From assembly GCF_900177325.1 (NCBI RefSeq), contig NZ_FXBL01000003.1, forward strand, positions 1 through 64,000: a DNA stretch of 64,000 nucleotides, given 5' to 3'. Under the pieces are notes generated by a model. It ran no database searches. It saw only the letters and a program-made list of their open reading frames with translations, and had not been told where the DNA came from. The stretch comes from Mesorhizobium australicum. GTDB taxonomy: Bacteria; Pseudomonadota; Alphaproteobacteria; Rhizobiales; Rhizobiaceae. Numbering within the stretch: position 1 is the stretch's first letter; each line of letters starts with the position of its first letter. The position numbers were made by a program, and so were the translations under genes. Below, one piece after another: positions 1 to 64,000 of this stretch.

Positions 1-774
1 ATGAGCGGCAATGCGTGCATCGCCTCCATCTTCGTCGAGGACCGGGACGCGAAAGCGATCGCACGCGTCGATCCGTGCATGCGTCTTGCGGCCGCGCTCC
101 TGTTCGTGGCCGTGCTTGCCTTCCTGCGCTCGCCCGCGCCGCTGACAGTCGCTCTGGCGACAGGGATCGCGGCTGTTTCCTGGGCGCGTCCTCCGGCTCG
201 TTCCACGCTCCGCCGCCTGGCGGGGGTCGAGGGATTTCTGGCATTGTTCCTGGTCAGCCTGCCCTTCACAGTCGCCGGCACGGAAATGTTCAGCCTGTTC
301 GGCTATCCCGCCTCGCGGGAAGGCTTAGAGCGCGCGCTGGCGATCGTGGTCAGGGTCAACGCAGCCGCCCTCGTCATCGCGGCGCTCATTTCCACCATGG
401 GAACGATGCGGCTTGCCAGCGCCATGGCCGGCATCGGCATCCCGGCCCGGATAGCGCATCTGTTCCAACTCACCGTCCGCTATATCGGGGTATTCCACGA
501 GGAATATTCACGCCTGCGCCGGGCCATGATGGCCCGCGCGTTCCGGGCGGGCAGCAATCAGCACAGCTGGCGAACATTGGGCAATCTGGTGGGCATGCTC
601 CTGGTGCGCAGCATCGAGCGCGCCGAGCGGGTGAGTTGGGCGATGAAGAGCCGCGGCTTTTCCGGCAGCTTTCCCGATTTCGACCAGCAGCGAATGCAGG
701 CGGCCGACATCGCCTTCTGCGCCACCTGGATTGGCGTAGCGGCGGCGCTGGTCGTGCTGGAATTCCTCGTATGA
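1..774 (+). CDS. Energy-coupling factor transporter transmembrane protein, CbiQ/NikQ type
   Basis: Likely the T (transmembrane) component of an ECF-type nickel or cobalt importer, coupling the ATPase encoded just downstream to a substrate-binding membrane subunit that is not in the window. The protein is 257 aa with several hydrophobic stretches (about 28-60, 75-92, 112-130, 235-256). It carries the two short Ala/Ser-Arg-x-Phe-type coupling motifs of the family: A-R-A-F near residues 178-181 and S-R-G-F near 217-220. The reading frame begins with ATG at the first base of the window, so an upstream start cannot be excluded. Its stop overlaps the start of the ATPase gene (ATGA), indicating translational coupling. 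Whether the metal is Ni or Co cannot be read from this subunit. Confidence 0.85.
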   Translation: MSGNACIASIFVEDRDAKAIARVDPCMRLAAALLFVAVLAFLRSPAPLTVALATGIAAVSWARPPARSTLRRLAGVEGFLALFLVSLPFTVAGTEMFSLFGYPASREGLERALAIVVRVNAAALVIAALISTMGTMRLASAMAGIGIPARIAHLFQLTVRYIGVFHEEYSRLRRAMMARAFRAGSNQHSWRTLGNLVGMLLVRSIERAERVSWAMKSRGFSGSFPDFDQQRMQAADIAFCATWIGVAAALVVLEFLV

Positions 775-1547
775 GCGGAGCGCTTCCCCTGATCCGCCTG
801 ACCGGCGTTCACGCCGGCTATCACGGCAGGGAAGTCTTGCGCGGGATCGACCTGTCTCTTGCACCGGGTGAGCGTCTTGCCCTGCTCGGCGCGAATGGCG
901 CCGGGAAGAGCACGCTGATGCACGTCATCAACGGCTTCGTGCCGGCGAAGGCAGGCACGATCGAGGCTTTTGGCGCGCCGAGGCGCGAGGAGAAGGACTT
1001 CCGCGAGGTCCGCGCCCGCGCCGGGCTGGTGTTCCAGGACCCCGACGACCAGCTTTTCAGCCCGACGGTGCTGGAGGACGTGGCCTTCGGGCCAATGAAT
1101 CTCGGCCAGAGCCGCGCGCAGGCTCGGGCCACGGCCCAGACCACGCTGGCCCAACTCGGCCTGACCGGCTTCGACGACCGTATTACCCATCGCCTCTCCG
1201 GCGGCGAGAAGCGGCTGATCGCCATTGCCGCGGTGCTGGCGATGAAGCCGGACGTGCTGTTGCTCGACGAGCCGACTGCCGGCCTGGACCCCGACGCCTA
1301 TGACAGGCTTTGCGCAATGCTTGGAAAGCTGCCGCAGGCGATGATCATCGCCGCCCACGATGCGGAGTTCATCGCCCGCCTGGCGACCTCGGCGGTGCTT
1401 GTCCGCGACGGCGTGTGCCACCGGGGTACGATCCACGCCCACGAGCACAGGCGCAGCCATGCGCACCTGCATTTCGAGCATGAACCGGCCGGCCATCATC
1501 ATACGCCGGAAACAGAACCGGTGTGGGATATCGGCTCTACGGGATGA
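771..1547 (+). CDS. ECF transporter ATP-binding protein, CbiO/NikO type with His-rich tail
   Basis: ATPase of the metal importer, 258 aa. All ABC motifs are visible: Walker A GANGAGKST at about residues 40-48, a Q-loop in QDPDDQLF, the signature LSGGEKR near 142, Walker B VLLLDEP ending near 168, and the switch His in AAHDAE. I start it at the ATG overlapping the cbiQ stop, because the longer upstream frame is only the shadow of cbiQ. The C-terminus is unusual: from about residue 220 it is packed with His (HAHEHRRSHAHLHFEHE, then HHH), a plausible metal-binding or sensing tail. A truncated gene that may be ureD lies just downstream on the other strand, which would favour nickel, but that is inference. 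Confidence 0.88.
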   Translation: MSGALPLIRLTGVHAGYHGREVLRGIDLSLAPGERLALLGANGAGKSTLMHVINGFVPAKAGTIEAFGAPRREEKDFREVRARAGLVFQDPDDQLFSPTVLEDVAFGPMNLGQSRAQARATAQTTLAQLGLTGFDDRITHRLSGGEKRLIAIAAVLAMKPDVLLLDEPTAGLDPDAYDRLCAMLGKLPQAMIIAAHDAEFIARLATSAVLVRDGVCHRGTIHAHEHRRSHAHLHFEHEPAGHHHTPETEPVWDIGSTG

Positions 1548-1637
1548 GATGACGACGCAAGCGGCTGGCCGCGGTTTCGCCTTGGTGCGCCGCGGCCCGC
1601 CCCTGCGACAACAGCCGGCGCCTTTGCCTTTACGCAC

Positions 1638-1864
1638 TCACCCCGCCATCGGCTGCCAGAGCGCTTGCCCAAGCAGCCCCGGCGAGCCGCCGAAGAGATG
1701 TCTGCGGGTAGCCTGCCAGCCGGCGACTATGCCTCGCCGCAGACCGCGCCCGTCACTTGCCGCGAAACGCACCGAAACACCGCAATCATTCGGCAGAAGG
1801 GACGCCGCGCCGTAGACGTCCACGGCCCCGACATCGGCCGCTATCGCATCGGCGAGGCGTTTCA
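1638..1864 (-). pseudogene. 3' fragment of a gene cut by transposon copy 1; possibly urease accessory ureD
   Basis: About 75 C-terminal residues remain of a minus-strand gene whose upstream part is lost exactly at the transposon end (1865). Visible segments include VDVYGAASLLPNDCGVSVRF and a tail with GLRRGIVAGWQATRRHLFGG. From memory of the family this resembles the UreD C-terminus (Arg-rich, W-x-A-x-R-x-x-L near the end), and a nickel transporter gene next door would fit a urease locus. I cannot run a search, so the name is tentative. It converges on the transporter genes. The first 90 bases after the ATPase gene (1548-1637) hold nothing I recognise. Confidence 0.45.
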
Positions 1865-1912
1865 TGTCGCTTGGCAGTTAAACGTAAGAATGCGCCTGTT
1901 TCGCTTCGATTG

Positions 1913-1962
1913 AGCATTTAATTATGAGAATCCTGACTGCCGGATTCTCAAATTAACTGCAT
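1913..1962. repeat. Left-end transposase-binding repeats of transposon copy 1
   Basis: Two copies of a motif around ATTCTCA(A/T)AATTAA lie here, one inverted (about 1919-1931) and one direct (1944-1962). They match the right-end repeats at 7572-7641, so they are the likely TniA (TnsB-like) recognition sites. The direct copy overlaps the stop codon end of tniQ. Confidence 0.6.
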
Positions 1963-2814
1963 TTGCAAGGAGGGTTTCGGCCTGCGGGCTTTGGCTATCA
2001 TGTTCTCGGCGGTTCCGGTGAATCGGACCCTGTTATCGCCCATCATGTGACCGCGCAGCATTCGGAGCATTTCCGGCCCGGCACGCTCGACGATGGCTAC
2101 CCCGGCCAGCAGCGCCGGCCGCATGCGAAGCCGGAGAATCGGACTCGCGGGCGTGGGCAGGTTCTCCTGTTCTGCGGCAATGATGCCATCAAGATCCGGA
2201 ATGATGGCGCCGAGCACCCTGAAGCGCCAAAGCTCGTCCTCGCGTGGCGGAGGTAGTGGCGCTCGTCGCATCAAGAGAAGCCGGGCAATATCGGCTGGCG
2301 ATGTCCAGGTTCGGATGCCGCGCTCGGCCTCATCGTCGAGCAGCTTTTCGCCCCGAAGAGCCGCATCGCGATATTGATGGAAAGGGGAGGGGAGTTCGCG
2401 CCCGCCGAGTTCCCGGAACAGGTCTCCACAGTGAGGACAGGTGATGCGCCAACCAAGCAGTTGGCTTCTCAAGGTTGGCCCCGGTTCCCTATGACCGAGA
2501 CTGCAGCTCGAACAGTACTGCAATGGTCTCGCGGCGATCATCCGGCGTGACGACTGCGCGACATTGGCGAAGGTCATTCGACGCACGACGGCCGGCTCGG
2601 TGGCGAACATCCTGGCCAGGCGGATTTCCTGATCGCCGCTCAAATGGAGATCAGCTTCTCGCAGCGAGCGAACTTCCGGCAGGCAATGCCGCAGCATCAC
2701 GAGCGGTGGGACCGCGTAGAAGGCGGCGTGCCGGCTGATCCAGGAGGACAGAAGTTCATCGGCAACCGGTGGCAGACATACCGGCAGATGCCGTTGTGCC
2801 GCCGGTTGCGTCAT
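1948..2814 (-). CDS. tniQ: TniQ-family transposition targeting protein
   Basis: 288-aa TniQ, the TnsD-like targeting or accessory factor of Tn5053-type transposition. The N-terminal segment PPVADELLSSWISR (about residues 15-28) is the usual TniQ start, and a zinc-finger pair follows: C101/C104 in YCSSC and C126/C129 in CPHCG. The start overlaps the tniB stop by 4 bases. The gene is repeated, apparently without change, at 54680-55546. It looks intact, so it could act in trans with the intact tniA of copy 2. Confidence 0.9.
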   Translation of the reverse strand: MTQPAAQRHLPVCLPPVADELLSSWISRHAAFYAVPPLVMLRHCLPEVRSLREADLHLSGDQEIRLARMFATEPAVVRRMTFANVAQSSRRMIAARPLQYCSSCSLGHREPGPTLRSQLLGWRITCPHCGDLFRELGGRELPSPFHQYRDAALRGEKLLDDEAERGIRTWTSPADIARLLLMRRAPLPPPREDELWRFRVLGAIIPDLDGIIAAEQENLPTPASPILRLRMRPALLAGVAIVERAGPEMLRMLRGHMMGDNRVRFTGTAENMIAKARRPKPSLQMQLI

Positions 2815-3692
2815 GCGAATGCCGCCTCGGCATCGAACTCCGGCTCCCAGTTCTCGACCGCTTGGTTGGTGATCTGCTCGCTGCCGTTTCCGATGGCGTC
2901 GATCGCCAGGCTGTTGATCATGTGGAAGATGCTGGCCGTGATGCCCTCGGTGATCTGCAGCATCCGTCGCAGTGATTTCGGCGTGAGCACCGACGGGCGA
3001 CGCAGCGGCGTATTACGCAGGATCGACGCCACCAGGGTTTCGAACTGCTCGTTTGCCGCCCACCTGTTCAGGGTGAACTGCTCGAACCGGCGCGCAAGCT
3101 GGACGTCGCCGCTGATCGCCTCCCGCGCCTCGTTGACGCCGAAGCAGACCAGCGAGATGTTCAGGCGGTTGCTGAGGAAGCGCAGCGTGTTCAGCACAAT
3201 GCGCTGCTCGCGATAGGAACCGGCGAGAATGTTGTGCACCTCGTCGATGACCAGCACCTGTACGCCGATGGCCTCCATGATCCGCAGCGATGCCTGTTCC
3301 ATCTGGGCGATGTCGGCACGCGGTCGCTGCGGCGCCCCGAGAAGGGTGAGCAGTTCGGCGTAGAACCGTCGTTCACCGGGCCTGCTGGTCATTTCCATGG
3401 CGAGCACCGGCGTCCTCAGCGTGCCCGTCACCGGATTGAAGCTCGGTGGGTGCTCGTCCCGGAAGCGCTTCATGATCATCGTCTTGCCCATGCCGCTGTC
3501 GCCATAGATCGCGATCGAAGGCATGCGGGTGCCTCGGGGATGGTCGAGGAGCCGGCTCAGCCGATCGAGGGCCTGCTTGGCGCGCGGGTAGAGAACCCAG
3601 CGGCGCGATCGTATCGCGCGAATGCGTCGGTCGTCCGTTTCGGAAAGCAGCGCGGCCGCGCCAGCGGTCAGGTGGGAGATTTCATCGTTCAT
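2811..3692 (-). CDS. tniB: TniB AAA+ ATPase, transposition regulator
   Basis: 293-aa TniB, a TnsC-like AAA+ ATPase that links target selection to the transposase. Walker A GDSGMGKT sits at residues 64-71 and Walker B VLVIDE at 146-151, followed by the H-N-I-L-A-G segment typical of the family. It lies 6 bp downstream of the tniA stop codon and overlaps tniQ by 4 bases, so the three genes form one transcript in an intact element. In this copy the IS21 insertion upstream probably breaks that transcript. Confidence 0.9.
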   Translation of the reverse strand: MNDEISHLTAGAAALLSETDDRRIRAIRSRRWVLYPRAKQALDRLSRLLDHPRGTRMPSIAIYGDSGMGKTMIMKRFRDEHPPSFNPVTGTLRTPVLAMEMTSRPGERRFYAELLTLLGAPQRPRADIAQMEQASLRIMEAIGVQVLVIDEVHNILAGSYREQRIVLNTLRFLSNRLNISLVCFGVNEAREAISGDVQLARRFEQFTLNRWAANEQFETLVASILRNTPLRRPSVLTPKSLRRMLQITEGITASIFHMINSLAIDAIGNGSEQITNQAVENWEPEFDAEAAFA

Positions 3693-3881
3693 GCCAGCTC
3701 AATCCGTATCCTCGACAAAGGGTACGGGTTTGCTGGAATCGACGCCGCGAAGCGAGCCCCATCCGCCATCATCCACCTTCGATTTCGAAGTCCCGGCCTT
3801 GCCGCGCCGCGCGGCCGCCGTTTTTTGTCAAGCGAATCCAGGAACTGACCCCTTTCTCGAATTGAAGAACTAACCCCCCTT

Positions 3882-4682
3882 TCATTGGTTCGTGGTTTCG
3901 TTGGTCTCTGGCGCCGATCCGGTTTTCTGCAGAAGGCCGGACCGGCGTTTTTCGCGCAGGCGATAGCTGTCGCCCCGGATGGTGATCACCGTCGAATGGT
4001 GCAGCAGGCGGTCCAGAATGGCGGTGGCGACCACAGGATCACCGAAGACATTGCCCCATTCTCCCACCGAACGGTTGGAGGTGATCAGAATCGAGCCCTT
4101 CTCGTAGCGCCGCGACACCAGTTGGAAGAACAGATGGGCGGCATTGGCCTCGAAGGGCAGATAGCCCAGTTCGTCGATGATCAGCAGCTTCGGTCGCGAC
4201 AGGATCGTCAACTGTTTGTCGAGCGTGCCGTCGCTGTGTGCCTTGGCCAGCATTGCGACCAGCGTGGCGGCCGTGACGAACTGCACGTTGTAATTCTGGC
4301 GGATCGCCTCGCGGCCGAGACTGACAGCCAGATGGGTCTTGCCCGTGCCTGGAGGTCCGAGGAACAGGACTGTGTCGCCGTGCGCGATCCAGCGACAGGT
4401 AGCCAGTTCCCTGATCTGACCCTGATCCAGCGATGGCTGAGCATCGAAGTCGAAGCTGTCCAGTTCGCGTACGAACGGGAACTGCGCCAGCTTGCTCGAC
4501 ATGGAGATGCGCCGCTCGTCGCGGCGAGCGATCTCGCGCGACACCAAGAAGGCCAGCGCCTCGCGCAAGGTCATCTTCGAGCGCGCCGCCTCGTCCAGCA
4601 GCGTGTCAAGTTGGTCGCGGATCGCTGTCAGCTTCAGCCGGTCGAGCGTTGCGATCAGGAGGTCGTGATCCACAGTCGTCAT
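3882..4682 (-). CDS. istB: IstB-type helper ATPase of IS21
   Basis: 266-aa AAA+ helper of IS21 transposition, related to DnaC. Walker A GPPGTGKTH lies at about residues 109-117 and Walker B LLIIDELGYLPF near 167-177. I start it at the ATG whose A is shared with the istA stop (TGATG overlap at 4682). A longer frame upstream exists but only shadows istA. The C-terminal region ends LLQKTGSAPETNETTNQ, as in many IS21 helpers. Confidence 0.92.
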   Translation of the reverse strand: MTTVDHDLLIATLDRLKLTAIRDQLDTLLDEAARSKMTLREALAFLVSREIARRDERRISMSSKLAQFPFVRELDSFDFDAQPSLDQGQIRELATCRWIAHGDTVLFLGPPGTGKTHLAVSLGREAIRQNYNVQFVTAATLVAMLAKAHSDGTLDKQLTILSRPKLLIIDELGYLPFEANAAHLFFQLVSRRYEKGSILITSNRSVGEWGNVFGDPVVATAILDRLLHHSTVITIRGDSYRLREKRRSGLLQKTGSAPETNETTNQ

Positions 4683-5971
4683 CACCAGCCCCCTCCGACA
4701 ACCGCCTCGTATTCTGCAAGCGGACGCAACAGGGTGGGAGGGAGAATGTCGATGGGCGCGGCGGCCCGCACCACACCATCGGCACCGGCGACACCGACAA
4801 AATGCGCCCGGTCCACGATGCGTTGTCGCCTTCCCCGGCACAGAGCATGATCGGCAACGACCTGGCCCGCATGCCGGATGATCACACGGCCCGCCAGCAC
4901 GACAACCTGAACGGTCTCGCCGATCAGACGCCAAGGCACCGAGTAGCTGTTCGTGTCGAGGTCGATCGCACAGTCGGCCTGGACCTTGCGCACCAGATCC
5001 CGCAATTGCCCGAACGGCGCACGGCCAGCCAAGGGGCGCAGCGCACCAGCTTCAGCAGCAAACCGCTCTGATGGCGCAATGCCGGTCGTGCCGTGCTCCC
5101 GCTGGTCGGCGACCTCGCGTATCCACCGGTCCAGATGGGCCTCGAACGCAGCCCAGTTCTCGAACCGGCGGCCGGCGATCGCGTTCTTCTTGACGTAGCC
5201 AACCCCGCGCTCATCTTTGCCTTTCGTCCGCGCCCGATATGGCGCACAGGCTCGCGGCGTGAAGCCCCAGTATCGGGCAAAGGCATGCAGGCGGGCATTG
5301 AACTTCACCTCGCGCGTCACCGCGTCATGATGCTCAACCAGGGCTTTGGCATTATCCAGAAGAACTTCCGCCGGAACCCCGCCGAAACGCAGGAAGGAGC
5401 CTTCCATCCCCTCAAACCAGTCCGCCTGACGCTCACGCAGCGAAGGCCGGATATGCATCCGCCGCGAATAGCCCAGTGTTCCCACGAACAGGTGCACTCG
5501 AACCCGCTCACCCCCGATCCAAACGCGAGTGTCACCAAAATCGATCTGCATCTGATGGCCCGGCGCTGTCTCGAAGCGGATCGTCGCGCGCTTCTGCGCC
5601 TTCAATTCCCGCCGCCAGCGCTGCACTCGTAACTCCACCGAGCGGAGACCGATCACGATCCCATGTTCGCTCGCCAGTTCCTGGCGGATAACGTCGGCAT
5701 TGCCGCCATGGCGGAAAAACCGCTCGCGAAGCCAATCATCCAATCCGTCGAAGGCTGTTCGACGACGAGGTTGCCGATAGGCAATCACACCGCCTTCGCG
5801 AAGATATCGCCGAACCGTGTTTCGCGCGCAGCCAAACTCCTGTGCAATCCGCTTCGCTCCCCAGCCTCGTTCATGAAGGCGCAGCATCGCCACAACTTCT
5901 TCCGCTTGAAGCATCGCCTCTCCCTGCATTGTCCCCGAGAATGCAGGTGTCGCCGAAAGCTCTGTCGTCAT
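4682..5971 (-). CDS. istA: IstA-type DDE transposase of IS21
   Basis: 429-aa transposase. An N-terminal HTH (about residues 25-58, GWGAKRIAQEFGCARNTVRR) precedes the DDE core, with D144 in MQIDFGDTRV, D206 in LLDNAKALV and E254 in TKGKDERGVGYV. A C-terminal Mu-type beta-barrel region follows (TNSYSVPWRLIGETV). The most upstream ATG is used; MQGEAMLQAEEV a few codons later is an equally good start. The gene appears complete. Confidence 0.92.
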   Translation of the reverse strand: MTTELSATPAFSGTMQGEAMLQAEEVVAMLRLHERGWGAKRIAQEFGCARNTVRRYLREGGVIAYRQPRRRTAFDGLDDWLRERFFRHGGNADVIRQELASEHGIVIGLRSVELRVQRWRRELKAQKRATIRFETAPGHQMQIDFGDTRVWIGGERVRVHLFVGTLGYSRRMHIRPSLRERQADWFEGMEGSFLRFGGVPAEVLLDNAKALVEHHDAVTREVKFNARLHAFARYWGFTPRACAPYRARTKGKDERGVGYVKKNAIAGRRFENWAAFEAHLDRWIREVADQREHGTTGIAPSERFAAEAGALRPLAGRAPFGQLRDLVRKVQADCAIDLDTNSYSVPWRLIGETVQVVVLAGRVIIRHAGQVVADHALCRGRRQRIVDRAHFVGVAGADGVVRAAAPIDILPPTLLRPLAEYEAVVGGGW

Positions 5972-7571
5972 CTATCCGTCCTCTCAAAAGAGAGGGGGTC
6001 AGTTCTTCCTTTCGTCCGGGGGGCAATTTCTCATTTCGCCTGACATTTTTCTGGTTGCTGCTTCAACCAGTTCGCGCTGCGCGATCGCAGTGCGGACAAT
6101 GGCGCGGGTGTCGACTTCCCGGCGGCCTTTCGCCAGCAGCGTGCGCCGCGCGGTCAGCGCCTCGTGCAGCGTTATCGAAGGCAAGGTCACGTCGGCGTAG
6201 CGGGCTTCCACGAAGTTTCCCGACGGTCGTCGGACGAAGACGCGCGCCATGTCGCGCGGATCATATTTGACGAGCAGGCGTCGGTCCGAACGCCCCACGT
6301 CGGCGCTGAGGGCCGCCGACCAGTAGCGCATGCTGAACAGATGAATGCCGGTCGGCTGCAAGGTGCGCTCCTGTTCAGGCAGGAACGTCAGCCAGAAGCG
6401 AAGCCGGTCCTGTGGCAGCCGAAGTGGAATATCGTTCTCATGCTCCCGCCAGACAGCAATCGGCGGACGGCCCAGACTGCTGTGGATCGACTGTTGGTAG
6501 GACCCTACGATGTCTAGCGCGATGTAACGCTCAAGCTCCCGAAGCGTCAGTGCCGCGTGTCGCTTCGAGTCATATTCGCCCAGCTCCTGCTCGTTGCTGA
6601 ACGTCGTTCCCGGCAGCAGGTGCAGCCTTCCCATCTGTGTGCCGATCAGCCGCTCGATATGGCCACCGAAGCGCGGCTCGCCCGGTGGCCGCCATTCGAT
6701 TGCGATGCCGGCATCCTGGCATCCTCTTTTGAAGGCTCGACTGCGGAAATCCGGACCGTTGTCGACGTGAAGCATGTCCGGCAGACCCGCGACGGGCCAT
6801 TGTTCCGTGATCTCTCGCTCCCTCAACCACGCCGATTTGTCGAACACGGAGTGCAGCAGGCACAGGCTTGTCGACAGCCGGGAGGGCGCGTCCATCGTCA
6901 GATAAAACCCGGTGACCATCCGGCTGCAAACATCCATCGCCAATGTCAGCCATGGCCGGCCGATCGGCTGCCTCGTCTCCTCGTCGACCACAAAGATGTC
7001 GGCCTTGGTATGATCGACCTGGACCACTTCTAGGGGGCGGGAGGCGCCGAACACGCCAGGGACGGCTGTTGTCGCCTTCACGATCTTGCTTTCGCCGCGC
7101 CGCCTCGCGCGCTTCTGTAGGTCGATATCCTTCAGGCGGGCTAAGATTGTTCGGCGATGCGGCGGCTTGTGCCCGGCCGACATGCAGTTCGTCTGCACGT
7201 CCCGGACCAACTGCGAGACGGGCGGCCGGTTCGGGTTCAGGTAGGACGCCTTGATCGTCGTGCGGATGATCTCTTCTCGTCCTTCATCCAGGACGCGATA
7301 ACCTTCCGGCCGTCCACGTTTGCGGTCCACCAGCGACATAACGGTCCCGCCGGCGCGGAACAGCTTGATCAGCCGGTACGCTGTTGCCTGGCTAAGACCG
7401 AGTTCGGCCGCGAGCCCCGCAACGTCTCCGGCCGTCGTGCTATCGGACCGACTCTTCAGGAAGCTGCGGATCGCATCCGCACGCCGGTACGCTTCATCCC
7501 AAAGGGCTTCGTCGATTTCGTCGGGAAATGGATCGTTCATGGCAGGCTCGCGAGGAAACTCTGCGAACCGC

Positions 7572-7641
7572 ATTCTCACATTAAGTGACAAACTCCAAGC
7601 TGAATTATCAAATTAAGTGCCGATTCGCAAATTAGGTGCCG
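7572..7641. repeat. Right-end transposase-binding repeats of transposon copy 1
   Basis: Three direct repeats of 19 bp lie at 7572-7590, 7604-7622 and 7623-7641, with consensus ATT(C/A)(T/G)CA(C/A)ATTA(A/G)GTG. The last two abut. They sit between the tniA start and the element tip, so TniA bound there could also repress its own gene. The same array is at 58079-58148. Confidence 0.65.
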
Positions 7642-7751
7642 ACGCAAGCCACTGAAATCGCTGGAATGCAATTCGCATAATTAAATGGAAAGTCACATCT
7701 AACACCGACAAGCAGAAAGGCGCGCCGTGATCAAACGGCGGGGCGCCCGCC

Positions 7752-8093
7752 ATGATGAATCATCCTGAGGCCTGCACGGCGCTGACCCGGATGGAAGCCC
7801 GCCTCCGGGAGACGCGCCACAACCTGTTCGAGCTCGAACGATCTCTGCGGGAGCGTGCCGAGGATGAAACCATCGACTCTCGGCCGAAGGCACGTCGATA
7901 CAACCGCCGCATGTCCAACTGGACCAGCTTGGACGAGGATGCCTACCTCCGGATCCTGGATAGGCTAGTCAGGAACGCTGTGGCAGATCTCGACCGGCTG
8001 CGGCGCAAGATTGAGCGTCAGGATGTGGCCATCGAAGCGTTGCGCCAAAAATACCGGGTTAACGCCGCCCGGCCCATCTACACGCCTCTTTAG
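7752..8093 (+). CDS. Small hypothetical protein with coiled-coil character
   Basis: 113 aa, not recognised. It is rich in Arg, Leu and Glu with heptad-like stretches (TRMEARLRETRHNLFELERS near 12-31 and LDRLVRNAVADLDRLRRKIE near 69-88), suggesting a helical coiled coil. It is the first gene after the transposon right end, starts at a double ATG (7752/7755) without a clear ribosome site, and points the same way as the core module. It could be the first complete gene of the module or a 5'-shortened remnant. Confidence 0.5.
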   Translation: MMNHPEACTALTRMEARLRETRHNLFELERSLRERAEDETIDSRPKARRYNRRMSNWTSLDEDAYLRILDRLVRNAVADLDRLRRKIERQDVAIEALRQKYRVNAARPIYTPL

Positions 8094-8133
8094 CGGTCGC
8101 TTCGCCTTGGTGGCGAGCTTCGTGGGCTCTCCA

Positions 8134-8162
8134 GCCATCCCCTCGGTCGAGGGGGTGGCTTT
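8134..8162 (+). terminator. Hairpin followed by T run between two core genes
   Basis: An 11-bp stem (8134-8144 with 8149-8159, one G-U pair) around the loop GGTC is followed by TTTC. It fits a weak intrinsic terminator after the 113-aa gene or an attenuator for the next gene. Confidence 0.5.
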
Positions 8163-8164
8163 CA

Positions 8165-8208
8165 CCGTGACGGCTTTCCCCGCGGAACCCCTCCGCCGGC
8201 CGTCACGG
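8165..8208 (+). promoter_or_regulatory. Stem-loop overlapping the ribosome site of the 8219 gene
   Basis: A perfect 9-bp inverted repeat CCGTGACGG / CCGTCACGG (8165-8173, 8200-8208) ends inside the Shine-Dalgarno sequence CGGAG (206-210) that lies 8 bases before the ATG at 8219. Folding would partly hide the ribosome site, which suggests translational control. This is inferred from the sequence only. Confidence 0.4.
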
Positions 8209-8218
8209 AGATCCCCTC

Positions 8219-8623
8219 ATGCTGCAACAGCAAACCCTCACAGATTATTCCGCCGACATCGCCGCCGCTCTCGCAACGCCGGGAGGCCACCTCTCGATCG
8301 GCCGCGGCGGCTTCACGCTTCACTACCGCGACGGCGCGATGCTCTCGGGCTATGGCTGCGAGGCGATCAAGACCCAATGTATCGCCACCGGACTACCGGT
8401 CATCGACAGCCGGTGTGTGGCGTTCGACGTCGTGGTGAAACTGACCTTGCAGGAACCACTGGTCGCCGTTGGCCGCGAGCTCGACCCAGCCCCTTGGCAT
8501 GGACTCGCCTATGCGCCGTTGCACGCGGTCGCCATCCACTATGCTACCGCCGGCGCCGAGGTCTGGGACATCCCCGGCGTTGCAACCATACCGGCACCGG
8601 CCGAACGGAAGACGGCACCATGA
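8219..8623 (+). CDS. Hypothetical plasmid-core protein
   Basis: 134 aa, no family recognised. A good ribosome site (CGGAG, 8 bases spacing) and an ATGA overlap with the next gene support it as real. Features are a Gly-rich LSIGRGGFTLHYRDGAMLSG segment near residues 25-44 and a Pro/Ala-rich C-terminus. No signal peptide or membrane span is visible. It is followed directly by the 66-aa gene and then the ParB-like gene. Confidence 0.65.
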   Translation: MLQQQTLTDYSADIAAALATPGGHLSIGRGGFTLHYRDGAMLSGYGCEAIKTQCIATGLPVIDSRCVAFDVVVKLTLQEPLVAVGRELDPAPWHGLAYAPLHAVAIHYATAGAEVWDIPGVATIPAPAERKTAP

Positions 8624-8820
8624 CCGGCCGGCCTCTCCTTCAGCTCTACACAGCCATGGACGAGTTCGAGGCCCTGCATGAACGGTACGATCGCACGCGC
8701 AGCACCAACAAGACGGTCACCGTCGATCGCCAGGCGCTCATCCACATCCTCATGGACCATGCCCGCATGCTCGAGGCGCTACGCAAGGCTGGACGGGTCG
8801 ATGTCGCCGAACCAGATTGA
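8620..8820 (+). CDS. Small hypothetical protein, coupled to the upstream gene
   Basis: 66 aa beginning MTGRPLLQLYTAMDEFE; its ATG overlaps the upstream stop (ATGA). It is acidic/helical with VDRQALIHILMDHARMLEAL near 37-56. Function unknown. The overlap and the reading-frame-specific composition are the only evidence; much longer frames in the same phase upstream are shadows. Confidence 0.6.
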   Translation: MTGRPLLQLYTAMDEFEALHERYDRTRSTNKTVTVDRQALIHILMDHARMLEALRKAGRVDVAEPD

Positions 8821-8852
8821 GGCGACCAGGCTGCGCCGGCGCGGCGGCGGCG

Positions 8853-8862
8853 AGAGGCAGAG
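8853..8862 (+). promoter_or_regulatory. AGAGGCAGAG leader motif, ParB-like gene
   Basis: The 10-mer AGAGGCAGAG lies 77 bases before the ATG of the ParB-like gene. The identical 10-mer occurs 79 bases before the strawberry-notch gene (16963) and 71 bases before the DUF932 gene (52283), always followed by G-rich sequence. It is probably a shared leader or regulatory element of the plasmid core. Confidence 0.4.
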
Positions 8863-8938
8863 GGCGGAGGGAAGGGTTCCTGACGGGTTTGGAGGTTCGG
8901 GGAGAGACCCCGGGCCGCCCGTCATGGAGACCCTGACC

Positions 8939-11092
8939 ATGGCAAAAAGCGCCATTCAGAAGATCGCAATGAACCCCTCGGAGAACATCGCCTTCGACAA
9001 GCTTGTCTTGTCGCAGGAGAATGTCCGCAGGATAAAGGACGGCGTCACCATCGAGCAGCTCGCCGAGGATATCGGTCGGCGCAAGCTCCTGCAGAGCCTG
9101 AACGTCCGTCCCGTCCTGGACGGAGACGGCGAGGAGACCGGCACCTACGAAGTGCCCGCCGGCGGCCGCCGCTATCTCGCGCTCGGCATTCTGGTCAAGC
9201 AGAAGCGTCTCGCCAAGAACGAGCCGATTCCTTGCATCGTCAATCGCAGCGGAACCACTTCAGCCGAAGAGGACTCGCTTGCCGAGAACGTGCATCGCGA
9301 GAACCTGCATCCGCTCGACCAGTTCCGCGCGTTCAAGGCGCTGAAGGAGCAGGGCCTCGACGTCGAGGAGATCGCCGCCCGCTTCTTCGTCTCGGCTGCG
9401 ACCGTCAAGCAGCGGCTTAGGCTCGCCTCGGTTTCGCCGAAGCTGCTCGAACTCTACGAAAAGGACGAAATACGCCTTGAGCAAATCATGGCGTTTTCTA
9501 TCTCCGACGACCATGCCCGACAGGAGCAGGTCTGGGACCGCATCACCAAAAACCCGAATATGCAGGAGCCTTATTACATCAGGCGCCTGCTGACGGAGAC
9601 TACGGTTCGTGCCGACGATCGCCGTGCAGTCTATGTCGGCGCCGAGGCCTATGAGGCTGCCGGCGGCGTCATCCTGCGAGACCTCTTCGAGCAGGATTCC
9701 GGCGGCTGGTTCCAGGATGCGGCGCTCCTCGAGCAACTGGTCTTCGACAAGCTCAAGGTCGATGCCGAGGCGATCCGCGCCGAAGGCTGGAAGTGGGTCG
9801 AAGCGGCGATCAGCTTCCCCTACGGCCACACCTCCGGTATGCGGCGGGTCTATGCCGAACCGGCGGAGATGAGCGCCGAGGAGATCGCTCGGCACGACGC
9901 GGCGAAAGCCGAGTATGATGCGCTCGACGCCAAATATGCCGAGATGGAGGACGCCGACCAGGAGATCGAGGACAAGCTCGATCAGCTCGGCGCCGAACTC
10001 GACAGTTTTGGCGATCGTCCCCAGGTTTACGATCCGGAGAACAAGGCCATCGCCGGAGCGTTCCTCACCCTCGGCGCCAACGGCCAGCTCCAGGTCGAAG
10101 CCGGCTTCGTCCGTCCCGAGGATGAGCCGCGGGCCGAAGTCGACGACGAAGAGGAGGCTGACGGCGACGATCGCCACCCGTCGCAGCCAGACGAAGACGG
10201 CGCCAATCGTGTCGTCGTCAACGGTCGATCCGCGAACGGAACGTCCGACGGCGCTGATGAGCCGGAGGATGAAGGCATCAAGCCGCTGCCCGAACGGCTC
10301 GTCTTCGATCTCACCGCGCAGAAGACATTGGCGCTGCGTAACGCTCTTGCCGGTGACGTCGACATCGCCTTCGTCACTGTTCTCCATGCCCTCGTGCTGC
10401 AGGTGTTCTACCGCTTCGCTAAGAACAGCTGCCTCGAGATCAACATGACGAGCAACAGTTTCGGCCAGGTCCAGGGTCTCGCCGAGACTCCCTGGGCGAA
10501 GGAGATCGCCGAGCGTCACGAGGCATGGGACCGGGATATGCCGGACAGCGACAAGCTGTGGGAGTTCCTGCTGGGTCTCGATGAAGCAAGCCGCAAGGCG
10601 CTGCTCGCGCACTGCGTCTCGCTGTCGGTCAACGCCGTGGTCGAGCCCTGGAACAAGCGCCCGGGTGCGCTTGCCCATGCCGATGCGCTCGCGGCAACGC
10701 TTGGCTTCGACATGGTCGAAGCTGGCTGGTCGCCCACCGTCGACAACTATCTCGGCCGCGTCACCAAGGCCCGGATCGTTCAGGCGGTGCGCGAGGCCCG
10801 CGGCGAGGACTCCGCGCAGCTGATCGACCACATGAAGAAGGACCTGATGGCCCGCGAGGCGGCTCGCCTTCTCGAAGGGTCGAACTGGCTGCCCGAGCCG
10901 TTGCGTTTTGATGGCGACGCCGCGGTTGCCGATGCCGGCGAGACCGTCACCGACGAGGTGACGGATGAGACGGCTCTCGACGACGATGCCGCCGAGCTGC
11001 CGGCCTTCCTCGCTGACGATGCCGGCACATCATCCGATGAACCGGTGACCGTCGCCGAAGATGACACCGACCACCTTCAGGCCGCCGAGTAA
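8939..11092 (+). CDS. ParB-like nuclease/partition-domain protein with long C-terminal extension
   Basis: 717 aa. The N-terminus has a ParB-type domain: LSQENVRR near residue 22, a degenerate box II in PAGGRRYLAL (about 66-75) and ENVHRENLHPLDQFRAF near 111-127, then an HTH (VEEIAARFFVSAATVKQRL). The rest is very acidic (for example a D/E-rich stretch around 395-440 and again in the last 50 residues) and has no domain I can name. It is far longer than a classical ParB (~300 aa), and true partition genes exist separately (repA/repB). It is more likely a core DNA-processing or regulatory protein. I start it at the ATG 9 bases after GGAG; METLTMAKS (8924) is an alternative. Confidence 0.8.
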   Translation: MAKSAIQKIAMNPSENIAFDKLVLSQENVRRIKDGVTIEQLAEDIGRRKLLQSLNVRPVLDGDGEETGTYEVPAGGRRYLALGILVKQKRLAKNEPIPCIVNRSGTTSAEEDSLAENVHRENLHPLDQFRAFKALKEQGLDVEEIAARFFVSAATVKQRLRLASVSPKLLELYEKDEIRLEQIMAFSISDDHARQEQVWDRITKNPNMQEPYYIRRLLTETTVRADDRRAVYVGAEAYEAAGGVILRDLFEQDSGGWFQDAALLEQLVFDKLKVDAEAIRAEGWKWVEAAISFPYGHTSGMRRVYAEPAEMSAEEIARHDAAKAEYDALDAKYAEMEDADQEIEDKLDQLGAELDSFGDRPQVYDPENKAIAGAFLTLGANGQLQVEAGFVRPEDEPRAEVDDEEEADGDDRHPSQPDEDGANRVVVNGRSANGTSDGADEPEDEGIKPLPERLVFDLTAQKTLALRNALAGDVDIAFVTVLHALVLQVFYRFAKNSCLEINMTSNSFGQVQGLAETPWAKEIAERHEAWDRDMPDSDKLWEFLLGLDEASRKALLAHCVSLSVNAVVEPWNKRPGALAHADALAATLGFDMVEAGWSPTVDNYLGRVTKARIVQAVREARGEDSAQLIDHMKKDLMAREAARLLEGSNWLPEPLRFDGDAAVADAGETVTDEVTDETALDDDAAELPAFLADDAGTSSDEPVTVAEDDTDHLQAAE

Positions 11093-11112
11093 TCGGCATT
11101 CCGCTTCGCACC

Positions 11113-11141
11113 GGGCCCGGCACCTCTGCCGGGCCCTTTTT
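11113..11141 (+). terminator. Strong intrinsic terminator after the ParB-like gene
   Basis: A perfect 10-bp stem GGGCCCGGCA / TGCCGGGCCC (11113-11122, 11127-11136) with loop CCTC is followed by TTTTT. It closes the upstream transcript just before the 11167 gene. Confidence 0.85.
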
Positions 11142-11166
11142 CGTATTCCGACATGGAGGATTTCGC

Positions 11167-11643
11167 ATGTCCGCACACACAATTTACGATTGCGCCGTTT
11201 TGGGAAGTGTCATCCGCTATTCCGACGGCACGGCGAAGCCGCCGGTCCGCTTCAGAAAAAAGCTGTCCACGTGGGAGAGCCGCAACGGCTCCGGCCGCCT
11301 GATCAAAAAGGAGCCGCCACGGTCGCGAGCGACCTATACCTCGCCAGCATGCTTCACCTTGCATGAAGGCGATTTGGGCGGGGGTGGCGTCATCGTCGTC
11401 TCGGTCCGGCGAACCTGGTCCGTCGAGAGCGATCTGCGTTTCCAGATCGTCGAGCGCCCCGCAATCGGCATGGTCCGCGTGCTGCAGGACGTTGGCGACA
11501 GCCCGGAACTCCTGCATCTCGCCAGAGATCGCGAGGCGGCCGAACGCTGGCTCGCCAGCAATACGTACAGCCGAGCTTATCTCGACGAGGTCACCGCCGA
11601 TGAAGTCGGCGCCGACGTCATCGAGGGCCGCGCGGCCGCCTGA
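11167..11643 (+). CDS. Hypothetical plasmid-core protein
   Basis: 158 aa, not assigned. A strong ribosome site (GGAGG, 6 bases before ATG) supports the start. The sequence shows a beta-rich middle (GGGGVIVVSVRRTWSVESDL) and ends in Ala/Glu-rich residues. It lies between a terminator and a second GC-rich hairpin (about 11671-11704), so it is probably transcribed on its own or with the next gene by read-through. Confidence 0.65.
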   Translation: MSAHTIYDCAVLGSVIRYSDGTAKPPVRFRKKLSTWESRNGSGRLIKKEPPRSRATYTSPACFTLHEGDLGGGGVIVVSVRRTWSVESDLRFQIVERPAIGMVRVLQDVGDSPELLHLARDREAAERWLASNTYSRAYLDEVTADEVGADVIEGRAAA

Positions 11644-11727
11644 CCACTCACCAGACAGAAACAACCGACGACAGGCCCGGGATCGCATCAGCGATCGCCG
11701 GGCCCGTCTCGTTTCATGGAGATCGAC

Positions 11728-12120
11728 ATGTTCGACTGGACCAAAAGCTGCTCCTATGACGAGCACCAGAAGAGACGTTTTCACACGACGGCCCGTTCTC
11801 GGCTGAAGAAACTCGCCGCCGAACTTGGCCTCCCCCCAGGCAGCTTTGACCTGCGCGGAAATAAGGCGGGAATCGCCGTTTCCGGTGAAGTGACCTTGCA
11901 CCACACCGCCGCCTACATCCAGGTCGGCCAGTTTGGCATGTCCTCAGGACACGGCATCCTGATCCGCACCTGCAAGGGTCGCAAGGACTATACCGGCGGT
12001 GCCAACCACTTCGTCGCGCTCGCCATGCTCGACGATATTCCGGCGCTCGCAGCCGCCGTCCGCGCCATCACCGGCGTCGGACGGGGTGCTGCGCATTCGG
12101 CGGATCGCCACGCCGCCTGA
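11728..12120 (+). CDS. Hypothetical plasmid-core protein
   Basis: 130 aa beginning MFDWTKSCSYDEHQKRRF. GGAG lies 6 bases upstream of this ATG, which is why I prefer it over the in-frame ATG at 11716. No family recognised; a small basic N-terminus and a Gly/Ile-rich middle are visible. A near-perfect GC-rich inverted repeat precedes it, as with several genes in this row. Confidence 0.65.
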   Translation: MFDWTKSCSYDEHQKRRFHTTARSRLKKLAAELGLPPGSFDLRGNKAGIAVSGEVTLHHTAAYIQVGQFGMSSGHGILIRTCKGRKDYTGGANHFVALAMLDDIPALAAAVRAITGVGRGAAHSADRHAA

Positions 12121-12301
12121 CCCGGTCACCCAGACATCCGCAACCCGCCGCGTCATCGGCGCAACCGGCTTCCGCATGTCGGCGACACCGTCATCATCAG
12201 CTCCGCGCCGAAAGGCGTGAGGCATGTCGTGCGTGGGATCGACCACCATGTCTGCGCCGCGAGCCACCGGATATTCATCGCAGTCGCCCGAGCTGCCTGA
12301 C
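12121..12301 (+). pseudogene. Possible remnant of a small core gene without a start codon
   Basis: In frame with the preceding gene after its stop, about 60 codons stay open to TGA at 12299-12301 and read like protein near the end (LPHVGDTVIISSAPKG, then RIFIAVARAA). The G-D-T-V segment recalls VRLGDTVSTSYSTGG in the 13628 gene, so it may be a decayed relative. There is no ATG. The rest of the gap to 12458 holds nothing else I can name. Confidence 0.3.
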
Positions 12302-12458
12302 GGTCGATCGACAGTTACGGTCGCGGGCGTCCCTTCATCTGAAACCCCACGATCGCGGCGATCGTCGCGTGCGGTTTTCTGACTTCGCGCCTCATCGGCT
12401 CGTGCCGGCGTTCACGGTCACCCGGATCCTCACTCCCACCAACCACAGGAGTTTCGCG

Positions 12459-12752
12459 ATGACCACTCTCGAAACCCGTCGTTTCGTCGTCATCTCCACC
12501 GCCCATGTGTCGGAGGCCACGGCAAAGCGGCTCGACAGCATTCCGCCCAAACATTGGCCCTGCCTCGGCGGCCCGTACGGGGAATACGGCTGGTTTCTCT
12601 ACGCCCATGACGAAAACGCCGGCGTCGGGCCCGACGCCATACCCGACGAACTCTTCAACGTCATGATTTGGGCCCGCCGGCAAGGCTTCGATTGCATCCT
12701 CTTCGACTGTGACGCCGACCAGGTTGCCGAGTTGCCTACGTTCGACTGGTGA
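12459..12752 (+). CDS. Small hypothetical plasmid-core protein
   Basis: 97 aa beginning MTTLETRRFVVISTAHVSE. AGGAG lies 7 bases before the ATG. The composition (GGPYGEYGWFLYAHDE, then FDCILFDCDADQVAELP) suggests a compact alpha/beta protein of the kind seen in plasmid gene rows. I do not recognise a named family. Confidence 0.65.
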   Translation: MTTLETRRFVVISTAHVSEATAKRLDSIPPKHWPCLGGPYGEYGWFLYAHDENAGVGPDAIPDELFNVMIWARRQGFDCILFDCDADQVAELPTFDW

Positions 12753-13011
12753 CGTCAGCGCCGTCTGACCGATTTGATCCGCCCCTTCGTGCCGGCCGCG
12801 AAAGGCAGAGCGGGGCCGGTTGCGGGTGTCCTCAGGCGGATTGGAGCCGAGCGCTGGATGCTGCGGCGACATCGCCACGCAAGCTCGGTCTCGACTGACC
12901 GCTGACACCCGCCCGGTCGGCTCGCCGGCCCCCAAACCACGACATCAGCATGCCGTCACCGCTCCGCGGTCCACGCCGCGCAATGCCGGCCTGCGTCCAG
13001 GAGAAACCGCC

Positions 13012-13644
13012 ATGACCTCACATCCTCCCTTCAGGAAGGTGCTCGAAGCCGTCGCCACGCGCGAGCAGATGTTCCAACTGTTCAACCACCATAAGGGCAA
13101 CCCGACTTTCGATCCGCTTTCTGGCACGCCATACGCTTGCGAGTGGTTTGAGATCGGCGCGCCGGAGTACCATTTCATGCTTGGTCTGCTGCCACCGCTT
13201 TTTCAACGCACCGGCATGTTCGGGATTTCCGAATACAAGGCCGGCAACGTGACCAGCGTGTTTTTCGCGATCAGGATTCGCGCCCGCGAACGCTGGTTCC
13301 ACGGCTTCTGTGACCTTGGCGACAAGCGCACCCCCGACATGATGCGGGCAGCCATCATCGCCCATGAGACCGGGGCGGTCGACAGCATGACGCGCGAGGA
13401 AAAGCTCGAGGCAATCTGGAACGCGACGCATTCGGACTCCAGGGGGATCGCCGGAGAGACCAATCCCGATGCCTGGCCGCAAGAGCATCACGGCAAGCGC
13501 ACCATCCTTGTCTACGCCGTAGGGCAGGGCACCACCCTCAGGCTCTTGGAGGATTTGTCCGACGAAGAGATCGACAGCCGCATGCCCGCAGTCCGCGCAC
13601 GACGCGCAAGGAAAGAAGGGGGCAACGATGCGGAGCCATCGTAA
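13012..13644 (+). CDS. DUF1419-like protein
   Basis: 210 aa beginning MTSHPPFRKVLEAVATREQM. The opening HHKGNPTFDPLSGTPYACEW (about residues 26-45) and the following MLGLLPPLFQRTGMF segment match what I recall of DUF1419 proteins in rhizobial plasmids. AGGAG precedes the ATG. The upstream 259 bases contain AAAGGCAGAG at 12801, a relative of the shared leader motif, but no gene. The end overlaps the next gene by 17 bases. Confidence 0.65.
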   Translation: MTSHPPFRKVLEAVATREQMFQLFNHHKGNPTFDPLSGTPYACEWFEIGAPEYHFMLGLLPPLFQRTGMFGISEYKAGNVTSVFFAIRIRARERWFHGFCDLGDKRTPDMMRAAIIAHETGAVDSMTREEKLEAIWNATHSDSRGIAGETNPDAWPQEHHGKRTILVYAVGQGTTLRLLEDLSDEEIDSRMPAVRARRARKEGGNDAEPS

Positions 13645-14065
13645 GCAGCCGTCACGACCGGCCGAGCACACCTGGGAGGCCCATTCGACCTATACCGCGG
13701 AACTTGGCGTTCCCGATCGCCGCCGATACCGGCGCACAGCGTCCGGTACGCCGACTGTTGCCGATCTCGTTCGGCTCGGCGACACGGTCTCCACCTCGTA
13801 CAGCACGGGCGGTGTCGTGATCAAAGTGGACGAACATTTTTATGCAGCGCCGACTGGTGAAACACTGTCGCATTTCACCATCGTCTATGTACCGGTCGAC
13901 CGGGCAACAACATATCGCGATACCGACCACCACTGGATCAACGAGTGCGTCGCCGTCGACGGCCGCATCCTGATGCTGTTCGAGGCCAATTCGGACGAAG
14001 TCTTCGTCGTCGGTCGCGCGCGACCGGCCAATCCCCAACCTTCCAGGACCATCCTGATCAGATAG
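13628..14065 (+). CDS. Hypothetical plasmid-core protein
   Basis: 145 aa, overlapping the DUF1419-like gene by 17 bases; a G-rich ribosome site lies before the ATG inside that gene. A basic N-terminus (MRSHRKQPSRPAEH) precedes a beta-rich domain with VADLVRLGDTVSTSYSTGG and HFTIVYVPVDR. No named family. Confidence 0.6.
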   Translation: MRSHRKQPSRPAEHTWEAHSTYTAELGVPDRRRYRRTASGTPTVADLVRLGDTVSTSYSTGGVVIKVDEHFYAAPTGETLSHFTIVYVPVDRATTYRDTDHHWINECVAVDGRILMLFEANSDEVFVVGRARPANPQPSRTILIR

Positions 14066-14148
14066 GCGCAAGCCGCCGATCAGATCCCTATGCGTTATCG
14101 CAAAGCGCAACGAGAAGTCGACGATATCCCACATTGAAGGAGGCACCC

Positions 14149-14583
14149 ATGACAGCACCAGGCCGTATGCGAGAGGTCGCGCAGAACATCGATGCCTTTG
14201 GACAGCACCTGTTCCAAATATTCGGCCAGGGAACCGCGCCTGGCTTCACCTACACGATCGGCAATGCCGACCGTGGCCTGCCCGAGCTTCTGTTGATCGG
14301 CGACTTCCCGTCGCGCATCGCCGCTGGCTTGCTCAACGAGCTTGGCGCCAAGATGCGCGAAGACGGCAAGCCGCTCGCAACCGGCCTGATCGATATAGGA
14401 TGGTCCATTCCCGTCAAGATCCGCCGAACCGGACCACTAGCCCGAACGCGCTATACCATCCAGGTCAATCGATATCTCGGCCACGACTGCTACAGCGTGC
14501 TGCAGGTCATGGTCTGCGACGAAAACGGCCGCTACCCGGGCGATCCCGGTTGCGATCACCGCTACGACGTCGATCGGCCCTAG
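14149..14583 (+). CDS. DUF4262-like protein
   Basis: 144 aa beginning MTAPGRMREVAQNIDAFGQH. An AAGGAGG site 6 bases upstream fixes the start. The phrase PGFTYTIGNADRGLPELLLIG (split here at residues 31-42 and 43-51) is the hallmark of DUF4262 proteins, whose function is unknown to me. It sits in the plus-strand row of core genes. Confidence 0.7.
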   Translation: MTAPGRMREVAQNIDAFGQHLFQIFGQGTAPGFTYTIGNADRGLPELLLIGDFPSRIAAGLLNELGAKMREDGKPLATGLIDIGWSIPVKIRRTGPLARTRYTIQVNRYLGHDCYSVLQVMVCDENGRYPGDPGCDHRYDVDRP

Positions 14584-14708
14584 TCACTCTCGCTGCTGCC
14601 AGCCATCACGGCTGCCAATCCGTTCACACACTCATCACAATGCACCGTTTGCGGATGCGTCGGTGATCGCGAGCGTGTGCCCGAATCCAACCACGCAAGG
14701 AAACCACC

Positions 14709-15287
14709 ATGGCCAAAAAGGTCCCCATTGCTGCCGTCGTCATCGACGAAAAGGCTTACACTCCCGAAACCTGTCCGTCGAAGCACTGGAACCGCAGCGA
14801 CGATATAAGCGCTGACTGCGCCGCCGATCTCAATTCCGGCACGGACACACGGCCGGATAGCACGACAAAGAAGACCACGTTTCGCGATCATCTATCGCCG
14901 ACAATGCAAACCGAACTGGCCTTCGAATATTACGAGGTGCGGCCTTGCATCGAACGCGATCGGCACATCGCCTCCTATGCCGATGAACAGGACTATGCCG
15001 CCGATCTGAAGACCGCACAGGCGTCCGGCAAGGAGTTTCGAACCTTCTGGTCGCTCTACGGGATCGACGCCGGCGCCCATACCGCCATCGGCGATTTCGT
15101 CTCAAAAGACGCCGCGCACGAAGTCATGAACGCGATCCTGGCTGTCCCCGCTACTGCCCGGAACGCCATCCATGCCGAAACCGCAGCGAAACCGCGCAGC
15201 GGCGCCGATGGTGAGGAGGGGGCACGAGCCGCGGCCGACTGGCTCGACGACATGATCAACCAATCCTCGACCGGTCAGCGGATCTGA
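14709..15287 (+). CDS. Hypothetical plasmid-core protein
   Basis: 192 aa beginning MAKKVPIAAVVIDEKAYTPE. It looks soluble and acidic. A middle segment FEYYEVRPCIERDRHIASYA is followed by a helical C-terminal half. A ribosome site (AAGGAAACC) is only moderate. Followed by a clear terminator at 15329. Family not recognised. Confidence 0.6.
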   Translation: MAKKVPIAAVVIDEKAYTPETCPSKHWNRSDDISADCAADLNSGTDTRPDSTTKKTTFRDHLSPTMQTELAFEYYEVRPCIERDRHIASYADEQDYAADLKTAQASGKEFRTFWSLYGIDAGAHTAIGDFVSKDAAHEVMNAILAVPATARNAIHAETAAKPRSGADGEEGARAAADWLDDMINQSSTGQRI

Positions 15288-15328
15288 CCATCCAGCTGAA
15301 CCTTCAGTTCGTCGAACTGTCGCTCGAT

Positions 15329-15356
15329 GCCCGGCCTCGCCGGGCTTTCGCATTTT
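15329..15356 (+). terminator. Intrinsic terminator-like hairpin
   Basis: A perfect 7-bp stem GCCCGGC / GCCGGGC (15329-15335, 15339-15345) with loop CTC is followed by TTTCGCATTTTT. It separates the 14709 gene from the next small operon. Confidence 0.65.
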
Positions 15357-15397
15357 TGGGCCCGCGCAATCGGCCCTTCAACCAGGGAGAACACCCC

Positions 15398-15781
15398 ATG
15401 TCACGCCTGAACGATCCCGAGAATTTCCGCGGCCGCGTCAACTATGCGGCCAAGGTCATCGCCTATGGGCACCGTCCAACCCGCGCCTTCGACAATTGCT
15501 TCGAAAACTATGACGGCGATGAGGTCGCAACCGCGATCCTGAGGCGGTCCCGCAAGAATGCCCGGCTTGCGGCCAATCTCCAGCGCTATCTAAGCCTCGC
15601 TTCCATCGAAGCCGCCGCCGAGCGGCTGGCCGATGTCCCGACGCGCAAGCTTCCGAACGTCGCCCGCCAAACCCGCGCTCGCCGCAAGGCCGAGTTCGAT
15701 GCCTGTTTCGAGCAACAGCGGAAGGCCGATAACCATGGCTCACGGGACACGGCGACCGACAATCCAGGGAGCACGTCATGA
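15398..15781 (+). CDS. Hypothetical plasmid-core protein
   Basis: 127 aa beginning MSRLNDPENFRGRVNYAAKV with GGGAGA upstream. It is basic and helical (ILRRSRKNARLAANLQRYLS) and could bind nucleic acid, but nothing specific shows this. Its end overlaps the next gene by the ATGA signature, making a three-gene coupled set 15398-16508. Confidence 0.6.
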   Translation: MSRLNDPENFRGRVNYAAKVIAYGHRPTRAFDNCFENYDGDEVATAILRRSRKNARLAANLQRYLSLASIEAAAERLADVPTRKLPNVARQTRARRKAEFDACFEQQRKADNHGSRDTATDNPGSTS

Positions 15782-16101
15782 CCTACGATGCCGGTCCCAC
15801 CGTCACCTTCCACCGAACCGACGAGGGTCACCTTGCGGCCCGCCTCGAAGAGTATGCCATGATCGCCTTTCCTGCTTCGGATGACCTCATTTGTTTCTGT
15901 CGGCCCTACGCCTTCCCGCGCGATCAGGCCATCACCCTGCGTGTCGTCACGGAGACGTGGCCGGGTTTCCAGGCAGAGCATGCGCGACTCCTGCTGGCCA
16001 AGTCACTTCCCTACCAAGTCGATGGCGAGACACTGATCTTCGCCGTGCCCGACAGCTTCGCGTCGACGGCGGCGTCAACCGAACAGGAGGCCGAGCGGTG
16101 A
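15778..16101 (+). CDS. Hypothetical plasmid-core protein
   Basis: 107 aa, translationally coupled on both sides (ATGA at 15778, GTGA at 16098). Contains LICFCRPYAFPRDQAITLRV near residues 38-57. No family recognised. Confidence 0.6.
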   Translation: MTYDAGPTVTFHRTDEGHLAARLEEYAMIAFPASDDLICFCRPYAFPRDQAITLRVVTETWPGFQAEHARLLLAKSLPYQVDGETLIFAVPDSFASTAASTEQEAER

Positions 16102-16508
16102 CCGAGTACATCGTAAAATTGCGCTTCTGGCTGCGGTGCTGGGACAGCATGGACATCGAAGCCGAGAACGACGAGGAGGCGGTCCGCATCGCCTGTGATA
16201 CTGCCCGCGAAATGATGCAGCTTGTGTCGTTCCCGGAGTCGATCGAAACCGACGAGCGCCGTGAAGGTCTGGCCTCCTACATCGACCGGATCGATGCCGA
16301 GGTGCGCAGCGAGATTGCCGAGGCGATCGAGTTCCAGGGCGCACGCCGGCTATTCCCCGAAAAAGACGACCTGATCGTCCGTCTCGCGCGACTGCGCACC
16401 GGCGATCTCGCCAGCGAAGCGCAACTGCGCGCGTTCCTCGATGACATCGTCGCTCAGGCCCGCCGCATCAAACCCGACGCGCCGCCGCCGCCCGATCCGG
16501 CCGGCTGA
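16098..16508 (+). CDS. Hypothetical plasmid-core protein, GTG start
   Basis: 136 aa if started at GTG 16098, which overlaps the upstream stop (GTGA) and has AGGAGG 8 bases before it. That site decides the start; longer readings run through the previous gene. The protein begins VTEYIVKLRFWLRCWDSMDI, continues acidic and helical, and ends in a proline-rich tail. Function unknown. Confidence 0.6.
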   Translation: MTEYIVKLRFWLRCWDSMDIEAENDEEAVRIACDTAREMMQLVSFPESIETDERREGLASYIDRIDAEVRSEIAEAIEFQGARRLFPEKDDLIVRLARLRTGDLASEAQLRAFLDDIVAQARRIKPDAPPPPDPAG

Positions 16509-16592
16509 GCAGCTTCATTCCACATCAACCGACGCAGACTTGCGCTTCCGGACCGTCCGGAGCGCGCGGCTTCGCCGTTTTCGGAGGACAGC

Positions 16593-16922
16593 ATGCCCTT
16601 CTACCGTGGCAATCCCGCCGGCGGCCGCTTCGTCGGGACCGTGCTCGACGATCGCGGCCAGCTTCACGGCCTCGATCCGCGCCTCGACATTCGCAACCAT
16701 TCTCCGAGCGGCTTCGCCTGGGGCTATTCCGGTTCCGGCCCCGCCCAGCTCGCGCTCGCGATCCTGTGCGACGCGCTCGGCGACGACGAGCGCGCCGAGC
16801 TTCTCTATCAGCACTTCAAGGATGCCGTGATCGCACGGCTCGACCGCGACCGGCACTGGATTCTCGCGCGCCGGAGCGTGCTCGACATTGTTTCCCGGCT
16901 CGAGAACGACGTCGCCAGCTGA
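16593..16922 (+). CDS. DUF6166-like small protein
   Basis: 109 aa beginning MPFYRGNPAGGRFVG. The segments GFAWGYSGSGPAQLALAIL (about 43-61) and AELLYQHFKDAVIARL (about 69-84) match what I recall of DUF6166 proteins (W-G-Y-x-G-S-G-P-A-Q-L-A). GGAGG stands before the ATG. It directly precedes the leader of the large strawberry-notch gene. Confidence 0.65.
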   Translation: MPFYRGNPAGGRFVGTVLDDRGQLHGLDPRLDIRNHSPSGFAWGYSGSGPAQLALAILCDALGDDERAELLYQHFKDAVIARLDRDRHWILARRSVLDIVSRLENDVAS

Positions 16923-16962
16923 TCCCCAGATTTCCGTTGGCGCAGAAGCATGCTCTGCCGCC

Positions 16963-16972
16963 AGAGGCAGAG
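16963..16972 (+). promoter_or_regulatory. AGAGGCAGAG leader motif, strawberry-notch gene
   Basis: The shared 10-mer lies 79 bases before the start at 17051. Further down the leader, an inverted repeat GAGAGTGTG ... CACACTCTC (about 17006-17037) forms a stem just before the start region. Confidence 0.4.
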
Positions 16973-17050
16973 CAGGGCCGGGAGGTGTGCGGCCCGGCCG
17001 GCGCAGAGAGTGTGCCGGAGGGCAGACACACTCTCTCGAAGGACATCTCC

Positions 17051-20000
17051 ATGAACATTGTCACGACCACGTCGGCCGTCGCGCGGACGGCCGCTCCCCT
17101 TGCCGCGGCGGCATCCGACACCCTCGGTGCCGCCCAGGCGATCCACCAGGCGGCCATCCAGCTTCTGCCCTTCCTGGAACTGGGTAAGTCCGTCACCACC
17201 GCCGCACTGCGCGTTGCCATGACCGACAGCTTCGGCGGTACGGATGCGCAAGGTTTCTGGGTCTGGAAGGATGCCTATGAGGCGCTCGAAGCCGTCCAGA
17301 TCCTGTTTCTGCGCCGCTACGGATCGGCGGTCCTGGCCCGGTCGACCTCGCCTGAGGCGACACTGGCGATGATGAAGCGCGTCGCCGATCTCGTTCCCAC
17401 CCACACGCGGCGCTCTGACGAGAGCCAGGCCATGCAGCAGCTGTCGACGCCGCTGCCACTCGCCTTCGTCACCGCTCACGCCGCCGCGATCTCCGCGTCG
17501 GACCTTATTCTCGAACCTTCGGCCGGTACCGGCCTGCTCGCCGTCCATGCAGAGATCGCCCGGGCCTCGCTCGTGCTCAACGAACTCGCCGCCACGCGCG
17601 CCGATCTGCTCGGCCTGCTGTTCCCCCGCGTTCCTGTCTTTCGTCACGACGCCGCCCATATCGACGACCATCTCAACGCCGGCATCGAGCCCTCCGTGGT
17701 GCTGATGAACCCGCCCTTTACGGTCGGCGCTCATGTCGACGGCCATGTCGCAGACGCGGCATGGCGGCATCTATCGTCAGCCTTCGCACGCCTTCGCCCC
17801 GGCGGACGCATGGTCGCCATCACCGGCACCGGCCTTTCTCCCGAAAACCCTAAATGGCGGCCCGCCTTCGAGCGGCTGCAGCAGCAGGGCAGGGTGGTCT
17901 TCACCGCGGCGATCGACGGTCGCGTCTACGCCCGTCACGGCACCACCGCCGAAACCCGCCTCACCGTCATCGACAAGATTCCGGCGACGGACCCGTCGGG
18001 ATTCGTCACGTCGCCCGGCAAGGCAGACGATGTCGAGACGCTGCTTTCCTGGGTCTCGGATCTGCCGCCCCGCACACCGGGCGGCTTTCCAGACTCGATC
18101 AGCGCCCTGTCGAACGGCGTGCTGCACAATGCCGCCATGCCGATGGCAGCCCGATCCGCGGGACGATCGGCACCGATCGCCGTCTCGCCAGCCACCCGGA
18201 AAGCCGTCAGCCCGGCCCGTCCGGTTGTCCGGGCGAAGCCCACCCGACCGCTGGTGCAAGACGCCACGCCTGCCGTTCCCTTAGCTTATGAACTGCGCGA
18301 CTGGAGGCCGGAGGAGGGCGGCCGGCTCAGCGACACGATCTATGAGCCTTACGCGCTGCAGTCGATCGACATTCCGCGCGCCAAGCCGCATCCGACGCCG
18401 CTGGTCCAGTCGGCCGCCATGGCAGCGGTCGCGCCGCCAAAGCCAACCTACAGGCCACTTCTACCTGATGCGATCATCGACGAGGGCCTGCTCTCTGCCG
18501 CGCAGATCGAAAGCGTGATCTATGCCGGCGAGGCGCATGACGGCCATCTCGCCGGAGCCTGGACCGTCGACGAGACCTGCGACATCGTCTCCGCCGCGCC
18601 TGAAGGTGCCGAGAATGCGGTCCGCTTCCGCCGCGGATGGTTTCTGGGTGACGGCACCGGCTGCGGCAAGGGCAGGCAGGTCGCCGGGATCATCCTCGAC
18701 AACTGGCTGCAAGGCCGTCGGCGCGCTATCTGGATCTCCAAGTCGGACAAGCTGCTGGAAGATGCCCAGCGCGATTGGGCCGCACTCGGCCAGGAACGCC
18801 TCCTCGTCCAGCCGCTCTCGCGCTATCGGCAGGGTACGCCGATCCGCCTTGCCGAAGGCATCCTCTTCACAACCTACGCGACGCTGCGCTCGCAGGAACG
18901 CGACGGCAAGAAATCCCGAATCGCCCAGATCATCGACTGGGTCGGAAAGGATTTCGATGGCGTCATCATCTTTGATGAAGCGCATGCCATGGCGAACGCC
19001 GCCGGCGGCAAGGGCGAGCGTGGCGATGTCGCGCCCTCGCAGCAGGGCAAGGCAGGCCTGCGCCTGCAGCACGCGCTACCCGACGCCCGCGTCGTCTATG
19101 CGTCGGCGACCGGCGCTACTGCGGTCGAGAATCTGGCCTATGCACAGCGTCTCGGCATCTGGGGCAGCGAGGATTTTCCCTTCGCCAACCGGGCCGAGTT
19201 CGTCGCGGCGATCGAGGATGGCGGCGTCGCCGCGATGGAAGTATTCGCCCGCGATTTGAAATCGCTCGGGCTCTACACGTCGCGATCGCTCTCCTATGAC
19301 GGCGTCGAATACGACCTCCTCGAGCACGCGCTGACCGAGGAGCAGATCCGCATCTACAATGCCTATGCGGACGCCTTCCAGGTCATCCACAACAATTTGA
19401 CCGCCGCGCTCGAGGCGGCCAACATCACCAGCGAAACCGGCACGCTGAACCGCAACGCGAAGGCGGCGGCACGCTCAGCGTTCGAGAGTACCAAGCAGCG
19501 CTTCTTCAGCCATCTCATCACCTCGATGATGACGCCGACGCTGATCGGTGCGATCGAGCAGGACCGCGCCGACGGTCACTCGTCGGTCGTGCAGATCGTC
19601 TCGACCGGCGAGGCTCTGATGGAACGGAGGCTGGCCGAGATTCCCACCGAGGAATGGTCGGACCTGCATGTCGACGTGACGCCGCGCGAGTACGTCGGAG
19701 GGTACTTGATGCACTCCTTCCCGACGCAGCTCTTCGAGGAATATTCGGACGCGGAAGGAAATATCTATTCGCGGCCCGTGCATGACGTAGACGGCAATCC
19801 CGTCCAGTGCCGCGAGGCGGTCCGTCGCCGCGACGAAATGATCGAGAGGATCGCCTCGCTGCCGCCTGTCGGCAGCGCGCTCGATCAGATCATCCATCAT
19901 TTCGGCACCGATGTTGTCGCCGAGGTGACGGGCCGCTCACGCCGCATCGTCAAAAAGACCGGCCGCGACGGCATCGATCGGCTCGCCGTCGAAAACCGGC

Positions 20001-21505
20001 CGGGATCGGCAAACCTGGCCGAAACCCAAAGCTTCATGGATGACGACAAAAGCGTCCTGATCTTTTCCGATGCCGGCGGCACCGGCCGCTCGTATCACGC
20101 CGATCTTGGCGCCCGGAACCAGAGATTGCGCAAGCACTATCTGCTGGAGGCCGGCTGGCGCGCCGACAATGCCATCCAGGGGCTCGGTCGCACGCACCGC
20201 ACCAACCAGGCGCAGCCACCTTTGTTTCGGCCGATGGCCGCCAATGTAAAGGCGGGCAAGCGCTTCCTGTCGACGATCGCGCGGCGGCTCGACACGCTCG
20301 GGGCAATCACACGCGGCCAGCGCCAGACCGGCGGGGCAGGCCTGTTCCGCGCCGAGGACAATCTCGAAAGCCCCTATGCCCGCGCGGCCCTGCGCCAATT
20401 CTATTTCCTGCTGCACCAGGGGAAGATCGACGGCTGCTCGCTGACCACCTTTGAGAACGCCACCGGCCTGTCACTCACCACGGACGAGGGCGGGTTGCGC
20501 GACGAGCTGCCGCCGATCACGACCTGGCTCAACCGCCTGCTGGCGCTGCGCATCGAAACCCAGAACCTGTTGTTCAAGGTGTTCGAGCAGCTGATGACGG
20601 CCAAGGTCGAAGGCGCCATCGCCGCCGGCATTTACGACAAGGGACTGGAGACGATTACGGCCGAGAGCATCACCGTCAACGATCGGCGCACCGTTTACAC
20701 CCATCCGGTCTCAGGTGCGCAGTCGCATGTGCTAACGGTGACGCGCAAGGACCGCATCCGGCCGCTAGGCCTGGCCGACGCACTGGCGATCGCCCGCGCG
20801 GAGCCTCAATCGGTCCTGCTGGTCAACACACGGTCGAGCCGCGCGGCGATCCAACTGCCGACGGCCAGCCTCATGCTCGACGACGGCGCGATAGAACACC
20901 GCGTACGCCTGCTGCGGCCTACCGACGAGCTGCGCTTCGGCCTCGATGCCCTTGCCGAAACCCACTGGCAGCCGGCCGACCGAAAGCTGTTTGGCGAGTT
21001 GTGGCAGGCCGAGGTCGCCGCCGTTCCGGAGTTCACTACCAGCAGCTTCCACATTGTCAGCGGCCTTCTGCTACCGATCTGGCGGCGCCTGCCCGAGCAT
21101 GATTGCCAAGTCTACCGGATCCAGACCGATGCCGGCGAACGCATCATCGGCCGTCACATCGCGTCGACGCTGGTCGCCACGCTGCTCCGCAATCTCGGCA
21201 TCGATCATGTGCCGACGCTGGCGCCGGAGGAGGCATGGATCGGCTTGATTGATGGACGGATCAGCCTGCAGCTTGCCGACGGCCTGGTCCTGCGCCGCAG
21301 CCGTGTCATGAACGACTACCGCGTCGAGTTGATGGGCTTCACCGATGCGATGATCCCGCGGCTGAAGGCGCTCGGCCTGATCTCCGAAATCATCTCCTGG
21401 AAGCTCAGGCTGTTCATTCCGACCGGCGCGCATGGCGCGGCCATGCTGGCATTGCTTCTCGCTAGCCATACGCTGCTCGGCGTCACCGATCGATCGGCGG
21501 TTTGA
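17051..21505 (+). CDS. Methyltransferase-like / strawberry-notch helicase protein
   Basis: 1484 aa. The N-terminal third has a Rossmann methyltransferase-like fold: motif I LEPSAGTG at residues 154-161 and a catalytic-type NPPF at 220-223, as in N6-adenine methylases. After a Pro/Ala-rich linker (about 360-450) comes an SF2 helicase of the strawberry-notch family: Walker A GDGTGCGKGR at 533-542, DEAH box in VIIFDEAHAM (D642), and motif VI QGLGRTHRTNQ at 1043-1053. Phage P1 DarB, which protects injected DNA from restriction, has a comparable methylase-plus-helicase layout, so a role in DNA protection or transfer is plausible but inferred. I start at the ATG after the leader; the longer frame overlaps the upstream gene. 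A 5'-deleted paralogue lies at 58205. Confidence 0.85.
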   Translation: MNIVTTTSAVARTAAPLAAAASDTLGAAQAIHQAAIQLLPFLELGKSVTTAALRVAMTDSFGGTDAQGFWVWKDAYEALEAVQILFLRRYGSAVLARSTSPEATLAMMKRVADLVPTHTRRSDESQAMQQLSTPLPLAFVTAHAAAISASDLILEPSAGTGLLAVHAEIARASLVLNELAATRADLLGLLFPRVPVFRHDAAHIDDHLNAGIEPSVVLMNPPFTVGAHVDGHVADAAWRHLSSAFARLRPGGRMVAITGTGLSPENPKWRPAFERLQQQGRVVFTAAIDGRVYARHGTTAETRLTVIDKIPATDPSGFVTSPGKADDVETLLSWVSDLPPRTPGGFPDSISALSNGVLHNAAMPMAARSAGRSAPIAVSPATRKAVSPARPVVRAKPTRPLVQDATPAVPLAYELRDWRPEEGGRLSDTIYEPYALQSIDIPRAKPHPTPLVQSAAMAAVAPPKPTYRPLLPDAIIDEGLLSAAQIESVIYAGEAHDGHLAGAWTVDETCDIVSAAPEGAENAVRFRRGWFLGDGTGCGKGRQVAGIILDNWLQGRRRAIWISKSDKLLEDAQRDWAALGQERLLVQPLSRYRQGTPIRLAEGILFTTYATLRSQERDGKKSRIAQIIDWVGKDFDGVIIFDEAHAMANAAGGKGERGDVAPSQQGKAGLRLQHALPDARVVYASATGATAVENLAYAQRLGIWGSEDFPFANRAEFVAAIEDGGVAAMEVFARDLKSLGLYTSRSLSYDGVEYDLLEHALTEEQIRIYNAYADAFQVIHNNLTAALEAANITSETGTLNRNAKAAARSAFESTKQRFFSHLITSMMTPTLIGAIEQDRADGHSSVVQIVSTGEALMERRLAEIPTEEWSDLHVDVTPREYVGGYLMHSFPTQLFEEYSDAEGNIYSRPVHDVDGNPVQCREAVRRRDEMIERIASLPPVGSALDQIIHHFGTDVVAEVTGRSRRIVKKTGRDGIDRLAVENRPGSANLAETQSFMDDDKSVLIFSDAGGTGRSYHADLGARNQRLRKHYLLEAGWRADNAIQGLGRTHRTNQAQPPLFRPMAANVKAGKRFLSTIARRLDTLGAITRGQRQTGGAGLFRAEDNLESPYARAALRQFYFLLHQGKIDGCSLTTFENATGLSLTTDEGGLRDELPPITTWLNRLLALRIETQNLLFKVFEQLMTAKVEGAIAAGIYDKGLETITAESITVNDRRTVYTHPVSGAQSHVLTVTRKDRIRPLGLADALAIARAEPQSVLLVNTRSSRAAIQLPTASLMLDDGAIEHRVRLLRPTDELRFGLDALAETHWQPADRKLFGELWQAEVAAVPEFTTSSFHIVSGLLLPIWRRLPEHDCQVYRIQTDAGERIIGRHIASTLVATLLRNLGIDHVPTLAPEEAWIGLIDGRISLQLADGLVLRRSRVMNDYRVELMGFTDAMIPRLKALGLISEIISWKLRLFIPTGAHGAAMLALLLASHTLLGVTDRSAV

Positions 21506-21520
21506 GCGAGGGAGGCGACC

Positions 21521-22564
21521 ATGACCGGCTCGGCATCCGAGCTGGCACGCCGTCTCGGCGAAGATGCCGAGGCGGTGTGCCGCGAATATCTCTCCAATGG
21601 GTATCGCTCCGGCAACCACTGGATCGTCGGTGATGTCCGCAACACGCGCGGCCGCTCCATGCATGTGCGCCTCAAGGCTAACGTCAAAGGTCCGGCAGGC
21701 AAATGGGTGGACGAGGCTACGTCCGAATTCGGCGATCTGCTCGATGTGATCCGCGAAAGCTGCGGCCTGGTCGAGTTCCGCGAGATCGCCGACGAGGCCC
21801 GCCGATTTCTCGCCCTGCCGCGCCCGCAGCCGCTGGTCTCCGACCAGTCCCGCCAGGCTGCCGCGGCACGCGGCTCCCCTGAGGCCGCGCTACGCCTGTT
21901 CGCCATGTCGCAGTCGATCGCCGGCACGCTGGCCGAACGCTATCTTGCCGGCCGCGGTATTCTCCTGACCGCGTGTGAGCGCGCCCTGCGCTTCCACCCG
22001 GGCTGCTACTACCGAGACCTCGTGACCGGCGAGACGCAGATGCTCCCAGCTCTGATTGCCGCAGTCACCGACATCGAGGGGCGGATCACCGGCCTGCAGC
22101 GCACCTGGCTCGACCCGGCTGGCAATGGCAAGGCGCAACTCGCCGCTCCTCGCCGCTCGCTCGGCAACCTTCTCGGCAACGCCATCTGGCTCGGCCTGGA
22201 GTCTGGTGCTCCCGTGCCGGTCATGGCCGCCGGCGAGGGTTTCGAGACGATGGCCTCACTCCGGACCGTGATGCCTTCGTTGCCTGTGGCCGCTGCCACC
22301 TCGGCCAATCACCTTGCCGGCCTGACCTTCCCGCCTGGCTGCCGTCGCCTCTACATCGCGGCCGATGCAGATGCCGCCGGCCGGCATGGCATCGAGCGTC
22401 TCAGCCAGCGCGCAGGCGAGGCCGGAATCCTCGCTCTGGCATTGCGGCCGCGGCTCGGCGACTTCAACGACGATCTGCGCCATCTCGGCCCCGGCCATCT
22501 CGCGGCATGGCTCGGTGATCAGCTCGCCCCGGACGATGCCCGTGTCTTGCTGCCGTCCGCATGA
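21521..22564 (+). CDS. Toprim-domain, primase-like protein
   Basis: 347 aa, 15 bases after the helicase gene with GAGGCGACC upstream. The N-terminal half (NHWIVGDVRNTRGRSMHVRL, then WVDEATSEFGDLLDVI) resembles the primase-associated region of plasmid Toprim proteins; the Toprim core is visible as AAGEGFETMAS with the catalytic-type Glu, and LYIAADADAAG with the D-x-D pair. A second copy (60819) stands in the same place after the second helicase gene, so helicase and Toprim protein form a conserved pair. A role in priming or processing plasmid DNA is inferred. Confidence 0.8.
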   Translation: MTGSASELARRLGEDAEAVCREYLSNGYRSGNHWIVGDVRNTRGRSMHVRLKANVKGPAGKWVDEATSEFGDLLDVIRESCGLVEFREIADEARRFLALPRPQPLVSDQSRQAAAARGSPEAALRLFAMSQSIAGTLAERYLAGRGILLTACERALRFHPGCYYRDLVTGETQMLPALIAAVTDIEGRITGLQRTWLDPAGNGKAQLAAPRRSLGNLLGNAIWLGLESGAPVPVMAAGEGFETMASLRTVMPSLPVAAATSANHLAGLTFPPGCRRLYIAADADAAGRHGIERLSQRAGEAGILALALRPRLGDFNDDLRHLGPGHLAAWLGDQLAPDDARVLLPSA

Positions 22565-22640
22565 CCGACGCGCGAGGCCGGCAGGCGGGCAGTGCGCAGC
22601 GTCACCGGCAATCCCGCAGGCATGGCGGGAGTCTCACCGG

Positions 22641-22815
22641 GAGGCCGCGCCCGCGGCCTGCCTGAGAGGCGATCCCTGCCACCCCCCGGTCACGGCCGCA
22701 ACGGCTTGCGCCGTCCTCCGCTTCGCTCCGGCCTTCGGTGCGGCCGCGCCCGGCGCGCGGCCGGGTTTCGCTGTCAGGCCGCGATGGGCGCGGCCACAAC
22801 CGACGGAGACACGCC
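22641..22815 (+). promoter_or_regulatory. Conserved GC-rich leader of the DUF2493 gene, copy 1
   Basis: This 175-base untranslated stretch matches 61951-62124 with only about five differences, while the first 180 coding bases after it differ at about 13 sites. It begins with the palindrome GGCCGCG-CC-CGCGGCC and contains further GC-rich inverted repeats. The strong constraint suggests a structured leader RNA or an overlapping signal. Confidence 0.5.
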
Positions 22816-23362
22816 ATGACGTACGAGCTTCCTTTCGACGACGCCTACGAGCCCTATCACGCCTCGTCGCCGACCGATCGCGTCATCCTCGAACTACAGA
22901 TGTACGGCCATCGCCCGCATCAGGACGAGCCCGACCCCCGTCCGCTGCCCGACGACGAGGTGATCCGGGCCGGCCTCGCCGGGATCGTCGAGACCTTCGC
23001 CGGCATGCTCGGCGACACGAGGCTGGAACCCGACCTCGACGACCTGCTCTGGAGCTTCGCCAACGTCTTCCACCGCGCCGCCGAGCGCGTCGCCCGAAGC
23101 CTCGACCGCAACGAGGAGGCGCAGCGCTCGAGCCAGAATGAACAGGATGGTTCCGAGGTGAAGTCCGTCGAGCTGGAACGGCTCACGGCTGAGGGCATCA
23201 CCTATATCGAGCGCCGCAATGTGCTCGAAATCATGCGCGACGAGGCCGCTGACCTCTACGAGGCGCAAACGGGCTCTGCATGGCGGCCGCGAACCGGATC
23301 CAAGGTCTCCCACCAGGCGATTACGGCGGCGGTGATCGACTCCCGCGACTTCCTCGCCGCAC
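22816..23362 (+). pseudogene. DUF2493 gene truncated by IS6-family element
   Basis: Begins MTYELPFDDAYEPYHASSPT and runs about 182 codons, until the IS6-family element at 23363. The complete paralogue at 62125-63066 has 313 aa and shows that the lost part is the C-terminal DUF2493/SLOG domain with GGSPRGAERIAACW. What remains is an N-terminal helical region of unknown role. The frame reads a few codons into the insertion before stopping at 23380. Confidence 0.85.
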
Positions 23363-24183
23363 GGTTTTGTTGCAACCGCTGACTGGAACCACAAAGAGGC
23401 CTGACCCGAGGCCAATTATGCGGCAAGAATTGCGAACTGCTCGGCCAGGGACGGATTCGGATTGAAGGCGTATCTCGCCTGTCGCTTGCGCATCATATGA
23501 ACCATCTCGATGCCGGACAGGATGATCGCGGCTGATCCCTGTGATTTGAAGCCAAGCATTGGCCGGACGCGGCGTTTGATGCGCCGATGATCCTGTTCAA
23601 TCCGATTATTCAAGTATTTACTCTTGCGTATTTCGATCGGCTTCAGCCGGCGTCGGGAGCGATCTTGCAAGCGATTTGTGGTGTCGCAGGAAACGATAGC
23701 CTCGTGGTTGGTCTGACTACCATCGATGACGACGCGGTCGGGCCGGCCATGACGTGCCAGTGTCTTCCGGAAAAACCGCTTGGCCGACGGCAAGTCGCGC
23801 TGCTCGCTGAACCAGAATTCGACCGTATCGCCGACACTGTCGATGGCACGGTAAAGGTACATCCACTGGCCACGGACCTTGATGTAGGTCTCGTCTATAT
23901 GCCATCTGCCGGTCACGCCCCGCTTGCGCCGGTTGAACCGCTCCAGCAGTAGTGGTGCGAAACGGACGGTCCAACGGTGAATGGTCGTGTGGTCGACGGC
24001 AATGCCCCGCTCGGCCATCATCTCTTCTAGATCACGCAGGCTCAGACTGTAGGCCAGGTACCAGCGCACGCAAAGCAGGATCACGGACTGGTCGAACTGG
24101 CGGCCCTTGAACATTCAATCCTCCGAAAATGTCAGAGGCGCTACTTGCCACAGTGACGGTATTCAAAACGTTGCAACATAACC
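23363..24183 (-). mobile_element. IS6-family insertion sequence, 821 bp
   Basis: Ends are GGTTTTGTTGCAAC (left) and the reverse complement of GGTTATGTTGCAAC (right), 13 of 14 bases matching, of IS6/IS26 style. It carries a single transposase gene. The 8 flanking bases (CGCCGCAC / ATCTGGAA) do not match, so it marks a rearrangement junction, as is common for replicative IS6 transposition: core module I on its left, an integrase remnant on its right. Confidence 0.9.
23416..24114 (-). CDS. IS6-family DDE transposase
   Basis: 232 aa with the compact IS6 layout: HTH around residues 25-50 (DLEEMMAERGIAVDHTTIHR), then D74 in WHIDETYIKV, D131 in VVIDGSQTN and E173 in LNNRIEQDHRRIKRR. Length and motifs are complete, so it is probably active. 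Confidence 0.93.
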   Translation of the reverse strand: MFKGRQFDQSVILLCVRWYLAYSLSLRDLEEMMAERGIAVDHTTIHRWTVRFAPLLLERFNRRKRGVTGRWHIDETYIKVRGQWMYLYRAIDSVGDTVEFWFSEQRDLPSAKRFFRKTLARHGRPDRVVIDGSQTNHEAIVSCDTTNRLQDRSRRRLKPIEIRKSKYLNNRIEQDHRRIKRRVRPMLGFKSQGSAAIILSGIEMVHMMRKRQARYAFNPNPSLAEQFAILAA

Positions 24184-24875
24184 ATCTGGAAACAGGGCGA
24201 GGCGCGACCAACGTCGGCACCGAGAGCAAAGCAGAAGCGGGGACGCCGGCGGCCAGATCGCCCCGGGAACAGCCCAGCCGTCGCGATGCATGACGCCCTG
24301 CTGGCGTCCGACCTTCCACCACTGGCGCAGCAACAAGAGCAGGTCTTGCGACACCATGGCGTTCCGATATCACCCGCCCTTGCCGCGCTCGACACGCAGC
24401 AGCATGCGCTCGCTGTCGATGTCGGCGACCTTCAGCGTCGACACCTCGGCGACGCGCAAGCCCGCGCCATAAGCGACCGACAGCGCGGCCTGGTGCTTGA
24501 GGCAGGTGGTGGCGTTGAGGAGACGGGCGACCTCGTCGCGGCTCAGCACCACCGGCAGCCTGCGCGGATGCGCCAGACGAACGAGCTTGTGCGCCAGATC
24601 GGGACGATCGATCGTATGCGTAAGAAGAAGCGCAGTGCCGACACGATGCTGTTCATCGTCGGCACGGGAACGCCGTCCTCCTGCTGCTCGATCTGGAACC
24701 GGCGCAGGTCGTCGGACGTGGCCGTATCAGGCGGTCGGCCAACGAAGGTCGCGAACCGCCCGACATCACGGAGGTAGTTGCGCTGCGTCTCCCGTGAGAA
24801 ACGCCGCATGTTCATGTCGTCGATCAGCCGCTGGCGCAACGGGCTGATAGGGGTATCGAGAGCGGGGTGGGTCAT
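24184..24875 (-). pseudogene. Frameshifted remnant of an IS91-associated tyrosine recombinase
   Basis: Reading leftwards from 24875, MTHPALDTPISPLRQRLIDD opens a SAM-like N-terminal domain of about 80 residues. After disruptions the catalytic domain continues in other frames (MVLSRDEVARLLNATTCLKH and YGAGLRVAEVSTLKVADIDS around 24370-24552, then SQDLLLLLRQWWKVGR near 24330). The end is lost at the IS6-family element. It resembles the integrases that accompany IS91-type elements. Several frame changes make it a pseudogene. Confidence 0.75.
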
Positions 24876-25217
24876 CGTCAGGCTCCTTGTTGAAGAAGCC
24901 TGTGATGCTCTGCCCCTGCCGAACGACGCTCAATGCGGGCGCGTCGACCGGTTCTTGATCTCTACCTCAACCGCAGGCGCCCTCCCGCGCAGCGGGTTCG
25001 TTCTTCGGGCGGAGACCGGACGTGGTGGTGATCGATATCGAGATCGCCCCAAAGCGGCGCTACGTCGATCAATTGCGATTGCCGCAGGTAGTGCGCTCGG
25101 TCGATGAGACCTCCGAGCATCAATCTCAATCATCTATGGGGTTCACGGCTGCCGCCTTCATTCCCTCGCTTGATGATGGCGCTCGGCTCATCCTGTACGT
25201 CCTCGTGCGCTGCGGGA
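24876..25217. other. Gap without recognisable gene
   Basis: No frame here has convincing protein character. It lies between the recombinase remnant and the 3' end of the alpha/beta hydrolase gene and is probably leftover sequence of the decayed mobile element. Confidence 0.5.
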
Positions 25218-26114
25218 TTACCGCCTGTTCCGATTTCGACCGAGAAAATCGACCAGGACAGGGTAATAAGCCGCCGGCTCCTCGAAGAACGGCAGGTGGC
25301 TGGAATTCGGGAAGACGTGCAGCTCGGCGTCCTTCAGGTGCAGCTTCATGCGCATCGCGCAGGCCGGCGTGAGTTCATCGTGGCGGCCGACCGTGATCAG
25401 CACGGGAAGCTCGATCCGGTGCAGGTCCGGCACCCGGTTCCAGTCCTTGAGGTTGCCGGTATACAGGAACTCGTTGGGCCCCTGCATGGTGCCATAGGGA
25501 CCCATGTTCCAGTCGTTCACGGAGCGCAGCACCGGCGCCGGCCAGTGAGCGAGGCGGCAGACGTGGCGGTAGTTCAGCAGCGTGATCGCCGCCTGGTATT
25601 CCGGATGGTCGATGCTGCCGTCCGCCTCGTGCGCCTGCATCATGGCCACGGTCTCCGGCCCGAGCGCCCCGCGCAGTCGCGCGAGCTCGCTGACGAGATG
25701 CGGCATGTCGGCCGCGGTGTTCTCCAGGATCAGCGATTTCAGCGCCTCCGGGTGGGTCAGCGCGTATTCGATGCCGAGCCACCCGCCCCAGGATTGTCCG
25801 AGCAGGTGGACGCGGCCGAGCCTCAGCGCTTGGCGCACCGTTTCGGTCTCCGCGACGTAGCGCTCGATGGTCCACAGCGCCGGGTCGGTCGGGCGGTCCG
25901 ATGCTCCGCAGCCGAGCTGATCGAAGGCGACGACCCTGTAGCCTTCATCGACCAGGCAGCTGTGCGAATCGCGGACATAGTCGCAGGGCAATCCGGGTCC
26001 GCCGTTCAGCAGGAACAGCACGTCGTCGCCGCTGCCGAAGGAATAAGCGATCACCTTGTAGCCGTCGACGGCGACCTCGATGCGCTCGTCCGGCTCCATC
26101 TCTCGCCACATCAT
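25218..26114 (-). CDS. Alpha/beta hydrolase, proline iminopeptidase family (S33)
   Basis: 298 aa. Family signs are the oxyanion-hole motif LLNGGPGLPCDY near residues 35-46, the nucleophile elbow GQSWGG with Ser near residue 108, a catalytic-type Asp in TVGRHDELTP, and His in NSSHLPFFEEP. These match proline iminopeptidase or related amidases rather than a specific known enzyme. It is the last gene of the minus-strand unit dmfA1-dmfA2-hydrolase, 112 bases after dmfA2, so it may act on amide-type substrates in the same pathway. Confidence 0.8.
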   Translation of the reverse strand: MMWREMEPDERIEVAVDGYKVIAYSFGSGDDVLFLLNGGPGLPCDYVRDSHSCLVDEGYRVVAFDQLGCGASDRPTDPALWTIERYVAETETVRQALRLGRVHLLGQSWGGWLGIEYALTHPEALKSLILENTAADMPHLVSELARLRGALGPETVAMMQAHEADGSIDHPEYQAAITLLNYRHVCRLAHWPAPVLRSVNDWNMGPYGTMQGPNEFLYTGNLKDWNRVPDLHRIELPVLITVGRHDELTPACAMRMKLHLKDAELHVFPNSSHLPFFEEPAAYYPVLVDFLGRNRNRR

Positions 26115-26226
26115 GGTGCGGGCTCCCCCTGCTCAAGTCGGTTCAACCGCCTTCCAACACGCCGGCGCAGGCGCCGCGCCGACCTGGCGCCCACGCGCCA
26201 GCCGGACCGGCGCTCATGCGGACCGA

Positions 26227-28473
26227 TCAGAAGGGCGTATCGTCGACGAACCGCCGCAGCACGTTCTCGGTGATGCGCGAGACGTTGTTGTCGTAGCCGT
26301 TGTGCGACAAGCTCCCGGACCAGGCGATGGAGCTGGTCGAGAACACCGCGCCGCCGGCCGGCGTCTCGTAGAAAACCATGTCGGCGCGGACCAGCGGGTT
26401 GTCCGGTCCGGAAAGTCCCGGCCGGTTAGTCAGCATCTCGTCGCAAACGACGTAGTAGACGCCAGTATGGTTCTCCGACGCCGCGACGATGAGCGCGTTC
26501 GGCGGGGTGCCGAGCAGGCGGTCGGCACGGTCGAGCTCAAGCCCTGCCGCTCCGCCGCCGATCAGACCGAAATCGCCGATGAGTTCCTCGTCCCCAATCC
26601 CCTCGAAGATGAAGCTGGCGCGCGGGTCGAAGCTTTCCTTGGTGCGGCGAAAATAGGACGAGATATCGAAGCCCTGCGCCGTGAAGCCGGTTCCGGCGAC
26701 CATCTGCGGCGGCAGCCCCTGGCGGCGCCATAGGCCGCCGAACTCGCCGGTGAAGCTGTGATAGTATTCGCCGGGGACAGCTTCCCAGGAGCGAATGCCG
26801 TCCTCGGCCCGGCGAACCTCGATGACGCCGGGCTTGGTCTGGTGATAGGCGATCCTCCAGTACCAGCCATTGCCGCCCATATACATGAGGCGCCCGCCCA
26901 GCTTCTTGTAGCCGTCGAGAGTGTTCCACATCTGCTTCGACCAGTATTCGGGATGGCTTCCCGTCAGGATGGTGTTGTAGCCCGACAGCGCCGAGAGGCC
27001 TTCGTAGTGCAGGTCCTCGTCGGTGATGCAGTCGAAATCGAAACCCTTGGTCTCCAGCCAATCGGTGATGTGGAGGTCGGCATTGAACTGCCAGAGCGAC
27101 GAACCGGTGCCGCCCAGAGCGCCCTCGACTTTCGGGCGCATGTCGACGATTGGCCTCAGCCGTGAAGAATAGCAGACGCCGCTGCCGTCGGAATGCACGT
27201 CGTAGCAGGAGAGCCCGTATTCCGGATGCTCCTGCAGCAGGCTGTCCTTGTCGGACACGACGATCACACGACCGATGGCCAGCTGCGTGACGGAGAAGTC
27301 GAGGGCCATATGGTCGTTGGCGTAGGCCATGTAGCTCGCCGTCGGCACCAGGAAAGCGATCTTCGCCTTCCTCGTCCCGTGTTTCGGGCGAACGACGAAT
27401 GGGATGTAGTCCTCACCCCCCTCGGTGCGCACATGCGCTGCATAAATGCCGCTCCTGAAACTGTCCGGCACCGTCAGCTCGAAATCCACGTCCCAACCGG
27501 AATCGTAGAGATCGTCGTCGTGGAAATGGATCGCCCCGTATTCTTCGGGGGCGTGGCGCCAGGACATCTCCCGGCCGCTCCAGTTGTAGCCTTTCATGCC
27601 GCGGGCCGGCAGATTGACGGTCTCGCCGTTCAGGCGATTGCCGGACAGGTCCACCACGGTCTCCGTTGTGATCTCCCGCGCGAAATCCCACCGCGCGAGG
27701 ATCGCCGACGCCAAGCGATCCGGCAGGGTGCCGGCCAGCGCCTGCTCGATCTGCAGGCGGCTGAGCGGGACATTGCTGAGGATCGGGCTGTCGAGCTTGC
27801 CATTGTATTTGTCGGCGGCGCGGATGCGTCCTTTCAATTCCCCGCCCCGGCAGCCGGCCATCATCAGCGGCCCGCGCACCCGGCCAGGCTTGACGGCCGT
27901 TGTCGTGGACACCTCGGCGCGATCGTCCGTGAGCCCGTATTCGGCCATCGGCTGCTGGTAGAGGCACACCGTGCCGGACGCGGCGTCGAAGGATGCCGCC
28001 GCGAGATACCACTCGCGGGAGAGCATCGGCTTTCCGCTGCTGACCTGCTCCACCTTGCCGGACCCATCGCCGATCCGCAGCGACAGCGCACCGGCTTCGT
28101 CGATACCGAGCACGAACCCGCTCTTTGTCGCTACATCCCAGAGCGAGATCAGCGACTGGCGGCGGGTTCCCGGCGTCGTCGGCCAAGCCATCACCTGCAC
28201 CGTAAAGGAGGCGAGCTGATCAAAGAGCGGGCTGTGCGGAACCACCACGTAGGACCCCGACAGGATCTCCTGCTTGCGGCCGGGATAGGCTCCGTCGCTT
28301 TCCGTCGCCAGGCGCTCTTCCTTGTAGCCTGGGCCCGCCGGGTTCACGTCGCCGTGGATTAAGCGAACGATGGACGCCTCGAAACGCTCCGCTTCGCTGC
28401 AGCTGACCATGAAGGAGAGCGTCTCCCCCGGCCGGACGCTGAGCTTGTCGGAATAACCCAGGATCTTTTTCAA
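26227..28473 (-). CDS. dmfA2: N,N-dimethylformamidase large (beta) subunit
   Basis: 748 aa. With the small subunit it forms N,N-dimethylformamidase, which hydrolyses dimethylformamide to dimethylamine and formate using a mononuclear iron site. The N-terminal half has LamG-like beta character (LYQQPMAEYG, ARWDFAREITT); the C-terminal half holds the catalytic domain with GSHPEYWS, where His507 and Glu509 correspond by motif to the reported iron ligands (H-x-E) of the Paracoccus enzyme. The third ligand, a Tyr, I could not place with certainty. Length agrees with the known ~760-aa subunit. It lies 60 bases after the small-subunit gene on the same strand. A truncated relative lies at 35356-36084. 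Confidence 0.88.
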   Translation of the reverse strand: MKKILGYSDKLSVRPGETLSFMVSCSEAERFEASIVRLIHGDVNPAGPGYKEERLATESDGAYPGRKQEILSGSYVVVPHSPLFDQLASFTVQVMAWPTTPGTRRQSLISLWDVATKSGFVLGIDEAGALSLRIGDGSGKVEQVSSGKPMLSREWYLAAASFDAASGTVCLYQQPMAEYGLTDDRAEVSTTTAVKPGRVRGPLMMAGCRGGELKGRIRAADKYNGKLDSPILSNVPLSRLQIEQALAGTLPDRLASAILARWDFAREITTETVVDLSGNRLNGETVNLPARGMKGYNWSGREMSWRHAPEEYGAIHFHDDDLYDSGWDVDFELTVPDSFRSGIYAAHVRTEGGEDYIPFVVRPKHGTRKAKIAFLVPTASYMAYANDHMALDFSVTQLAIGRVIVVSDKDSLLQEHPEYGLSCYDVHSDGSGVCYSSRLRPIVDMRPKVEGALGGTGSSLWQFNADLHITDWLETKGFDFDCITDEDLHYEGLSALSGYNTILTGSHPEYWSKQMWNTLDGYKKLGGRLMYMGGNGWYWRIAYHQTKPGVIEVRRAEDGIRSWEAVPGEYYHSFTGEFGGLWRRQGLPPQMVAGTGFTAQGFDISSYFRRTKESFDPRASFIFEGIGDEELIGDFGLIGGGAAGLELDRADRLLGTPPNALIVAASENHTGVYYVVCDEMLTNRPGLSGPDNPLVRADMVFYETPAGGAVFSTSSIAWSGSLSHNGYDNNVSRITENVLRRFVDDTPF

Positions 28474-28533
28474 GATTGAACTCCTGCCAGGGGCTGCAAG
28501 GCGTGTGGGAAGGAGGGGAGAGGAGGCGCGCGC

Positions 28534-28842
28534 TCAGTCATCGAGCTGCTCGCCGGTGTGGTCGAACCAGCGCAGTTTGAAGATCGCCCACTCGGCTTCT
28601 TCCTGCGAATGAAAGACCTTGTCATGGTGGAGCTTGAACGGCTCGCCGCGGCGTCCGGGCAATTGCGCCAGGATCCATTCCTCGTGCGGCTTGGTGCAGT
28701 AGAGCACATATTTGCCCTCCGACGCCGAGCCGCGGAACAGGTTCAGGAGCCGCTGCAAGTCGGGACTGTGCTGGCCGACCGGATTAGCTCGGAATTCCTC
28801 GACGAGGTGCTTGTCGGCCGGATCGATCTTGTAGGCTGACAT
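28534..28842 (-). CDS. dmfA1: N,N-dimethylformamidase small (alpha) subunit
   Basis: 102 aa starting MSAYKIDPADKHLVEEFRAN, with AAGGA before this ATG; the longer frame lacks a better site. Segments YVLYCTKPHEEWILAQLPGR and HSQEEAEWAIFKLRWF are what I recall of the small subunit that helps hold the large catalytic chain. It is first in the operon and transcribed divergently from the aminotransferase gene. Confidence 0.85.
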   Translation of the reverse strand: MSAYKIDPADKHLVEEFRANPVGQHSPDLQRLLNLFRGSASEGKYVLYCTKPHEEWILAQLPGRRGEPFKLHHDKVFHSQEEAEWAIFKLRWFDHTGEQLDD

Positions 28843-29136
28843 ATCGTCCTTCCGCTCCGCCCGTATGAGTCGCGCCGCACACAATTCGGCCAGAGCGGCC
28901 CGAGTGTACTTTCGTCGATGTTAAACACAATCCAGTTGCCCGCACAAGCCGCTCGGCCGGCGAATCGGTGCTCATTCTCCGGGCAGTGGTCGCCTAAAAT
29001 GTCGGCAACGCAGGGGCACCGCTGCGTTCCACCCGTGCGGATTATTTACGCTGGACAAGGTTGTTCTTTTTTCCCATGATCATACAATCGTTTGCCGGAA
29101 GCTGGCGGCCGCCGCAGCTCGGGAAAAGCCAATTCG
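28843..29136. promoter_or_regulatory. Divergent promoter region, dmf operon / aminotransferase
   Basis: These 294 bases separate two outward-facing genes and must hold both promoters. It is less GC-rich towards 29040-29100 (TTGTTCTTTTTTCCCATGATC). I could not pick -35/-10 pairs with confidence. Confidence 0.4.
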
Positions 29137-30498
29137 ATGAATCTGATCGCCCCTGCTCCGGACCGCACCTCCGCATTCCTGCACCCCTTCTCGGATCTCG
29201 GATCGCTGCAGCAGGACGGGCCGTCGGTCATGACGGAGGGCGACGGCATCTATGTCCGTGACGAGAGCGGCAAGCGCTATATCGAGGGCAATTCCGGGCT
29301 CTGGAATGCCGTGCTCGGCTTCAGCGACAGCCGGTTGGCGGATGCGGCAAGCGAGCAGTATCGCCGTCTGCCGGCATATCATGCCTTCTTCGGACGCGTG
29401 CCCGAAACCTCCGCCAGGCTGGCCCGCCGGCTTGTCGATATCGCACCGGTGCCGATGGCGCGGGTGTTCTTCGCCAATTCCGGATCGGAAGCCAACGACA
29501 CCGTTGTCAAGATGCTTTGGATGCTGGCGCGGGCGGAAGGCCGGCCGCAGCGGCGCAAGCTGTTGTCGCGGCGAGGCGCCTACCACGGCACCACCGTCAT
29601 GGGGACGAGCCTGACGGGAAAGGATTATGTACGGGCCTTTGGCCTGCCGCCCGAAGGCGTCATCTTCCTGACCTGCCCGCATTACTGGCGCGAGGGTCGA
29701 GCCGGCGAGAGCGAGGCCGATTTCCTCGATCGGCTCGTGGCCGAGCTCGAACAGACGATCGTCCGGGAAGGCGCCGACACGATAGCCGGCATGATCGCCG
29801 AGCCGATCATGGGTGCCGGCGGGGTCATTCCACCCGTGGCCGGCTACTTCGCGGCGATCCAACCGGTGCTGCGGCGTCATCACATTCCGCTCGTGGCCGA
29901 CGAGGTCATTTCGGGGTTCGGGCGCACCGGCTCGCTGTGGGGATCGCAGACCTACGGCGTCGAGCCCGACCTGATCATCGCCTCCAAGTGCATTACCGCC
30001 GGCTATTTCCCGATGTCGGCCGTGATGGTATCGGCCGAATTCGACGACCGGCTGACCGCGGCCTCGCAGGAATTCGGCGAGTTCCCGCACGGCTTCACCA
30101 CCGGGGCGCATCCGGTCGGCTGCGCTATCGCCCTGACGGTCCTCGATATCCTCCTTAACCGCGGCGTTCTCGACCACCTGGCGGGAATCATCCCGGCTTT
30201 CCAGTCCCGGCTCCGCAGCTTCGCCGGCCACCCGCTCATCGGCGAGGCGCGCGGTGTCGGCCTGATGGGGGCGTTGGACGTGGTCGCGGACAAGCCCACC
30301 AAAGCGCCTTTCCCGTCCGATTTCGAAGTCGGCGAGCGGATCGCCAAGGCAGCTTTCAGGCGCGGGCTTATCATCCGTCCGCTCGGAAATTCGGTCATCT
30401 TCGCGCCACCCTTCATCATGACGAGGTCGGAGATCGACACCATGTTCGATATCGTCCAGGCGACGCTGGACGAGGTGTTGGAAGGCCTGCGGGCATGA
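29137..30498 (+). CDS. Class III pyridoxal-phosphate aminotransferase
   Basis: 453 aa beginning MNLIAPAPDRTSAFLHPFSD. Fold-type I class III signs: NSGSEANDTVVKM near residues 110-122, GAYHGTT around 146-152, VADEVISGFGRTG near 258-270 with the cofactor Asp, and the PLP Lys in IIASKCITAGYFPMSAV. It groups with omega-amino-acid:pyruvate or diamine transaminases; the substrate cannot be read. It overlaps the start of a longer downstream frame by 4 bases, but the likely next gene begins at 30633. Confidence 0.88.
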   Translation: MNLIAPAPDRTSAFLHPFSDLGSLQQDGPSVMTEGDGIYVRDESGKRYIEGNSGLWNAVLGFSDSRLADAASEQYRRLPAYHAFFGRVPETSARLARRLVDIAPVPMARVFFANSGSEANDTVVKMLWMLARAEGRPQRRKLLSRRGAYHGTTVMGTSLTGKDYVRAFGLPPEGVIFLTCPHYWREGRAGESEADFLDRLVAELEQTIVREGADTIAGMIAEPIMGAGGVIPPVAGYFAAIQPVLRRHHIPLVADEVISGFGRTGSLWGSQTYGVEPDLIIASKCITAGYFPMSAVMVSAEFDDRLTAASQEFGEFPHGFTTGAHPVGCAIALTVLDILLNRGVLDHLAGIIPAFQSRLRSFAGHPLIGEARGVGLMGALDVVADKPTKAPFPSDFEVGERIAKAAFRRGLIIRPLGNSVIFAPPFIMTRSEIDTMFDIVQATLDEVLEGLRA

Positions 30499-30632
30499 CC
30501 CGTCGCTCCCATGCCGAGGTCCGGCTCTCCGGCCGCCCCGTCATCCCGCACATGCGAGAGCGGGATCGCGCCCGCCTCTGCCGCCGTAGTAGTGCTCTTG
30601 GATCATCACACCCGGATCGCGAGCGCGGAACC

Positions 30633-31271
30633 ATGAAAGCAGTCGCAGGGAAGCTTCGATCCGCCACGTCCACGCAAATCCGTATCGCTGAGGCGCTGTT
30701 GGAATCGGTTGCCGCGCAGCGTCTCCAACCGGGAGATCACATCACCGAAGCGTCCGTTGCGGCGATGTTCGGCGTCTCCCGCTCGCCCGTTCGCGCCGCG
30801 CTGGCGATTCTGACCGCGAAGGGTGTTCTCGAGCAGCGGGCCAATCGCGGCTATTTCGTGAGACGCGGGGTGAAGCCGCTCGCCAAGAGCGGCATCAAGC
30901 TGCCGCAGAGCGAAGTCGAAGCACTCAGCCTGACTATCGCGCGCGACTGGTTCTGCGGGCGTGTTCCCGAGAACTTCCAGGAGAGTGAGCTCCGGCGCCG
31001 ATACGGCGTCGGGCAGCTCCGCTTCGCGCGTGTGCTGCTGGCCCTGGCTGAAGACGGCGTCGAGGGAGAGCGTATCACGCCGGTTGCCGGCATTCCGCCG
31101 ATCCTGCATGGTCCAAGCTCCTTCTGCGCTTTTGCGCCCCGCTGCGAGTTTGCCGCCGAGTTCTGCAAGACTCAGCGCCCCGCGCCGGTGCTGTGTGAAA
31201 GAGGGCCGGTCCTGTGCATGCGCATGGACCATGTCCTCCGCGAAACGACGCTGAGACGAGTGCACGCATGA
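30633..31271 (+). pseudogene. Chimeric ORF: GntR-type regulator fused to OppD/DppD C-terminus
   Basis: The 212-aa frame begins as a GntR regulator: MKAVAGKLRSATSTQIRIAE, then a winged-helix domain (GDHITEASVAAMFGVSRSPV, NRGYFVRRG) and a second HTH-like part ending LALAEDGVEGE (about residue 146). It then turns into the C-terminal tail of an oligopeptide-type ABC ATPase: ITPVAGIPPILHGP and CAFAPRCEFAAEFC, the cysteine-rich cluster of OppD/DppD. The junction is near 31070-31077. The regulator has lost its end and OppD nearly everything, so this is a deletion fusion in frame, which may still yield a DNA-binding protein. The stop overlaps the start of oppF (ATGA), as real oppD-oppF pairs do. Confidence 0.75.
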
Positions 31272-32224
31272 GCGTCACGCCGGACGCGCCGGTGCTGGCC
31301 CTCAAAGGCGTCAGCGTCCGATTCACCAGCGGAATGCCCTGGGCGCGCCGCTCCGTCGATGCGCTCAGCGACATCGACCTGGAGATCGCCGCCGGCGAGA
31401 CCCTGGGCGTGGTCGGCGAATCCGGATCAGGCAAGACGACGCTCGGGCGCTTGGCGCTGGGGCTTCTGGCGCCGGATTCCGGCCAGGTCGAGTTCGCCGG
31501 CAACCGTGTGGAACGTCGCCAGGGCTATCCCAAGGGCGCCGTTGCCGCGGTCCTGCAACATCCGCAATGGTCGCTGAACCCGCGACTGCGGATCGGCACT
31601 TCCATCGGCGAACCCATCGCCGTCCTCAAGCGCACGCCCCGGGCCGAGCTGGCCGAGGCGGTCGCGACCATGCTGGACCTGGTCGGGCTCGATCCGCGCA
31701 TGGCCAAGCGCTATCCGCACGAGCTCTCCGGCGGCCAGCGGCAGCGTGCATCCATCGCCCGGGCGCTGGTGACGCGGCCGAAGTTCATCGTCTTCGACGA
31801 AGCGACCAGCGCGCTTGACGTCTCCATGCAGGCGCAGATCTTGAACCTGGTCCTGTCGCTCCAGGAGAAGATCGGCTTCGCCGCGATGTTCATCTCCCAC
31901 GATCTCGCCGCGGTGCGCTATGTCGCGTGGACCGTCGCGGTGCTCTATGCCGGAAAGCTGATGGAGAAGACCGCCAGCCGCGTCCTCTACCGCTCAGCCC
32001 ATCATCCCTATACGCGCTGCCTCCAGCAGGCGAGCGGCCTTATCGATCAGCCGACGTACCGGTTGAATCCCGGCCAGCGCCCGGCGAGCGAGGTCGGCTG
32101 CGTCTTGCGCAACCGCTGCCCGATGGCCATCCCGATCTGCTCCGATCTGCCGCCGCCCCTTCATCAGCAGAACGGCGGCCTCGTCGCTTGCCATCGCGCC
32201 GAGGAGCTGGCCAGCGCCGCGTGA
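31268..32224 (+). CDS. Oligopeptide/dipeptide ABC transporter ATP-binding protein, OppF/DppF type
   Basis: 318 aa, complete. Walker A GESGSGKTT at residues 50-58, signature LSGGQRQRASIAR around 155-167, Walker B FIVFDEATSALD near 177-188, switch His in FISHDLAAVRY, and the C-terminal Cys cluster (GCVLRNRCPMAIPICSDLPP) of the OppF type. Its partner ATPase OppD survives only as the tail fused to the GntR gene, and no permease or binding protein is in the window, so the transporter is probably non-functional here. Confidence 0.88.
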   Translation: MSVTPDAPVLALKGVSVRFTSGMPWARRSVDALSDIDLEIAAGETLGVVGESGSGKTTLGRLALGLLAPDSGQVEFAGNRVERRQGYPKGAVAAVLQHPQWSLNPRLRIGTSIGEPIAVLKRTPRAELAEAVATMLDLVGLDPRMAKRYPHELSGGQRQRASIARALVTRPKFIVFDEATSALDVSMQAQILNLVLSLQEKIGFAAMFISHDLAAVRYVAWTVAVLYAGKLMEKTASRVLYRSAHHPYTRCLQQASGLIDQPTYRLNPGQRPASEVGCVLRNRCPMAIPICSDLPPPLHQQNGGLVACHRAEELASAA

Positions 32225-32287
32225 CGCGGCCCGCGCCGGCCTTGCAATCGAAATGCGAACCTCGTCCGGAAGGCCCGGACCGTTAGT

Positions 32288-32842
32288 CTGAAGTTCCCCT
32301 TGGTGTAAGTCAGATTTCCTTTGTCTGGCCGGGAGATAGCGAGAATCTGGTGTCGGCGTTCTGTCTACGGGCTGATGCGGTCGATGAGTTCCCCTGCCCG
32401 GGCTGGAAGTCGTCGGGGGTGGTGACGATGGTGAAGGTGGCCGCGTCGCTGGTGCTGCCCGGAACACGGCAGGTGTTGCTGACGATGGTGGCGAGCACCT
32501 CGAGCAGGGTACGGAAGCTGTGCGCGGGAGTGCCGTCCGCGAGCTTGCGGGTCTCGGCCTTCTTCTGCGCCGCGGCGGAGCGCTGGGCGGGAGCGACCGG
32601 GTCGCGGGCCGCCTTGGCCTCCTGGTCCTCGTCGGCGAAGGTCAGTTCGCGCCACGCCTCGAGCATGTGCCATTCGACATAATAGGCGAGCATGCAAAGA
32701 AGGATATGGGCGCGCACCCGGTCCTCGAGGCGGTGATGGATGGGGCGGACCTCGAGGTCGACCGTCTTCATGGTCCGGAAGGCGCGCTCCAATAGACCCA
32801 AGGATTTGTAGCTGAACGAAGGAGGGGACGGGGGAACTTCAG
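32288..32842 (-). mobile_element. Internally deleted IS1634-like element with intact ends and target repeat
   Basis: A 555-bp element with perfect 12-bp terminal inverted repeats (CTGAAGTTCCCC at 32288-32299, GGGGAACTTCAG at 32831-32842), flanked by the 6-bp direct repeat GTTAGT (32282-32287 and 32843-32848). Only the C-terminal part of the transposase remains. It was probably mobilised, or deleted in place, as a non-autonomous form. It inserted at the very stop codon of the downstream isochorismatase gene. Confidence 0.85.
32310..32815 (-). pseudogene. IS1634-family transposase, C-terminal remnant
   Basis: About 168 residues from FSYKSLGLLERAFRTM to the stop. The segment IHHRLEDRVRAHILLCMLAYY and the following VEWHMLEAWRELTFADED are characteristic of the IS1634 transposase C-terminus. 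The N-terminal two thirds, with the first catalytic residues, are missing. Confidence 0.8.
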
Positions 32843-32847
32843 GTTAG

Positions 32848-33492
32848 TCAGGACAGGCTTTCCATATAGGCGACGATCTCGTCCACCGGGAGAACGTCGC
32901 CATAGATGGCGTCCATGTCCCACAGGCTCTGGGCGTGGGCCGGGGCCGAGCGGTCGGCGACCGCTTCTCGGGCAATCATCGGCCGGAAGCCGAGCTGGCA
33001 CGCGTCGATCACCGTCGCCTTGACGCAGCCGCTGGTAGCGCAACCGGCGACGAGCAGCGTATCGATGCCGCGGATCTGCAGGCGGGACGCCAGATCGGTG
33101 CCGAAGAAGCAGCTTGCGTATTTCTTGAGGATGAGCGGGTCATTTGGGCGGCGGTCGAGGCGCGGGTCGAGCTCGACGCCCCGCGTCGAAGCTTTCAGCG
33201 TCGACAGGCTGGTGATCTTCAGCCGCCACACGCCGGCGTCGCCGATATCGTCCTCGTCGTAGCTGATCACCGTGAAGAAGACCGGGACCTTCATGGCATG
33301 CGCAGCCGCAAGCAGCCGATTGGTCTCGGCGATCGGCCCGTCCACGACAGAGCCGAGCGGCATCGCCGGATCGGTGAAAGCAAGGCTGAAATCGACGACC
33401 AGCAGCGCGGGGCGCTGGCCGAACCCCATCTTCGCCGCAAAGCCCCTGTCCTCGAAAAACGCCCGCTCGGCTGCGGATGCGATGTCCGTCAT
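32848..33492 (-). CDS. Isochorismatase-family amidohydrolase (paralogue 1)
   Basis: 214 aa cysteine hydrolase of the isochorismatase/N-carbamoylsarcosine amidase type. The Asp-Lys-Cys triad is visible: D34 in LLVVDFSLAF, Lys in LILKKYASCFFG, Cys in VAGCATSGCVKA. Substrates of relatives include N-carbamoylsarcosine and other carbamoyl or amide compounds; which one applies here is open. The start overlaps the stop of its paralogue by 4 bases. Its own stop codon is built partly from the GTTAGT target repeat of the IS1634-like element, so its original last residues may have changed. Confidence 0.85.
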   Translation of the reverse strand: MTDIASAAERAFFEDRGFAAKMGFGQRPALLVVDFSLAFTDPAMPLGSVVDGPIAETNRLLAAAHAMKVPVFFTVISYDEDDIGDAGVWRLKITSLSTLKASTRGVELDPRLDRRPNDPLILKKYASCFFGTDLASRLQIRGIDTLLVAGCATSGCVKATVIDACQLGFRPMIAREAVADRSAPAHAQSLWDMDAIYGDVLPVDEIVAYMESLS

Positions 33493-34145
33493 GTGCTCCT
33501 CCTCTCGACGCCCGTCTGCTCCTTGAGATGGGCGAGGATCTCGGCCACCGAAAGTACATCGCCGTATTTCGTCTCAATGTCGACGAGGCTCTGGGCGTGT
33601 GCGGCCGGCGAGCGATCCGACACGGCTTCCCGCGCGACCATCGGGCGGAAGCCGCTCTGGCAAGCATCGATCGCGGTCGCGCGAACGCAGCCGCTGGTCG
33701 TGCAGCCCGCGATGATCAGCGTGTCGATCCGCAGGCTCTGTAGCCGCGAGGCGAAGTCAGTGCCGAAGAAGCAGCTCGCATATTTCTTGACGAGGAGGCC
33801 GTCGCCCGGCGCACGATGCAGACGCGCATCCTGCTCCACGGCCGGAGTGCCCGCACGGAGAGTGGCGAGGCCGCGAATCTTCTGGACCCAGATTCCGGCA
33901 TCGCGAAGATCAGGATCCACATAGCTCACGGTCGAGAAGAACACCGGGAGCGCGGCGCCACGGGCAGCGTCGATGAGGATGTTGGCCCGCTCGATCGCCT
34001 CGTCGGCGCGGGAGCCGAGCGGCAGATCGGGATCGGTGAAGCCGTTGATGAAATCGACCACGACCAGGGCGGGGCGCGCACCGAATCCGAGGGCCTGTGC
34101 GAAGCCCCGATCGCGAAAGAACGCGTCCGCTGCCTGATCGGTCAT
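33489..34145 (-). CDS. Isochorismatase-family amidohydrolase (paralogue 2)
   Basis: 218 aa, clearly related to the next gene (for example KKYASCFFGTD and AGCTTSGCVRATAIDACQ). The triad is Asp in LVVVDFINGF, Lys in LLVKKYASC and Cys in TSGCVR. The tandem pair overlaps by 4 bases, and its start overlaps the peptidase gene stop, so peptidase and both hydrolases are one transcript. Two similar enzymes side by side suggest either a heteromeric enzyme or two related substrates. Confidence 0.85.
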   Translation of the reverse strand: MTDQAADAFFRDRGFAQALGFGARPALVVVDFINGFTDPDLPLGSRADEAIERANILIDAARGAALPVFFSTVSYVDPDLRDAGIWVQKIRGLATLRAGTPAVEQDARLHRAPGDGLLVKKYASCFFGTDFASRLQSLRIDTLIIAGCTTSGCVRATAIDACQSGFRPMVAREAVSDRSPAAHAQSLVDIETKYGDVLSVAEILAHLKEQTGVERRST

Positions 34146-35263
34146 TGCCGCTGCTCGGCCTCACCGCTCGCCGGCAGGCGTCCGTACGACCGCGCCAGAT
34201 CGAGCAAGACCTCCGGCCGGAGCGCGGGGACGATCCGATCTGGAGGGCGGAAAGTCGGCGTGTCCTCGCCCGCCAGAAGTGCATTCACAACCGCCTCCTC
34301 GACCGCTTCAACGCTCGCCTGGAATACCGGATCGAGGAGTTCGTCGTTGAGCAGCGTCACCTGAGAGGTCGCCGGGCCGGATTGCGGCAGCGGAACCGGA
34401 TTGGCGACGCTGAAAGCCAGGAAGATGTCGCCGGAATTGTTGCCGCCCGGCGTTCCGCCCCGGCCTATGCCGATCGACGCCCGCTTGGCGACGCGCCGCA
34501 GCTGCAGGGGCGAGAGCGGCAGGTCGGTTGCGAAGATGGCGATGATCGAACCGGTCTCGCGGCGGAAGAGCGGTGCGTCCGGGATGTGCCGTCCGACGGG
34601 CACGCCGAGCACCGTCAGCCATTCCCGCACCCCATGATTAGCCTGGACGAGTGCTGCGATCGTGCCGGAGCCGCCCTCCAGTTCCAGGCGGCGGGACGCG
34701 GTGCCCGTGCCGCCCTTAAATCCATAGGCGACCATGCCGGTGCCGCCGCCGACCGATCCTTCGGGCAAAGGTCCGCGCGCCGCCTCGTCGAGCGCACTCA
34801 GCGCCATCGCCTCGGTCACATGCTGGCCGTTGATGTCGCTCAGAACGCCGTCATAGGTCTCGGCGATGACCGGCATCGCCCACAGATGCATCGCGTCGAA
34901 CTGGAGCCGGTAGCGGCCCGTCATCCAGCGCACGGCAGCATGGTGCACGATGCCCACGCTATGGGTATTGGTGATCAGGACCGGGCCGCAGAAATAGCCG
35001 GCTTCCTCAATCCAATGCGTTCCGGTCATCTCGCCGTTGCCGTTCAAGGCGTGGAAGCCGGCCCAGACCGGCGACAGATCGCGATCGGTTGACCGGGGTA
35101 TGATGGCGGTCACGCCCGTGCGCACCTGCGGCGGGCCGTCCGACTTGAGGGTTGCGAACCCTACAGCGACGCCGGCGACATCGGTGATGGCGTTTTGCGG
35201 GCCGGGCGTCCCGGGAAAGGGTAGCCCCAAGTCGCGCCCGCGCGGCTTCTTCGCTTGATCCAT
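34142..35263 (-). CDS. P1-family (DmpA-type) N-terminal nucleophile aminopeptidase
   Basis: 373 aa from MDQAKKPRGRDLGLPFPGTP. The N-terminus (GPQNAITDVAGVAVG) and the self-cleavage site in TPGGNNSGDIFLAFS, where the Ser after Asn-Asn becomes the nucleophile, are typical of DmpA/beta-peptidyl aminopeptidases. Such enzymes release N-terminal D- or beta-amino acids and hydrolyse amino amides. A longer frame to 35452 exists but lacks family similarity upstream of this Met. It forms an operon with the two amidases. Confidence 0.85.
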   Translation of the reverse strand: MDQAKKPRGRDLGLPFPGTPGPQNAITDVAGVAVGFATLKSDGPPQVRTGVTAIIPRSTDRDLSPVWAGFHALNGNGEMTGTHWIEEAGYFCGPVLITNTHSVGIVHHAAVRWMTGRYRLQFDAMHLWAMPVIAETYDGVLSDINGQHVTEAMALSALDEAARGPLPEGSVGGGTGMVAYGFKGGTGTASRRLELEGGSGTIAALVQANHGVREWLTVLGVPVGRHIPDAPLFRRETGSIIAIFATDLPLSPLQLRRVAKRASIGIGRGGTPGGNNSGDIFLAFSVANPVPLPQSGPATSQVTLLNDELLDPVFQASVEAVEEAVVNALLAGEDTPTFRPPDRIVPALRPEVLLDLARSYGRLPASGEAEQRQ

Positions 35264-35355
35264 CAGACTCTCCGGACCCGACCCGACCCTGAGCCCGCTT
35301 GACTCCGAGTCAGGCCGCTGGCGCGGGGGTCGGCCGGCCGGATTAGGCGCATGCA

Positions 35356-36084
35356 CTAGAAACCTCGCGGATCGAGGAAACGCCGCACGACGTTGTCGGT
35401 GATCTTCGAGACGTTGTTGTCGTAACCGTTGTGGGAAAGGCTGCCGGCCCACGAGATCGATCCCACCGAGAACACCGCGCCATTCTGCGGCATCTCGAAG
35501 AACACGATGTCGGCACGCACCAACGGGCTCTCGTCGCCGCTCAGCCCCGGACCGGTCTCCAAGAACTCCTCCGGGACGAGGAAATAACCATTTGTGTGCC
35601 CTTCCGAGCGCGCCAGGATGTAGGCGTTCAAGGGGGTGCCGAGCTCGGGCGAAGCGCGATCCAATTCGAGCCCCGCCGCACCCCCGCCGATCAGGCCGAA
35701 ATCGCCGATCCGTTCGTCCGCGCCGACGCCCTCGAAGACGAACTGAACCTCCGGCTTGAAGCTGTCCGACATCCGCACGAAGTAGGACGAGATATCGAAA
35801 CCTTGTGCCGCGAAGCCGACGCCGACGAGCCCCTGCGGTGCGCGGCCCTGGCGCAGCCAGAGGCCGCCATAGCGGCCGTCGAACCCCTGATAATACTCAC
35901 CCACCTCGGTCGGCCAGGCGCGGATGCCGGTTTCGGCGCGGCGTAGCTCGATGATGCCGGGGAAATCGCGATTGAAGGCGACGCGCCAGTAGAACCCGTC
36001 GCCGCCCATATACAGGAGCCGGCCGCCACGCTTCGCGTACGTATCGACGGCGTCCCACATCTCCGTCGAGACGTATTCGGGGTG
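35356..36084 (-). pseudogene. 5'-truncated second dimethylformamidase large subunit
   Basis: About 242 C-terminal residues of a DmfA2 relative. The sequence starts G-H-P-E-Y right at the junction with hyuA (about 36084), so it keeps only the H-x-E part of the metal site, and then runs through GGRLLYMGGDGFYWRVAF to NGYDNNVSKITDNVVRRF. It is similar to but distinct from the intact copy (for instance YMGGNGWYWRIAY there), so it is a diverged paralogue and not a local duplicate. No small-subunit gene accompanies it. Confidence 0.85.
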
Positions 36085-36386
36085 ACCGGCGCGACCAGGA
36101 TGTCGAAATCCGACTGGTCAGACTGAGTGGCGCAGCGCCCGCCCCGACCGACAAGCTGCCGCTGCCGGACATCGTCGCCGGCGAAAATCCGCTGATCGCC
36201 CACTCGCCGCTCTGGCTCGACGGCGCGATGGTCGAGGTACCGGTCTATGACCGCGCGCGGCTCATGCCGGGCACGCGCCTCGCCGGACCCCTGATCGTCG
36301 AGCAGCAGGACTCGACCCTGGTCGTCGGCACGCAGCAGATCGCGGTCGACGATTTCGGCAGCATCATCATCGGGATGAAACAATGA
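36081..36386 (+). pseudogene. 3' end of N-methylhydantoinase A / oxoprolinase subunit A gene
   Basis: About 100 C-terminal residues in frame to TGA at 36384: GDRRDQDVEIRLVRLSGAAP, NPLIAHSPLW, RLAGPLIVEQQDSTLVVG and FGSIIIGMKQ. This is the familiar C-terminal pattern of HyuA (A-G-P-x-I-V-E). The stop overlaps the start of hyuB (ATGA), as in complete hyuAB operons. Everything upstream was replaced by the dmfA2 remnant on the opposite strand. Confidence 0.8.
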
Positions 36387-38020
36387 CCAGTGACCCGATC
36401 CTCGCCGAGGTGGTGCGGCATGGCCTGCAGGCCGTCGCCGAGGAAATGGGCGCGGCGCTGATCCGCACCGCGCACTCGGTCAACATCCGCGACCGCCGGG
36501 ATTTTTCCTGCGGCGTGTTCGATGCGCAAGGCCGGCTGATCGCGCAGGCTGAGCACATCCCCGTGCATCTTGGCCTCATCGCCGGCGTCGTCCAGCGCTG
36601 CGTCGCCGCGTCCGGCCGTGACATCGCGCCGGACAGCATGATAGTCACCAACGACCCTTGGCTCACTGGCTCGCATCTGCCCGACGTGGTGGTCATCGCT
36701 CCGGTCGACCGCGACGGCGTACGGCTCGGCTATGTCGCCAACATGGCGCACCAGGTCGATCTCGGCGGCATGGCGCCCGGCAGCCTGGCGCTCGGCACGG
36801 TCGAGATCATGCAGGAAGGGTTGCGCGTCCCTCCGATGATGCTGGTGCGCGACGGCGAAGTCGAAGCTTCGACCCTCGCTCTGTTCAGGCTCGCCAGCCG
36901 CACGCCGGAGATGGTGGCGGGCGATCTGCTCGCCCAGGCCGCGGCCAATTCTACCGGCGCGCGTCGCCTCGCCGATCTCGTCGGCCGCACAGGGACGACG
37001 CGGTTCGACGCGGCAGTGAATACGCTGATCGCCACGACCGCCCGCCGGCTGGAGCAGCGGTTTCGTGCGCTGGACGGGCGTGAAAGCGCATTCGAGGACG
37101 TTCTCGAATGGTCCGAAAATGGCCGCGACGTCGATTTGCCGGTGAGAGTCCGGCTGACGGCGAAGGACGGCCGGCTCGCCGCCGATTTCACCGGCACGGC
37201 GGGACAGGTGGAGGGGCCTATCAACGCGCCGCGCTTCCTCACGTCGAGCTGCCTGCTCTATGTCGTCAAGGCGCTGCTCGATCCCGAGATCGCGTCCAAT
37301 GCCGGGCTGTTTTCGCAGATCGATCTCGTCACGCCGGCAAGGAGCATCGTCGACGCCGAAGCGCCCGCGCCGGTGGCGCTCTGCACCTCGATCACCAGCC
37401 AGCGTATCACCGACGCCCTGCTCGGCGCGTTCAACGCGCTCACGTCCGAACGCGCCATCGCCGCCTCGACCGGCAGCATGAACGCGCTGATCATGGGCGG
37501 CGTCGATCCGCGCACGGGAAAAGCCTATTCCTATGTCGAAACCTATGGCGGCGGACAGGGCGGCCTGCCGCGGCGCGACGGCGCCGACGGCGTGCATTCG
37601 CACATGACCAACACAGCCAACTCGCCGGTCGAACTGATCGAGCGGGAGTATCCCCTAACCGTCCTGCATTACGGGCTCGTGCCGGGGAGCGGCGGTGCGG
37701 GAGAATTCCGCGGCGGCCATGGCCTGACACGTTCGATCCGCCTCGAATCCGACGCCGTCGTGACCGTCCATCTCGACCGCACCCGGCACCGGCCCTGGGG
37801 TGTCAACGGCGGCGCGCCGGGCGGCCATTCGCGGCTCACCGTGCGCGACGTGAGCGGCGAGCGACTTTTGCCCGGAAAGAGCACGACCGCGCTCGGGCGC
37901 GGCGCGGTGGTTACCGTCGAGACCGCCGGCGGCGGCGGCTGGGGCGATCCGGCGCTCCGCTCGGCGGATGCGCTCGAAGACGACACGCGCGGCGGTCTTT
38001 CGGGTCGCGATGCACGATAA
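36383..38020 (+). CDS. Hydantoinase B / 5-oxoprolinase beta subunit family protein
   Basis: 545 aa HyuB-type subunit. Typical segments are ALIRTAHSVNIRDRRDFSCG near residues 25-44, NDPWLTGSHLPDVVV around 93-107, GGGQGGLPRRDGADGVHSHM near 391-410, and GGGGWGDPALR near the end. With HyuA it makes ATP-dependent hydantoinases or oxoprolinases, but the partner gene here is destroyed. The frame stops at TAA immediately before TGTCAAAGG, a candidate transposon end. Family members usually continue about ten residues further, so the tail may be cut. Confidence 0.85.
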   Translation: MTSDPILAEVVRHGLQAVAEEMGAALIRTAHSVNIRDRRDFSCGVFDAQGRLIAQAEHIPVHLGLIAGVVQRCVAASGRDIAPDSMIVTNDPWLTGSHLPDVVVIAPVDRDGVRLGYVANMAHQVDLGGMAPGSLALGTVEIMQEGLRVPPMMLVRDGEVEASTLALFRLASRTPEMVAGDLLAQAAANSTGARRLADLVGRTGTTRFDAAVNTLIATTARRLEQRFRALDGRESAFEDVLEWSENGRDVDLPVRVRLTAKDGRLAADFTGTAGQVEGPINAPRFLTSSCLLYVVKALLDPEIASNAGLFSQIDLVTPARSIVDAEAPAPVALCTSITSQRITDALLGAFNALTSERAIAASTGSMNALIMGGVDPRTGKAYSYVETYGGGQGGLPRRDGADGVHSHMTNTANSPVELIEREYPLTVLHYGLVPGSGGAGEFRGGHGLTRSIRLESDAVVTVHLDRTRHRPWGVNGGAPGGHSRLTVRDVSGERLLPGKSTTALGRGAVVTVETAGGGGWGDPALRSADALEDDTRGGLSGRDAR

Positions 38021-38326
38021 TGTCAAAGGCTTATCGCTCGTTTTGCTCTTTATATAGAGAATGGCCCATGTGGCTCGTTTTTCATCGCCGGACAGCCTCC
38101 TTTAGGCGTCAGATCGACGAGAATTCGCGTTCATTGAGCGGACCTGGTTTGCGGCCAATTCCCGGACCCCTTGCCGAGGAATGGCCTCTCTCGTCGAGCA
38201 GAGCGCCAGAATAGGCGTCAATCGTGCCTCCGATCGAAATCTCGCGCACGGTTATGAGATTCCTCGAGCGCAATTGTGAAACTGGCTGAGTCGGAATTGT
38301 GAGACTCCGCAACACGGCGCGTAGTC
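38021..38326. repeat. Probable left end of the second tni element, with transposase-site repeats
   Basis: No gene. The stretch starts TGTCAAAGGCTTATCGC straight after the hyuB stop. Three related motifs follow at 38251 (GTTATGAGATTCC), 38271 (CAATTGTGAAACT) and 38294 (GAATTGTGAGACT), spaced 20 and 23 bases. They resemble the TTATGAGAATCC site at the left end of the first transposon and are probably TniA binding sites. Confidence 0.5.
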
Positions 38327-39523
38327 TCACGATATCTGAATCGCCTGCCCGTCGCTCCGCGGCCGGGGCGACAGCCTTGCCCCGAGTGCCGCCGCGTTCC
38401 CGGCAAGCGCGGCATCGATCAGGCCTGCTCGAACACGCTCCCGTTTCCGCCGTGGCAGCTTTTCGGCGGCGATCCAGCGCGGATCAGCCAGAATTTGACG
38501 CGCCAGGCGCTCGTATTCGGCCGAGGAGCGCTTCTGTAGCTGGACATGCGGCCGTCGGCTCGACCTTGAGAGCCGTTCCCGCCGTGGCGCGGCCCGCCGC
38601 ACCAGGTGGGCGGCGGCAGGCGGCGACGTACCGTCAACGCGCGGGTCGGCGCCGAAGATATCGTTGAGGGCAAGCAGCGTGAGGAAACGCCACCGTGCCG
38701 GCAACTGGCCGACCGGCGCATCGGCGCCGACGGCATGCCGGACATCATAGGGACAGCGCCAGCCCGCTTCATTGAACCAAAGCGCCAGCACGGGTCGCGC
38801 TGCAGCGGGGTGGTCGAGCGGCGCCCAAAGCATCGCAAGCGCCTTCTCGAACTGCCCCCGCGCGGGATTTTCGTGATCGACGCTTGCGGTGATCCGCTGC
38901 TGGACGGCAAGCGTCCACCGCATAAGGTTACGGTCGTGCCGGTCGCACTCCCCTCCCCTATCGGCCAAAATCACGCCGCAAGAGCTGCAAACAGGCCGCG
39001 CGCGACCGTCGAGCAGGCGGAAAGCCACGGAAAGACGGCGGTGGCATGACAGGCAGCGATCGAGCAGCAACTCGCCATGAGTTGGGCAGATGCAACGTTC
39101 GGCGAGCATCCAGCCGGCCCGCAAATAGCCGTCGCGCCCCGCGGATTGATCGGCAGCGAAGCAGGCGAGACAGACCGGGGTCGACCCGGTCACTATCGAC
39201 GGCGTCCATTCCGGTCCCCTGCTCACGTACCATGCTCGAGCTCGTAGTGGGTAGCGCCAGCTCAACGACAAACGCTGCAGTCGCTCGGGGTCGACACCGC
39301 AGGCCCGCGCCCATGCCTGAGCCTGATCCACGGTCGGAGCTCGGTCGTCGATCGTCGTGGGCGTGGGCGTGGGCGTGGAAAAGCTGTTTCCGTCGCCGGC
39401 GAAATGGCCCGCCAGCTCTTCCGCTGTAAGACCATAACGGCATGCCACCCGCGCCATCCAGGATGACAGCAATTCGTCACGACGGGGCCGCGGCGCCATG
39501 GGGAGACGACCCGGCCCCATCAA
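38327..39523 (-). CDS. tniQ: TniQ-family protein of the second tni element
   Basis: 398 aa, longer than the 288-aa TniQ of the first transposon. The N-terminal PRPRRDELLSSWMARVACRY is the TniQ hallmark; Zn-binding Cys occur in VCLACFAAD, CICPTHGELLLDRCLSCH and PVCSSCG. It starts inside the tniB stop (4-base overlap). The C-terminal 150 residues are an Arg-rich DNA-binding-like region. It presumably selects the target site. Confidence 0.88.
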   Translation of the reverse strand: MMGPGRLPMAPRPRRDELLSSWMARVACRYGLTAEELAGHFAGDGNSFSTPTPTPTTIDDRAPTVDQAQAWARACGVDPERLQRLSLSWRYPLRARAWYVSRGPEWTPSIVTGSTPVCLACFAADQSAGRDGYLRAGWMLAERCICPTHGELLLDRCLSCHRRLSVAFRLLDGRARPVCSSCGVILADRGGECDRHDRNLMRWTLAVQQRITASVDHENPARGQFEKALAMLWAPLDHPAAARPVLALWFNEAGWRCPYDVRHAVGADAPVGQLPARWRFLTLLALNDIFGADPRVDGTSPPAAAHLVRRAAPRRERLSRSSRRPHVQLQKRSSAEYERLARQILADPRWIAAEKLPRRKRERVRAGLIDAALAGNAAALGARLSPRPRSDGQAIQIS

Positions 39524-40449
39524 CCGACTGCCGCCTGCGGCATCCGCCGGCGCGCCGACTGCGTCATCGACACAAGCGGCAGCACGAGATCATCGCCGAA
39601 GCTCACAAGGTCGAGCCGTTCCCTCCCCGACCGGATCGCCTCCTCAGCCGCCGTTTCGATCAATCGAAAAATCCGGGCCGTGACGCCGCTGGTGAGCACA
39701 TGGATCCGCTCACGAACCGCGGCGCTTTCGAGGTCGGAAGGCGCGCGCAGGGGCAGGATACGGGACAGGCTCTTCAAGAGCCGCGCAAGGGCATGGTCGT
39801 TCTTCCAGGGTTTTAGGTGAAACGCCTCGAAGCGCTCGGCGAGTTGCGCGTCCGTGAGCAAGGCCTGTCGCGCCAGATCGGTGCCGGCGCAGACAAGCGG
39901 AACCCTCAGGTCATTTGCGAGAAACCGCAGGGCATTCAGAAAAACCCGCTGTTGCCGGTAGGTCCCCGCCAGCATGCCGTTGACCTCGTCGAGCACGATC
40001 ATCCTGGCGCCGACGGTGCGCAGCAGCGAGCGGCAGATGTCCTTCTCCCGGGCAAGTGTGCCGCCGACGAGCGCCGGGGCTTGCACGCTGGCCAGCAATT
40101 CCCGGTAGAGATCGCGCTCGATCGGTTCCGAGGGCACCTGCGCCAAGACGACAGGCCTCGTCGTAACGCCGGTCGATTGGCAGAAGGTGGCCGGATGCGC
40201 ACGCTCGAATTTGCGGATGATCTTGGTCTTGCCCATGCCTGTGTCGCCATAGATCAAGAGGCAGGGCATGCGGTCGCGTGGCGGATAGTCCAGTAGGGAA
40301 TTTAGGCGGACGAGTGCCGCCTCCGCCTGCTCGAACCCGATCCAGCGGTCGGCCTTGATCCAGGCAATGCGCTCTTCGTCGGGCAAAGCGGCATAGCGGC
40401 GATAGCTCTCGTCGAGGTGTTCATATGTCCCCTCCCCTCTCATGACCAT
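39520..40449 (-). CDS. tniB: TniB AAA+ ATPase of the second tni element
   Basis: 309 aa. Walker A YGDTGMGKTKIIRKF and Walker B RMIVLDEVNGMLAG match TniB/TnsC proteins. It overlaps tniA by 10 bases and tniQ by 4, giving a tight operon. Compared with the first TniB only the motifs are shared, so the two systems are separate families. Confidence 0.9.
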   Translation of the reverse strand: MVMRGEGTYEHLDESYRRYAALPDEERIAWIKADRWIGFEQAEAALVRLNSLLDYPPRDRMPCLLIYGDTGMGKTKIIRKFERAHPATFCQSTGVTTRPVVLAQVPSEPIERDLYRELLASVQAPALVGGTLAREKDICRSLLRTVGARMIVLDEVNGMLAGTYRQQRVFLNALRFLANDLRVPLVCAGTDLARQALLTDAQLAERFEAFHLKPWKNDHALARLLKSLSRILPLRAPSDLESAAVRERIHVLTSGVTARIFRLIETAAEEAIRSGRERLDLVSFGDDLVLPLVSMTQSARRRMPQAAVG

Positions 40450-42092
40450 TCCTCGACGGCGTAGACGGGGACCTTGCTCCAGTCGATCGGCCGCTCATCC
40501 TCGATTTGCGCAGGCTCGGCCGCAACCGGCGAGTTTGACGCGGCATCGCCGAGCGCTCGGTCGCGCCTTTCCGCCAGTTGACGCGCCGCCCTGGTTCGCA
40601 AGGTCGCTTCATCGACCAATGCGCGTTGCGCCTCGATGGTCTCGAAGATCAGCTGCTCGTCGACCAGCGCAAGACCGTGCTCCCGCAGGGCGGTCCGGGC
40701 ACGGCGATGTTCGCCAAGCGTGATCGGCGGGCGTCGTAGATCGGCAAAGCGGATCGGCCAGCGCTTACCGTCCGGAGCACGCACGAAAATCCTCGAAAGA
40801 TCGCGTGGGTCGTAGGAAACGGGCAACGGCCGATCGAGCCGGCCGGCCCAGATGCTGAGGACGTCATCCCAGTAGCGAAGACCGAACAGGTGAATGCCGT
40901 CGCGCCGCACCAACCGGTCGACGCTGGGAAGGAAATCGACCATGAAACCGGCCAGATCGTGGGGATGACGTACTGGTCTGGCACGACGGGCCGCGGCCTC
41001 ATGCCAGGCCGCCAGAGGTGGAATTCCAAGCGTTCCATGCCGATCGGCGTGGTAGCGCATGATCTCGAGCGCCATCCACCGCTCCAGCTCATCCATCGTC
41101 ATCGTCGCATTGGCGGCGGAATCGTAGCCGCCGCGCTCGTCGATGTCGCTGAACGTCGTGCCTGGCAGAAGATGGACAGCGCCCATCATGGTGCCGATCA
41201 GCCGTTCGATGTGACCACCATAGTGGGGTGTGGCGACCGGACGGTGGATGAGTTCGATGCCGTATTCCTCAGCGCCGCGCCGAAGGGCACGCGACCGGAA
41301 TTCCTTGGCGTTGTCGAGATGAATCGCGTCCGGAAACCCGGAGATCGGCCACTCCGTATCGATCCCCAGCCCGGCGAGCCATGATTCTTTCGGCTGCACG
41401 ATATGCTGGATCGCGAGAGCCACCGAGACCGTCGACGGCGCCTCGAGCGTCAGGTAAAACCCGGCAACCATGCGGCTTGCGATGTCGATGGCGAGCGTCA
41501 ACCATGGCCTCTGCAGCGGCCGACGATACTGGCGATCGACGACGATGACATCGACCAGCGTATGGTCGATCTGGACAACGTCGAACGCGAACTCCGCGGT
41601 ATATTCCCCCGGCACTGGCCGGAAGCGATCACGTGCTGCTTTCGAGCCAAGCCGTGCCTTGGTCAGTTCGGCAGGATCCATGGCCGTGATCCGCGCCTTT
41701 ACCGCATGCCAGGACGGTGCGCGCACGCCACGCGACCGGCAGAGTCTGCGGATTTCCTTGTGCAGCCGGTTGATGCTCGGCTTCTGGCGTGTCTTGTAGA
41801 AGTCCCGCACCGCTTCGGCGATCACGGCTTCGGTCTCGTCCGGCAATCGGCGGCTGCCTTGCCGCGTCCCCGCAGGGCGCGGCAGCAGCGAACTCGTGAC
41901 GGGATGCTCCTGATACGCCCTGGTCAGTTCATAGAGCCGAGTGCGCTTCAGGCCGAGTTCATGGCAGGCTCGGAAGAAATCTGCCCGACCTGGGCTGTCG
42001 AGCGACACAAGCCTTCGGATCACGACTTCCCTTGCAACCGCCTCGCTCCAGGCGGTGTCATCGATCGTGTCCTTGTCGGGTCCGTGAACCAC
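40440..42092 (-). CDS. tniA: TniA DDE transposase of the second tni element
   Basis: 550 aa Mu/TnsB-type transposase. Catalytic residues: D176 in VVQIDHTLVD, D260 in AIHLDNAKEF and E295 in YGGHIERLIG. N-terminal HTH domains occupy about residues 15-135. The C-terminal Mu-type domain shows PVSYDPRDLSRIFVRAPDG. Intact, so this element may be active. Confidence 0.9.
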   Translation of the reverse strand: MVHGPDKDTIDDTAWSEAVAREVVIRRLVSLDSPGRADFFRACHELGLKRTRLYELTRAYQEHPVTSSLLPRPAGTRQGSRRLPDETEAVIAEAVRDFYKTRQKPSINRLHKEIRRLCRSRGVRAPSWHAVKARITAMDPAELTKARLGSKAARDRFRPVPGEYTAEFAFDVVQIDHTLVDVIVVDRQYRRPLQRPWLTLAIDIASRMVAGFYLTLEAPSTVSVALAIQHIVQPKESWLAGLGIDTEWPISGFPDAIHLDNAKEFRSRALRRGAEEYGIELIHRPVATPHYGGHIERLIGTMMGAVHLLPGTTFSDIDERGGYDSAANATMTMDELERWMALEIMRYHADRHGTLGIPPLAAWHEAAARRARPVRHPHDLAGFMVDFLPSVDRLVRRDGIHLFGLRYWDDVLSIWAGRLDRPLPVSYDPRDLSRIFVRAPDGKRWPIRFADLRRPPITLGEHRRARTALREHGLALVDEQLIFETIEAQRALVDEATLRTRAARQLAERRDRALGDAASNSPVAAEPAQIEDERPIDWSKVPVYAVEEWS

Positions 42093-42162
42093 AGCAGCCT
42101 CGCTGTAAAGTTCGTCCGATCGAATACTACGAAAAATCCAGTGATTCGGCTAGAATCCGCCA

Positions 42163-43452
42163 ATGAACTCCGAACATGATTCGCGCCAGATCAATAGCTT
42201 GTCGTCCGCCGATGAAACGCGAGCGACAGCCCGAATCGTCGATCAAAACCTCGAAAAACGTACTCGGCACGGCTCTGCTCGATCACAGGAAACGCCCCCG
42301 GGTGTCGCCCTGACCGCGCCGGCGGGCTCGGCCGACGACGACGCGCCGATCGCCGAGGACCTGCCCGACATCATCGATGTCGTCCTGGACATGGGCCGTG
42401 TGCCGGAAGAGCCGCCAGCGGAAGCCCCCTCCCCTCCCCTCGCGGCCGTCCCCACCTCGCGATTGCCGGGCCATCTCGACGCGCTCGCCGATCGGGCGCG
42501 CGGCTATGTCGAGGCGGCGAGTTCGGCCAACACGCGGCGCGCCTACGGGTCAGACTGGAGGCACTTTGCAAGCTGGTGCCGGCGGCAAGGCGTTGAGCCG
42601 TTGCCACCGGCCCCGCAAACCGTCGGCCTCTACATTACCGCCTGCGCCTCCGGGACCGTGACCGGCGACAAGAAACCGAACTCCGTTTCCACCATTGAGC
42701 GCCGGCTGTCGTCCCTTTCCTGGAACTACTCCCAACGTGGGCTAACGCTGGATCGCAAGGATCGTCATATCGCAACCGTCATGGCCGGCATCCGCAACAA
42801 GCACGCAGCCCCACCTCGCCAGAAGGAAGCGGTGCTGCCCGAGGATCTCATCGCCATGCTGGAAACGCTCGACCGCGGCACCCTGCGCGGTCTGCGGGAT
42901 CGTGCCATGCTGCTCCTTGGCTTCGCCGGCGGACTGCGCCGTTCCGAGGTCGTCGGTCTGGACGTAGGCCGCGACCAGACCGAGGAGTCTTCCGGCTGGG
43001 TGGAAATTCTGGACAAAGGCATGCTGCTGACATTGCGGGGCAAGACCGGCTGGCGGGAGGTAGAAGTCGGCCGCGGCTCTTCCGACACGACCTGCCCCGT
43101 CGTGGCGCTTCAAACCTGGCTGAAGTTTGCGCGTATTGCCCACGGCCCTCTGTTCCGGCGCGTCACCGGCCAGGGCAAGGCGGTCGGCGCCGAGCGGCTC
43201 AACGACCAGGAGGTCGCGCGCTTGGTCAAACGCACGGCACTCGCCGCCGGCGTGCGCGGCGACCTACCCGAAGGCGAGCGCGCAAAGCTGTTTGCCGGAC
43301 ATTCATTGCGGTCAGGCCTCGCCTCCTCGGCCGAGGTCGACGAACGTTATGTGCAAAAGCAGCTCGGCCATGCGTCCGCGGAGATGACGCGCAGATACCA
43401 GAGGCGCCGTGACCGATTCCGGGTGAATCTGACAAAGGCCTCGGGGCTCTAG
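42163..43452 (+). CDS. Tyrosine-type site-specific recombinase beside tniABQ
   Basis: 429 aa. A long disordered N-terminus (about 110 residues, Pro/Ala-rich) is followed by a SAM-like core-binding domain (SANTRRAYGSDWRHFASWCR) and the catalytic domain with Arg in GLRRSEVVGL, H-x-x-R in FAGHSLRSGLA, His in QLGHASAEMT and Tyr in RRYQRRRDRF. It is divergent from tniA across 70 bases. Classical Tn5053/Tn402 use a serine resolvase (TniR), so a tyrosine enzyme as resolvase is unusual; it could alternatively be an independent integrase gene carried by the element. Confidence 0.85.
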   Translation: MNSEHDSRQINSLSSADETRATARIVDQNLEKRTRHGSARSQETPPGVALTAPAGSADDDAPIAEDLPDIIDVVLDMGRVPEEPPAEAPSPPLAAVPTSRLPGHLDALADRARGYVEAASSANTRRAYGSDWRHFASWCRRQGVEPLPPAPQTVGLYITACASGTVTGDKKPNSVSTIERRLSSLSWNYSQRGLTLDRKDRHIATVMAGIRNKHAAPPRQKEAVLPEDLIAMLETLDRGTLRGLRDRAMLLLGFAGGLRRSEVVGLDVGRDQTEESSGWVEILDKGMLLTLRGKTGWREVEVGRGSSDTTCPVVALQTWLKFARIAHGPLFRRVTGQGKAVGAERLNDQEVARLVKRTALAAGVRGDLPEGERAKLFAGHSLRSGLASSAEVDERYVQKQLGHASAEMTRRYQRRRDRFRVNLTKASGL

Positions 43453-43492
43453 AAAGCCCCCTCCCCTGCCCCGCTCGATCATCGGGGTACGG

Positions 43493-44185
43493 TCAGGTCT
43501 TAGGGGGCGACAACACCTCATCGAGCACCGCCAGCGCTGTGTCCAGACTATCGGCCGTGGCCGCCTCATAGTCGGGCATGATCATCAGCTGCGATATGGC
43601 GCGGTCGACAAATTCCGGGTTCAGTTTCTCCAACCGGTCCTTGGTCCGGGAAACCTGCTCGGGGAACGCTCGCAGAGCTTCGACCAGAGGCTCCAATTGG
43701 GTGCGTGCTGCAGCAGCGATATCGAAAATGTCACGTGGTTTGGCTTCCGCTCCCCTGTAGTAGACCTTCTTAGCGATGATTTCCGGAATGGTCTCGATCT
43801 GCACGGCCCTGCCCTCGACGTTTCGTATCTGGAAGGGCATCAACGTCAGCGGTCCGGCTACGATGAAATCGATCTCGCCGACATCCTCGAATGCGAACTT
43901 TTGGAACCGCAGTCCGTCGCCCTGATAGGCTGACGGCACCAGATCAAAACGCAGTCGGCTTCTGGACGGATCGATGAACCCAAGCAGTTGAGGATCATCC
44001 AGGAAGATATCGATGTCATGGCTTTCGCGATGACCGATCTGAATCATCATTGCCGTACCGCCGCCAAACGACCATTCGAAGTCGTGGCCGCCAGTATTCT
44101 CTCGCAGCTGGTCAATCAGATCGACGGCAATGCTAAAAAGCCGCCGCCACTCGGAAGGGCGCCGACCATCCTGTCCGACCATCAC
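43493..44185 (-). CDS. AbiEii/AbiGii-type nucleotidyltransferase (putative type IV toxin)
   Basis: 230 aa. The nucleotidyltransferase signature is visible: FGGGTAMMIQIGHRESHDID with G-G-x-x-x and the D-x-D pair in HDIDIFLDD (about residues 44-60), then a third acidic residue in GEIDFIVAG. This is the AbiEii/MenT superfamily, used in phage exclusion and toxin-antitoxin systems. It overlaps the upstream 99-aa gene by 4 bases. It converges with the recombinase gene and may be cargo of the second tni element. Confidence 0.8.
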   Translation of the reverse strand: MMVGQDGRRPSEWRRLFSIAVDLIDQLRENTGGHDFEWSFGGGTAMMIQIGHRESHDIDIFLDDPQLLGFIDPSRSRLRFDLVPSAYQGDGLRFQKFAFEDVGEIDFIVAGPLTLMPFQIRNVEGRAVQIETIPEIIAKKVYYRGAEAKPRDIFDIAAAARTQLEPLVEALRAFPEQVSRTKDRLEKLNPEFVDRAISQLMIMPDYEAATADSLDTALAVLDEVLSPPKT

Positions 44186-44481
44186 GCAGCGAGCGGATAG
44201 CTCTCGCCGGACCAGGCAGAGAACGCAGCGGCAAATGCCTGCAGATCGGGGACAGGGATATGATGGACAGCAGCAAACTCGACCTGCAGCAAAGGAGAAA
44301 CCTCACCGAGAAAGGTGCTGACATGGCCAGGGTGCTGTTTGGCCAAGTCGAGATCCACAAGGCAATGCGCCAGCATCGCGTCGTCCAGCTGCATGCTGTA
44401 GGGCGCGTTCACGGTCGTCAGGACGGAAGCCAGATGCTTGTTCATAGTCGCGGTAAGGTAATCTTTTCGAGCTCGTGACAC
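44182..44481 (-). CDS. Small protein paired with the nucleotidyltransferase
   Basis: 99 aa with a GTG start at 44481, or 87 aa from ATG at 44445 (MNKHLASVLTTVNAPYSMQL). It lies directly upstream of the nucleotidyltransferase gene and overlaps it by 4 bases, the position an antitoxin usually takes. No HTH typical of AbiEi is visible, so it is either a different kind of partner or a small accessory protein. Not recognised by family. Confidence 0.55.
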   Translation of the reverse strand: MSRARKDYLTATMNKHLASVLTTVNAPYSMQLDDAMLAHCLVDLDLAKQHPGHVSTFLGEVSPLLQVEFAAVHHIPVPDLQAFAAAFSAWSGESYPLAA

Positions 44482-44644
44482 AAGTTGCGGCCGCCGTCGC
44501 CGTCGAGAAGGCAGATAACATTCCTATCGACAATGTACCTGTGATCAATGGCGATTGATATCGCGCAGCAAGTTCGCCAGAATCGCGATGATCGCCACCT
44601 GTACCATGCCGAATTGCCCTTTCCTCGGACGAGAACCCCCGAAC

Positions 44645-45730
44645 ATGTCCGATACCCCGATCCGCCTCCCCGACGCCGTTACGGTGGAAGCCGTCCTCGC
44701 CGGTCTGGACCCAGCCTCGGCCGGCCAAGATCTCGCCCCTGCCCTTTCGGACGCATTCCCCGGCTTCGCGTTCTCAACGGCGGCGGTTGACGATTTCTAC
44801 TGGCGCGATGCCCGAACGGTTTTGGCGGCTGACGGCGCACGGCTAGGCGATCATCGTGCATGGGTCGAACGCGAACTTGCGGCCCATGACGGTGATCTGG
44901 CCGCCTTTTGGAACCGATATCGCGACAGTGGTCTTTGCTTTACCGAATGGCGCGGCACCGCGGCGTTCGGTTTCGCCCCGACCGGACCAGGTGTCGCCGA
45001 CTTCGTCCAGCTCTCGTTCGGTCGCGAGATCGAGGTGTTGGCCGGGCCAGTCGTCGATCCCAGCTATCGCCCCTGGAGCGCCGACGATCTTCTCGAGCCG
45101 TCCTGGGTCCAGCGCGAGCCGGTGACGGATGCGCCGGTGCTTGCTGGCCCGGTGTTCCGGCTGCAACGTCGCAGCGGACTTATCCATATGCGTAGTTTTC
45201 TGGCCACCCGGCAGCGCCTGGAACGCGAGGAGCGCGAAGTCCGGCGTCCGGAACTGGAGGCCCGAGCCACCCAGGAGGTAGGGCGCGATTATATGAAGGA
45301 GACACCGTTCCTGAAACTCAATCCGGAATGGTTCGATCTCGTCCCGCGCGAGGTCCGAATGTTCCAGGACTGGCAGCGGTCCAGCGCTTCCGCGCAGCGG
45401 ATTTTCGAGCACTGGGCCTTCGACATCAAGGACTATCAGGAACAGGGCCGGCGCAAGCTCAGCTTCATCCCGCGTCCGCTCAAAATGCCTGCTGAAAGGT
45501 TGCTCGGCGAAGAGGGTGGTTCCATCCACCGCCTGATGGAGCGCATCGAGGCGGTCGACGCCGAGGCCGGCCTGTCCTTCGCTTGGTTCTTCCTTATGAC
45601 GCATGGCCACTGGGTCGATCCGGATATCGGACATGCAATCGCCGACGGCCTTCGCGCGGGGCGCGTGCGGCTGCTCGACCGCGACGCGCGGGTCCTGCTC
45701 GACTGGACGGACAATCGGTACATCTTCTGA
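44645..45730 (+). CDS. Large hypothetical protein
   Basis: 361 aa from MSDTPIRLPDAVTVEAVLAG. No family recognised. It looks soluble, rich in Trp, Arg and Asp, with WFDLVPREVRMFQDWQ in the middle and a helical C-terminal third ending LLDWTDNRYIF. An upstream in-frame ATG at 44555 is less likely because the extra residues are Cys/Met-rich. It lies between the AbiE-type pair and the replication genes and may be plasmid-borne cargo. Confidence 0.6.
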   Translation: MSDTPIRLPDAVTVEAVLAGLDPASAGQDLAPALSDAFPGFAFSTAAVDDFYWRDARTVLAADGARLGDHRAWVERELAAHDGDLAAFWNRYRDSGLCFTEWRGTAAFGFAPTGPGVADFVQLSFGREIEVLAGPVVDPSYRPWSADDLLEPSWVQREPVTDAPVLAGPVFRLQRRSGLIHMRSFLATRQRLEREEREVRRPELEARATQEVGRDYMKETPFLKLNPEWFDLVPREVRMFQDWQRSSASAQRIFEHWAFDIKDYQEQGRRKLSFIPRPLKMPAERLLGEEGGSIHRLMERIEAVDAEAGLSFAWFFLMTHGHWVDPDIGHAIADGLRAGRVRLLDRDARVLLDWTDNRYIF

Positions 45731-46235
45731 AACTGCGACCGACGCCTGGCCGCCCAGCGGGCTCGATCCGCTATTGTTCCTCAATCCCTGACAGCACCCC
45801 GTGAGAATCCGCTCCCCGGGACCATGCGGTAATGCAGAAGCGATCAGTAACTAGGCCGCGCGCGCTTACAGTTGCGCTGAACTGCAATAGAGATCGCCGC
45901 AGTTTTTACGATGCGGCCCAACCCAATGTCGGTATCCTCCGCCTGAATCATTAGTCAGTGCCATCGGCCAAATCAAAGACGGCTATCCGTGATAGGGTGA
46001 AAGTGGGCAAGTGCACGCTGGCTATGGGGCGTACCAGCCGGTTGGCGCGAACTCAAAATCCTCGAATTTCCAGCATCGGGTGTTCTCAGCTGAGAACTTG
46101 GATTACGCTACCCCGGGCTAGACACAATACGCGCCATCAGCGTTAACTCCTCGTTAACCCTTAATTCATTGACGCACCCTGAGACTCACGGCATCTTACG
46201 CTCAAATTCAGAAAAGACCGTATCGAGCGTTTTTC
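45731..46235. promoter_or_regulatory. Region upstream of repABC
   Basis: 505 bases without a convincing gene. It contains the parS-like palindrome at 46082 and a possible promoter, TTGACG (46169-46174) with CATCTT (46192-46197) at 17-base spacing, 39 bases before the repA start. The left part (45731-46070) shows nothing I can name. Confidence 0.5.
46082..46097. promoter_or_regulatory. parS: parS-like centromere palindrome upstream of repA
   Basis: GTTCTCAGCTGAGAAC is a perfect 16-bp palindrome of the kind RepB binds in repABC replicons. It lies 139 bases before the repA start. A closely related site occurs in the 5' end of repB. Confidence 0.8.
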
Positions 46236-47450
46236 ATGCCTGAGAGCATCACTGTAGAAGCCCCCCGCGATTCTGCTCCGAAATCGCTCACGCGACTGAT
46301 CGAGGGCGACGCGGATATCCTAAGTGCCCAGCTACAGCAACTGCGCGCGCGGGCCTTCCCGCCGTCGGCCGAGAAAGAACTGCGAAAGTTCATGGCCGGC
46401 GAGGCTGCTAAACTAATCGGCATCAGCGATGCCTATTTGCGAACGCTTGTCCTCGACGGCGTTATCCCTGAGGCCGAGAAGAACGCAGCAGGCCGTCGGC
46501 TCTACTCGCTCAAGCAAATTCACGACATCCGCGATCATCTAGGGAAGAACAAGAAGGGATATGTCCACAGGCGCGCGGACGGTGATAAGTTGCAGGTGCT
46601 CGCAGTAACGAACTTCAAGGGCGGATCTGGGAAGACCACCACCAGTGCACACCTAGCGCAGTTTTTCGCGCTTCGAGGGTATCGGGTCTTGGCTGTTGAT
46701 CTCGACCCCCAGGCATCGTTGTCTGCACTATTCGGGATCCAGCCAGAATTCGATTTGGAGGCTAACGAAACAATTTATGGGGCGATCCGCTACGACGAGC
46801 AGCAGCGACCGCTCCGGGACATTGTACGCAAGACCTACTTCACCGGTCTCGATATCGTTCCAGGCAATCTCGAGCTTCAAGAATTTGAGCACGAGACCCC
46901 GCGCGCTTTGACGGAGAAGTCGCGCTCTGCGGACAAAATGTTCTTCACGCGAGTAGCTACTTCACTTACCTCGGTCCAGGGCGAATACGACGTTGTAGTT
47001 CTCGATTGCCCGCCGTCCCTAGGCTATCTGACACTGTCAGCCCTCTGCGCGGCCACCTCGGTACTGGTGACTATCCATCCGCAGATGTTGGATGTGGCAT
47101 CCATGTCGCAGTTCCTGCACATGACGGCGGGATTGTTCGACGTGGTCGAAAGGGCAGGGGGCAATGCAGGCTATGACTTCTTTCGCTATGTCCTGACACG
47201 GTACGAGCCTAACGACGGTTCGCAGTCGCAAATTGCAGGATTGCTCAAGGGTCTGTTCGGAGATCGAGTTTTGACCAACGCGATGGTCAAATCTGCAGCC
47301 ATTTCAGATGCGGGGATCACGAAGCAGACGCTCTATGAAGTGGGCCGCGAGAACTTCCATCGCCAAACCTACGACCGCGCCATCGAGGCACTGGATGCTC
47401 TCAACAGTGAAATCGAAGCGTTGGTGTCACAGACGTGGGGACGCAAATGA
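46236..47450 (+). CDS. repA: Partition ATPase RepA
   Basis: 404-aa ParA-type ATPase of the repABC cassette, which moves the plasmid and represses the operon with RepB. An N-terminal DNA-binding region (about 45-110, MerR-like GISDAYLRTLVLDGVIPEAE) precedes the deviant Walker A KGGSGKTT at 128-135; Walker A' and B follow in VLAVDLDPQASL and VVVLDCPPSLGYL. Length is normal for RepA. The stop overlaps the repB start (ATGA). Confidence 0.93.
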   Translation: MPESITVEAPRDSAPKSLTRLIEGDADILSAQLQQLRARAFPPSAEKELRKFMAGEAAKLIGISDAYLRTLVLDGVIPEAEKNAAGRRLYSLKQIHDIRDHLGKNKKGYVHRRADGDKLQVLAVTNFKGGSGKTTTSAHLAQFFALRGYRVLAVDLDPQASLSALFGIQPEFDLEANETIYGAIRYDEQQRPLRDIVRKTYFTGLDIVPGNLELQEFEHETPRALTEKSRSADKMFFTRVATSLTSVQGEYDVVVLDCPPSLGYLTLSALCAATSVLVTIHPQMLDVASMSQFLHMTAGLFDVVERAGGNAGYDFFRYVLTRYEPNDGSQSQIAGLLKGLFGDRVLTNAMVKSAAISDAGITKQTLYEVGRENFHRQTYDRAIEALDALNSEIEALVSQTWGRK

Positions 47451-48460
47451 TAAAGAGACGCGACGCCCTTAAGGAGTACCTGACGCCAATCACCTCTGAG
47501 TTCTCACCTGAGAACTCGCCACCTAGGCCTCGACCACAAGTTTCCTCTGGAGCCCTCCAGAGCATGAACGAAGCGATATCTGGCTTCACGCAGGAAGCCA
47601 ATGAATTGCGCAAAGCGATGGCCCGCGGCGAAACAATCGTCGAAATCGATCCAACAGACATTGATTCATCTTTCGTGAAGGATCGTCTTGACGATTTCTC
47701 AGGTGAAGACTTCGACGCCCTCGTCCAAAGCATTCGCGAAAACGGGCAGATCCTGCCTGTTCTAGTCCGCCCTCACCCCGAGAAAAGCGGCCGCTATCAA
47801 CTTGCATTTGGGCATCGTCGGGTCGCCGCTCTTCGTCATCTTGGCGGGAAGGTCAAGGCTTTCGTACGAGAGTTAACGGACGATGAACTGGTAATTGCAC
47901 AGGGCAATGAGAACCTAGAACGAAAGGATCTTAGCTTTATCGAGAAGGCTCTATTTGCGTTTCGCCTCGAAGAGCTAGGGATGTCGCGCGCCGTCATTAT
48001 GTCCACTTTCGGGACCAGCTCGAAAGGCGTGCTATCAGAAATGATTGCGCTCGCACGAAAGCTGCCAGTAGAACTGATCGAGGCTATCGGTTCAGCTCCT
48101 GGTGTCGGGCGGCCCCGGTGGGACGCCCTCGCAGCGCAGCTTGCAACAGCCGGTGACGTAGTTTGGAAGCAAGCTGTCGCAACAGCAAACTTCAATAAGC
48201 TGACGAGCCCAGAGCGGTTTGAAGCCATCCTCGAGGTACTCAGGGACCCAAGCTCGCGGGGTTCAAAGCCAACCCGTGATCCCGCGTACTGGGCCCCTAA
48301 AGACAAGTTAGTTAGCGTCACGGTGAAGGCGACCGCGAAGAAGGCGGTTGTGACCTACGAAGCCAAAGACGGCCCGAGCTTCGCAACATACATCGCACAG
48401 CAACTGGATGACCTCTACGAGGCGTTCCGGAAGTCGGAAAAAACATCAACAGGAGTTTGA
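47447..48460 (+). CDS. repB: Partition protein RepB
   Basis: 337-aa ParB-family protein beginning MIKRRDALKEYLTPITSE. The ParB nuclease-like domain (VDPTDI-type IVEIDPTDIDSSFV, then GHRRVAALRHLG) is followed by the HTH (DLSFIEKALFAFRLEELGMS). Start chosen at the ATG overlapping the repA stop; a GTG 12 bases upstream is possible. The gene carries a parS-like site at its own 5' end. Confidence 0.93.
   Translation: MIKRRDALKEYLTPITSEFSPENSPPRPRPQVSSGALQSMNEAISGFTQEANELRKAMARGETIVEIDPTDIDSSFVKDRLDDFSGEDFDALVQSIRENGQILPVLVRPHPEKSGRYQLAFGHRRVAALRHLGGKVKAFVRELTDDELVIAQGNENLERKDLSFIEKALFAFRLEELGMSRAVIMSTFGTSSKGVLSEMIALARKLPVELIEAIGSAPGVGRPRWDALAAQLATAGDVVWKQAVATANFNKLTSPERFEAILEVLRDPSSRGSKPTRDPAYWAPKDKLVSVTVKATAKKAVVTYEAKDGPSFATYIAQQLDDLYEAFRKSEKTSTGV
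47500..47515. promoter_or_regulatory. parS: parS-like site inside repB
   Basis: GTTCTCACCTGAGAAC differs from the perfect palindrome at 46082 by one central base. Two sites flanking repA would let RepA/RepB bridge and repress the operon promoter. Confidence 0.7.
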
Positions 48461-48472
48461 AAACCGCAAAAG

Positions 48473-48522
48473 AAAAAGGCCCCCGAACGTCACCGCTGCG
48501 GAAGCCCTTCTCAGATCTAGGC
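48473..48522 (-). ncRNA. Antisense counter-transcribed RNA of repABC (inc-alpha)
   Basis: The 155-base repB-repC gap encodes the usual antisense RNA on the minus strand. A promoter TTGACA (complement of 48552-48557) and GATTCT (complement of 48529-48534) with 17-base spacing predicts a start near 48522. The RNA ends in an 8-bp stem (GGCTTCCG with CGGGGGCC, 48478-48485 and 48499-48506) followed by five U. About 50 nt long. Such RNAs limit repC expression and determine incompatibility. Confidence 0.8.
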
Positions 48523-48615
48523 AATCAGAGAATCACATTTCCGCGAATCACTGTCAAGAGTCTCGGCGTCGATTGGGCGAGCAGATTTCTTTTGCCTGAT
48601 TGAAGGTGAAGGAAA

Positions 48616-49824
48616 ATGGAGAGGGAAATTGCAACGACTCCCTTCGGGAGCCGGCCGATGTCGCTTGCCCTTATGGCAGCGCAAATCGGCGCTAAGGAGA
48701 TTCCGAAGGGCAAGACCGTCGAAAAATGGCAGGTCTATCGCGATCTCTGCGAGGGGAAGACCATTGTAGGCATCGGCGATCGATCGCTGGCCGTCCTGGC
48801 CGGCTTGTTGTCATGCCATCCGGACGATGAACTGTCTGAAGAAAACGGGCTGATCGTCTTCCCGTCGAACAAGCAGCTGTCGCTGCGCTCGCATGGTATG
48901 GCAAACGCCACGCTCCGCCGGCACCTGGCGGCGCTGCTCGACTGCGGTATTATCCTGCGCAGGGACAGTCCCAACGGGAAGCGATATGCCCGCAAGGGCA
49001 GGGGAGGGGAATTGGAGGACGCCTTTGGCTTCTCCGTAGCTCCCCTGCTGGCACGCGCCGACGAGTTCCACGCAGCGGCCGAGCGTGTCCGTGCCGATGG
49101 TCGTGCACTGAAGCTGATGCGTGAGCGCATCACGCTGCAGCGCCGCGACATTGCCAAGCTGATCGAAGCCGCGATCGAGGAGGGCGCCCCGGGCGCCTGG
49201 CAGGACCTCTGGAGACGGTTCAGGGCCGTCGTGGACCAGCTTCCGAGGAAAGCGTGCATCGAAGAGCTGGCGCCGTTCGCAGCGGAGCTGGACGTGATCC
49301 GTGGTGAAGTCGACATCGCATTGAATAACTTCATGAATGTTACGAATCCGAGCGCCAATGAGTCTCAAAATGAGCAGCAGCAATCTGATTCAAATCCCGA
49401 GTCTCATTTTGAATTTGAACCCGCTTTCGAGAAAGCCAGGGGCACGGTCGAGCCTAGACCACAACCGGCGGAGCCGCCAAAAACGTATCACCTTGGACTT
49501 GTGCTGAAAGCCTGTCCGGATATTGCGGGTTATGCCGCCGGCGGAATCGCAAACTGGCGCGATCTGATGGCGACCGCCGCGCAGGTGAGGGGATATCTCG
49601 GGGTGTCGCCATCGGCCTACGAGGATGCCTGCCACGTCATGGGGCCGGAAGTCGCGGCGATTGTCGTCGCCTGCATCCTGCAACGGGCCCAGCATATCGA
49701 CTCGGCCGGCGGGTACCTGCGTGCGCTGACGGAAAAAGCCAGGGCAGGGCAGTTTTCTGTCGGACCCATGCTCATGGCTGCGTTCAAGGCCTATTCCTCC
49801 GCGCCAGAAAGGAAAGCGGGATGA
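48616..49824 (+). CDS. repC: Replication initiator RepC
   Basis: 402-aa initiator of repABC plasmids. N-terminal FGSRPMSLALMAAQIGA and winged-helix region (GLIVFPSNKQLSLRSHGMAN) are typical, and the C-terminal domain ends with YAAGGIANWRDLMATAAQVRG and QRAQHIDSAGGYLRALTEKA. AAGGA precedes the ATG. A markedly A/T-richer patch around 49340-49425, inside the gene, is where the origin of such plasmids normally lies. Confidence 0.93.
   Translation: MEREIATTPFGSRPMSLALMAAQIGAKEIPKGKTVEKWQVYRDLCEGKTIVGIGDRSLAVLAGLLSCHPDDELSEENGLIVFPSNKQLSLRSHGMANATLRRHLAALLDCGIILRRDSPNGKRYARKGRGGELEDAFGFSVAPLLARADEFHAAAERVRADGRALKLMRERITLQRRDIAKLIEAAIEEGAPGAWQDLWRRFRAVVDQLPRKACIEELAPFAAELDVIRGEVDIALNNFMNVTNPSANESQNEQQQSDSNPESHFEFEPAFEKARGTVEPRPQPAEPPKTYHLGLVLKACPDIAGYAAGGIANWRDLMATAAQVRGYLGVSPSAYEDACHVMGPEVAAIVVACILQRAQHIDSAGGYLRALTEKARAGQFSVGPMLMAAFKAYSSAPERKAG
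49340..49425. other. Probable oriV region inside repC
   Basis: A local A/T-rich stretch with imperfect repeats of GAGTCTCA and AATTTGAA-like words stands out from the GC-rich gene. In repABC replicons the origin has been located within repC; assignment here is by position and composition only. Confidence 0.5.
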
Positions 49825-50036
49825 TCTGGGGAGCTTCTGAAAACGGTTCCGGCGGGTGTTGGGGGCGGAAAAGGGGCACTGCCAGGCAGGTCAGAATCCA
49901 CCGGATCGCTGTTGCGCTTTAGGCAGCCTGTTCAGGGTCGTTTCGTGAGCAAATCGTCATTTGACACAAATGCGTCGATCGACGGAGATTATCCTTGGGG
50001 AGGTGAACTACGCTCTGGACGTATACCGAGGCGAAA

Positions 50037-50639
50037 ATGGGCAAATATAGAGACCATCGCGAGCGACGCGGGAAACGCCACGGCAATGAGCAGGGATCCT
50101 TCTCGGAGCAGATATACGAACCGAGCTACTTTCAAGACGCGCCAGGCGTGACCCCTGACACTGTCGATGCCGAAGTGATCTGGTTTAACGCCGGCAAGGG
50201 TTTTGGCTTCGTCAAGCTGTCGGATGGCGCCGAGGCCTATCTGCACATTCGTGTCCTCGAGGCGGCTGGCAGTAGCGATCTTTTCGACGGGACGCAGCTC
50301 AAGGTCACCGTGGAAAAAGGTCCTCGTGGTCCTCAGGTCGCAAAAGTGATCGACATCGGCGTGCAGACCCCGAAAACTCCTGCAGGCATGCAACTTGCGG
50401 GAGAAGCCACTGGCGAAAGCGATGCGCGGCTGGAGAGCCCAGGTACGGTCAAGTGGTACAATCCCGAGAAGGGCTTCGGCTTCATAGCGCCCGAGGACGG
50501 TCAAAACAATATCTTCGTTCACGCCAGCGCTCTGACCCGGTCGGGGTTCAGCGTCCTGGAAGAGGGACAAAAGGTGATTTTTGAGGCCGGGCAGGGCAAG
50601 AAGGGCATGGAGGTGAGGGCCATCCGTCTGGCCGAGTAG
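50037..50639 (+). CDS. Two-domain cold-shock protein
   Basis: 200 aa with two cold-shock domains: the first at about residues 44-110 ([20 protein letters not shown]), the second at about 134-199 ([20 protein letters not shown] and [14 protein letters not shown]). RNP-type motifs K-G-F-G-F-V/I and F-V-H are intact in the second; the first has the variant AYLHIRVL. An N-terminal basic tail ([18 protein letters not shown]) may aid RNA binding. It stands alone, 212 bases after repC, and is followed by the putative small RNA on the opposite strand. Confidence 0.9.
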
Positions 50640-50653
50640 CCGACTGCCTGTAC

Positions 50654-50767
50654 GAAAAAGCCCGCTGCCGGGAGGAGGTGGCAGCGGGCTCGATTTTCGA
50701 ACACGGCGCGGGAGGAGGTGCACCGCATCCAGCATCGGCATCGCATCTGGGAGGAGTAGATGGCCGA
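50654..50767 (-). ncRNA. ar14/'cuckoo'-like small RNA with CCUCCUCCC motifs
   Basis: On the minus strand three C(U)CCUCCC motifs occur (complements of 50749-50756, 50710-50720 and 50670-50680), about 40 bases apart. The last is the loop of a perfect 10-bp terminator stem (GCCCGCTGCC / GGCAGCGGGC, 50660-50669 and 50680-50689) followed by TTTTT. A promoter TTGCAA (50796-50801) and TATGAT (50774-50779), 16 bases apart, predicts a start near 50767 and a ~113-nt RNA. Exposed anti-Shine-Dalgarno CCUCCUCCC motifs are the mark of the ar14/cuckoo small RNAs of Rhizobiales, which pair with ribosome sites of mRNAs. Confidence 0.75.
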
Positions 50768-50952
50768 TACGGGATCATACCGCGCAGCGCTGATATTGCA
50801 ATGCACAATTTTGTATTGCACGTGCGAAAGTCGCAATCGAGCCCGCCGTGAAACAGCTCGAGGTACCTGGCGATCTAGAACGCCGGGCTCAGCGAACGGT
50901 TTGCCAGCCGACCAGAATCCACTGACAGCCGAGGCCACTCTTTGTGCGAGGT
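50768..50952. other. Intergenic stretch upstream of the small RNA promoter
   Basis: Holds the small-RNA promoter and an A/T-rich imperfect inverted repeat around GCAATGCACAATTTTGTATTGC (parts at 50797-50818), possibly a regulator site. No gene seen. Confidence 0.4.
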
Positions 50953-52149
50953 TCAACGGAAGGGCAGGGGAGGCATCTCGCCGTCCGCCGTGCGCCAGAT
51001 CCATGCGCCGATTTCCGGACGTGACGTGATCAGTTCTTGCAGCGCCCCGTCGTACGCATCGTCCGCCGAGGGCGGAACAACGTACAGAGCGACCGGCTGC
51101 GATTGGGACTGCAACATAGCGGCTGCCGTCGGCTGTTCGGCCGGCAGATTGTAGCGCAACCCCTTAACGCTGCGATCACGCAGCCTGGCCAGTGTATCTA
51201 CCAGCTTCTTTTCGTAGGCGGAGTCGTAGGGAACCCAGTTTTCGGCCACGACCATGAGAGCCATGTCCTCGACGACCGCAAGGCCGGCGGGCGTCAAGCC
51301 GAACGTAGCGATCGTCATCAGGTGAGAAGCCTCGTCGGCTTCCCACAGTGACAGCTCGTTCGCGAAGCGCCCCTGGAGACGTCCGTGCAGACCTTCGTCG
51401 AGCAGCAGCGGAAAGTCCGGCAGGTGCTTGACGATCAGCCGGTGACCGCTGCGCGTCGGAGCGAAATCCTTCACCTCACCCACCAGGATCATCAATTTGC
51501 GTGGACCGCTTTTTGGCGGCAGCGCCGGAACCAGCGCCGCGGCCCGACGCTGTTCGATTGCCGCCTTATCCGCCGCGCGGAATGGCTCGGGCACGAAGAG
51601 CGTCTCTGTGAGCGGTCCACCCTTTACCGTCATCTGGCCTGCGGCCTCGATCAGGTGCCAACGAATGTTCCACCAGTGACGCTTGCCGGCCCATCGCGAT
51701 GTCCAGGCTGTGAGCTCGGCTTGGTGCCAGAGATAATGGAGCACGCTGCGCAAAGAGAGCTTTTTCGCGTCACCAGCGACAGTGTCACTGCCATTCGCCC
51801 CTGGATTGGGAGCTGCCCGTGTTCCGATCTTCGTCAGGCTGAAGGCAACTTTCAGCGCCGACATTCCACTTTCGGCATCAACCTGGATAGCGTTGCCCAT
51901 CAACACGCCGAGCCCCGACAATTCGTCCGGTGGCTCATAGGATGGGCAGGCGGGATCATGCCCGCCGCCTGACATCGGCATACGCTTGACAATGTACTGG
52001 TCGCCGACCTGGGCGATGTACATAGCCAGTCCACCATCCTTGCACAGGCAAAGTGGTCGGATTCGCTTACGGTAAGCGTTAGCTAATGCGTTGAAGAACT
52101 CTGGTGCTGTCTCCTCGATGATCAGATCGGCAAGTTTGAATCGTCGCAT
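50953..52149 (-). CDS. DUF1173 family protein
   Basis: 398 aa from MRRFKLADLIIEETAPEFFN. The early Cys/His cluster (RPLCLCKDGGLAMYIAQVGD, then HDPACPSYEPPDELSGLG) is characteristic of DUF1173 proteins on alphaproteobacterial plasmids and may bind metal; the later part is alpha/beta with PLLLDEGLHGRLQGRF. I choose this Met because the longer frame upstream lacks similarity; MEAM at 52158 is equally possible. Function unknown. It diverges from the DUF932 gene. Confidence 0.75.
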   Translation of the reverse strand: MRRFKLADLIIEETAPEFFNALANAYRKRIRPLCLCKDGGLAMYIAQVGDQYIVKRMPMSGGGHDPACPSYEPPDELSGLGVLMGNAIQVDAESGMSALKVAFSLTKIGTRAAPNPGANGSDTVAGDAKKLSLRSVLHYLWHQAELTAWTSRWAGKRHWWNIRWHLIEAAGQMTVKGGPLTETLFVPEPFRAADKAAIEQRRAAALVPALPPKSGPRKLMILVGEVKDFAPTRSGHRLIVKHLPDFPLLLDEGLHGRLQGRFANELSLWEADEASHLMTIATFGLTPAGLAVVEDMALMVVAENWVPYDSAYEKKLVDTLARLRDRSVKGLRYNLPAEQPTAAAMLQSQSQPVALYVVPPSADDAYDGALQELITSRPEIGAWIWRTADGEMPPLPFR

Positions 52150-52282
52150 CGCCTCCATCGCTCCGGACGCCGCCGCATCCCCTGTCGAGCATTGATTCAC
52201 GGTTTCAGCGACGATGCAACCGTCATGATGCTCCTCCAGGCGCCGGTGCGATGGCGCGCTTCGCGCGACGGCGGGTGCTTGT

Positions 52283-52292
52283 AGAGGCAGAG
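52283..52292 (+). promoter_or_regulatory. AGAGGCAGAG leader motif, DUF932 gene
   Basis: Third occurrence of the shared 10-mer, 71 bases before the DUF932 start, followed as in the ParB-like gene by a GGAGAGA ... GCCCGTC ... GGAGA pattern up to the ribosome site. Confidence 0.4.
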
Positions 52293-52362
52293 GGGAGGCC
52301 GGGACGCGATGGCGGGCCGAGGTCAGGAGAGAGGCTCCCGGCGCCCGTCGCGGAGAACGATC

Positions 52363-53559
52363 ATGACCCATATGGAAATTCAGGCGCCGGCGCACAACGC
52401 GCCCAACGGCTACAAGGTCGACGTCAGCCGCGGCCAGCGCATCGGCCGTGTATCGTCGGAATGGTTCAACCGGCCGGACGACGAACGCTATTTGTCGCTC
52501 ACCGATCTCAACAACGCCGTGAAGCGGCGGTCCGAACGCAGCAAGACGCGTATAGTGGAAAGCGAGGCGATCCGTGTGGAAGCGTCTCGCGACAATCCCG
52601 AGCGTCTGACGCTGATGCTGCCCGATTCACACATGCCGGTCGCGCCGACGCACTGGAGTTTTGGTCAACTCGCCAGCCTGGTCGGGGCACCTGCGACGTA
52701 TCTCCGCCAGCTGCCCGCGGCACTCGCCGGTATCAACCTGCAGTACGGACTTTCCACGCACCGCGCCGAGCAGGTGAAGATGTTGGAGATCGAGAACGGC
52801 CGCCTAGAGCTGCGGGCGGTTACGGGTCCGGACTACGGCAGGATATTCGATTCAGAACTGATCGACGCGGTCCAAAAAATCGCCGGCAACGGCACTGGCG
52901 ACACGCGTTGGAAGGTGCCAGGCGTGCTCGACTGGTCGACCAGCATCTACAATCCCAACGTCGATATCTCGAAGGATACGACCACGCTCTATGCCTCCGA
53001 TCGCGACATCTTCGTGTTCCTGGTCGACGACCTGAACCCGATCGAAGCTGGGCGGCTGCCGAACGGCGAACCCGATTTGTACTTCCGCGGTTTCTACGCG
53101 TGGAACAGCGAGGTCGGCTCGAAAACACTAGGAATTGCAAGCTTTTACCTGCGTGCCGTTTGTTGCAACAGGAATCTTTGGGGCGTCGAGGATTTCCAGG
53201 AAATCACCATCCGGCACTCCAAATATGCCGCCTCGCGCTTTGCGCTTGAAGCAGAGCCGGCACTGATCCAGTTCGCCGAATCCTCGCCTATGCCGTTCAT
53301 CAACGGCATCAAGGCAGCGCGTGAGCTCGTCGTCGCCCGCAACGACGACGATCGTACGACATTCCTGCGCAAGCGTGGTTTCTCAAAGGGCGAAACCACG
53401 AAGATCATCGATGCCGTGCTCACGGACGAAGGCCATCCACCGTCATCGGTCTTCGATTTCGTGCAGGGCATCACCCGTGTTGCCCGCGACAAGCAGCACC
53501 AGGATGTGCGGCTCGAAATGGAAGGCAAGGCCAAAAAGCTCCTCGACCTCGTCCACTGA
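52363..53559 (+). CDS. DUF932 (phage/plasmid-like) protein
   Basis: 398 aa from MTHMEIQAPAHNAPNGYKVD, with GGAG 8 bases upstream. Family signs: LVGAPATYLRQLPAALAGIN near residues 107-126, RAVTGPDYGRIFDSEL around 151-166, FVFLVDDLNPIEAGRL near 211-226, and the conserved FYLRAVCCNRNLWG near 258-271. DUF932 proteins occur widely on phages and plasmids; their molecular job is not known to me. A clear terminator follows. Confidence 0.85.
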   Translation: MTHMEIQAPAHNAPNGYKVDVSRGQRIGRVSSEWFNRPDDERYLSLTDLNNAVKRRSERSKTRIVESEAIRVEASRDNPERLTLMLPDSHMPVAPTHWSFGQLASLVGAPATYLRQLPAALAGINLQYGLSTHRAEQVKMLEIENGRLELRAVTGPDYGRIFDSELIDAVQKIAGNGTGDTRWKVPGVLDWSTSIYNPNVDISKDTTTLYASDRDIFVFLVDDLNPIEAGRLPNGEPDLYFRGFYAWNSEVGSKTLGIASFYLRAVCCNRNLWGVEDFQEITIRHSKYAASRFALEAEPALIQFAESSPMPFINGIKAARELVVARNDDDRTTFLRKRGFSKGETTKIIDAVLTDEGHPPSSVFDFVQGITRVARDKQHQDVRLEMEGKAKKLLDLVH

Positions 53560-53594
53560 TCCTCCGACCACCAGGCCGATCATCGCCACTCGGG

Positions 53595-53628
53595 GCGCCG
53601 TTCTCCCAGCCAGGAGGACGGCGCTTTT
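53595..53628 (+). terminator. Intrinsic terminator after the DUF932 gene
   Basis: A 12-bp stem (53595-53606 with 53613-53624, one G-U pair), loop CAGCCA, then TTTT. Confidence 0.8.
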
Positions 53629-53688
53629 CGTCGTGACGGGTCAGAAGGTCGCACAGGGACTTGCGGCCGCCCGCCACGGAGCATGCCG

Positions 53689-54087
53689 ATGACTGAAACT
53701 ACCCAAACTCCCATGCCCTTGCTGACGCCCGATCAGCGCGATCAACTTCTCGCCAATGGCCGCCAACCCGGTGGCGACCACGTCCCGGTGGTCAAATTCT
53801 TCAATCCGGTCGGCGTCGGCACCTGGCTCGCTACCGAGCTCGACGCGGACAACGATACATGCTCCGGCCTCGCGGATCTTGGCTTCCCGGAGATTGGATC
53901 GTTTAGCCTGGAAGAACTTGCCGCGCTCGAGCTGCCGTTCGGCATGCATATCGAGCGCGACGTCTTCTTCACCGGTGCGTTCCCGATCTCGGCCTATGCC
54001 GAAGCGGCCCGTGAGACCGGCAGCATCACCACGGCCATCCGCATTCTTTCCAATGCCGCGCGGGCACAGCACGGGGAGCGGACCTGA
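53689..54087 (+). CDS. DUF2958 family protein
   Basis: 132 aa from MTETTQTPMPLLTPDQRDQL. The pattern VKFFNPVGVGTWLATELD and CSGLADLGFPEIGSFSLEEL is the DUF2958 signature; GLPFG-type ELPFGMHIERD follows. The ATG at 53689 has GGAG at proper spacing, whereas the ATG six bases earlier is too close. ATGA-type overlap with the next gene shows coupling. Confidence 0.85.
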   Translation: MTETTQTPMPLLTPDQRDQLLANGRQPGGDHVPVVKFFNPVGVGTWLATELDADNDTCSGLADLGFPEIGSFSLEELAALELPFGMHIERDVFFTGAFPISAYAEAARETGSITTAIRILSNAARAQHGERT

Positions 54088-54596
54088 TGCGCTTCCGTCC
54101 GTGGCCCAAACCCGAACCCTACCGCGACACGTCGCGCAAGCGCGCGGCTTTCAAACGCAAGCAACGCCTCGAACGGGAGGCGCTGCCACTCTTTTCGGAA
54201 ATGATCGCTGCAGGCCAGCATGGCGTCGACGAAGAAATGGTTCGCCGCCATGTCTGGTGGGACGAACGCGAACGCGAGCAGCGCGCTTTGCGCGCCGCCC
54301 GGTGGCGCGAAGCCCGTGCCCGGTTGTTCGCGCTCGGCGACGGTCTTCGCCTCACGGTCCGGAAACTCTGGCGGGGTTGCCCGTATCCCGCCGATCCCGC
54401 CTATCTGCTCGACCTGCTGCACCAGATCGCCGTCGGTCGGGTCGATCCTAAACGGCCGCCCTGGGTCTTTGACGGCAAGCTAACGGCGCACACCACGCCG
54501 AACCCCGAGAAATTCGATGAAGCGTTCCGCCAGATCGGCCGTCGAAAAATCGGCGGCGGCCCGAAGGCCACGCCGGCCGACGAGTTCCTGTTCTGC
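54087..54596 (+). pseudogene. Hypothetical gene truncated by transposon copy 2
   Basis: About 170 native residues (MRFRPWPKPEPYRDTSRKRA to TPADEFLFC) remain; the frame then runs about 18 codons into the transposon. The protein is strongly basic and helical (RRHVWWDEREREQRALRAAR). Its original end may lie right of transposon copy 1: joining 54596 to 7698 keeps the frame open for ten codons to TGA. Function unknown. Confidence 0.7.
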
Positions 54597-54679
54597 TGTC
54601 GCTTGGCAGTTAAACGTAAGAATGCGCCTGTTTCGCTTCGATTGAGCATTTAATTATGAGAATCCTGACTGCCGGATTC

Positions 54680-55546
54680 TCAAATTAACTGCATTTGCAA
54701 GGAGGGTTTCGGCCTGCGGGCTTTGGCTATCATGTTCTCGGCGGTTCCGGTGAATCGGACCCTGTTATCGCCCATCATGTGACCGCGCAGCATTCGGAGC
54801 ATTTCCGGCCCGGCACGCTCGACGATGGCTACCCCGGCCAGCAGCGCCGGCCGCATGCGAAGCCGGAGAATCGGACTCGCGGGCGTGGGCAGGTTCTCCT
54901 GTTCTGCGGCAATGATGCCATCAAGATCCGGAATGATGGCGCCGAGCACCCTGAAGCGCCAAAGCTCGTCCTCGCGTGGCGGAGGTAGTGGCGCTCGTCG
55001 CATCAAGAGAAGCCGGGCAATATCGGCTGGCGATGTCCAGGTTCGGATGCCGCGCTCGGCCTCATCGTCGAGCAGCTTTTCGCCCCGAAGAGCCGCATCG
55101 CGATATTGATGGAAAGGGGAGGGGAGTTCGCGCCCGCCGAGTTCCCGGAACAGGTCTCCACAGTGAGGACAGGTGATGCGCCAACCAAGCAGTTGGCTTC
55201 TCAAGGTTGGCCCCGGTTCCCTATGACCGAGACTGCAGCTCGAACAGTACTGCAATGGTCTCGCGGCGATCATCCGGCGTGACGACTGCGCGACATTGGC
55301 GAAGGTCATTCGACGCACGACGGCCGGCTCGGTGGCGAACATCCTGGCCAGGCGGATTTCCTGATCGCCGCTCAAATGGAGATCAGCTTCTCGCAGCGAG
55401 CGAACTTCCGGCAGGCAATGCCGCAGCATCACGAGCGGTGGGACCGCGTAGAAGGCGGCGTGCCGGCTGATCCAGGAGGACAGAAGTTCATCGGCAACCG
55501 GTGGCAGACATACCGGCAGATGCCGTTGTGCCGCCGGTTGCGTCAT
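54680..55546 (-). CDS. tniQ: TniQ-family protein, copy 2
   Basis: 288 aa, same protein as at 1948-2814 (zinc-finger Cys 101, 104, 126, 129). Last gene of the intact tniABQ operon; likely helps choose the target. Confidence 0.92.
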   Translation of the reverse strand: MTQPAAQRHLPVCLPPVADELLSSWISRHAAFYAVPPLVMLRHCLPEVRSLREADLHLSGDQEIRLARMFATEPAVVRRMTFANVAQSSRRMIAARPLQYCSSCSLGHREPGPTLRSQLLGWRITCPHCGDLFRELGGRELPSPFHQYRDAALRGEKLLDDEAERGIRTWTSPADIARLLLMRRAPLPPPREDELWRFRVLGAIIPDLDGIIAAEQENLPTPASPILRLRMRPALLAGVAIVERAGPEMLRMLRGHMMGDNRVRFTGTAENMIAKARRPKPSLQMQLI

Positions 55547-56424
55547 GCGAATGCCGCCTCGGCATCGAACTCCGGCTCCCAGTTCTCGACCGCTTGGTTG
55601 GTGATCTGCTCGCTGCCGTTTCCGATGGCGTCGATCGCCAGGCTGTTGATCATGTGGAAGATGCTGGCCGTGATGCCCTCGGTGATCTGCAGCATCCGTC
55701 GCAGTGATTTCGGCGTGAGCACCGACGGGCGACGCAGCGGCGTATTACGCAGGATCGACGCCACCAGGGTTTCGAACTGCTCGTTTGCCGCCCACCTGTT
55801 CAGGGTGAACTGCTCGAACCGGCGCGCAAGCTGGACGTCGCCGCTGATCGCCTCCCGCGCCTCGTTGACGCCGAAGCAGACCAGCGAGATGTTCAGGCGG
55901 TTGCTGAGGAAGCGCAGCGTGTTCAGCACAATGCGCTGCTCGCGATAGGAACCGGCGAGAATGTTGTGCACCTCGTCGATGACCAGCACCTGTACGCCGA
56001 TGGCCTCCATGATCCGCAGCGATGCCTGTTCCATCTGGGCGATGTCGGCACGCGGTCGCTGCGGCGCCCCGAGAAGGGTGAGCAGTTCGGCGTAGAACCG
56101 TCGTTCACCGGGCCTGCTGGTCATTTCCATGGCGAGCACCGGCGTCCTCAGCGTGCCCGTCACCGGATTGAAGCTCGGTGGGTGCTCGTCCCGGAAGCGC
56201 TTCATGATCATCGTCTTGCCCATGCCGCTGTCGCCATAGATCGCGATCGAAGGCATGCGGGTGCCTCGGGGATGGTCGAGGAGCCGGCTCAGCCGATCGA
56301 GGGCCTGCTTGGCGCGCGGGTAGAGAACCCAGCGGCGCGATCGTATCGCGCGAATGCGTCGGTCGTCCGTTTCGGAAAGCAGCGCGGCCGCGCCAGCGGT
56401 CAGGTGGGAGATTTCATCGTTCAT
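55543..56424 (-). CDS. tniB: TniB AAA+ ATPase, copy 2
   Basis: 293 aa, same protein as at 2811-3692 (Walker A 64-71, Walker B 146-151). Here the upstream tniA is whole, so the operon should be expressed normally. Confidence 0.92.
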   Translation of the reverse strand: MNDEISHLTAGAAALLSETDDRRIRAIRSRRWVLYPRAKQALDRLSRLLDHPRGTRMPSIAIYGDSGMGKTMIMKRFRDEHPPSFNPVTGTLRTPVLAMEMTSRPGERRFYAELLTLLGAPQRPRADIAQMEQASLRIMEAIGVQVLVIDEVHNILAGSYREQRIVLNTLRFLSNRLNISLVCFGVNEAREAISGDVQLARRFEQFTLNRWAANEQFETLVASILRNTPLRRPSVLTPKSLRRMLQITEGITASIFHMINSLAIDAIGNGSEQITNQAVENWEPEFDAEAAFA

Positions 56425-56430
56425 GCCAGC

Positions 56431-58047
56431 TCAATCCGTATCCTCGACAAAGGGTACGGGTTTGCTGGAATCGACGCCGCGAAGCGAGCCCCATCCGCCA
56501 TCATCCACCTTCGATTTCGAAGTCCCGGCCTTGCCGCGCCGCGCGGCCGCCGTTTTTCTGGTTGCTGCTTCAACCAGTTCGCGCTGCGCGATCGCAGTGC
56601 GGACAATGGCGCGGGTGTCGACTTCCCGGCGGCCTTTCGCCAGCAGCGTGCGCCGCGCGGTCAGCGCCTCGTGCAGCGTTATCGAAGGCAAGGTCACGTC
56701 GGCGTAGCGGGCTTCCACGAAGTTTCCCGACGGTCGTCGGACGAAGACGCGCGCCATGTCGCGCGGATCATATTTGACGAGCAGGCGTCGGTCCGAACGC
56801 CCCACGTCGGCGCTGAGGGCCGCCGACCAGTAGCGCATGCTGAACAGATGAATGCCGGTCGGCTGCAAGGTGCGCTCCTGTTCAGGCAGGAACGTCAGCC
56901 AGAAGCGAAGCCGGTCCTGTGGCAGCCGAAGTGGAATATCGTTCTCATGCTCCCGCCAGACAGCAATCGGCGGACGGCCCAGACTGCTGTGGATCGACTG
57001 TTGGTAGGACCCTACGATGTCTAGCGCGATGTAACGCTCAAGCTCCCGAAGCGTCAGTGCCGCGTGTCGCTTCGAGTCATATTCGCCCAGCTCCTGCTCG
57101 TTGCTGAACGTCGTTCCCGGCAGCAGGTGCAGCCTTCCCATCTGTGTGCCGATCAGCCGCTCGATATGGCCACCGAAGCGCGGCTCGCCCGGTGGCCGCC
57201 ATTCGATTGCGATGCCGGCATCCTGGCATCCTCTTTTGAAGGCTCGACTGCGGAAATCCGGACCGTTGTCGACGTGAAGCATGTCCGGCAGACCCGCGAC
57301 GGGCCATTGTTCCGTGATCTCTCGCTCCCTCAACCACGCCGATTTGTCGAACACGGAGTGCAGCAGGCACAGGCTTGTCGACAGCCGGGAGGGCGCGTCC
57401 ATCGTCAGATAAAACCCGGTGACCATCCGGCTGCAAACATCCATCGCCAATGTCAGCCATGGCCGGCCGATCGGCTGCCTCGTCTCCTCGTCGACCACAA
57501 AGATGTCGGCCTTGGTATGATCGACCTGGACCACTTCTAGGGGGCGGGAGGCGCCGAACACGCCAGGGACGGCTGTTGTCGCCTTCACGATCTTGCTTTC
57601 GCCGCGCCGCCTCGCGCGCTTCTGTAGGTCGATATCCTTCAGGCGGGCTAAGATTGTTCGGCGATGCGGCGGCTTGTGCCCGGCCGACATGCAGTTCGTC
57701 TGCACGTCCCGGACCAACTGCGAGACGGGCGGCCGGTTCGGGTTCAGGTAGGACGCCTTGATCGTCGTGCGGATGATCTCTTCTCGTCCTTCATCCAGGA
57801 CGCGATAACCTTCCGGCCGTCCACGTTTGCGGTCCACCAGCGACATAACGGTCCCGCCGGCGCGGAACAGCTTGATCAGCCGGTACGCTGTTGCCTGGCT
57901 AAGACCGAGTTCGGCCGCGAGCCCCGCAACGTCTCCGGCCGTCGTGCTATCGGACCGACTCTTCAGGAAGCTGCGGATCGCATCCGCACGCCGGTACGCT
58001 TCATCCCAAAGGGCTTCGTCGATTTCGTCGGGAAATGGATCGTTCAT
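56431..58047 (-). CDS. tniA: TniA DDE transposase, intact copy
   Basis: 538 aa from MNDPFPDEIDEALWDEAYRR. Catalytic residues are D176 (QVDHTKAD), D260 (HVDNGPDF) and E296 (GGHIERLIG); an HTH lies near residues 38-65 (DVAGLAAELGLSQATAYRLI). The C-terminus, lost in copy 1, ends SKPVPFVEDTD. The frame can be read from an ATG at 58080 or a TTG at 58098, but these lie in the terminal transposase-binding repeats and I prefer the ATG at 58047. It can mobilise both copies. Confidence 0.9.
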   Translation of the reverse strand: MNDPFPDEIDEALWDEAYRRADAIRSFLKSRSDSTTAGDVAGLAAELGLSQATAYRLIKLFRAGGTVMSLVDRKRGRPEGYRVLDEGREEIIRTTIKASYLNPNRPPVSQLVRDVQTNCMSAGHKPPHRRTILARLKDIDLQKRARRRGESKIVKATTAVPGVFGASRPLEVVQVDHTKADIFVVDEETRQPIGRPWLTLAMDVCSRMVTGFYLTMDAPSRLSTSLCLLHSVFDKSAWLREREITEQWPVAGLPDMLHVDNGPDFRSRAFKRGCQDAGIAIEWRPPGEPRFGGHIERLIGTQMGRLHLLPGTTFSNEQELGEYDSKRHAALTLRELERYIALDIVGSYQQSIHSSLGRPPIAVWREHENDIPLRLPQDRLRFWLTFLPEQERTLQPTGIHLFSMRYWSAALSADVGRSDRRLLVKYDPRDMARVFVRRPSGNFVEARYADVTLPSITLHEALTARRTLLAKGRREVDTRAIVRTAIAQRELVEAATRKTAAARRGKAGTSKSKVDDGGWGSLRGVDSSKPVPFVEDTD

Positions 58048-58204
58048 GGCAGGCTCGCGAGGAAACTCTGCGAACCGCATTCTCACATTAAGTGACAAAC
58101 TCCAAGCTGAATTATCAAATTAAGTGCCGATTCGCAAATTAGGTGCCGACGCAAGCCACTGAAATCGCTGGAATGCAATTCGCATAATTAAATGGAAAGT
58201 CACA

Positions 58205-60803
58205 GAAGTCGCGCATCGCGCAGATCATCGACTGGGTGGGGAAAAACTTCGATGGGGTCGTGGTCTTCGACGAAGCGCATGCCATGGCTAACGCCGCCGG
58301 GGGAAAAAGCGAACGCGGTGATGTCGCGCCGTCCCAGCAGGGCAAGGCCGGCCTGCGCCTGCAGCATGCCCTGCCTGACGCGCGCATCGTCTATGTGTCT
58401 GCAACCGGCGCAACCGCGGTCGAGAATCTCGCCTATGCACAGCGCCTTGGCATCTGGGGCAGCGAGGATTTTCCGTTCGCCAACCGGGCCGAGTTCGTCG
58501 CCGCGATCGAGGACGGCGGTGTCGCGGCGATGGAAGTGCTCGCCCGCGATTTGAAGTCCCTAGGCCTCTACACCTCGCGTTCGCTCTCCTATGACGGTGT
58601 CGAATACGACCTGCTTGAGCACGTCCTGACCGAGGAGCAGATCCGCATCTACAACGCCTACGCAGATGCCTTCCAGGTGATACACAACAACCTGACCGCA
58701 GCGCTCGAGGCCGCCAACATCACCAGCGAGACTGGAACGCTGAACCGCAACGCGAAGGCGGCGGCCCGTTCCGCCTTCGAGAGCACCAAGCAGCGTTTCT
58801 TCTCGCATCTGATCACCTCGATGATGACGCCAACGCTGATCGGCGCGATCGAGCAGGACCGGGCCGACGGTCACTCCTCCGTGGTGCAGATCGTCTCGAC
58901 CGGCGAGGCGCTGATGGAGCGGCGGCTGGCCGATATCCCGACCGAGGAATGGTCGAACCTGCATGTCGACGTCACGCCGCGCGAATACGTCGGCGGGTAT
59001 CTGATGTATTCGTTCCCGACACAGCTTTTCGAGGAGTATTCAGACGCCGAAGGCAATGTCTATTCGCGGCCGGTGCATGACGCGGACGGCAACCCCGTCC
59101 AGTGCCGAGAGGCCCTGCGCCGGCGTGACGAAATGATCGAAAAGCTCGCCATGCTGCCACCGGTCGGCAGCGCGCTCGACCAGATCCTCCACCATTTTGG
59201 CACGGATGTCGTCGCCGAGGTAACCGGCCGTTCGCGCCGCATCGTCAAGAAGACCGGTCGCGACGGCGTTGACCGGCTCGCGGTCGAGAACCGCCCCGGT
59301 TCAGCCAATCTCGCCGAAACGCAGGCGTTCATGGATGACGACAAGAGCGTCCTGATCTTCTCCGACGCCGGCGGCACTGGCCGTTCTTACCACGCCGATC
59401 TCGGCGCGAGGAACCAGAGATTGCGCAAGCATTATCTGCTCGAAGCCGGCTGGCGCGCCGACAACGCCATCCAGGGTCTCGGTCGAACCCACCGCACCAA
59501 CCAGGCGCAGCCACCTCTGTTCCAACCGATGGCTGCCAATGTCAAAGCGGGAAAGCGCTTCTTGTCGACCATTGCCCGACGGCTCGATACATTGGGTGCG
59601 ATCACACGCGGCCAGCGACAGACCGGCGGGGCAGGGCTCTTTCGCGCCGAGGACAATCTGGAAAGCCCCTACGCCCGCGCGGCACTGCGCCAATTCTACT
59701 ATCTGCTGCACCAGGGCAAAATCGACGGCTGTTCGCTGACGACCTTCGAGGCGGTCACCGGTCTGTCGCTAACGACGGAAGAGGGCGGGTTGCGCGACGA
59801 GCTGCCGCCGATCACGACCTGGCTCAACCGCCTGCTGGCCCTTCGGATCGAAACCCAGAACCTGTTGTTCGAAGTGTTCGAACAGCTGATGACGGCAAAG
59901 GTCGAAGGCGCCATCGCCGCCGGTAGCTACGACAAGGGGCTGGAGACGATCACGGCGGAAAGCATCACAATCACCGACCGCCGGACCATCTACACCCATC
60001 CGGTCTCCGGCGCGCAGTCGCATGTGCTGACCGTGGCACGCAAGGATCGGGTTCGGCCGCTCGGCCTGCCCGAAGCCCTTGCGATCTCGCGCGCGGAGCC
60101 GCAAGCGGTGCTGCTGGTCAATACGCGGTCGAACCGCGCCGCAATCCAGCTGCCGACGGCCAGCCTGATGCTCGACGACGGCGCGATTGAACACCGCGTG
60201 CGCCTGCTGCGCCCGACCGACGAGCTGCGCTTTGGTCTCGATGCCCTTGCCGAGACGCACTGGCAGCCCGCCGATCGAAAGCTGTTTTGTGATCATTGGC
60301 ACGCGGAAGTCGCCGCAGTTCCCGAGTTCACCACCAGCACCTTCCACATCGTCACCGGACTGCTCTTGCCGATCTGGCGACGGCTGCCGGATCATGACTG
60401 CCAGGTCTACCGGATCCAGACCGATGCCGGCGAACGCATCATCGGCCGTCACATCGCGACCACGCTGGTCGCCAGCATGCTGCGCAATCTCGGCATCGAC
60501 CATGTCCCGACGCTCGCGCCGGACGAGGCATGGGCCGGCCTGATCGACGGCAGGATAGGCTTGCAGTTGACTGATGGTCTGGTGCTGCGCCGCAGCAGGG
60601 TCATGAACGACTATCGCGTCGAGCTGATCGGCTTCACCGATGCGATGGTGCCGCGCCTGAAGGCATCGGGCATGATCGCAGAAATCATCTCCTGGAAACT
60701 CAGACTGTTCATCCCGACAGCCGCGCCGGGCTCCGCCATGCTCGCCTCGCTTCTCGAACGACATACGCTGGTTGGGGTCACCGACCGTATGGCGGCGGCT
60801 TAA
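58205..60803 (+). pseudogene. 5'-truncated strawberry-notch helicase gene (second copy)
   Basis: The frame enters from the transposon edge at KSRIAQIIDWVGKNFDGVVV and runs 865 residues to MAAA at the stop. It corresponds to residues 621-1484 of the intact protein at 17051. It keeps the DEAH box and the motif-VI segment QGLGRTHRTNQ but has lost the methyltransferase-like part and Walker A, so it cannot be an active ATPase. GTG at 58236 could serve as start of a shortened product. Protein similarity to the intact copy is very high with many silent changes, so it decayed recently. Confidence 0.9.
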
Positions 60804-60818
60804 GCCAGGGAGGCGATC

Positions 60819-61877
60819 ATGACCGGCTCGGCATCCGAGCTGGCACGCCGTCTCGGCGATCACGCCGAGACGGTGTGCCGCGAATATCTCTCCAACGGCC
60901 ATCGCGCCGGCAACCACTGGATCGTCGGCGATGTGCGCAACACACGCGGCCGCTCGATGCATGTGCGGCTGAAACCCAACCCTAAAGGCCCGGCCGGCAA
61001 GTGGGTCGATGAGGCGACGTCCGAGTTCGGCGACCTGCTCGACGTCATCCGCGAAAGCTGCGGCCTCATCGAGTTCCGCGATGTCGCCGACGAAGCCCGC
61101 CGCTTCCTCGCTCTGCCACGACCGCAGGTGCAGGACCCTGGCGCGCAGCGTCAACCTGCCGCGGCACGCGGCTCCCCTGACGCCGCGCGTCGCCTGTTTG
61201 CCATGTCGCAGCCGATCGCCGACACGCTGGCCGAACGCTATCTTGCCGGGCGCGGTATAATGCTTGGTCCGCGGGAGCGATACCTACGCTTCCATCCCGG
61301 CTGCTACTATCGCGATCTCCGGACGGGCGAAATGCAGGCGCTTCCCGCGCTAATCGCTGCCGTCACCGATCTCGACGGGCGGATCACCGGCCTACAGCGT
61401 ACCTATTTGTCCCCTGGGCTGGGTCCGAACGGCAAAGTCGGCAAGGCTCAGCTTGCCGATCCCCGCCGCTCGCTCGGGAGTCTATTTGGCAACGCCATCT
61501 GGCTTGGCCTTGAGCCCAACGCGCCCGTCGCGGTCATGGCCGCCGGCGAAGGTTTCGAGACGATGGCGTCGCTCAGCACCGTGATGCCGGCGCTACCGGT
61601 CGCCGCCGCCACCTCGGCCAATCACCTTGCCGGCCTGTCATTCCCGCCCGACTGTCGTCGCCTCTACATCGCGGCCGATGCCGACGCCGCTGGCCGGCAT
61701 GGCATCGAGCGGCTTAGCCAGCGCGCTGGCGAGGCCGGGATCCTTGCCATGGTGCTTCGCCCGCAGCTCGGCGACTTCAACGATGATCTGCGCCATCTCG
61801 GCCCGGCCTCTCTCGCGGCTTGGCTATGGGACCAGCTCGCCCAGGACGATGCCGGCCTCTTGCCTCCGTCCGGATGA
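60819..61877 (+). CDS. Toprim-domain, primase-like protein (second copy)
   Basis: 352 aa, paralogue of the 21521 gene with the same start context (GAGGCGATC before ATG) and the same order after the helicase gene. Toprim motifs AAGEGFETMAS and LYIAADADAAG are intact. It differs by a small insertion in the middle (SPGLGPNGKVGKAQ) and several substitutions around residues 107-120. Because its helicase partner is truncated, it may work with the intact helicase of module I. Confidence 0.8.
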   Translation: MTGSASELARRLGDHAETVCREYLSNGHRAGNHWIVGDVRNTRGRSMHVRLKPNPKGPAGKWVDEATSEFGDLLDVIRESCGLIEFRDVADEARRFLALPRPQVQDPGAQRQPAAARGSPDAARRLFAMSQPIADTLAERYLAGRGIMLGPRERYLRFHPGCYYRDLRTGEMQALPALIAAVTDLDGRITGLQRTYLSPGLGPNGKVGKAQLADPRRSLGSLFGNAIWLGLEPNAPVAVMAAGEGFETMASLSTVMPALPVAAATSANHLAGLSFPPDCRRLYIAADADAAGRHGIERLSQRAGEAGILAMVLRPQLGDFNDDLRHLGPASLAAWLWDQLAQDDAGLLPPSG

Positions 61878-61950
61878 GCGAGCCGGGGCCGGCAGGCGGG
61901 CATGGGTGGCGCCAGCGGAAGTCTAGAGCGCATGGCGGTGTTCCGGCGGA

Positions 61951-62124
61951 GAGGCCGCGCCCGCGGCCTGCCTGAGAGGCGATCCCTGCCACCCCCCGGT
62001 CACGGCCGCAACGGCTGCGCCGTCCTCCGCTCTGCTCCGGCCTTCGGTGCGGCCGCGCCCGGCGCGCGGCCGGGTTTCGCTGTCAGGCCGCGATGAGCGC
62101 GGCCACAACCGACGGAGATACGCC
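61951..62124 (+). promoter_or_regulatory. Conserved GC-rich leader of the DUF2493 gene, copy 2
   Basis: Nearly the same as 22641-22815 (about five differences), including the GGCCGCG-CC-CGCGGCC palindrome and the CGGAGA ribosome site. The preceding 73 bases (61878-61950) are not conserved. Confidence 0.5.
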
Positions 62125-63066
62125 ATGACCTACGAGCTTCCTTTCGACGACGCCTACGAGCCCTACCACGCCTCCTCGCCGACCGACCGCGTCATCCTCG
62201 AACTGCAGATGTACGGCCATCGTCCGCACCAGGACGAGCCCGATCCCAGACCGCTGCCGGATGACGAGGTGATCCGGGCCGGCCTTGCCGGGATCGTCGA
62301 GACCTTCGCCGGCATGCTCGGCGACACCAGGCTCGAACCCGATCTCGACGACCTGCTCTGGTCCTTCACCAATGTCTTCCATCGCGCGGCCGAGCGCGTT
62401 GGCCGGAGCCTCGACCGCAACGAAGACGCGCAGCGCTCGAGCCAGAACGAACAGGACGGCTCCGAGGTAAAGTCCGTCGAACTGGAGCGGCTGACGGCCG
62501 AGGGCATCACCTATATCGAGCGCCGCAACGTGCTCGAAATCATGCGCGACGAAGCCGCCGACCTCTACGAGGCTGAGACCGGATCGGCCTGGCGGCCGCG
62601 CACCGGCTCCAAGGTCTCCCATCAGGCGATGACCGCGGCGGTGATCGACAGTCGCGATTTCCTCGCCGCGCGCCGCCGTGCCGAGACCGAGGTGCTGGTG
62701 CCGGCCGGCACCAAGATCGCCTTCGCCGGCGGCCTCGACTGCAACGAGCACGACCGGATCTGGGACGCTCTCGACAAGGCCCGCGAGAAGCACACCGACA
62801 TGGTGCTGCTTCACGGTGGCAGCCCGCGCGGAGCCGAGCGCATCGCCGCCTGTTGGGCGGAGAATCGCAAGGTGACGCAGATCGCCTTCAAGCCGGACTG
62901 GAACCGGCACGCGAAAGCGGCCCCGTTCCGCCGCAACGACCAGCTGCTGTCGGTCATGCCCTATGGGCTGATCGTCTTCCCGGGTTCCGGCATCACCGAG
63001 AACCTAGCGGACAAGGCCCGCCGGCTCGGCATCCCGGTCTGGCGTTTCACTGAGGCCGGCGCGTGA
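62125..63066 (+). CDS. DUF2493 (SLOG-like) protein, complete
   Basis: 313 aa from MTYELPFDDAYEPYHASSPT. The N-terminal 190 residues are helical and acidic (HRPHQDEPDPRPLPDDEVIR early on). The C-terminal DUF2493 domain (about 195-310) shows KIAFAGGLDCNEHDRIWDAL, LLHGGSPRGAERIAACWA and a final VFPGSGITENLADKARRLG, i.e. the nucleotide-binding Rossmann-like pattern of the SLOG superfamily. Ligand unknown. It is the intact version of the gene cut at 23362. Confidence 0.87.
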   Translation: MTYELPFDDAYEPYHASSPTDRVILELQMYGHRPHQDEPDPRPLPDDEVIRAGLAGIVETFAGMLGDTRLEPDLDDLLWSFTNVFHRAAERVGRSLDRNEDAQRSSQNEQDGSEVKSVELERLTAEGITYIERRNVLEIMRDEAADLYEAETGSAWRPRTGSKVSHQAMTAAVIDSRDFLAARRRAETEVLVPAGTKIAFAGGLDCNEHDRIWDALDKAREKHTDMVLLHGGSPRGAERIAACWAENRKVTQIAFKPDWNRHAKAAPFRRNDQLLSVMPYGLIVFPGSGITENLADKARRLGIPVWRFTEAGA

Positions 63067-63256
63067 GCGCCGGTTTCCTCCAGTTAGCCGCACCGAACCC
63101 GGCCGTTTGCGGTCGGGTTCGCCAGCGTACAGTGCGCCCGACAAAGTCGGTGCCACATGCAGCGCTGACCCATGTCGTTCACTCCCCAGGCCGAGGCGGG
63201 AGAGGGCGAGGAAGGCTGGGCGTGGGCAGCGGCGTTTTAGAGAAAGGAGAGCGGCC

Positions 63257-63790
63257 ATGGCGATGATATTCTTCGGAGGCTCACGCGACGTTTTCGAACT
63301 GCCACCACCCGCCATCGAGCGGATCGGAACGATTGTCGCACAGGAGCATGGCGTGCTGATCGGCGATGCGCCGGGCGCCGATGCCGAAATGCAGGGCCTG
63401 CTCGCAGGCTACAATTACGAGCATGTCGGGGTCTTCCATGCCGGAGTCGAGCCCCGAAACAATCTCGGCGACTGGGCCGCCTACCACATTCCCCCGCCGG
63501 CCGGCGCTCACGGTTTTGCCGTCCACGCCGCGAAGGACCGCGAGATGGCCCACGGCGCCGATTTCGGCCTCATGGTCTGGGACGGTGCATCGCCCGGCAC
63601 CTGCCTCAACATATTGCGCCTTGCAGCAATCGGCAGCCCTTGCGTCGTTTACGACATGATGCGCGGGACGGCGGCAACCGTCCACCACATCCAGGACTGG
63701 CGCGCCATGCTCCACCATGCCGGTGACGAGGTCCGCCGCGCCGTCGCGGCCCGCGTGAGCGAAGACGAGCGTTTCGCCCTGTCCAACTGA
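63257..63790 (+). CDS. SLOG/Rossmann-like protein
   Basis: 177 aa from MAMIFFGGSRDVFELPPPAI, with AAAGGAGA before the ATG. The N-terminal F-F-G-G-S-R, then LIGDAPGADAEMQGLLAGYN and DFGLMVWDGASPGTCLNIL follow the nucleotide-binding layout of SLOG proteins, so with the preceding DUF2493 gene there are two such genes in a row. 190 bases separate them, so they may be transcribed separately. Function unknown; a role in nucleotide sensing is a guess from the superfamily. Confidence 0.75.
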   Translation: MAMIFFGGSRDVFELPPPAIERIGTIVAQEHGVLIGDAPGADAEMQGLLAGYNYEHVGVFHAGVEPRNNLGDWAAYHIPPPAGAHGFAVHAAKDREMAHGADFGLMVWDGASPGTCLNILRLAAIGSPCVVYDMMRGTAATVHHIQDWRAMLHHAGDEVRRAVAARVSEDERFALSN

Positions 63791-64000
63791 TCGCCGCGGG
63801 CTCTGTCGGACCGGGCGGCGCAGGCCGCCCGCCGGGGGACCCGGCCGAAGGCCGACCTGCGGCGCTTCCGACGATCGCAACGATCGTTCACCATCCCCTT
63901 GCAGGTCGCCTCAGCCGCCGCTCCGGGCCTTTCCAAGGAACAGGCTGCACGTCCGTCGCGCGCAGGCAGGAGGAAGGTTACACATCAGGCAGCGCAGGCC

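Follow-up and report, generated by a model that had tools for sequence, protein, structure and literature searches.

A methylase-helicase gene with a conserved putative RNA leader in a plasmid gene block of Mesorhizobium australicum: a candidate for protection of entering DNA

Genes and features of the locus

The window analysed, meaning the whole stretch of 64,000 nt, comes from Mesorhizobium australicum (assembly GCF_900177325.1, contig NZ_FXBL01000003.1, positions 1 to 64,000, forward strand) and contains repABC replication genes together with two copies of a gene block (Table 1). The central gene of copy 1, sno, encodes a protein in which an N6-adenine-methylase-like part is joined to a Strawberry-notch helicase; the domains and motifs found agree with what the first-pass annotation had read from the open reading frame. 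Pfam matches are confined to the helicase part, AAA_34 (residues 446 to 771) and Helicase_C_4 (943 to 1201). The N-terminal part, without a Pfam match, resembles gamma-class adenine methylases in its TP, EPSAGTG and NPPF motifs and is matched by PADLOC mad2 (E 9.3e-9) and the PHROG 'DNA methyltransferase' (2e-7). S132-T133-P134, EPSAGTG and N220-P221-P222-F223 are invariant across 43 sequences, the Walker A motif GDGTG.GKG is unchanged in all eight sequences compared, and dN/dS is 0.05-0.09 (0.09 against the copy on plasmid C2). In the AlphaFold model residues 345-405 and 422-434 have pLDDT below 50, and no separate target-recognition domain is seen. Helices are predicted at the N terminus, the place of the LPD36 domain with its GXGU motif in the DarB type; no GXG[GAS] was noted by eye. 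Sequence searches of solved structures returned none for sno and none for DUF2493.

The Toprim gene starts 15 bases after the sno stop codon, as had been noted. Its product (AlphaFold pLDDT 92) has DnaG and T7 primase as best Foldseek matches, at a TM of about 0.4; E239, D284, D314 and N316 are invariant in 49 sequences and D282 is conserved in at least 90%. With a DnaG-like Toprim fold, the catalytic E and D-x-D acids, DFN[DE] and a DaN- motif, this protein resembles the Toprim primases of mobile elements (TraC1/DnaG type), but it is a small stand-alone protein, and this form appears to lack the zinc-ligand-like motif of the Sphingobium form (CPAH...C..GC).

The third gene of copy 1 had been taken for a DUF2493 SLOG protein. 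Its product has neither the SLOG/YAcAr domain nor any Pfam match and aligns only to residues 1-183 of a 313-aa relative, indicating a truncated remnant; PF10686 (YAcAr SLOG/DUF2493) is matched in copy 2 only (E 2e-29). Conversely, sno of copy 2 begins so far into the protein that the methylase and Walker A are missing. The earlier statement that the module is present twice, with the same order at 58205-63066, therefore stands for the reality of the genes and their order, but neither copy holds a full trio. Intact trios occur elsewhere in the same genome, on plasmid C2 and on chromosome C4 near 440 kb, and plasmid pMDW2 also carries an intact block. The ParB-like gene of the block has an HTH_ParB match and a ParB_N match below the Pfam cut-off.

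The copies share 85.8% DNA identity over 18909-23360 and 58204-62669, whereas the two Tni transposons, the left of which has Pfam matches to TniQ, TniB and rve/Mu-transpos_C, are 100% identical over both repeat stretches. Since the copies differ by 14% beside identical flanking repeats, a recent duplication of the module was rejected; the two copies on this 232-kb plasmid reflect either the fusion of two plasmids or a join made during assembly. Clean Tni transposition with target duplication was also rejected because no matching 5-mers were found by eye in the flanks.

Table 1. Coordinates of features in the 64,000-nt window
Feature	Position	Strand	Remarks
Second Tni transposon	1865..7697	-	2.2-kb insert at 3826-6045
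ParB-like gene, same block	8939..11089	+	89% identical to 714-residue pMDW2 protein
Structured RNA leader of sno (model R2)	16962..17038	+	Divergent member; 12 nt before start codon
sno, adenine-methylase-like + Strawberry-notch SF2 helicase	17051..21505	+	Intact, 1484 aa
sno, methylase part	17120..18070	+	Residues ~24-340; HsdM/M.BseCI-like fold (AlphaFold, Foldseek)
sno, helicase part	18386..20653	+	Residues 446-1201; AAA_34 + Helicase_C_4 (Pfam)
Toprim gene	21521-22564	+	347 aa; DnaG-primase-like fold; Pfam DUF7146 + Toprim_3
Truncated DUF2493 gene	22816-23382	+	188 aa; SLOG domain lost
repABC replication genes	46236..49824	+	
ctRNA_p42d	48466-48511	-	Within repABC region
S-element	48552-48618		Within repABC region
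DUF1173 gene, same backbone	50956..52149	-	
DUF932 gene, same backbone	52363..53556	+	
TniA-TniB-TniQ transposon	54597..58204	-	Abuts truncated sno of copy 2
sno, copy 2	58203..60803	+	5'-truncated; starts at residue ~618 of 1482
Toprim gene, copy 2	60819..61877	+	Intact, 352 aa (Pfam)
DUF2493/YAcAr SLOG gene, copy 2	62125..63066	+	Intact, 313 aa

Conservation of the neighbourhood and its position relative to relaxase genes

A survey of gene neighbourhoods, the check that the first-pass annotation had proposed, found the order kept far beyond close relatives in 80 related loci. Of 74 testable cases, 70 have the Toprim gene at most 340 nt after sno, while a DUF2493 gene follows on the sno strand in 64 of 66. 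At least 80% of sno is covered by 411 of 755 matching plasmid records and by none of the phage records, among which five weak matches were found.

Among 36 sno rows used to determine orientation, 12 had no relaxase of two families within 30 kb; in all 24 rows having a detected relaxase nearby, it lies downstream on the same strand. This is the arrangement of a leading region, as judged by relaxase position only. The first relaxase family stays below every Pfam and NCBIfam cut-off, its MobP1 match (E 1.5e-7) included, and shares 28% identity (E 6e-35) with a protein that PF03432 matches. Antirestriction genes occur in the same blocks: homologues of ArdC-type zincins were found in 31 of the 80 loci, some of them partial, along with genes of PF03230, named 'Antirestriction protein' by Pfam, which we take to be the ArdB/KlcA type. 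The sno protein and its predicted mechanism are unrelated to both. Overall, the block looks like a part of the region that enters first when many conjugative plasmids of soil and water bacteria are transferred. It resembles the anti-defence islands of leading regions (Samuel et al., 2024, PMC11541004) in relaxase side, orientation, and the combination of orphan methylases with antirestriction genes; the word 'helicase' does not occur in the main text of that paper, and in its available portion an RNA leader goes unmentioned.

The putative RNA leader and the genes that follow it

The putative mRNA leader of sno is a covarying hairpin of 83 nt with 23 pairs. It immediately precedes sno in 75 of the 80 loci surveyed (with E<=1e-3 in 70; one of the five others is untestable at a contig end), and its 3' end lies 11-17 nt before the sno start in 74. 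The member in the window scores 34.5 bits (E 3.4e-5) and the fold of 16958-17053 has a z of -3.31, with none of 200 shuffles equally stable; of the 21 pairs predicted for its near clade of 12, just one covaries.

The structure was worked out manually from 17 sequences (A8) picked for clean alignment from 19 prepared, L075 and L086 being excluded. In the MAFFT alignment of this seed 91.8% of cells pair versus 88.5 after shuffling, with 11 double changes versus 3.8 (0/500 shuffles). The model was extended from A8 to 83 matches from 82 sources (A10), mostly chosen for having hits, so that A10, where 90.3% of 1875 cells pair versus 81.9 shuffled and 137 double-change cells stand against 46.6 (0/500), is biased towards the hand-drawn structure. 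RNAalifold, given earlier MAFFT alignments with 85, 80 and 43 rows, yielded another structure or almost none.

In 101 whole genomes (E<=0.01) all 29 leader matches fall inside such blocks: 23 adjoin sno, five more are at most 12 kb upstream of it and one is in a sno-less block. The 17 matching genomes all belong to the 21 having sno; stricter filters were applied in scans over 40 genomes, and genomes G002 and G004 carry sno with no leader match reported. Class-wide, 18 matches in 385 genomes (E<=1e-3) comprise 15 before sno, one each before a PF03230 gene and a RadC gene, and one unassigned. Of 19 further copies (E <0.005), 17 stop 10-16 nt short of an ATG, which belongs to an antirestriction gene in eight cases, to a DUF6878 gene in six and to a gene without an assigned Pfam family in three; the other two (L136 and L128) lack a gene at this distance. 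Weak matches in front of ParB-like, ArdC and DUF932 genes (E 0.0077-0.38) were not counted, since they are out of register or run into the start codon. One exact leader pattern had no occurrence in viral contigs.

The hairpin is absent from Rfam 15. In E-value mode the window leader matched only GlsR26 on the opposite strand, at chance level (E 1.1, 21.4 of 100 bits); the leaders of L058 and L083 were unmatched in this mode, and those of L006, L039 and L135 at the gathering threshold. Identity with the 'ssNA-helicase' RNA family was rejected, as there is no Rfam match; the only paper found with the term describes folding software. No earlier description of a conserved antirestriction RNA leader was found in the open-licence literature.

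Relation to known systems and proposed role

Iyer et al. (2017, PMC5512222) had already described plasmid-borne methylase-helicase dyads, those of the Strawberry-notch kind among them, and drawn the comparison with DarB. As far as the available text of that paper goes, the DarB-type dyad comprises an EcoKI/TaqI-like adenine methylase with TP and NPP[YF] and an SF2 helicase of the SWI2/SNF2 type. The product of sno likewise combines a gamma-class methylase bearing TP and NPP[YF] with a C-terminal SF2 helicase, of the Strawberry-notch subtype. In contrast to DarB, it is a stand-alone plasmid protein of 1484 aa lacking a phage virion context, and its gene has Toprim and DUF2493 genes as neighbours and the conserved leader in front. 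The proposed likeness to P1 DarB extends to the methylase and helicase parts, but DarB is a weak functional anchor: according to the available part of a 2024 paper its mechanism was undefined, and darB plasmids alleviated EcoKI without the DarB protein (PMC11109961). Nor can the system be called undescribed, given the dyads in PMC5512222, except for the leader and, as far as searched, the block as a whole; SLOG and YAcAr do not occur in the main text of that paper, beyond which nothing was found in the open-licence literature on the trio or on DUF2493 with plasmids.

We regard it as fairly probable (about 0.6) that the block belongs to the leading region of a conjugative repABC plasmid, in which sno shields entering DNA as a member of a leader-controlled establishment set. 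The sno protein would most likely act in the recipient cell, its helicase part translocating along the newly entered plasmid DNA while the methylase part modifies adenines and thereby keeps resident restriction enzymes from cutting the plasmid. Both activities are predicted from domains and motifs. The Toprim protein would most likely prime or assist complementary-strand synthesis, the DUF2493/YAcAr protein would be a nucleotide-binding partner within the block, and the hairpin in the mRNA would control sno translation. That sno shares its leader with known antirestriction genes ties the block to the protection of plasmid DNA on arrival in another host, and is the strongest evidence for sno as a likely protector of incoming DNA. 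The anti-restriction or DNA-entry role suggested by the first-pass annotation is therefore supported by the conserved neighbourhood, the leading-region-like placement and the leader common to sno and PF03230; two working modules and an obligate trio are not supported.

The block could instead be an aid to plasmid replication or priming, in which Toprim and the ParB-like protein form a core for second-strand synthesis or stability, with sno as a helper helicase methylating for strand discrimination. The primase-like fold of the Toprim protein is consistent with this, as is the retention of ParB-like, Toprim and DUF2493 genes in seven of eight fetched sno-less blocks, which makes sno optional. 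However, the genes behind leader copies with E <0.005 are sno, antirestriction genes, DUF6878 genes and a few without an assignment; no Toprim or replication gene was seen among them, so this explanation appears unlikely.

It is also improbable that the hairpin is a single-strand-DNA promoter (Frpo-like) for transcription of the entering T-strand rather than an RNA leader. The block has the side and orientation expected, and comparable promoters are known from other leading regions, according to the available part of PMC11541004, but the hairpin ends at a set distance of 11-17 nt from start codons, and a promoter so placed would give a transcript with hardly any leader. Moreover, sense-strand C.A mismatches in A10 are depleted (42 versus 73.9; 0/2000 shuffles as low) while G.U pairs are nearly at the shuffled level. 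Against an RNA leader, G.U in A10 is in fact slightly low (190 versus 203.5; 1990/2000 at least as high) and a model-fitted alignment prefers G.U to C.A; in the MAFFT seed, where G.U is 40 versus 38.0 (269/2000 as high), C.A is weakly reduced (5 versus 7.3; 124/2000 as low).

A resident defence or restriction-modification system, for which the methylase, the SF2 helicase and the mad2 match might speak, is very unlikely: Pfam and PADLOC revealed no nuclease among the six proteins searched, PADLOC is silent on them apart from mad2 on the methylase part, and the genes sharing the leader include PF03230. Equally hard to sustain, despite the tight order in most of the 80 loci, is a single obligate three-part machine, since the seven sno-less blocks keep the remaining genes, two Sphingomonadales plasmids have a different gene order, and within the stretch L102 lacks Toprim, L105 lacks DUF2493 and L085 lacks both.

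Returning to protection of entering DNA, the presence of one leader before sno, ArdB-type (PF03230), DUF6878 and RadC genes suggests a single co-regulated establishment set. More tentatively, the leader may represent a new cis-regulatory RNA family marking an 'establishment regulon', in which one mobile hairpin jointly sets the translation of the methylase-helicase, PF03230, RadC and DUF6878 in alphaproteobacterial conjugative elements. In that case DUF6878, a 123-aa family, a 138-aa protein and a 333-aa protein encoded behind the leader would be new anti-defence genes. Plasmid leading regions carry many genes without an assigned role, and the leader offers a specific, searchable tag for antirestriction genes and a route to additional anti-defence genes on the plasmids and integrative elements of Alphaproteobacteria. 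It also makes the function of the methylase-helicase testable, predicting joint control with PF03230 and an effect only in restricting recipients. One and the same GCTCTC strand can pair with any of the conserved GAGAG segments of the leader and also with its loop GAGAGAGC; such competition makes a switch possible, and the leader may be one that opens in the new recipient.

Conservation of the gene block and its proteins

The methylase-helicase gene sno (an adenine-methylase-like part joined to a Strawberry-notch SF2 helicase) lies in a block with genes for a ParB-like protein, a Toprim protein and a DUF2493/YAcAr protein. The first-pass annotation had proposed sno, Toprim and DUF2493 as a module, and a search of representative genomes bore out their co-occurrence across several alphaproteobacterial orders (judged by record title) at 80 loci, kept from at least 530 relatives and all with at least 61% identity. 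Among loci with enough flanking sequence for each test, the Toprim gene starts no more than 340 nt past sno in 70 of 74, no more than 700 nt in a further two, and is absent in two; the DUF2493 gene lies 0.9–2.5 kb downstream in 59 of 66, farther downstream on the same strand in five, and is absent in two; and in 62 of 68 a ParB-like gene lies upstream of sno in the same orientation. PLSDB contains 755 plasmid records matching sno (411 covering at least 80% of the gene; 401 of the 755 typed conjugative). Phage records gave five weak matches, none covering over 80% of sno.

The window's genome and 100 relatives encode 46 YAcAr genes above the cut-off, 33 of them within 10 kb of sno. Eight loci of the 13 genes away from sno were examined: seven hold DUF932, ParB-like, Toprim and DUF2493 genes with no match to sno (the DUF932 and ParB-like genes being swapped in L128, and the Toprim gene present twice in L130), and the eighth has a DUF2493 gene with neither Toprim nor sno. 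In two Sphingomonadales plasmids the Toprim gene is upstream of sno and DUF2493 is 7 kb away or unannotated in the stretch; an element within Sphingobium pCHQ1 has the usual order. Since the order is conserved in the survey and sno-less loci occur, the block is real and widespread, and sno is an optional member. Beyond Alphaproteobacteria, sno relatives were seen on a Methylomonas plasmid (about 40% identity) and on a Nostoc plasmid (about 50%), the latter with no Toprim or DUF2493 annotated alongside.

In the methylase part, TP, EPSAGTG and NPPF are invariant across 43 sequences, and an HsdM/M.BseCI-like fold is predicted (mean pLDDT 77 for the sno model, with low confidence at the expected position of the target-recognition domain). 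Walker A and DE.H are invariant among eight divergent proteins. The predicted Toprim protein (mean pLDDT 92) resembles Aquifex DnaG (E 2e-11), E. coli DnaG and T7 primase at TM-scores of just about 0.4, and its N-terminal part occupies the position of the DnaG zinc-binding domain; CPAH...C..GC appears to be kept in a Sphingobium relative and to be absent from the rhizobial form. The dN/dS values, low even with truncated copies included (0.05–0.09 for sno, 0.18 for Toprim, 0.05 for DUF2493), suggest that the module breaks are recent. The methylase-helicase is not a new kind of protein: according to PMC5512222, such dyads, with DarB as the type, are already known, plasmid and Strawberry-notch cases included. 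ArdC, as stated in an excerpt of PMC7213743, is required in recipients against HsdRMS.

A leader shared with antirestriction genes

A conserved 83-nt hairpin, here called the leader, was found upstream of sno. The seed (17 sequences aligned with MAFFT, structure drawn by hand), from which the first model, R1, was built, has 91.8% paired cells, dropping to 61% or less once partners are slid, and 11 double-change cells against 3.8 when shuffled (0/500). The second model, R2, was built from 83 matches, and its alignment, which is model-fitted, has 137 double changes against 46.6 (0/500). In 75 of the survey's 80 loci, 70 of them with E≤1e-3, the leader stands directly before sno, and in 74 of the 75 it is 11–17 nt from the start codon; it is absent in L050, L080, L111 and L116, and the sequence of L046 ends too early.

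Two genome scans, which ran with stricter filters that drop weak matches and are partly dependent on R2 (since G000, the window's genome, and G094 are common to both sets, some loci of the 101-genome set contributed to R2, and survey loci may recur among the class genomes), gave 29 matches at E≤0.01 in the 101 whole genomes, all within such blocks (23 adjoining sno, five elsewhere upstream of it, one in a sno-less block), and, across 385 genomes of the class, 18 with E≤1e-3, of which 15 stand before sno at about 8–14 nt. The leader is specific and, as far as searches of Rfam 15 and the literature show, new. The copy in the window folds more stably than 200 of 200 shuffles (z -3.31); in its near clade of 12 sequences, covariation is present at just one of 21 predicted pairs.

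Another 19 copies had E below 0.005 (14 from one scan, five from another); all lie on the block's strand, and 17 end 10–16 nt upstream of an ATG; those of L136 and L128 have no gene at the usual spacing. Eight of the 17 genes behind them are antirestriction genes, seven assigned to PF03230 by Pfam and the one in L122 through its near-identity to L087. Another six are DUF6878, four of them recognised by Pfam and two by blastp. Two more form a 123-aa family inside one locus, L052, of which the member tested has no Pfam match, and the last encodes a 333-aa protein, likewise with no Pfam match. These counts are not all independent, because L087 and L122 are near-identical. The leader-bearing DUF6878 genes are in L087, L117, L110, L062, L035 and L122. 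The L052 genes are candidates for a new anti-defence family. The genome searches added leader-bearing PF03230 genes in G022, G055 (two) and G262, a leader before RadC (G380), another before a gene for a 138-aa protein with no Pfam match (G064), and one match (L155) with no assigned gene. The counts exclude weaker matches at ParB, ArdC and DUF932 genes.

We infer the function of sno: because the leader also heads antirestriction genes, sno seems on balance to belong among them, the leader common to PF03230 genes being the strongest reason. With the shared leader, what was only a loose likeness to DarB becomes a claim that can be tested.

In A10, the alignment of the 83 model-fitted matches, the sense strand has 190 G.U and 42 C.A cells, against 203.5 and 73.9 under column shuffles (for G.U, 1990 of 2000 shuffles reach or exceed the observed count; for C.A, 0 of 2000 are as low). 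Since G.U is also slightly below the shuffles, the asymmetry is largely base composition, with C.A clearly more avoided. The MAFFT seed has 40 G.U against 38.0, and 5 C.A against 7.3 (124 of 2000 as low). Such a pair pattern agrees better with a structure acting in the mRNA than with one acting in the entering strand. The probability that the leader acts as RNA is put at about 0.8, because the fitted alignment leans toward this outcome and the seed gives a weak test. A single-stranded DNA promoter is an unlikely reading of the same hairpin, the short fixed spacing to the start codons being the heaviest point for RNA.

Position relative to the relaxase

Relaxases of two families were sought within 30 kb of 36 sno rows from the 101-genome search, merged by hand and including truncated or decayed copies, with one interrupted sno counted as two rows. 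One was found for 24 rows (10 of the first family, 14 of the second), in every case downstream on the same strand at 7–22 kb; neither family was found within 30 kb of the other 12. Of the 46 YAcAr genes, 30 were paired with a relaxase, and for 29 of these it lies downstream on the same strand. The second family resembles RlxS (E 4e-175, under that model's cut-off). The first, which matches MobP1 under cut-off (E 1.5e-7), had no Pfam relaxase match and passed no model cut-off; its gene follows mobC, and the protein has a relative bearing a PF03432 match. Eight of 15 fetched records (VirB/MOBP plasmids, a TraA/MOBQ plasmid, a trb-type element and a Nostoc plasmid) have a relaxase in the stretch, always downstream on the same strand; seven show none there, one of them carrying no annotation.

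The relaxase typically lies on the lagging side of oriT, according to PMC11541004; placed by the downstream position of the relaxase, the block would therefore be on the leading side and be transcribed toward oriT. In this geometry, which is our own, such transcription could use the entering strand as template. The proposed anti-restriction or DNA-entry role gains from the leader and the leading-side placement; the trio itself is not obligate, since sno is optional. In the Sinorhizobium megaplasmids CP050559.1, NZ_CP021794.1 and NZ_CP140299.1, decayed sno pieces share a strand with traA, at a distance of about 8 kb, and look like relics of the sno–relaxase layout.

Module copies in the window and plasmid structure

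Contig C3, whose bases 1–64,000 make up the window, is 232,173 bp long, in a genome of four contigs (5.86 Mb). The window carries repABC genes together with an S-element and a ctRNA; a second repABC-like set lies near 97–101 kb of C3. The module had been described as present twice: the first copy has the predicted tight succession of sno and Toprim, both intact, and has lost the SLOG domain of DUF2493, and in the second it is sno that is broken, so neither copy is whole. Their DNA identity is 85.8%.

Features of the window and of locus L052
Feature	Sequence	Position	Description
Tni transposon (TniQ, TniB, TniA-like), left	window	1865–7697	direct orientation; at one junction of plasmid segments
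Insert in left Tni transposon	window	3826–6045	2.2 kb; TTTTT on both flanks
Small gene bridging circularised segment	window	54087–54200 and 7932–8084	two parts
Leader	window	16962–17038	34.5 bits, E 3.4e-5
sno, copy 1	window		intact, 1484-aa methylase-helicase
Toprim, copy 1	window		intact; begins 15 bases past sno
DUF2493, copy 1	window		ends after 188 residues; SLOG domain missing
Tni transposon (TniQ, TniB, TniA-like), right	window	54597–58204	direct orientation; at the other junction
sno, copy 2	window		begins at about residue 618, directly beyond transposon end; no methylase, no Walker A
Toprim and YAcAr-SLOG, copy 2	window		both whole
Leader copies	L052	182–262 and 6244–6327	each before a 123-aa gene; proteins 72% identical

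The two Tni transposons are identical across repeated stretches of 1961 and 1652 bp. When circularised, segment 7698–58204 reproduces the gene order of pMDW2, a plasmid with an intact block, around one small split gene; on plasmid C2 the same gene is likewise in two pieces, 0.8 kb apart. C3 looks like the product of a fusion between two related plasmids, with one broken module from each; alternatively, the assembly may have joined them at the identical repeats. Intact trios occur elsewhere in this genome, on C2 and on the chromosome (C4) near 440 kb, and another chromosomal sno copy, near 170 kb, has an internal deletion. Three conjugative-element-like regions of C4 (about 157–174, 429–447 and 1865–1887 kb) carry RlxS/VirD2-type relaxases and DUF2493 genes; in one sno is internally deleted, and the third has no sno match. 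An Rfam ar14 sRNA match lies at 50654–50772 of the window, on the minus strand, adjoining the plasmid's DUF1173 gene.
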